Source of the DNA: Bacillota bacterium
GTDB lineage: Bacteria; Bacillota; Clostridia; Lachnospirales; Lachnospiraceae
Length of the DNA stretch: 20,357 nt
Direction of reading: 5' to 3'
NCBI GenBank assembly: GCA_023386315.1
Contig: JAEWJZ010000032.1
Coordinates: forward strand, 1-20,357
Part shown: positions 1 to 20,357 of the stretch, piece after piece
Numbering within the stretch: position 1 is the first letter of the stretch
Layout of the letters: each line of letters starts with the position of its first letter
Notes under the pieces: model-generated
What the model was told of the DNA's origin: nothing
The model's database searches: none
The model's input: the letters and a program-made list of their open reading frames with translations, nothing else
Translations under genes and position numbers: made by a program

Positions 1-185
1 CCATGGCAGAGTAGCCAAGTCGGGAAGGGATAAACGCTGAAGGCATCTAAGCGTGAAGCCCCCCTCAAGATGAGATATCCCATCGCAAGAGTAAGACCCC
101 TTGAAGACGACGAGGTAGATAGGGCAGAAGTGGAAGCATGGTAACATGTGTAGCTGACTGTCACTAATAGGTCGAGGGCTTAACC
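1..185 (+). rRNA. 23S ribosomal RNA, 3' end (partial)
   Basis: The first 185 bases match the conserved 3' terminal domain of bacterial 23S rRNA, including the region around CTGACTGTCACTAATAGG and the terminal GGGCTTAACC. The gene runs in from the left edge. The exact 3' end is placed by comparison with the usual TTAACC ending and may be off by a few bases. No 5S rRNA sequence follows before the tRNA. Confidence 0.97.
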
Positions 186-278
186 AGGTTGGTTTAGGTA
201 AGAGGAAAGAACGGATGAAAGATATATAACAATGTGTGTTTTTGAGGGTATATGCCCAGATAAAAGAATAGATGATAA

Positions 279-351
279 GCGCGAGTGGCTCAGTTGGTGG
301 AGTACGACCTTGCCAAGGTCGGGGTCGCGGGTTCGAGTCCCGTCTCGCGCT
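279..351 (+). tRNA. tRNA-Gly (anticodon GCC)
   Basis: A complete cloverleaf can be folded. The 7-bp acceptor stem GCGCGAG pairs with CTCGCGC, and the D stem is GCTC/GAGT. The anticodon stem CGACC/GGTCG carries loop TTGCCAA, giving anticodon GCC. The T stem GCGGG/CCCGT has loop TTCGAGT, and the discriminator base is T. No CCA is encoded. It lies 93 nt after the 23S end and is probably transcribed with that rRNA operon, since no separate promoter is obvious and a terminator follows directly. Confidence 0.97.
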
Positions 352-362
352 TTCGTGTTTAC

Positions 363-394
363 AAGGGTTTCCGGTTTTCGGGAATTCTTTTTTT
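363..394 (+). terminator. Intrinsic terminator of the rRNA-tRNA operon
   Basis: The arms AAGGGTTTCC (363-372) and GGGAATTCTT (380-389) pair over 10 bp with three G-U pairs around a 7-nt loop. A run of T follows (388-394). It sits 11 nt after the tRNA, where the upstream rRNA operon should end. Confidence 0.75.
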
Positions 395-545
395 GTTTGC
401 ATAAATAAATGTAATTAAAGATCCAAGTCCATTATAATATGAAAAGTGAGTTGTTATCATCTGGAATATGATATAATATTTTAAGATTAATGTGTTCCGC
501 TGGAATATATTAAAATAGAAAATTAGTGAGAGGTGATGAAGATAT

Positions 546-1319
546 ATGACAACTACATCATTAAAAATACTTGCACTTGGTTTTATGCTTTTAGATCATA
601 TTGCTGAATTCATTCCGGGAACACCCATTTGGTTTCATTGGATTGGAAGAGTCTCAGCCCCGATTTTCTTTTTCTGCATGGTATGGGGATTTAAGTACAC
701 ACATAACAGAAAAATATATTTATGCAGAATGTATGGATTTGGTGTTATTATGGGTATTATGGATTTCATTTGTAATAATTTACTTCGCAGTCCATATTGT
801 TTAATAACCAATAATATATTTGTTACCATGTTTTTGATAGGCATGGTTATATGGATACTGGAGACAATGCAGTCAGATAAAAAACGCGGGTATCACTATT
901 TAATCTATTTTTGTCTTTATCAGATCTTTAGCACAGCATTTTGCCTTATCGCAAAAAAGATAATATCCGGGTATGGTATCTATGAATTTGTGGGGGCATT
1001 AACAGCTAATATTATCTTTACTGAAGGAAGTTTTCTGTTTGTATTTCTGGGTGTATTAATGTATTTTACGAAGGAGAGTAAAATACGTATAGGGGCTGTT
1101 TATACTATATTCTGTATCATATATTTTGCATTGACAGCTTTGAATAGTGTTTACGTTAAAGAGCTGTTTTATGAGAATTATCAATGGATGATGATCGGAG
1201 CGTTTCCGTTCATGTACCTGTACAACGGAAAAAAAGGAAAGGGGTTCAAATATCTTTTTTATATATTCTATCCGCTACATATTTTTGTGTTATTTTGGAT
1301 AGGTAATCTATGCTATTGA
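546..1319 (+). CDS. TraX-family polytopic membrane protein
   Basis: The product has 257 residues and about eight hydrophobic segments, with no soluble domain. The N-terminal pattern LKILALGFMLLDHIAEF, followed by IGRVSAPIFFFCMVWGFKYT, and the C-terminal FKYLFYIFYPLHIFVLF are typical of the TraX family. That family is named after the F-plasmid pilin N-acetylation protein and has many chromosomal members of unknown role in Clostridia. The start at 546 is preceded by AGAGGTG (529-535) at 10 nt. The gene stands alone between the rRNA terminator and a palindrome-rich spacer. No conjugation genes are nearby, so a pilin-acetylation role cannot be assumed here. The family call is secure; the function is not known. 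Confidence 0.85.
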   Translation: MTTTSLKILALGFMLLDHIAEFIPGTPIWFHWIGRVSAPIFFFCMVWGFKYTHNRKIYLCRMYGFGVIMGIMDFICNNLLRSPYCLITNNIFVTMFLIGMVIWILETMQSDKKRGYHYLIYFCLYQIFSTAFCLIAKKIISGYGIYEFVGALTANIIFTEGSFLFVFLGVLMYFTKESKIRIGAVYTIFCIIYFALTALNSVYVKELFYENYQWMMIGAFPFMYLYNGKKGKGFKYLFYIFYPLHIFVLFWIGNLCY

Positions 1320-1437
1320 AACAGGCTGCTTGGATGGATATACCGTTGGATCGTTCTGACAGCGGATTATTTCTGATATTCGCATCTTATACCATAAAGC
1401 CCCATAAAAATTAAATATTAACTATAATGTAATCAAT

Positions 1438-1470
1438 TGGTATACCATTACCAGCTGGTTACTTTTTTTT
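1438..1470 (+). other. Two adjacent palindromes followed by a T-tract
   Basis: TGGTATACCA (1438-1447) and ACCAGCTGGT (1450-1459) are each perfect 10-nt palindromes three bases apart, followed by a run of eight T (1463-1470). The element lies between the TraX-like gene and the stefin-like gene. It could be a weak terminator, through alternative GGTA/TACC pairings, or an operator for the downstream genes. The sequence alone does not decide. Confidence 0.4.
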
Positions 1471-1537
1471 CCAGGTTATCAGTGAAACAGGTATGCTAAG
1501 AACGGTATTAAAAATAAAAAATGAAAGGGGTATCTGT

Positions 1538-1834
1538 ATGAATGAAGTAGGAAATTGGGTATTAGAAGAATTTACGCCCTGTGAATTACCAAAAGAGGTG
1601 GCCGATGGATTTTCTCAGGTTATGAGCACTATTGCGGGAGTCAGCTACACTCCGCTGCTTTACGCTGCAACTCAGGTAGTGGCAGGTAAAAATCATATGA
1701 TAATTTGTGAAAACACTCCCGTGGTTTTAAATCCGGTGCGGAGTCTTGTTGCCGTTTATTTGAATCAGACGTTACCGGTTGAAGGCGGAGAGTTCCGGCT
1801 GTTATCGGTTCAACCCATCAGAATCGGTATATAA
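1538..1834 (+). CDS. Small stefin/cystatin-like protein
   Basis: The protein has 98 residues, no signal peptide and no membrane segment. The start at 1538 is chosen over an upstream ATG at 1493 because GAAAGGGG (1523-1530) lies 7 nt before it. Residues 45-52 read TQVVAGKN. This matches the first inhibitory loop of type-1 cystatins (stefins), which is QVVAG at residues 46-50 of 98-residue human stefin A, in both sequence and position. A glycine at residue 5 and a later LPVEGGEF turn also correspond to the stefin N-terminal Gly and second hairpin region. The likely fold is therefore a cystatin sheet wrapped on one helix (about residues 17-34). Inhibition of papain-type cysteine proteases is an inference. 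It may be co-transcribed with the gene at 1931. Confidence 0.7.
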   Translation: MNEVGNWVLEEFTPCELPKEVADGFSQVMSTIAGVSYTPLLYAATQVVAGKNHMIICENTPVVLNPVRSLVAVYLNQTLPVEGGEFRLLSVQPIRIGI

Positions 1835-1930
1835 TCCCATCGTATGTATATGGTAAAACGGGATAAAGGGACTTTCCCATTCCTTATTTTGTAACTGAAA
1901 ACGAAAGATAAGCAAAAGGAGGTTTTTATT

Positions 1931-2314
1931 ATGGCATATCCGGTATCTGATTTTACTGCAGCAAAAATAGGTGAGAATTCAAGTGCGGAACGCAGAGATG
2001 GTATGACAGTAAATTCTGAGGCTACGATTAACGGTTCCTCGAATTTATATGACATCATTCGATTTAATAATAAAGGGTGTGTTTACGGGATCACTTTAAC
2101 TGGTTCTCCAGGAATTTATGATTATGTTCTTAGTGTTGATGCACAGGGGCCTGAAGGGTTTTTCTCCGGTGCGGGTTATCTGGCTTTTACCGATAAGAGC
2201 GGTGATACTTATAAGCTAAGTATTTATAGCGGAACACGGTCAGTACATACGGTAAGGTATAATAGTCAGCAGCCTGAAATCGTAAAAATTCAGTGGAGTA
2301 ATGAATCAATCTAA
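1931..2314 (+). CDS. Small protein of unknown function, beta-rich
   Basis: This is a 127-residue soluble protein with no signal peptide, no membrane segment and no catalytic motif I can identify. The start is well supported by AAAAGGAGG (1914-1922), 8 nt upstream. From about residue 45 the alternating pattern (IIRFNNKGCVYGITL, YDYVLSVDAQGPEGF, HTVRYNSQQPEIVKIQW) suggests a beta-sandwich. The C-terminal HTVRYNS-PEI-KI-W pattern faintly recalls proteins annotated 'up-regulated in Daf-2', but that is only from memory. It follows the stefin-like gene by 96 nt and is followed by a strong terminator, so the two may form one small transcription unit. The role is unknown. Confidence 0.7.
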   Translation: MAYPVSDFTAAKIGENSSAERRDGMTVNSEATINGSSNLYDIIRFNNKGCVYGITLTGSPGIYDYVLSVDAQGPEGFFSGAGYLAFTDKSGDTYKLSIYSGTRSVHTVRYNSQQPEIVKIQWSNESI

Positions 2315-2335
2315 ATATTATAACGGAGATATCAT

Positions 2336-2373
2336 AAGCCGGAAGTAAGTTTAATCTTATTTCTGGCTTTTTT
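2336..2373 (+). terminator. Intrinsic terminator after the 1931-2314 gene
   Basis: AAGCCGGAAGTAAG (2336-2349) pairs with CTTATTTCTGGCTT (2356-2369) through a 14-bp stem with two G-U pairs and a 6-nt loop. A T-run to 2373 follows. It separates the small-protein unit from the oxidoreductase cluster. Confidence 0.85.
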
Positions 2374-2764
2374 CTGCTCTGTTTTAATATCAGAAAGGTA
2401 AGAAGAAGCTTAAGAAGAGTAGTGATTCAGTTTAAAATAAAAAAATTTTAAAAAAATATTTTGAACTAAACTTATAAAATTGCCCTTTTTTTGGACATTG
2501 TAATACCGTTTATGCAAAAACCCTAATTGATATAAGATATCATATGCCTGATGAATTGGTATTTTGTGGAAAACCGTCAAATTCCAAGTGGATGTTAATA
2601 ACACCAGTTGTGCAATTTATGGTCTGAAAAATGGTCAATCTGGTGACAGTTGACAAGAATACATGAAATAAAATACAATAAATTTACAGTAAATGTCGAA
2701 TTTGAACGAATTAAATTGTGCAAAAACTACAAACGAAAAAGCGATATTTTAAAGGAGGGTTACG
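2374..2764 (+). promoter_or_regulatory. Upstream region and sigma-A-like promoter of the oxidoreductase cluster
   Basis: This AT-rich spacer holds no convincing gene. A good vegetative-type promoter is present: TTGACA (2650-2655), an 18-nt spacer, then TACAAT (2674-2679). Transcription would start near 2686, about 80 nt before the ATG. TTGTGCAA occurs twice (2608-2615 and 2716-2723), flanking the promoter, and CACCAG (2602-2607) faces CTGGTG (2640-2645). These are candidate regulator sites. An AT-rich imperfect hairpin (2429-2439 with 2457-2467) has no obvious role. I found no GG-N10-GC sigma-54 promoter despite the AAA+ activator encoded at the end of the cluster. AAGGAGG (2752-2758) is the ribosome binding site of the first gene. 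Confidence 0.6.
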
Positions 2765-5485
2765 ATGCAAAAGAAAACATTAATAATCAATGGCACCAAG
2801 ACGATTCTGGTTGCTGATGCGGAAGACAAGCTGTCTGATGTTTTAAGAAAACAGCTTGGTCTTACTGGTACAAAGGTGGGCTGCGGAATCGGGGAATGCG
2901 GATCCTGTTCCGTAATTCTTAATGGGAAATTAGTGAGATCGTGTATTACAAGGATGAAAAAGGTGGAGGAAAATTCCGAGATCATCACAATTGAGGGAGT
3001 CGGCACAAAAGATCGCCTTCATCCGCTTCAAATCGCATGGATGGTTCATGGCGGTGCCCAGTGCGGATACTGTACTCCGGGCTTCATTGTTTCAGCTAAA
3101 GTTCTTCTGGATCAGAATAATAACCCCACAAGGGAAGAAGTGAGGGACTGGTTCCAGAAAAACAGAAATCTTTGCCGCTGTACCGGTTACAAGCCTTTGG
3201 TGGATTCAGTTATGGATGCTGCAAAATTAATGAGAGGAGAGATAGAAGTTAAAGATATCTGGAAGAAGATACCGGAAGGTGCATCCTTAATGGGAACGGA
3301 ATACATTCGTCCGTCCGCACTGGCAAAAGTTACAGGAACCTGGGACTTTGGCGCAGATCTGGGCTTAAAGCTTCCTTCGGATACCCTGCATGCAAAGATT
3401 GTACAGGCTGATGTATCCCATGCCAATATTATATCCATTGACACTTCTGAAGCTGAAAAAGTACCTGGTGTATATGCAGTATTGACCTACAAAGACGTAA
3501 AGGGAACAAACCGGATCAACGGTCTGGCATTTCCTACCAATAAAGGTGACGGTTTAGACAGGCCCATTTTAAATGATAAGAAAGTTTTCCAGTTTGGAGA
3601 TGCACTGGCAATTGTTCTTGCTGAGAATGAAAAGGCGGCCCATGCAGGTGTTGATAAGGTAAAAGTTGAATTAGAGGTATTGCCAGCATACATGAATGCG
3701 CCGGATGCCATGGCAGAAGATGCAATTGAGATCCATCCGGGGACGCCCAATGTTTACTTTGAAAACTATGTGACAAAAGGCGAAGAGACAGCTCCAATTA
3801 TGGAAAGCGCTCCCTATGTGGTGGAGGACAGCTTCTACGTTCAGAGACAGCCTCATCTGCCGATTGAGCCAGATGTAGGATTTGCATATGTGGATGATGA
3901 CGGGAAATTAATCATTCATTCCAAGAGCATTGCCATTCATTTTCATGCTTTGATGATAGCAGAAGGTGTGGGAATGAAGCCGGAAGATGTTTATATTGTA
4001 CAGAATAATACCGGAGGTACCTTTGGTTACAAGTTCAGCCCGACGATTGAGGCTCTGCTGGGGGTTGCGACTCTTGCAACAGGCCGTCCCGTATATCTTG
4101 AATTTAATATGTTCCAACAGATTACCTATACAGGAAAGAGATCTCCATTCTGGACAACCATGAAGATGGCTGCGGACAAAGAAGGAAAAATTATGGCTAT
4201 GGAATCTGACTGGAGCGTGGATCATGGTCCTTATTCCGAATTCGGCGATTTACTGACACAGAGAGGGTTCCAGTTCGGCGGAGCGGGATATCAGATTCCC
4301 AATATCCGGGGAAATGGACGGACGGTATGTACCAATCATGGCTGGGGTTCCGCATTCCGCGGCTATGGATCACCGGAAATTATGTTCCCTTCAGAAGTTC
4401 TGATCGATGAATTGGCAGAGAAAGCGGGCATGGATCCGTTTGAGTTCCGTTATAAGAATATTTACAGGGAAGGTGATACCACGCCGACGGGATGCCAGCC
4501 TGATGTATACTGCCTGGAGGGATTGTTTGAAAAGGCCCGTCCGGTATACGAAGAGGCCAAAAAGAATGCTGCGAGGAAGAATGAAGAAAGTCAGGATAAA
4601 AAGTATGGTGTCGGCATTACCGTTAATATCTATGGCTGCGGTCTCGATGGTCCTGATACTTCGGAGGCGTGGGCGGAACTCACTCCAAAAGGAGTTTCCG
4701 TAGGCAACTCATGGGAAGATCACGGGCAGGGAGCAGATATTGGAACATTAACTTATGCCCACGAAACATTAAAGCCGTTAAATTTAAAACCGGAGCAGAT
4801 TGATCTGGTCATGAACGATATGACAAAGACTCCAAACAGCGGACCATCCGGCGGCAGCCGCCAGAACCTGGTAACAGGCAATGCCACTACAGTCGCATGC
4901 AGGAATTTGCTGGAAGCTATGAAAAAGGAAGATGGCACCTACCGGACTTATGATGAGATGGTGGAAGAAGGACTGGAATTAAAATACAGCGGAAAATGGA
5001 CTGCTCCCTGTACTGACACGCCTCCGGAGGGAGGTCAGGGCAACCCGTTTGCAGGTTATATGTACGGTGTCTGTGTTGCAGAAGTAGAGGTTGATTTAAA
5101 CACAGGTAAGACGAAAGTTGAAAAGATGACGCTGGCAGCTGATGTGGGCACCATTATTAATAAACTGGCTGTAGACGGGCAGATGTACGGCGGTCTTGTC
5201 CAGGGAATCGGTCTTGCATTATCAGAAGACTTTGATGATTTGAAAAAACATACCACATTGACACGCTGTGGAATTCCACAGATCAAGGATGTACCGGATG
5301 TGCTTCAGCTCATGTACACAGAGACAAAAAGACCAAATAACTTCTACGGCGCTTCCGGTGCCGGTGAAATGCCTCTTGCTGCTCCACATGCAGCTATAAT
5401 CAATGCGATTTACAATGCATGCGGTGTCAGAGTGACACATTTACCGGCTCTTCCTGAAAAGGTCCTTGCCGGCCTGAAGAAATAA
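2765..5485 (+). CDS. mop: Molybdenum aldehyde oxidoreductase (Desulfovibrio Mop type)
   Basis: This 906-residue xanthine-oxidase-family enzyme matches the size and domain order of Desulfovibrio gigas aldehyde oxidoreductase (907 residues). Residues 1-75 form a plant-type [2Fe-2S] domain with Cys40, 45, 48 and 60. Residues 80-155 form the helical second [2Fe-2S] domain with Cys100, 103, 137 and 139. The rest is the molybdopterin-binding part, with GGTFGYKFSP, AFRGYG and GPSGGSRQ. The catalytic base is Glu868 in GASGAGEMPL, equivalent to Glu869 of Mop. It should oxidise aldehydes to acids using molybdopterin cytosine dinucleotide in the cytoplasm. There is no FAD domain, so electrons must leave through another protein, probably the next gene product. 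It is the first gene of the cluster, with a strong ribosome binding site. The true substrate is not known. Confidence 0.95.
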   Translation: MQKKTLIINGTKTILVADAEDKLSDVLRKQLGLTGTKVGCGIGECGSCSVILNGKLVRSCITRMKKVEENSEIITIEGVGTKDRLHPLQIAWMVHGGAQCGYCTPGFIVSAKVLLDQNNNPTREEVRDWFQKNRNLCRCTGYKPLVDSVMDAAKLMRGEIEVKDIWKKIPEGASLMGTEYIRPSALAKVTGTWDFGADLGLKLPSDTLHAKIVQADVSHANIISIDTSEAEKVPGVYAVLTYKDVKGTNRINGLAFPTNKGDGLDRPILNDKKVFQFGDALAIVLAENEKAAHAGVDKVKVELEVLPAYMNAPDAMAEDAIEIHPGTPNVYFENYVTKGEETAPIMESAPYVVEDSFYVQRQPHLPIEPDVGFAYVDDDGKLIIHSKSIAIHFHALMIAEGVGMKPEDVYIVQNNTGGTFGYKFSPTIEALLGVATLATGRPVYLEFNMFQQITYTGKRSPFWTTMKMAADKEGKIMAMESDWSVDHGPYSEFGDLLTQRGFQFGGAGYQIPNIRGNGRTVCTNHGWGSAFRGYGSPEIMFPSEVLIDELAEKAGMDPFEFRYKNIYREGDTTPTGCQPDVYCLEGLFEKARPVYEEAKKNAARKNEESQDKKYGVGITVNIYGCGLDGPDTSEAWAELTPKGVSVGNSWEDHGQGADIGTLTYAHETLKPLNLKPEQIDLVMNDMTKTPNSGPSGGSRQNLVTGNATTVACRNLLEAMKKEDGTYRTYDEMVEEGLELKYSGKWTAPCTDTPPEGGQGNPFAGYMYGVCVAEVEVDLNTGKTKVEKMTLAADVGTIINKLAVDGQMYGGLVQGIGLALSEDFDDLKKHTTLTRCGIPQIKDVPDVLQLMYTETKRPNNFYGASGAGEMPLAAPHAAIINAIYNACGVRVTHLPALPEKVLAGLKK

Positions 5486-5493
5486 TTGAAATC

Positions 5494-5533
5494 AGGAATT
5501 GGGAGGTGATCACATTTCCCAATTCCTCTTTCC
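5494..5533 (+). terminator. Stem-loop after the aldehyde oxidoreductase gene
   Basis: AGGAATTGGGA (5494-5504) and TCCCAATTCCT (5517-5527) form a perfect 11-bp stem with a 12-nt loop. The following tract CTTTCC is only weakly T-rich. Termination is thus probably partial, or the hairpin protects the 3' end of the oxidoreductase mRNA, so that the first gene would be expressed above the ten downstream genes. The bases GGAGGTGATC (5502-5511), complementary to the 16S 3' end, lie partly in the stem and partly in the loop. Confidence 0.6.
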
Positions 5534-5608
5534 ATTTATGAGGGCAGAAGGGCATACGGACATGATGAAATCATGGAAAATACAGTCGGCGATAAGAGAG
5601 GAAAAGGA

Positions 5609-7969
5609 ATGGATCTGGATAAATTATTAGAAATCAGCAATCAGTGCATTCATAATGAACCGCCGGTTTGTACAGCCTCCTGTCCGGTTCATATGGAGGT
5701 GATTGAATTTGTATCAGAAATTGAAAAGGGCGAATTTGAAAAAGCGTATAAACTTATGGAAAGCAGACTTCCTCTTACCAGACTGCTGGGAACAATCTGT
5801 GATCACCCATGTGAGAACGTATGCTCCAGAAACTGTGCAGGAGGGAGCATCCATATCAGTGATCTTGAGAAGACAGTGATCGAACTGGGCTATAAGCCGC
5901 CAAAGAGATCAATTTCTCTGCCAAAGAAAAAGGGCAGTGTGGCAGTGATCGGCGGTGGACTGAGCGGACTTTGTGCAGCCATTGATTTAAATAAAAAAGG
6001 CTATCAGGTGATAATATATGAAAAAACAGACCGGTTAGGAGGAAGAATCTGGAATTACGAAGGAAGCCTCCTTCATAAGGATATGATTGAAGCAGAGCTC
6101 GTACAAATTGAAAAAAGCGGAATAAACATAAACTTTGGTACAGAGGTGACGGAAGATATTCTTAAGGAGTTAATGGGGAAGTTTGATGCCCTGTATCTGG
6201 GAACCGGGGAGTGGAGAACACATTATCAGCCTGATCCGGTTACATTTCAGGCTGATGATCTCCCGATATTTATCGGCGGAAAGCTTTCTGGATGTGAGGA
6301 TTCGGTTATTTTATCTGCCAGTTCCGGGAAAAGAGCGGCGGTATCCATCGACCGGTATATCACGAAAAGCTCTATGACTGCCTCCCGTGAACGGGAAGGC
6401 GTTTATAAGACTTTACTGGATTATTCTGTGAAAGATGTGGTTCCTGTTTTACCGGCGGAAAAAGAAACGGAGATTTATTCCGGAGATGAAGCCAAGAAAG
6501 AAGCAGGGCGCTGCTTAAAATGCCAGTGCAATGAGTGCATAAAGGCCTGCAGCCATATGCAGAAGTTTGATATCACGCCCAATGCCTATATAAGAAGAAT
6601 CAATCACAATGAACGGATTATTCTTGGAACACATTTTGCAAATAAAATGATTAACTCCTGTACGGAATGCGGGTTATGCAAGGTACAATGCCCGGTTGGA
6701 ATAGGGATGCAGGATATCATTCATGAAACAAGGAAGAGTATGGTGGAACGAGGCAAGATGCCATTATCGGCCCATGATTTTGCACTGAAGGATATGCAGT
6801 TCAGCATGAGTGAGGATTGTTCGTTTGTCAGAAAACAGCCGGATAAGGAACAGTCAAAATCCCTCTTTTACTACCCTGTTCTGGCTTTCTCCCAATATGC
6901 AAGAGGACTTTATAAAGGTTCGGGAAAGACTGGATACCTGTTTTATCCCGGCTGTCAGCTCAGTGCCACCCATGCAAAGTATATCGGAGAGCTGTATAAG
7001 CATCTGGTTGGAGTGATTAAGGAACGCGAGGCTGAGAATGATGTGGGATTGTATTTGGGATGCTGCGGTGCTCCGGCTGACTGGGCAGGCAGACAGGATT
7101 TGATGCAGGAAAATGTGAATAAGATTAAAGACGTTTGGGAAGATATGGGACAACCGGTTTTTATCCTGGCATGTACCAGCTGCATGAGTGTGTTTGAAAA
7201 ATACATGCCTATGATTCAGACTGTATCATTATGGGAAGTTCTGGATCATTATGGTTTGCCGGAGGTTGATATTAAACAGGGAAAGCGGATCTTAAATATC
7301 CATGATGCCTGTACTGCAAGATATCATGGGGGAATTCATGAGAGCATTCGCAATATTGCAAAAACCTTAGGCTATAAGATAGAGGAACTTGATTATTCCA
7401 GGGAAAAAGCAAAATGCTGCGGCTATGGCGGACTGGTTTCCAATGCCAATAAAGAACAGGCGGAAGCATTTGTATCGGACCGCATCAGTGAAAGCAGCGA
7501 AGATCTGCTGGTTTACTGTGCAATGTGCAAGGATTCTCTTATGAGGGGAAATAAGAGAGTATACCACATTCTGGATATTATTTATGGAAATGAAATTGAT
7601 GATGATACTCCTCAGACCATTCTCACATTATCTGACAGACATAACAACAGAAGAAAATTAAAGGCAGATCTGCTGAAAGAAATATGGAAGGAAGATCAGG
7701 ATATGGAAACAGGCTGTGATTTTAAATTAATAATACCGGATGATGTTATGGCTGTTATGGATGAGCGGTTTATCTTAACAGATGATGTATGGAAAGTCGT
7801 AGACCATTCCAGAAAAAACAATGAACGGTTCTTTCAGCCGGATACATGCAATTACCTGGCCAGATTAAGGCTGGGGAATGTGACATACTGGGTTCAGTAT
7901 GAGGAAAAGGGAAATGAGATTTTTGTCAAACAGGTGTACAGCCACAGGATGGAAATATTGGAGGAGTAA
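5609..7969 (+). CDS. FAD-dependent Fe-S oxidoreductase with CCG domains (DVU_1558-like)
   Basis: The protein has 786 residues from the ATG at 5609, which has AGAGAGG 7 nt upstream; an ATG at 5573 would add 12 residues but lacks a good site. Four parts are visible. Residues 10-95 are a glutamate-synthase-type dicluster domain (Cys13, 21, 25, 64, 68, 72, 76). A shortened FAD domain follows, with GGGLSG at 115-120. A ferredoxin-like segment holds Cys302/305/307/310/314 and Cys351/354/357/361. Two HdrB/GlpC-type CCG domains carry Cys449, 485-486, 522, 525 and Cys568, 603-604, 637, 640. About 90 further residues at the C terminus are unassigned. The likely role is to take electrons from the aldehyde oxidoreductase and pass them to a soluble acceptor, or the reverse. 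NCBI calls the family pyridine nucleotide-disulfide oxidoreductase/dicluster-binding protein, as I recall. Confidence 0.85.
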   Translation: MDLDKLLEISNQCIHNEPPVCTASCPVHMEVIEFVSEIEKGEFEKAYKLMESRLPLTRLLGTICDHPCENVCSRNCAGGSIHISDLEKTVIELGYKPPKRSISLPKKKGSVAVIGGGLSGLCAAIDLNKKGYQVIIYEKTDRLGGRIWNYEGSLLHKDMIEAELVQIEKSGININFGTEVTEDILKELMGKFDALYLGTGEWRTHYQPDPVTFQADDLPIFIGGKLSGCEDSVILSASSGKRAAVSIDRYITKSSMTASREREGVYKTLLDYSVKDVVPVLPAEKETEIYSGDEAKKEAGRCLKCQCNECIKACSHMQKFDITPNAYIRRINHNERIILGTHFANKMINSCTECGLCKVQCPVGIGMQDIIHETRKSMVERGKMPLSAHDFALKDMQFSMSEDCSFVRKQPDKEQSKSLFYYPVLAFSQYARGLYKGSGKTGYLFYPGCQLSATHAKYIGELYKHLVGVIKEREAENDVGLYLGCCGAPADWAGRQDLMQENVNKIKDVWEDMGQPVFILACTSCMSVFEKYMPMIQTVSLWEVLDHYGLPEVDIKQGKRILNIHDACTARYHGGIHESIRNIAKTLGYKIEELDYSREKAKCCGYGGLVSNANKEQAEAFVSDRISESSEDLLVYCAMCKDSLMRGNKRVYHILDIIYGNEIDDDTPQTILTLSDRHNNRRKLKADLLKEIWKEDQDMETGCDFKLIIPDDVMAVMDERFILTDDVWKVVDHSRKNNERFFQPDTCNYLARLRLGNVTYWVQYEEKGNEIFVKQVYSHRMEILEE

Positions 7970-7971
7970 AA

Positions 7972-8178
7972 GTGGAAGCTGACAAGAAGGAAAAAAATCT
8001 ATGGATCTGCAGCAGATGCAGCAGGGAGCTGGTCCCGGAAAAGGTGAAAGTACGGTATCTGGAAGGAAACTTTGAAGTAGAACTTTTTAAATGTCCGCAA
8101 TGCAATCAGGTGTTTATCAGTGAGGAACTGGCTTTGGGGAAAATGCTGGAAGTAGAAAAGGGATTGGAGGATAAATAA
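7972..8178 (+). CDS. Zinc-ribbon-like mini-protein (DVU_1557-like redox protein)
   Basis: This 68-residue protein has two CxxC knuckles, Cys13/Cys16 and Cys41/Cys44, separated by a short beta-rich linker. That is the layout of a zinc ribbon or rubredoxin-like site. It starts at GTG, 2 nt after the preceding stop, with GGAGGAG (7960-7966) 5 nt upstream. The spacing shows tight translational coupling to the large Fe-S oxidoreductase. Its size and position match the DVU_1557 family of the same gene set in Desulfovibrio. It may carry a mononuclear metal centre or act as a metal or sulfur carrier; neither is shown by the sequence. Confidence 0.8.
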   Translation: MEADKKEKNLWICSRCSRELVPEKVKVRYLEGNFEVELFKCPQCNQVFISEELALGKMLEVEKGLEDK

Positions 8179-8916
8179 TTGAAAAGCTGCAATGCATATG
8201 AAAGCAGATGCATGAGCGACGTAATGGGCCGTACATTAAGGCCGGGAGAGTTTAAACTGACAAAGAAGGCCGTCGAGTTTTGTCATATTACTTCTGAGAA
8301 CAGGATTCTGGATTTAGGCTGCGGGATGGGTGCCACGATTGGTTTTTTATATGAGAACTATAAAATAAAAGGGGTTGGAATTGATCCTTCCGAAAAACTG
8401 CTTGGTATGGCTAAGGAGGTATGCCCGTTTGCTGATTTTGTGACAGGAACAGGAGATTTTCTGCCGTTTCCAGACGAAAGTTTTGATTTTGTACTGGCAG
8501 AATGCACCTTATCACTCATGAATGATATAGGTAAGACCTTAAGTGAGGTAAGGCGGGTTTTAAAAAATGGCGGCTTTTTTGTGGTCACCGATGTTTACGC
8601 AAAAAAGCCGGATGCAGCCGCAGACTTAAAAAACAGTTCCATTGTCAGCTGCATGAGAGGACTTCACGATCTGGAAAAACTGGAGGAAAGGATAGAGGAT
8701 ATGGGGTTTGATATCCTTTTGACTGAGGACTGCAGTGATCTGTTAAAAGAACTGATGGTAAAGATCATTTTTCAGTTCGGTTCCATGGATGTTTTCTGGA
8801 ATAAGGCGGTGGTAAGCGGAGATTGTGAAACAGGGACGTTGTTTCAACAAAAGATAAAGCTATGTAAACCAGGGTATTTTATACTGATTGGCAGAAAGGA
8901 GCAATATTATGGATGA
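8179..8916 (+). CDS. trsM: SAM-dependent methyltransferase (DVU_1556 / TrsM-like)
   Basis: This 245-residue class I methyltransferase has the SAM-binding motif ILDLGCGMG at residues 43-51, the acidic GVGIDPSEKLL strand end, and FDFVLAECTLSLM as motif II. The family-specific GRTLRPGEFKLT segment precedes the core at residues 17-28. The start is TTG at 8179, immediately after the preceding stop codon and 8 nt after GGAGG (8166-8170). The next ATG at 8212 lacks such a site. The C-terminal third, about residues 150-245, is cysteine-containing and diverges from generic methyltransferases. The substrate is unknown. Its place between the zinc-ribbon and C_GCAxxG_C_C genes argues for a dedicated step in the same pathway rather than general metabolism. 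Confidence 0.85.
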   Translation: MKSCNAYESRCMSDVMGRTLRPGEFKLTKKAVEFCHITSENRILDLGCGMGATIGFLYENYKIKGVGIDPSEKLLGMAKEVCPFADFVTGTGDFLPFPDESFDFVLAECTLSLMNDIGKTLSEVRRVLKNGGFFVVTDVYAKKPDAAADLKNSSIVSCMRGLHDLEKLEERIEDMGFDILLTEDCSDLLKELMVKIIFQFGSMDVFWNKAVVSGDCETGTLFQQKIKLCKPGYFILIGRKEQYYG

Positions 8917-9367
8917 TCTGACTTTTAAAATATTTAAATTGTCTGCGTCGGGTTTCTGCTGCACACAGGTTATGATGAAATTAGCCCTTGAAGAAGAGGA
9001 AAAGGAAAATCATGACCTGATAAGAGCGGTACAAGGCCTTTGCAAAGGGATTGGCGGGAATCAGAAAACCTGCGGTGTTTTAACCGGCGGAGTCGGGATA
9101 CTGGGACTGTATGCTGGTAAAGGCAGGGAAAAGGAATACTCAAATGAGCATTTTTCACGAATGATTGATGAATTCTGCCAATGGTTTGAAATCGAATTCG
9201 GAAGCCTGGATTGTCAGGACCTGATTGGAGTGACAAGCTTTAAGGATGGAAACCAGACCTATCAGGTAAAGTGCGGAGATATACTAGCAAAAAGCTATCT
9301 GAAGGTTTGTGAAATGCTGTTTGAATACGGCTTTGATTACGGAAACAGGGAGAATGATAATGATTGA
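8909..9367 (+). CDS. C_GCAxxG_C_C family protein (DVU_1555-like)
   Basis: This 152-residue protein has the spaced cysteine pattern of the C_GCAxxG_C_C family: Cys17-Cys18 near the N terminus, Cys45, CGVLTGG starting at Cys55, Cys102 and Cys122. The start at 8909 is set by AAAGGAG (8895-8901) 7 nt upstream, and it overlaps the methyltransferase stop by 8 nt. Members are usually called putative redox or metal-binding proteins and often occur next to oxidoreductases or selenium-linked genes. The glycine-rich GGVGILGLYAGKG stretch after Cys55 probably forms a helical turn packing against a cofactor. The biochemical role is unknown. Co-translation with its neighbours ties it to the cluster. Confidence 0.82.
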   Translation: MDDLTFKIFKLSASGFCCTQVMMKLALEEEEKENHDLIRAVQGLCKGIGGNQKTCGVLTGGVGILGLYAGKGREKEYSNEHFSRMIDEFCQWFEIEFGSLDCQDLIGVTSFKDGNQTYQVKCGDILAKSYLKVCEMLFEYGFDYGNRENDND

Positions 9368-10688
9368 TCTGCATGAAACTGAAAGCTTATGTCCTGTCTG
9401 TTTAAAGAAGATACCTGCGTTCATCATTACAGAGGAAGGTACTTCTTTTATGAGAAAGACCTGTCCGGAACATGGAACTTCAACAACGGTTTTATGGAGA
9501 GGCGGCATTCCCATGACCAGCTGGATCAGAAATAAGGAAAGAGCACATATCAAAAATCCTGTGACCAGTGTTACAGAGGGCTGTCCTTTTGATTGCGGAC
9601 TCTGTGCAGATCACAGGCAGCATACATGCACGGCATTAATTGAAGTAACTCAGAACTGCAATCTAAATTGTAAGTTCTGCTTTGCAGATTCTCACGCAGC
9701 AAAGAATGAAGAGCCATCTTTAGATACCATCCGCCTTCAATACCAAAAGGTTTTTGAAGTTTCCGGCAGCTGTAATATTCAGCTGTCCGGCGGAGAACCT
9801 ACAGTCAGAGATGATCTGCCGGATATAATCAGAATGGGGACAGAACTGGGTTTTTCTTTTATTCAGGTCAATACCAATGGGATCCGCATGGCAGAAGAGG
9901 AGGACTATGTCAGGGCACTTAAAAAGTCAGGACTCAGTTCCGTTTTCTTACAATTTGACGGTATTAGTGATGAAACATATAAAAAGCTGAGAGGACAGCC
10001 GCTGTTTGAAAAGAAATTGAAAGCGATAGAAAACTGCAGAAAGTATGAGATCGGGGTTGTATTGGTGCCGACACTGGTCCCAGGCATTAACATCCTTCAG
10101 ATTGGGGATATAATCCGGTTTGCAGCCGGGCAGGCTCCTGCAGTCAGAGGGGTGCATTTTCAGCCGGTCAGTTACTTTGGCAGGATGCCCCATGCACCTG
10201 CCGATATGGACCGAATCACTCTGCCTGAAGTCATGGAAGAAGTAACAAGACAAACGGGAGGAATGATAACTGCCGAAAGCATGGAACCGCCGGGGTGTGA
10301 AAATTCTCTTTGTTCCTTTCACGGCAATTACATGATTGACGGAAAGGAACTAAAGCCGGTTACAAAGCGAAAAAGCTGCTGCTGCGGTACAGAACAGGCA
10401 GAAGAAGGAGCGAAAAAAGCAAAAGCATTTGTAGTCAGAAACTGGTCCGGCCATGAAGAAGGAACCTGTGAGGAACAAAAGGACTCTTCTGACTGGGGCG
10501 TCATACTGCAGAACATTCACAGGAATTCCTTCAGTATTTCTGCAATGGCATTTCAGGATGCGTGGAATGTTAACTTAGACCGGATTAAAGACTGCTGCAT
10601 TCATGTTGTGACCGGTGATTTAAGACTCATCCCATTTTGTATGTATAATTTAACAAATACGGAAGGAAGGTCTCTTTATAGAAAATAG
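9360..10688 (+). CDS. trsS: Cysteine-rich radical SAM enzyme (TrsS-like)
   Basis: The protein has 442 residues from ATG 9360, with GGGAG 7 nt before it; an in-frame ATG at 9354 is too close to that site. An N-terminal metal-binding part holds Cys11/Cys14, Cys35/His38 and Cys75/79/82/90. The radical SAM cluster motif is CNLNCKFC (Cys100, 104, 107), followed by the GGEPT motif of the SAM-binding barrel. Near the C terminus are three consecutive cysteines (340-342), then Cys412-413 and Cys427. This resembles the family NCBI names radical SAM (seleno)protein TrsS, in which some members carry selenocysteine, as I recall. Here all positions are ordinary TGC/TGT codons. The reaction is unknown. The gene overlaps its upstream neighbour by 8 nt. 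Confidence 0.85.
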   Translation: MIDLHETESLCPVCLKKIPAFIITEEGTSFMRKTCPEHGTSTTVLWRGGIPMTSWIRNKERAHIKNPVTSVTEGCPFDCGLCADHRQHTCTALIEVTQNCNLNCKFCFADSHAAKNEEPSLDTIRLQYQKVFEVSGSCNIQLSGGEPTVRDDLPDIIRMGTELGFSFIQVNTNGIRMAEEEDYVRALKKSGLSSVFLQFDGISDETYKKLRGQPLFEKKLKAIENCRKYEIGVVLVPTLVPGINILQIGDIIRFAAGQAPAVRGVHFQPVSYFGRMPHAPADMDRITLPEVMEEVTRQTGGMITAESMEPPGCENSLCSFHGNYMIDGKELKPVTKRKSCCCGTEQAEEGAKKAKAFVVRNWSGHEEGTCEEQKDSSDWGVILQNIHRNSFSISAMAFQDAWNVNLDRIKDCCIHVVTGDLRLIPFCMYNLTNTEGRSLYRK

Positions 10689-10703
10689 AAAAGGGGTCGC
10701 AAG

Positions 10704-12014
10704 ATGAAGCAGACGCCGTTGGAAAACTGGATTCTTAAACGTACCGGAATCCATGAACGAAGCAGACAGGCACTGGAAGAATATCAGATACAGCAATTGG
10801 CAAGTACACTGCATTATGCAAAAGATAACAGCAGGTATTATAAAAAACTGCTGGCACAGACAGACATTGATTCCATAAAATCCATAAGCGGTTTTCACGC
10901 TGTTCCTTTTACGTATCCGGAAGATATAAGGAAAAAACCAACGGACTTTTTATGTGTATCAGAAAAGGAAGTAAAGCGGATTGTTACGCTTAATACGTCC
11001 GGAACAAGCGGAGCGGAAAAAAGGATTTATTTTACCGAAGAAGATTTAAATCAGACCATCGATTTTTTTCAGTATGGTATGAGCTGTCTGACTGACCACT
11101 CTGACCGGGTTTTAGTGCTTCTCCCCGGCAAAGCATACGGAAGCATTGGGGATCTGTTAAAAAAAGCACTGGCTTTGTCTCATATAGAATGCATCGTTCA
11201 TGGAGTTTTAAGAGATCCGGAGGAAGTGGAACAGATTATAAAAGAGAATAGCATATCCTGTATTGTGGGAATCCCCATGCAGATTTTATATTTCAGCCGG
11301 ATTAAAAGTGAAGTGTTCCGCAAATATATAAAAAAGGTTCTGTTGAGTACGGACTATGTGCCTGGTGTTCTGGTTCAGGAATTGGAAAACAGATTTCATT
11401 GTGCTGTTTTCAATCACTATGGGATGACGGAAATGGGATACGGAGGAGGAGTAGAATGCCAGGCATTAACCGGTTATCATCTGCGGGAAGGGGATTTATA
11501 TTTTGAAATTATTGATCCTGTGACAGGAGAACCTGCAAAGAATGGCCAGTATGGAGAGGTGGTATTTACTACGTTTCGCCGGCAGGCTATGCCACTGATC
11601 CGGTACCGGACCGGTGATATGGCACGTTTTTCCCAAAACCATTGTGCCTGCGGGACATTTTTAAGAACAATGGATAAAGTAACAGGAAGAATTACAAATA
11701 AAGTGGTTTTTGATAATTTGGAAGAAATGCATTTGAGGGAGTTGGATGAAATCATTTTAAAATACAGTGAAGTACTGGATTATACCGCAGCTTTTTCCCA
11801 AACAGATACGTTGGAAATCCGCCTGACTTTAATGAATGGAGAATCATTTAAGAAACTTCAGGAAGAAATTGCTGAACGCATTTGTTCCGGGTGGAAGACA
11901 GATCTTAAGCTTCATATTACCTGGAAGCCTGACAGCAGGATATTTGAAATTACAAACAGTATGGGAAAAAGAAACTTGATTCGTCTGCAGGAAGGTGGGG
12001 GAAAAGATGGATGA
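10704..12014 (+). CDS. PaaK-like AMP-forming ligase (DVU_1553-like)
   Basis: This 436-residue protein belongs to the phenylacetate-CoA ligase branch of adenylate-forming enzymes. The ATP phosphate loop TSGTSG is at residues 98-103, YGMTEMG at 239-245, and the ribose-binding RTGD at 302-305. The start has AAAAGGGG 7 nt upstream. It should activate a carboxylate as an acyl-adenylate. The C-terminal hinge, usually GR-DD followed by a conserved K/G segment, reads GRITNKVVFDN here. The CoA-transfer half-reaction may therefore be altered or absent, and the acyl group could pass to a protein or other acceptor. It resembles the DVU_1553 family found with the same neighbours in Desulfovibrio. The substrate is unknown. 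Confidence 0.83.
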   Translation: MKQTPLENWILKRTGIHERSRQALEEYQIQQLASTLHYAKDNSRYYKKLLAQTDIDSIKSISGFHAVPFTYPEDIRKKPTDFLCVSEKEVKRIVTLNTSGTSGAEKRIYFTEEDLNQTIDFFQYGMSCLTDHSDRVLVLLPGKAYGSIGDLLKKALALSHIECIVHGVLRDPEEVEQIIKENSISCIVGIPMQILYFSRIKSEVFRKYIKKVLLSTDYVPGVLVQELENRFHCAVFNHYGMTEMGYGGGVECQALTGYHLREGDLYFEIIDPVTGEPAKNGQYGEVVFTTFRRQAMPLIRYRTGDMARFSQNHCACGTFLRTMDKVTGRITNKVVFDNLEEMHLRELDEIILKYSEVLDYTAAFSQTDTLEIRLTLMNGESFKKLQEEIAERICSGWKTDLKLHITWKPDSRIFEITNSMGKRNLIRLQEGGGKDG

Positions 12015-13062
12015 TATTTACGAAAAAATGAATGTTTTACTAAGGGACAGACAGGATTTTGTTGTAGCCACCATAGTGAGTAAATCTGGCTCCGCACCAA
12101 GGGAAGCAGGAACCAAAATGATAGTAAAACGGGATTTTACCTTAATCGGGTCCATTGGCGGGGGAATGCTGGAGGCCATGGTAACAAAATTTTCTTCCGG
12201 AGTTTTTGCAAGCAGGGAATTTGTAATTAAGGATTTTATTCTGATCGATAAGAAGGATTCTTCCATAGATATGGTCTGCGGCGGGGGTGTGAAAGTACTC
12301 ATAGAATATGTGGATCCCTATGATGGGGATGCTGTGAGTATTTATCAGAAGGCAGGCGAACTAAAAAAACAGGGATTGGAATTTGTGCTGATTACAAAGG
12401 TCCACAAGGATATTCCGTTTATTACCGGCAAAGACAAATGGATTTGTACAGAAACTGCTTTTTATGGAACTGAAGATCATGATTTGCAGAGGATCACCAA
12501 ATCCATTCGTGAAAATTTCAATCATATTAAAATTGAATTGAAGGAAGAAGAGGGACGTTATCTCATAGAGCCATTTTACCGGTTTGAACGTGTCTGCATC
12601 ATCGGAGCGGGGCATATCGCGCAGAAAATTGCAGGGTTCACTAAGGAACTGGGATTTTATACAGTTGTGGTAGATGACAGAAAAGAATTTGCTAATAAAA
12701 AAAGATTTCAGACTGCAGATGAAGTGAGGGCATTGTCCTCTCTTGATAATTTATCAAACAAAATCATGATTAATCATGATAGTTATATTATTATTGTAAC
12801 CCGGGGACATTCCTATGATATGAAAGTTCTCGCCCAGATGTTAAAAACCGATGCAAAATATATCGGAGTAATCGGAAGCAGCAAAAAAAGAGATTATACA
12901 TATCAGGAATTATTACAGGAAGGCTTTACAAAAGAAGATGTTAAGAGGATTTACTGCCCGATCGGTGTTAGAATCCATGCTGAGACTCCGGAGGAGATAG
13001 CGGTCAGCATAGCGGCAGAACTGATAAAGGTAAGAAGAGGGCAGGCCTATGACAGGGGATAG
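12007..13062 (+). CDS. XdhC-family molybdenum cofactor chaperone
   Basis: The protein has 351 residues from ATG 12007. A GTG at 11995 is possible, but AAGGTGG is better placed for 12007. The N-terminal XdhC/CoxI domain shows SGSAPREAG (27-35) and GSIGGG (48-53). The C-terminal Rossmann domain starts with IIGAGHIA (Gly200-His203) and ends with CPIGVRIHAETPEEIA, a hallmark of XdhC. XdhC binds molybdenum cofactor, promotes its sulfuration and delivers it to xanthine-oxidase-family apoenzymes. The client here is presumably the aldehyde oxidoreductase at the head of the cluster. It overlaps the ligase gene by 8 nt and the next gene by 14 nt. Confidence 0.92.
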   Translation: MDDIYEKMNVLLRDRQDFVVATIVSKSGSAPREAGTKMIVKRDFTLIGSIGGGMLEAMVTKFSSGVFASREFVIKDFILIDKKDSSIDMVCGGGVKVLIEYVDPYDGDAVSIYQKAGELKKQGLEFVLITKVHKDIPFITGKDKWICTETAFYGTEDHDLQRITKSIRENFNHIKIELKEEEGRYLIEPFYRFERVCIIGAGHIAQKIAGFTKELGFYTVVVDDRKEFANKKRFQTADEVRALSSLDNLSNKIMINHDSYIIIVTRGHSYDMKVLAQMLKTDAKYIGVIGSSKKRDYTYQELLQEGFTKEDVKRIYCPIGVRIHAETPEEIAVSIAAELIKVRRGQAYDRG

Positions 13063-14200
13063 GATTGCAGTTATAATAATAGCAGCAGGATATTCCTCAC
13101 GAATGAACGGTTTTAAACCATTGTACAGATTTAAAGGCCGTACAGCAATGGAGCGGTTAATCGATACGTACAGAGGTTCCGGTGTGCGGGATATTTATAT
13201 TGTAGTGGGATTTAATAGTGATGAGGTGATGGGGCAGCTGAAGGACCCTGATGTAACCTGGGTAATGAATGAATCCTATGCAGAGGGGATGCTGACTTCT
13301 ATAAAAAAGGGAATCCTGGCTTTGGACAAGCAGATCGATGCATTTTTTATGCAGCCGGTGGATATTCCATTAATTAAATCAAAAACACTGGATTTTTTGA
13401 CAGATAAATATTATAAATGTAGTAGAGGAATACTTTATCCGACATTTTATGGTGAAAAAGGTCATCCCCCGCTGATCAGCTGCAAATACAATGCTTTGAT
13501 CACAGGAAGTCCGGATGAAGGCGGACTCAAACGGATTCTTGAGAAGCTTGAAGAAGATTCCGTATGTGTTCCAGTATGTGACAGAGCCATACTAATGGAC
13601 ATGGATAAAGCAGAAGATTATGAAAATCTTCTGGCATATGATCAGCTGGATGCTCCTGATCCGGAAGAATGCCGGGCAATCAGGACATATTATGAAGTCC
13701 CGGAACCAGTCTGCAGGCATTGCGATGCGGTCGAACAAATTGCACATAACCTTTTTATGAAGCTGGACTCATCAGGCATTCAATTAAATGGGAATGCGCT
13801 TTCTGCAGCTGCCCTTTTACATGACATGGTAAGAAATGAAAAAAATCATGCGGCAGCAGGCGCTGATATCATAAAAGCCATGGGGTATGATTCCGTAAGC
13901 AATATTATGGCGACCCATATGGATTTAGAAGTTCATGAACAGGAACCACTGACAGAAAATGAACTGCTTTATCTGGCGGATAAGATTGTAAAGACGGACA
14001 GGATCTGCAGCCTGGACGAAAAATTTACTCAGGCTTTAAGAGACAAAGGGGATACTCCAGAGGCAATAGAAAATATAAAAAGGCGCTGGCTGTCGGCCCG
14101 GTCTGTCATCCATAAAATAGAAAGGATTACCGGTACAGGCTTTCAATATGACAAAACGGATATATCTGGTCAGGCATGGGAAGATACATACAGGAAATGA
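13049..14200 (+). CDS. MocA-like nucleotidyltransferase fused to an HD domain (DVU_1551-like)
   Basis: The protein has 383 residues. The N-terminal half is a MobA/MocA-type nucleotidyltransferase: IIAAGYSSRMNGFKPL binds the nucleotide and QPVDIP (Asp105) the metal. It probably converts molybdopterin to its cytosine dinucleotide form, which Mop-type enzymes need. From about residue 225 an HD phosphohydrolase-like domain follows, with His258-Asp259 and His290 as metal ligands. An HD domain on a MocA-like enzyme suggests hydrolysis of a phosphorylated or nucleotide intermediate, or turnover of the dinucleotide. GAAGAGGG (13034-13041) supports the start. The 3' end overlaps the phosphatase gene by 53 nt. 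It matches the family NCBI calls DVU_1551 family NTP transferase. Confidence 0.85.
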   Translation: MTGDRIAVIIIAAGYSSRMNGFKPLYRFKGRTAMERLIDTYRGSGVRDIYIVVGFNSDEVMGQLKDPDVTWVMNESYAEGMLTSIKKGILALDKQIDAFFMQPVDIPLIKSKTLDFLTDKYYKCSRGILYPTFYGEKGHPPLISCKYNALITGSPDEGGLKRILEKLEEDSVCVPVCDRAILMDMDKAEDYENLLAYDQLDAPDPEECRAIRTYYEVPEPVCRHCDAVEQIAHNLFMKLDSSGIQLNGNALSAAALLHDMVRNEKNHAAAGADIIKAMGYDSVSNIMATHMDLEVHEQEPLTENELLYLADKIVKTDRICSLDEKFTQALRDKGDTPEAIENIKRRWLSARSVIHKIERITGTGFQYDKTDISGQAWEDTYRK

Positions 14201-14738
14201 AAAGAGATATCTGGGGATTACAGATTTGCCCTTAGATCAGGAAGGAATCATGCAGGCGGAATTCCTAAAGGAAACATTTAAAGATATTCCAATAGATTTT
14301 GTTTTTACCAGTCCGTTAAAAAGGTGTGTGCAAACGGCAGAGATCCTGTTTGGAGGCAGCAGGCACGATTTTATCCAGGTAAAGGAATTTACGGAAATTA
14401 ATTTAGGATTATGGGAAAACAAACCAATCGAAACGATTAAAATGAATTTCCCTGCTGCTTACGAAGAAAGGGGAAAGAATTTATTAACCTTTAAGCCGCC
14501 GGAAGGGGAAAGCTTCGGGCAGCTGGCAGAAAGAGTGCTGCCTGCATTTGACCGCATTGGAAAGAATTATTCCGGAGATATCATGATCATGGGACATGCC
14601 GGAGTTAACAGGACCATTTTAAGTGAGATACAGGGGATTTCCATTGACGATTTTTTCCTGATCAGACAGCCATATGGCTGTGTTTACGAATTGCTGTGGA
14701 AGGAAGATTCCATATGTCAGGTGAAACGTTTGGTATGA
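14148..14738 (+). CDS. Histidine phosphatase family protein
   Basis: This 196-residue branch-1 histidine phosphatase has the catalytic RHG at residues 9-11, the TSPLKRCVQTAEIL segment, and the second catalytic histidine at 150 in MGHAGVNR. It resembles CobC/PhoE-like enzymes that remove phosphate from small metabolites or nucleotides. Its first 53 nt, including the RHG codons, overlap the end of the HD-domain gene in another frame, and no strong ribosome binding site precedes the ATG. Translation may therefore depend on ribosomes already on the message. In cobalamin synthesis similar enzymes act on alpha-ribazole phosphate, but no cobalamin genes are here, so a role in the cofactor or small-molecule pathway of this cluster is more likely. 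Confidence 0.87.
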   Translation: MTKRIYLVRHGKIHTGNEKRYLGITDLPLDQEGIMQAEFLKETFKDIPIDFVFTSPLKRCVQTAEILFGGSRHDFIQVKEFTEINLGLWENKPIETIKMNFPAAYEERGKNLLTFKPPEGESFGQLAERVLPAFDRIGKNYSGDIMIMGHAGVNRTILSEIQGISIDDFFLIRQPYGCVYELLWKEDSICQVKRLV

Positions 14739-14755
14739 AAGGGGGGCAATTCAGG

Positions 14756-16597
14756 ATGAAACATAATGATTTTCGAACAATTATTGAAAGCTCACGAAGG
14801 AGAAGCATAGCGGCGGATATCAGCTGCGACCAGGTCTACAGTAAAAAAATAATCGATAATATTGAATTGCAAAAGAAGTTTGCAGAAAATAGAAATATGA
14901 TTTTAACAGCAGCCCCATATATGGAGCAGCTGATTAATTTTGTTATCGATTATAATTTTTTTGTTTTATTGACGGATGGAGAAGGCTGTATCTTAAATGT
15001 ATCCGGTAATGAGAAGATCCTGAATGAGGCCTTTGAACTGAAGATGATTCCGGGCGCTTACATGGATGAAGAGAGTATTGGTACAAATGCAATGGCGGTG
15101 GTGCTGAAAACAGGTGGCCCCATACAGTTATCTGGTGAAGATCATTTTATAAAGGCCTACCACCGCTGGACCTGCTCCGGAGCTCCCATCAAAGACAGCC
15201 ATGGGAAACTGATTGGAGTTTTAAATCTGACAGGCTATACGGAACAGGTTCATCCACATACTCTTGGAATGGTAATTGCCGCTTCCAATGCCATTGAAGA
15301 AATGCTCAAAGTAAAAGAGTATCATAAATTACAGAATATAAATTATAAGCATATGAATACCATATTCAATTCCATGCCGGTAGCAATTATTACTTCTGAT
15401 CTGGAAGGTAATATAAAATTATATAACAATCAGGCGACCGAACTTTTCGGCAAAGCTGACAGCCTTATGGAAGTAACGAGGATGAATGAGCTGATCAGGA
15501 ACTGGGAATCCATGATAGAAGTTATTGTAAATGGAGAGAATGTGGAACAGGATATCAGCATTAAGAATTTTAGCTGTCATCTTACGGCGAATCCCATATA
15601 TAATCCAGTGGATGATAGTATCGAGATTGTATACATTTTTGAAGAGATAAAAAAATCAAATATTGCGGCCTATTATATTTTTGATAAAATTATTGGTGAG
15701 GACCCAAATTTCTTAAAAATTGTCCAATATGCAAAAAAAATATCAGACAGCAAATCAACAATCCTGATTTTAGGGGAAAGCGGTACCGGAAAAGAAGTGT
15801 TTGCCCAGTCCATACATAATTACAGTAGCAGAATGGATGCACCTTTTATCGCAATAAACTGCGGGGCAATACCAAAAGAGTTTATGGAGCTGGAACTCTT
15901 TGGCTATGAAGAAGGGGCATATGCAGGGGCAAAAAAAGGAGGAAGCCAGGGAAAGTTCGAACAGGCGGATGGCGGGACCATCCTATTTGACGAAATCGGC
16001 GCGCTTCCTCTGGATATGCAGGTGAAACTTCAGAGAGTACTGCAGGAAGGAATAATAACAAGGATTGGCAGTCAGAAGTCGATACCTGTTAATGTACGGG
16101 TCATTGCTGCAAGCAATAAAGATTTAAAAAAAGAAGTGGAATCCGGAAGATTCAGAAAGGATCTTTATTACCGCCTCAATGTACTGCCGTTATATTTGCC
16201 GCCACTGCGTGAACGAAAAGGGGATATCGGTCTGCTGATCCAATACTTTATGAAACTGATCTGTAACAAGCTTAATAAAAAAGAGGTTGCAATTCCAAAG
16301 GAATATTTAAAACAGATGATGAATTATAACTGGCCCGGAAATATCAGGGAACTGGAAAACATCGTGGAGTTGATTGTTAATTCCGAAACCATTCCTACAG
16401 AATACTTTAATCAGGAAACCGGTAATGAAGATATTGATCAGGAAGAAGAAATTTTAGACCTAGCCTATGTGGAGCGGGAACAGCTAAAGAAAGTTCTTCA
16501 AAAGAATAACGGGAACATCACCAGAACAGCCAGTGATTTAGGAATTAGAAGGAATACGCTTTATAGCAAGATAAAAAAGTATAATATAAAAATATAA
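14756..16597 (+). CDS. GAF-PAS-AAA+-Fis transcriptional regulator, sigma-54 activator type
   Basis: The protein has 613 residues from ATG 14756, with AAAGGGGGG (14738-14746) 9 nt upstream; an in-frame GTG at 14696 lies inside the phosphatase gene. Residues about 45-200 are an AcoR-like GAF sensor (GAYMDEESIGTNAMA), 205-290 a PAS domain, then an AAA+ core with Walker A GESGTGKE and Walker B GGTILFDEIG, and a C-terminal Fis-type helix-turn-helix. It is the last gene of the cluster and probably senses a cluster substrate or cofactor. The sigma-54 contact loop, normally GAFTGA, is GAYAGA (residues 387-392). Loss of the threonine usually harms sigma-54 activation. It may still bind DNA as a conventional regulator. 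Confidence 0.9.
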   Translation: MKHNDFRTIIESSRRRSIAADISCDQVYSKKIIDNIELQKKFAENRNMILTAAPYMEQLINFVIDYNFFVLLTDGEGCILNVSGNEKILNEAFELKMIPGAYMDEESIGTNAMAVVLKTGGPIQLSGEDHFIKAYHRWTCSGAPIKDSHGKLIGVLNLTGYTEQVHPHTLGMVIAASNAIEEMLKVKEYHKLQNINYKHMNTIFNSMPVAIITSDLEGNIKLYNNQATELFGKADSLMEVTRMNELIRNWESMIEVIVNGENVEQDISIKNFSCHLTANPIYNPVDDSIEIVYIFEEIKKSNIAAYYIFDKIIGEDPNFLKIVQYAKKISDSKSTILILGESGTGKEVFAQSIHNYSSRMDAPFIAINCGAIPKEFMELELFGYEEGAYAGAKKGGSQGKFEQADGGTILFDEIGALPLDMQVKLQRVLQEGIITRIGSQKSIPVNVRVIAASNKDLKKEVESGRFRKDLYYRLNVLPLYLPPLRERKGDIGLLIQYFMKLICNKLNKKEVAIPKEYLKQMMNYNWPGNIRELENIVELIVNSETIPTEYFNQETGNEDIDQEEEILDLAYVEREQLKKVLQKNNGNITRTASDLGIRRNTLYSKIKKYNIKI

Positions 16598-16601
16598 TAA
16601 T

Positions 16602-16651
16602 AAATACCCATCAGATCAATGAAAAAGGCATTATTGATCCGGTGGGTATTT
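16602..16651 (+). terminator. Long stem-loop at the end of the oxidoreductase cluster
   Basis: AAATACCCATC-A-GATCAAT (16602-16620) pairs with ATTGATC-C-GGTGGGTATTT (16633-16651), giving 18 paired positions around one mismatch, with a 12-nt loop. The T-tract is short, so termination efficiency is uncertain. Its place 4 nt after the regulator stop codon marks the end of the cluster. Confidence 0.65.
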
Positions 16652-16684
16652 GTGGGCAGGCATTTATTAAAAAAATTGACAGAT

Positions 16685-16713
16685 ACCCCAAAAAAAATAA
16701 AAGTATCATCGAA
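16685..16713 (+). promoter_or_regulatory. Probable SigI-dependent promoter of sigI-rsgI
   Basis: ACCCC (16685-16689) followed by an A-run and CGAATAT (CGAA at 16710-16713) resembles promoters read by SigI factors, which use a C-rich -35 element and a CGAA/CGWA -10 element. The 20 nt between the elements, or less if the A-run counts as part of the -35, should be compared with known sites. sigI operons are typically self-regulated, so a site here is expected. Confidence 0.6.
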
Positions 16714-16782
16714 TATAACTAGAAGAAGAGTAAATAATTTCCGGATACATACATTTATTCCGGATAAAGGGAGGGGATAGTC

Positions 16783-17508
16783 CTGCGTGAACTGGATTAC
16801 CTGGCTTTGGAAGCAGCACAGGATGAAAATACATTAAATCGTTTTATTGAACAGCAGGAAACGTTCATTTTAAGTACTGCATCGAAGGTTACAGGACATT
16901 TTATAACGAAAAGTGATGATGAATGGTCCATCGCTTTAGGCGCATTTGTACAGGCTGTTAAGGATTATGATTTAAATCGCGGCAGTTTTTTTTATTTTGC
17001 AAAAATGGTGATACAAAGACGGTTAATTGATTATATCAGACAGCAGAAGAAATACAAAAATGAAATAACCGTAAACCCGAACCTGTTTGATTCGGATTCG
17101 GACGAAGATGATAATGAAAATGATCACATTCGATATGCTGTTTCTAAAAAATCATTGGAGTCGCATAGACAGGAAAGTCTTGCATTTGAAATCAATACGG
17201 TAAATGATATCCTTATGGAATACGGCTTTACTTTCTTTGATCTGATAAAATATTCTCCAAAGGCTGCGAAAACAAAAACTGCCTGCGTAAAGGTCATTGC
17301 CTTCTGTTTAGGAGATCCAATGGTTACCCATGTATTGAAAAATACGAAATTATTACCTGTAAAAATTCTTGAAAATAATACAAAAGTACCCCGGAAAATA
17401 ATAGAGCGGCATCGAAAATATATAATAGCAGCCATAGTGATACTATCCGGAGAGTATCAGGAACTTGCTGAATATCTGCGAACCATCAGAGAGGAGATGA
17501 AACGATGA
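16783..17508 (+). CDS. sigI: RNA polymerase sigma factor SigI
   Basis: The protein is about 241 residues from a CTG at 16783, or 233 from TTG 16807. The CTG has GGGAGGGG (16769-16776) 6 nt upstream and gives an N terminus of family-like length; the TTG has no ribosome binding site. Region 2 features are visible: a DENTLNRFIE helix, DDEWSIALGAFVQAVKDYDLNRGSFFYFA, then RRLIDYIRQQKK. The C-terminal part carries the SigI-specific helical DNA-binding domain (KVPRKIIERHRKYIIAAIVILSGEY). SigI factors respond to cell-wall or heat stress in Bacillus and to polysaccharides in cellulolytic clostridia. The stop overlaps the rsgI start (ATGA), the usual arrangement for a sigma/anti-sigma pair. Confidence 0.92.
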   Translation: MRELDYLALEAAQDENTLNRFIEQQETFILSTASKVTGHFITKSDDEWSIALGAFVQAVKDYDLNRGSFFYFAKMVIQRRLIDYIRQQKKYKNEITVNPNLFDSDSDEDDNENDHIRYAVSKKSLESHRQESLAFEINTVNDILMEYGFTFFDLIKYSPKAAKTKTACVKVIAFCLGDPMVTHVLKNTKLLPVKILENNTKVPRKIIERHRKYIIAAIVILSGEYQELAEYLRTIREEMKR

Positions 17509-18863
17509 AATCAGTTGTGCTTGAAATAAAGGGTAAATTTGCAGCTGTTTTATCTGATGATGGCAGCATAAAAAAAGTGAAAAATAAAAATTATGTGATA
17601 GGCCAGGAAATCTGGTCAATACAAAAGGAAGAGGACTTAAAAATGATGAAGTTACCTATCACGAGAAAAATGGCATTATGTGCTTCCTGTGCAGCAATCA
17701 TGCTGTTTGGTACCGGTGCGGGTATATGGGCTTATGCCGCACCATATTCTTATGTCAGCCTTGATGTGAATCCTTCCATAGAATATACTCTGAACCGGTT
17801 GGATCGGGTGATTCAGGTGGAGGCAGTCAATGATGACGGTCAAGCCATACTGGATGAACTGAATATGACAGACTTAAAAAATAAATCCATTGAAGATGCC
17901 ATATTGGCAACGGTACAACAGATTTCAGACGAGGGCTATTTTAAGGAAAGCAATCCTGAGCTGATGACAGCCACAGCCAGCGAAGCTGTGGAGGACAGCA
18001 ATGAAACTGCAGGGATGGTGACAGCCACAGCCAGCGAAGCGGCAAAGGACAGTAACGAAACGGCTGAACCTGCAACTGCTACAGCCAGTCAGGCTATGGA
18101 AAACAGCGGTATGGATACACAATGGGGCAAATCAATTGATGGCGGTATTATTATTACCGTGTCAGGCGGCAATCGGAAAATATCCGATAAATTCGTTTTA
18201 GAAATACGCGAGGCAGTTGAGAAACTTGTTGATGAAACGGTAGAAATCGAGGTTTCCAGTGTCGGATTAGAACGGGTCCGGGAAGCAAGAACTTTGGGAG
18301 TGACACCTGGTAAACTGAATTTAGTAGAAAAATTAAAGTCAAGTGCCAGCAATCCTGACAGTATTGTAATAGAGGAATGGTTAAACAGACCTGTAAAAGA
18401 TATTATGAAAGAAATTAAAAAGAATAGAAAAACAGCCGTTGCAGAACAGCCTGAAACAACCAGTGAAGCTGCCTCTGCATCTGATGCCGTATCAAACACG
18501 ATGAGCGAAGAAACTTCAGGCGCTGGCAATCCTTCGGCAGAGGAAAGTAAAGCTGCAGATGTCACCAGAAAAGAGAAACCATCCCAGAGTATGAAACCGG
18601 ACAAAACAGAAAAGACTGAACAAGAAAAAGAAACAAAAAGCCAGCTGAAAGAAGAGATAAAAGTAAATCAGGAAGGTGACAAGCAGGAAAAGGCTGAAGT
18701 AAAAGAACAGAGCAAAGAGGTTAAAGAGTCGGAAAAAACACAGTCTAAGGAAGAAAAGCAGGAGTCAAAAGCTGACTCTGGTAAGAGTTCCGATGAGGTA
18801 AAAGAAAAGCAGGAAACGCCAGTTAAAAAATCAAATCCGGGTAATTCGAAAAAAGGTTCTTAA
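17505..18863 (+). CDS. rsgI: Anti-sigma-I factor RsgI, with disordered C terminus
   Basis: This 452-residue membrane-anchored anti-sigma factor begins with a cytoplasmic RsgI N domain (residues 1-50) that binds SigI, then one membrane helix (about 56-79). Outside the membrane comes the conserved domain starting YVSLDVNPSIEY. In clostridial RsgI, self-cleavage between Asn and Pro of this motif (here Asn89-Pro90) has been reported. Residues about 155-205 contain three copies of an 18-residue repeat (TATASEA-DSNETA). The last 140 residues are Lys/Glu/Ser-rich and disordered. There is no carbohydrate-binding module, unlike in cellulolytic clostridia, so cell-wall sensing as in Bacillus is more likely. 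It is translated from the ATGA overlap with sigI. Confidence 0.93.
   Translation: MKSVVLEIKGKFAAVLSDDGSIKKVKNKNYVIGQEIWSIQKEEDLKMMKLPITRKMALCASCAAIMLFGTGAGIWAYAAPYSYVSLDVNPSIEYTLNRLDRVIQVEAVNDDGQAILDELNMTDLKNKSIEDAILATVQQISDEGYFKESNPELMTATASEAVEDSNETAGMVTATASEAAKDSNETAEPATATASQAMENSGMDTQWGKSIDGGIIITVSGGNRKISDKFVLEIREAVEKLVDETVEIEVSSVGLERVREARTLGVTPGKLNLVEKLKSSASNPDSIVIEEWLNRPVKDIMKEIKKNRKTAVAEQPETTSEAASASDAVSNTMSEETSGAGNPSAEESKAADVTRKEKPSQSMKPDKTEKTEQEKETKSQLKEEIKVNQEGDKQEKAEVKEQSKEVKESEKTQSKEEKQESKADSGKSSDEVKEKQETPVKKSNPGNSKKGS
17967..18128 (+). repeat. 54-bp tandem repeat, three copies, inside rsgI
   Basis: Copies begin at 17967, 18021 and 18075, exactly 54 bp apart. The first two share an identical 20-base start (ACAGCCACAGCCAGCGAAGC); the third is diverged. 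The repeat encodes an 18-residue unit in frame, so copy number changes would keep the reading frame. Confidence 0.85.
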
Positions 18864-18885
18864 AGAGTAAGGAAGCCGGTTGCAG

Positions 18886-18938
18886 CCACAGGAACAATAT
18901 ACCCCCAATATTGTTTCTGTGGTTTTCTGATTTTTTTT
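18886..18938 (+). terminator. Strong intrinsic terminator of sigI-rsgI
   Basis: CCACAGGAACAATAT (18886-18900) pairs with ATATTGTTTCTGTGG (18908-18922) over 15 bp with one G-U pair. The 7-nt loop is ACCCCCA, and T-rich tails TTTT and TTTTTTTT follow. Confidence 0.93.
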
Positions 18939-18978
18939 ATTATTCAATAAAAGTTTAAAAGAATCCGCTCTATTAGTC

Positions 18979-19007
18979 TGGACCTTAAAATTGTAGAATG
19001 ATATGAT
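18979..19007 (+). promoter_or_regulatory. Likely promoter of the HxlR regulator gene
   Basis: TGGACC (18979-18984), a 17-nt spacer and TATGAT (19002-19007) form a plausible sigma-A promoter, with four of six matches at -35 and five of six at -10. It lies 55 nt before the TTG start. Confidence 0.5.
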
Positions 19008-19061
19008 AGATAAAAATAAATGCGTATAGAGTAGAGAGAGAAATATTCGGGAGGTGACACT

Positions 19062-19421
19062 TTGATTATACGTGATGAGTATACTTGTCCTCTGGAACTT
19101 ACACACGACATTACAAGAGGCAAATGGAAACCTATTATTTTATGGCTGCTGGGTAAAGAGCCGTTATCGCTGTCCCAGCTGGAACATAGTATTAAAAAAA
19201 TTAATCAGAAAATGCTTTTAGAACAATTGAAAGAGCTGATGTCATTTGGTATCATTTCAAAGCAGACATTTGACGGTTATCCCCTTAAAGTGGAATATTG
19301 TTTAACGGACCGGGGCCGTGAACTGCTGCAGGCGATCACAATTATGCAAAAAGTGGGCATTGAACTGATGCTGGAGAATGGAATGAATGATGTTCTAAAG
19401 GCAAATGGATTTGCAGAATGA
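19062..19421 (+). CDS. HxlR-family winged-helix transcriptional regulator
   Basis: This 119-residue protein has the HxlR pattern: CPLELTHDITRGKWKPIILWLL at the N terminus, the recognition helix region INQKMLLEQLKELMSFGII, and the wing YPLKVEYCLTDRGREL. The start is TTG at 19062, with GGAGGTGA ending about 5 nt upstream. Cys10, just before the first helix, is the residue that senses thiol-reactive compounds in several HxlR members. HxlR proteins often control a neighbouring oxidoreductase or flavin-binding gene. The adjacent PNPOx-like gene, 76 nt downstream, is the likely target. Confidence 0.92.
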   Translation: MIIRDEYTCPLELTHDITRGKWKPIILWLLGKEPLSLSQLEHSIKKINQKMLLEQLKELMSFGIISKQTFDGYPLKVEYCLTDRGRELLQAITIMQKVGIELMLENGMNDVLKANGFAE

Positions 19422-19440
19422 CGATACCTACAAAAAAGTG

Positions 19441-19451
19441 GGTAATTTACC
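19441..19451 (+). promoter_or_regulatory. Palindrome GGTAATTTACC, candidate HxlR operator
   Basis: An 11-nt palindrome (GGTAA-T-TTACC) lies in the spacer between the HxlR gene and the PNPOx-like gene, upstream of AT-rich sequence that could hold a -10 element (TACAAT, 19477-19482). Position and symmetry fit a repressor or activator site, but no direct evidence identifies the binder. Confidence 0.35.
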
Positions 19452-19497
19452 TTAATATAAAATTGAGTTATCTTATTACAATAAGGAGGTGTAAGAA

Positions 19498-19917
19498 ATG
19501 ATAAATGCCGAAAAAACAATTGGTGATCTGATTGATAAGCAAAGTGTTTCATTTATAAGCTCGGTTGATTGTATGGGATTTCCCAATACGAAAGCAATGC
19601 TTCCGCCCAGAAAAAGAGAGGGGATAAAAACGTTTTATTTTACCACAAATACATCATCAATGAGAGTGGGACAATACAAAGACAACGAAAACGCATGTAT
19701 CTATTTCTGTGACAAGCGATTTTTCCGGGGAGTAATGCTTAGAGGTACTATGGAAGTTTTAGAAGATGAAGCCAGCAGGCAAATGATATGGCGCAATGGA
19801 GATACCATGTATTATCCCCAGGGTGTTAATGATCCTGACTATTGTGTATTGAAGTTTACAGCAATAGACGGCCGGTATTATAGTAATTTCCATTCAGAAG
19901 TATTTAATATTGACTAA
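19498..19917 (+). CDS. Pyridoxamine 5'-phosphate oxidase-like flavin-fold protein
   Basis: This 139-residue protein has the split-barrel PNPOx fold pattern: an N-terminal helix, SVSFISSVDCMGFPNTKAM, TFYFTTNTSSMRVGQYKDN, and ACIYFCDKRFFRGVMLRGTMEVL. These small members usually bind FMN or F420, or occasionally heme, and reduce or sequester small molecules. True PdxH activity is unlikely at this length. AAGGAGGT (19483-19490) lies 7 nt before the ATG. The gene follows an HxlR regulator, a common pairing for inducible detoxification or redox-stress genes. The substrate is not identifiable. Confidence 0.88.
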   Translation: MINAEKTIGDLIDKQSVSFISSVDCMGFPNTKAMLPPRKREGIKTFYFTTNTSSMRVGQYKDNENACIYFCDKRFFRGVMLRGTMEVLEDEASRQMIWRNGDTMYYPQGVNDPDYCVLKFTAIDGRYYSNFHSEVFNID

Positions 19918-19946
19918 GCATTCAAAAGAACGATTGGCTGAAACAT

Positions 19947-19995
19947 AATCGCCGGCTGTTTTAATAGAGGAAATCAGCCGGCAGCGGCGATTTTT
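19947..19995 (+). terminator. Intrinsic terminator after the PNPOx-like gene
   Basis: AATCGCCGGCTG (19947-19958) can pair with CAGCC...GGCGATT (19975-19979 and 19986-19992) with a 6-nt bulge; GCCGGCTG with CAGCCGGC is an alternative 8-bp pairing. Five T residues follow (19991-19995). It insulates the rRNA promoters downstream. Confidence 0.8.
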
Positions 19996-20055
19996 CCAGG
20001 TTGAAAAAGAGGCGTCCGTTCCTCAAAAAAATTAAAAATAAAATAAGAAAAAGTG

Positions 20056-20084
20056 TTGACTTTTGTCGAAAGCTTTGGTATGAT
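20056..20084 (+). promoter_or_regulatory. rRNA operon promoter P1
   Basis: TTGACT (20056-20061), a 17-nt spacer and TATGAT (20079-20084) form a near-consensus vegetative promoter. A GC-rich hairpin (GCCG/CGGC around 20092-20106) follows just downstream of the expected start. Confidence 0.8.
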
Positions 20085-20172
20085 ATACCTCGCCGCTGAA
20101 AACGGCGGCAAACTTCTTCCAAAACACATCGATGACCGATGAAAAACATTTTGAAGAAAATGAAAAAAGTGG

Positions 20173-20201
20173 TTGACAAAAACAACCGGACATGATATCC
20201 T
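20173..20201 (+). promoter_or_regulatory. rRNA operon promoter P2
   Basis: TTGACA (20173-20178), a 17-nt spacer and TATCCT (20196-20201) form a second promoter 117 bp downstream of P1. Tandem promoters are usual for Firmicute rRNA operons. Confidence 0.78.
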
Positions 20202-20357
20202 ATACGAGTTGCTCCTGAAGCAGCGAACGAAAAAAGCACTTTGAAAACAGAAGATTGAACAGTATGTAAAACCCTGAAAATTCTAATAATAAGCTGCGTT
20301 TGAGCAGCTTTGAATGAGAAATTCAGAACGAATACAAGAAATTGTATACGAACCAAA
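20202..20357 (+). other. rRNA operon leader (5' of a 16S gene beyond the window)
   Basis: The leader contains CACTTTGAAAACAGAAGATT, similar to the antitermination and processing leader of Firmicute rRNA operons. It also has hairpins TTGCT/AGCAG near 20209-20224 and the perfect AAGCTGC/GCAGCTT pair at about 20289-20308. The window ends before any recognisable 16S rRNA sequence. The call as an rRNA leader rests on the tandem strong promoters, the leader motif and the absence of any open frame. Confidence 0.7.

Follow-up and report, generated by a model that had tools for sequence, protein, structure and literature searches.

Why should a molybdopterin aldehyde oxidoreductase be encoded in a single run with a radical SAM enzyme, a methyltransferase and an adenylate-forming ligase? 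The question is raised by an operon in a 20,357-nucleotide stretch of a Bacillota contig (JAEWJZ010000032.1), the whole of which is called the window here. In the answer proposed, to which we would give somewhat less than an even chance, the operon encodes one three-part system whose module acts on the C-terminal tail of a mini-protein, d57, the tail serving as a swinging arm between the oxidoreductase Mop and the electron carrier dic.

The operon and its relatives

The eleven genes described in a first-pass annotation are present as eleven plus-strand open reading frames of the families it named (Table 1), and downstream of the mop-dic gap they follow one another with gaps of 0-15 nt or overlaps, counted from longest-ORF starts. 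The mop-dic gap itself measures 87 nt and holds a 15-pair hairpin, which may leave mop partly uncoupled from the genes that follow. A sigma-70-like promoter precedes mop in a sequence whose shuffles contain about as many matches of this kind (51 vs 45.4), and no sigma-54-type site was found upstream of mop with up to two mismatches allowed. Specific NCBIfam models place 9 of the 11 genes above their curated cut-offs. The likeness to DVU_1551-1559 that the annotation had pointed out was upheld: the specific families of that neighbourhood, these nine, occur together in the window. Of 51 TrsS loci fetched with complete flanks, 45 have the identical order mop-dic-d57-mt-cga-trs-lig, so the cluster represents more than chance. 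This DVU_1551-1559/TrsS neighbourhood has already been catalogued by NCBI curators (NCBIfam NF045645-NF045669), and PMC13188914 lists TrsS among selenoprotein families, with Haft & Tolstoy 2025 as the source. A literature search, the reach of which did not extend to that source paper, found no functional explanation of the neighbourhood.

Table 1. Features of the operon in window coordinates; gene coordinates are those of longest-ORF starts, and several true starts may lie further in.
Feature	Coordinates	Strand	Basis
Candidate sigma-70-like promoter before mop, TTGACA-18-TACAAT	2650..2679	+	11/12 consensus match
mop, molybdopterin aldehyde oxidoreductase, DVU_1559 type	2765..5485	+	NF045668 1633.5 bits, cut-off 1100
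Hairpin between mop and dic, 15-pair stem	5494..5527	+	fold z = -2.6
dic, FAD/4Fe-4S/CCG electron carrier (DVU_1558 by gene order)	5573..7969	+	NF045663 996.3 bits, cut-off 530; Fer4_20, CCG, Fer4 domains
C-terminal domain of dic, VTYWVxY...YSHRM	7646..7966	+	model neighbours RelE/BrnT-like
d57, DVU_1557-family zinc-ribbon mini-protein, proposed carrier	7972..8178	+	NF045645 100.3 bits, cut-off 60
Codons of the conserved d57 C-terminal tail L-E-D-K	8164..8175	+	tail counts, conservation
mt, DVU_1556-family SAM methyltransferase	8179..8916	+	NF045667 242.3 bits, cut-off 155
cga, DVU_1555-family C_GCAxxG_C_C protein	8888..9367	+	NF045669 166.1 bits, cut-off 103; PF09719
trs, radical SAM enzyme TrsS, homologue of tetraether lipid synthase	9309..10688	+	NF045646 688.6 bits, cut-off 490
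lig, DVU_1553-family PaaK-like adenylate-forming ligase	10704..12014	+	NF045666 471.6 bits, cut-off 300; PaaK structures
xdhC, XdhC-type AOR maturation factor	11995..13062	+	NF045664 417.5 bits, cut-off 350
mocA-HD, DVU_1551-family NTP transferase (MocA-like) with HD domain	13049..14200	+	NF045665 427.1 bits, cut-off 315; NTP_transf_3 + HD
Histidine phosphatase, CobC-like	14148..14738	+	PF00300; TIGR03162 (alpha-ribazole phosphatase CobC) 155.7 bits, just below the cut-off of 162.9
GAF/PAS sigma-54-dependent regulator, last gene	14696..16597	+	PF00158, PF02954

Co-inheritance across genomes

Genome-wide profiling took in Mop, TrsS, d57, lig, mt and dic. Among 150 Desulfovibrionales genomes, 86 had both Mop and TrsS, 4 mop only, 2 TrsS only and 58 neither, which puts both in 86 of the 92 that have either; in Clostridia the two were found in the same 9 of 245 genomes, and of 77 genomes profiled for d57, lig, mt and dic, the same 27 had each of these above cut-off. 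The radical SAM, methyltransferase and ligase families thus do not usually occur without Mop, and their near all-or-none co-occurrence with it bears out the earlier suggestion of one self-contained system, whose presence in distant phyla is confirmed by record titles. Mop can nonetheless exist alone, since one genome (G023) has it although d57, mt, dic and TrsS all fall short of their cut-offs there, and two others (G134 and G136) carry extra stand-alone Mop genes; both observations count against the proposed system.

In a further genome (G259) d57 stays with Mop and dic, three mop-dic-d57 units being accompanied by a single TrsS, mt and over-cut-off ligase, which suggests that the module acts in trans. 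The same ratio would fit a module whose product is a diffusible small molecule, a redox cofactor or mediator that Mop and dic use in free form; d57 would then be a plain zinc or redox protein, its tail no more than a docking element for dic. A ligase, a methyltransferase and a radical SAM enzyme are a usual make-up of a small-molecule pathway, which also speaks for this possible but doubtful account. Against it, no further family is constant across the 83 loci among ORFs of at least 80 residues, the commonest other occurring in 20/83 and the next in 12/83.

Mop and its cofactor

The window Mop belongs with the xanthine-oxidase-family aldehyde oxidoreductases, scoring above the NF045668 cut-off and having two 2Fe-2S and two MoCo domains; its best solved relatives are 1dgj and 1sij. 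It is of the same family as the Desulfovibrio gigas aldehyde oxidoreductase (PDB 1sij/1vlb), which gave the first structure of the xanthine-oxidase family. XdhC, MocA-HD and perhaps the phosphatase would supply the molybdopterin cytosine dinucleotide cofactor of Mop.

The first-pass annotation had considered that the cluster might build a modified molybdenum cofactor or modify the oxidoreductase or its electron partner. A module directed at the cofactor or at Mop itself would be in keeping with its near-strict co-occurrence with Mop and with XdhC and MocA adjoining in about 60% of full-flank loci, but xdhC and mocA lie near TrsS in 31 and 32 of these 51 loci, against 49 for mop. In one genome (G113), Mop and 1sij are 100% identical across 309 residues, and the locus runs mop-dic-d57-mt-cga-trs-lig-xdhC-phosphatase, placing TrsS, mt and lig beside Mop; yet the cofactor of the enzyme purified from D. 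gigas cells is an ordinary MCD, seen at 1.28 A (PMC10223205). In addition, one TrsS locus (L120) has no mop, xdhC or mocA detectable by tblastn within its 13 kb, Mop lying elsewhere in its genome. Because of these two cases, modification of the cofactor or of Mop is disfavoured, indeed highly improbable; the electron partner is the option that fits best, and we infer the d57 tail to be the likeliest target. The D. gigas-type locus differs from the window in that tblastn with the window protein detected no MocA-HD there. D. gigas Mop hands electrons on via flavodoxin in vitro, so d57 is not strictly required there, which counts against the proposed system; the same review terms flavodoxin its putative physiological partner (PMC10223205).

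Could the module instead act on dic, installing or repairing a cluster or residue there, for example at the CCG sites, and leave d57 alone? Co-inheritance is as strict for dic as for d57, but CCG proteins elsewhere, to our knowledge, need no such module, and the Mop-free locus keeps TrsS, mt and lig with d57 and, beside it, only the C-terminal ~100 residues of dic, the FAD, Fe-S and CCG parts being absent. Modification of dic is accordingly very unlikely. Of the features of the Mop-free locus, two count against the proposed system: its d57 relative and methyltransferase score below the family cut-offs (33.1 vs 60 and 84.6 vs 155), and the E3-type neighbour considered below is a single draft-genome case.

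The mini-protein d57 and its tail

The 68 residues of d57 are laid out as CxxC-x24-CxxC-x24-COOH, and in 82 of 83 sequences both spacers, the one separating the two CxxC pairs and the one that follows the second pair, are exactly 24 residues long. [LMV]EDK forms the C-terminal end in 84/86 d57 locus sequences and [LM]EDK in 117 of the 120 database relatives listed, while the residues at least 90% conserved in 85 sequences are E62, L65, E66, D67, K68 and the four cysteines. No common C-terminus was found within six other cluster proteins. In the structure model the tail is non-helical (block mean pLDDT 50). Two split operons have d57 in both halves (L018/L108 and L070/L110), which favours a carrier. 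Weighing against one, mt-cga-trs-lig stands without d57 in the split loci L030 and L036, and one genome (G118) has a second d57 copy that lacks the tail.

Models of d57 and of the dic C-terminal domain weakly resemble MqsA and RelE-type folds, MqsA and MqsR being a solved binding pair (3hi2), and in one locus (L064), a single draft-genome case, dic and d57 form a natural open-frame fusion that keeps the tail. The fusion, like the lone dic C-terminal domain beside d57 at the Mop-free locus, links d57 to dic, although loss of a stop codon or faulty assembly might account for it. A weak likeness to a binding pair and a tail kept in the fusion would both suit a diffusible molecule with a docking tail, although a docking tail that needs a free C-terminus at a fixed spacing would, in our judgement, be unusual. 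Read from the sequences, d57 may be a carrier, and conservation of its tail could reflect docking alone.

Two known systems offer comparison. LysW, an amino-group carrier, resembles d57 in being a small zinc ribbon, and its chemistry takes place at a conserved C-terminus; the motif there differs from the E-D-K that ends d57, and the proposed partner of d57 is an adenylate-forming ligase. LysW was found neither in the filtered list of NCBIfam hits for d57 up to E 10 nor in the 60 PDB profile hits that were listed out of 110. Lipoyl-domain/dihydrolipoyl dehydrogenase systems have the lysine-borne redox arm likewise proposed for d57, and an extra protein at the Mop-free locus exceeds the dihydrolipoyl-dehydrogenase cut-off (TIGR01350; 475.6 vs 408.8), which makes it a candidate E3-type enzyme and speaks for the proposed arm. 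In contrast to those systems, d57 is a zinc ribbon and not a lipoyl domain, and a profile search of the eleven window genes found no lipoate synthase or lipoate ligase family.

The module enzymes

TrsS combines a PF23545 Zn-ribbon N-terminus with a PF04055 radical SAM core, and its best solved relative is 7tol (Tes/GDGT-MAS). Scoring 381.4 bits against a cut-off of 450 on the Tes model, it falls short of the threshold for Tes, but it shares with Tes the motifs of four metal sites, and the window protein has the ligands of all of them (rubredoxin-type, N-, RS and C-cluster) together with the labile Met: C28 C31 C52 H55; C92 C96 C99 H102; C117 C121 C124; C429 C430 C444; and M413, with C430 conserved in only 74 of 91 sequences. 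Tyr459, fully conserved in archaeal Tes, is aligned with Val in the window protein (Tes numbering), and C107 and C335 are invariant in TrsS only, by comparison with one Tes sequence. The window TrsS is the Cys form; the other TrsS sequences fetched, a set that may favour Cys forms, likewise showed no clear in-frame TGA within the conserved body.

The ligase conserves the motifs SGT..K, HYG..E and TGD and K422. Its solved relatives are named CoA ligases, which counts against the proposal, and action on a protein substrate would be speculative. Those PaaK relatives, by their names, activate acids, and acids are what Mop yields, which lends something to a substrate pathway in which TrsS, ligase and methyltransferase make an aldehyde precursor, as the first-pass annotation had also suggested, or process the acid product, Mop being the middle step. 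An extra Mop in one locus (L123) lies beside an alcohol-dehydrogenase-like gene, a kind of gene present in 7 of 83 loci (both named by eye). However, Mop relatives take many aldehydes, no other catabolic gene family is constant across loci, and the conserved d57 tail and the Mop-free variant would be left unexplained; the substrate pathway is unlikely.

Proposed mechanism and implications

In the proposed three-part system, Mop would oxidise an aldehyde and pass electrons to dic, of which d57 would be a dedicated small subunit or carrier. The genes mt, cga, trs and lig would form a maturation module acting in trans, its most likely target being the flexible C-terminal -E-(D/G)-K tail of d57, on which it would attach or build a small, probably redox-active group; with that group in place, the tail would swing between Mop and dic like an arm. 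More speculatively, the ligase might adenylate an acid and transfer it to the tail lysine, and TrsS might make a C-S or C-C bond on the attached acid. Directly observed are the gene set, its near all-or-none co-inheritance, the single module next to three mop-dic-d57 units, the conserved tail, the Tes-type metal-site ligands of TrsS and the D. gigas-type locus; the target, the redox-active character of the group and the order of these steps are all inferred.

A wider and distinctly doubtful possibility is that the DVU_1557-type proteins found a new class of protein-borne redox cofactor. A PaaK-like ligase would charge the C-terminal lysine of the zinc-ribbon carrier, and a Tes-like radical SAM enzyme, forming a C-S or C-C bond on the tethered acyl group, and a methyltransferase would build it up further into a lipoyl-like swinging arm. 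That arm, and not flavodoxin, would then be the physiological acceptor of D. gigas-type aldehyde oxidoreductases, with other enzymes served in rare variants. In the genomes profiled, Mop enzymes of this kind are seldom unaccompanied by d57, dic and the unexplained module, and the analysis singles out one small target, the tail that ends the 68-residue d57. If the proposal is true, the chemistry of that tail would place TrsS, which is related to tetraether synthase but bacterial, in a first reaction context.

Identity and conservation of the cluster

An open-reading-frame search of the window returned eleven genes, all on the + strand and with unchanged coordinates, and nine of them score above the curated cut-offs of specific NCBIfam models (DVU_1551, 1553, 1555, 1556, 1557, TrsS, 'diclust_near_Sec', 'XdhC_rel_AOR' and 'pterin_aldehy'); the eleven-gene cluster proposed in the first-pass annotation is thus real. 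Judged by their names, these nine models were made for exactly this neighbourhood. Given that they exist, and that a review table lists NF045646 (TrsS) among radical SAM selenoproteins, as a family attributed to Haft & Tolstoy 2025 (PMC13188914), the cluster has already been catalogued; no functional explanation of it was found in the literature searched. The rRNA and tRNA genes just upstream (table) place the operon near an rRNA operon.

Features of the window and of related TrsS loci (L, fetched locus; G, genome; C, contig; mop, aldehyde oxidoreductase; dic, FAD/Fe-S/CCG electron carrier; d57, DVU_1557-family zinc-ribbon mini-protein)
Feature	Position	Genome	Remark
3' end of 23S rRNA gene	window 1-187		just upstream of operon
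tRNA-Gly	window 278-352		just upstream of operon
TraX-family protein gene	window 546-1319		
SigI-type sigma factor and RsgI-like anti-sigma pair	window 16807-18863		directly after operon; a SigI/RsgI-like pair adjoins the cluster in L001 too
HxlR-type regulator, then PNPOx-like protein	window 19062-19917		
mop frame broken near end (L012)	G004:C1:4315254-4317963	G004, complete Clostridium genome	rest of cluster kept
dic and d57 joined	L064:6145-8787		single open frame, terminal LEDK retained
Tandem d57 genes	L102:8397-8937		one without conserved tail
Mop-free module variant	L120:3617-12282	G280	E3-type flavoprotein and two TrsS-like proteins
Extra stand-alone mop	L123:8094-12089		followed by gene resembling alcohol dehydrogenase by eye

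A TrsS scan of genome contigs retained the best 80 loci of 157 relatives; judged by record titles, these loci come from Bacillota, Campylobacterota, Desulfobacterota, Chloroflexota and others, in keeping with the spread across distant phyla anticipated earlier. Gene order was counted in the 51 loci with full flanks, where mop is present in 49, and dic, d57, the methyltransferase (mt), the C_GCAxxG_C_C protein (cga) and the PaaK-like ligase (lig) each in 50; all six partners occur in 47 (exceptions L030, L070, L071 and L073), the identical order mop-dic-d57-mt-cga-trs-lig in 45, and 389 of 395 partner genes lie on the TrsS strand. The maturation genes xdhC (31/51) and mocA (32/51) and the phosphatase gene (33/51) are found near TrsS less often. 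Fourteen of the 21 loci entered into a whole-genome search lacked a usable Mop in the vicinity of TrsS. Of those 14 genomes, 13 were searched (that of L057 was left out), and nine carry an over-cut-off mop elsewhere, two (G002, G003) partial or split mop genes, and two drafts (G005, G014) weak matches only. A MoeA/MogA-like molybdenum-cofactor-synthesis-domain gene stands in 18 of the 80 loci, mostly just upstream of mop, the one member scored falling below curated cut-offs. Contig C49 of G009 (L031, L111, L112) holds four mop-like genes beside one TrsS set; three of them pass the cut-off, with 1601, 1147 and 1136 bits, and the fourth scores 792.

One nearly obligate system

The earlier proposal that the radical SAM enzyme, methyltransferase and ligase form one system with Mop is supported by whole-genome profiles. 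Among 150 genomes of the Desulfovibrionales (the order of G013), mop is over its cut-off in 90 and TrsS in 88: both in 86, mop only in 4, TrsS only in 2 and neither in 58 (Fisher p 5e-34 without correction for kinship). Of the four mop-only cases, three sit on contigs of 3.7-7.5 kb broken within mop or dic, and in both TrsS-only cases the contig ends within mop or immediately before dic; the mop-only G023, whose mop lies on a 270-kb contig, is a true exception. Likewise, 9 of 245 Clostridia genomes have mop over the cut-off, and the identical 9 have TrsS. A chosen panel of 77 genomes (24 drawn from the 95 double positives, each of the 6 exceptions, 8 whose TrsS relatives fall below threshold and 39 with neither over cut-off) was profiled for d57, lig, mt and dic, which exceed their cut-offs in one common set of 27: the 24 double positives plus G099, G039 and G166. 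In the 47 genomes that lack Mop and TrsS, not one of these four families passes its cut-off, sub-cut-off lig paralogues being common there, and the same holds for the Mop-only G023, G097 (dic truncated by the contig end) and G101. One nearly obligate system is therefore well supported, for mop, trs, d57, lig, mt and dic by these profiles and for cga by its presence in 50 of the 51 full-flank loci. A second TrsS/Tes-like family (L106 and L107, from G067 and G052; also G022, G042 and G062), sub-threshold at 334-350 bits, occurs in Desulfovibrionales genomes where neither Mop nor d57 passes its cut-off.

What the module may act on

A modified molybdenum cofactor, one product suggested by the first-pass annotation, is disfavoured by the Desulfovibrio gigas enzyme. 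The Mop of G113 is 100% identical to that enzyme (1sij) over 309 residues, so G113 is taken as D. gigas, and its locus (L103) contains mop, dic, d57, mt, cga, trs, lig, xdhC and phosphatase; yet the structure described in PMC10223205, from enzyme isolated from D. gigas biomass and refined to 1.28 A, has a well-defined MCD pterin. Barring loss during preparation, a modified cofactor is consequently unlikely. The same account describes the enzyme as active without a sulfido ligand, with flavodoxin as putative physiological partner.

TrsS itself resembles the tetraether lipid synthase Tes (PMC9433317), in which a substrate carbon is bonded to cluster sulfur en route to C-C coupling and whose metal-site ligands, as described there, served for comparison. 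The rubredoxin-type C28, C31 and C52, the N-cluster C92, C96 and C99 and the RS-cluster C117, C121 and C124 are kept in 91 of 91 aligned TrsS; H55, H102, C429, C444 and M413, the labile Met, are each conserved in at least 93% of the 91, and C430 in 74. In contrast to Tes, Tyr459 is replaced by Val in the window's TrsS, and C107 and C335 are invariant across the alignment. Because the ligands are kept while these positions differ, TrsS probably performs Tes-like radical chemistry on a different substrate.

The Mop-free variant L120 indicates that Mop is separable from a core comprising TrsS, lig, mt, cga, d57 and the C-terminal domain of dic. It encodes TrsS (544.9 bits) with a second TrsS-like protein, lig (333.1 bits), a C_GCAxxG_C_C protein and, of dic, the C-terminal domain alone (57.7 bits). 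Its relatives of d57 (ending LEGK, 33.1 bits) and mt (84.6 bits) both fall below cut-off, whereas a further protein exceeds the one for dihydrolipoyl dehydrogenase. In its 13 kb mop, xdhC and mocA gave no tblastn match, and G280 carries Mop clusters elsewhere. The E3-type neighbour is a hint, from this one case, of a redox group of the disulphide type. Among 391 Clostridia genomes this second TrsS occurs only in G280 and G413, the latter having TrsS, the second TrsS and lig beside HgdB-like genes.

The C-terminus of d57 is nearly uniform. Among 86 d57 proteins from the loci, 77 end in LEDK, 5 in MEDK, 2 in VEDK and one each in LEEK and TRSE, and among 120 listed of 149 database relatives the counts are LEDK 116, MEDK 1, LEGK 2 and LEDN 1; the six other cluster proteins checked have no shared C-terminus, their commonest final four residues recurring in at most 5. 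In 82 of 83 d57 with two CxxC pairs, exactly 24 residues separate the pairs and 24 follow the second, the outlier extending 240 residues past it. Columns at least 90% conserved in an 85-sequence alignment include the four Cys, Y29, E62, L65, E66, D67 and K68. The predicted model (mean pLDDT 73) has a zinc ribbon and a helix at 51-62, with a non-helical, low-confidence tail at 63-68. Conservation combined with flexibility at a free C-terminus would be expected if it served as a carrier arm or as a peptide entering partner active sites, and the tail of d57 is the best candidate for the module's target, by a mechanism that we infer.
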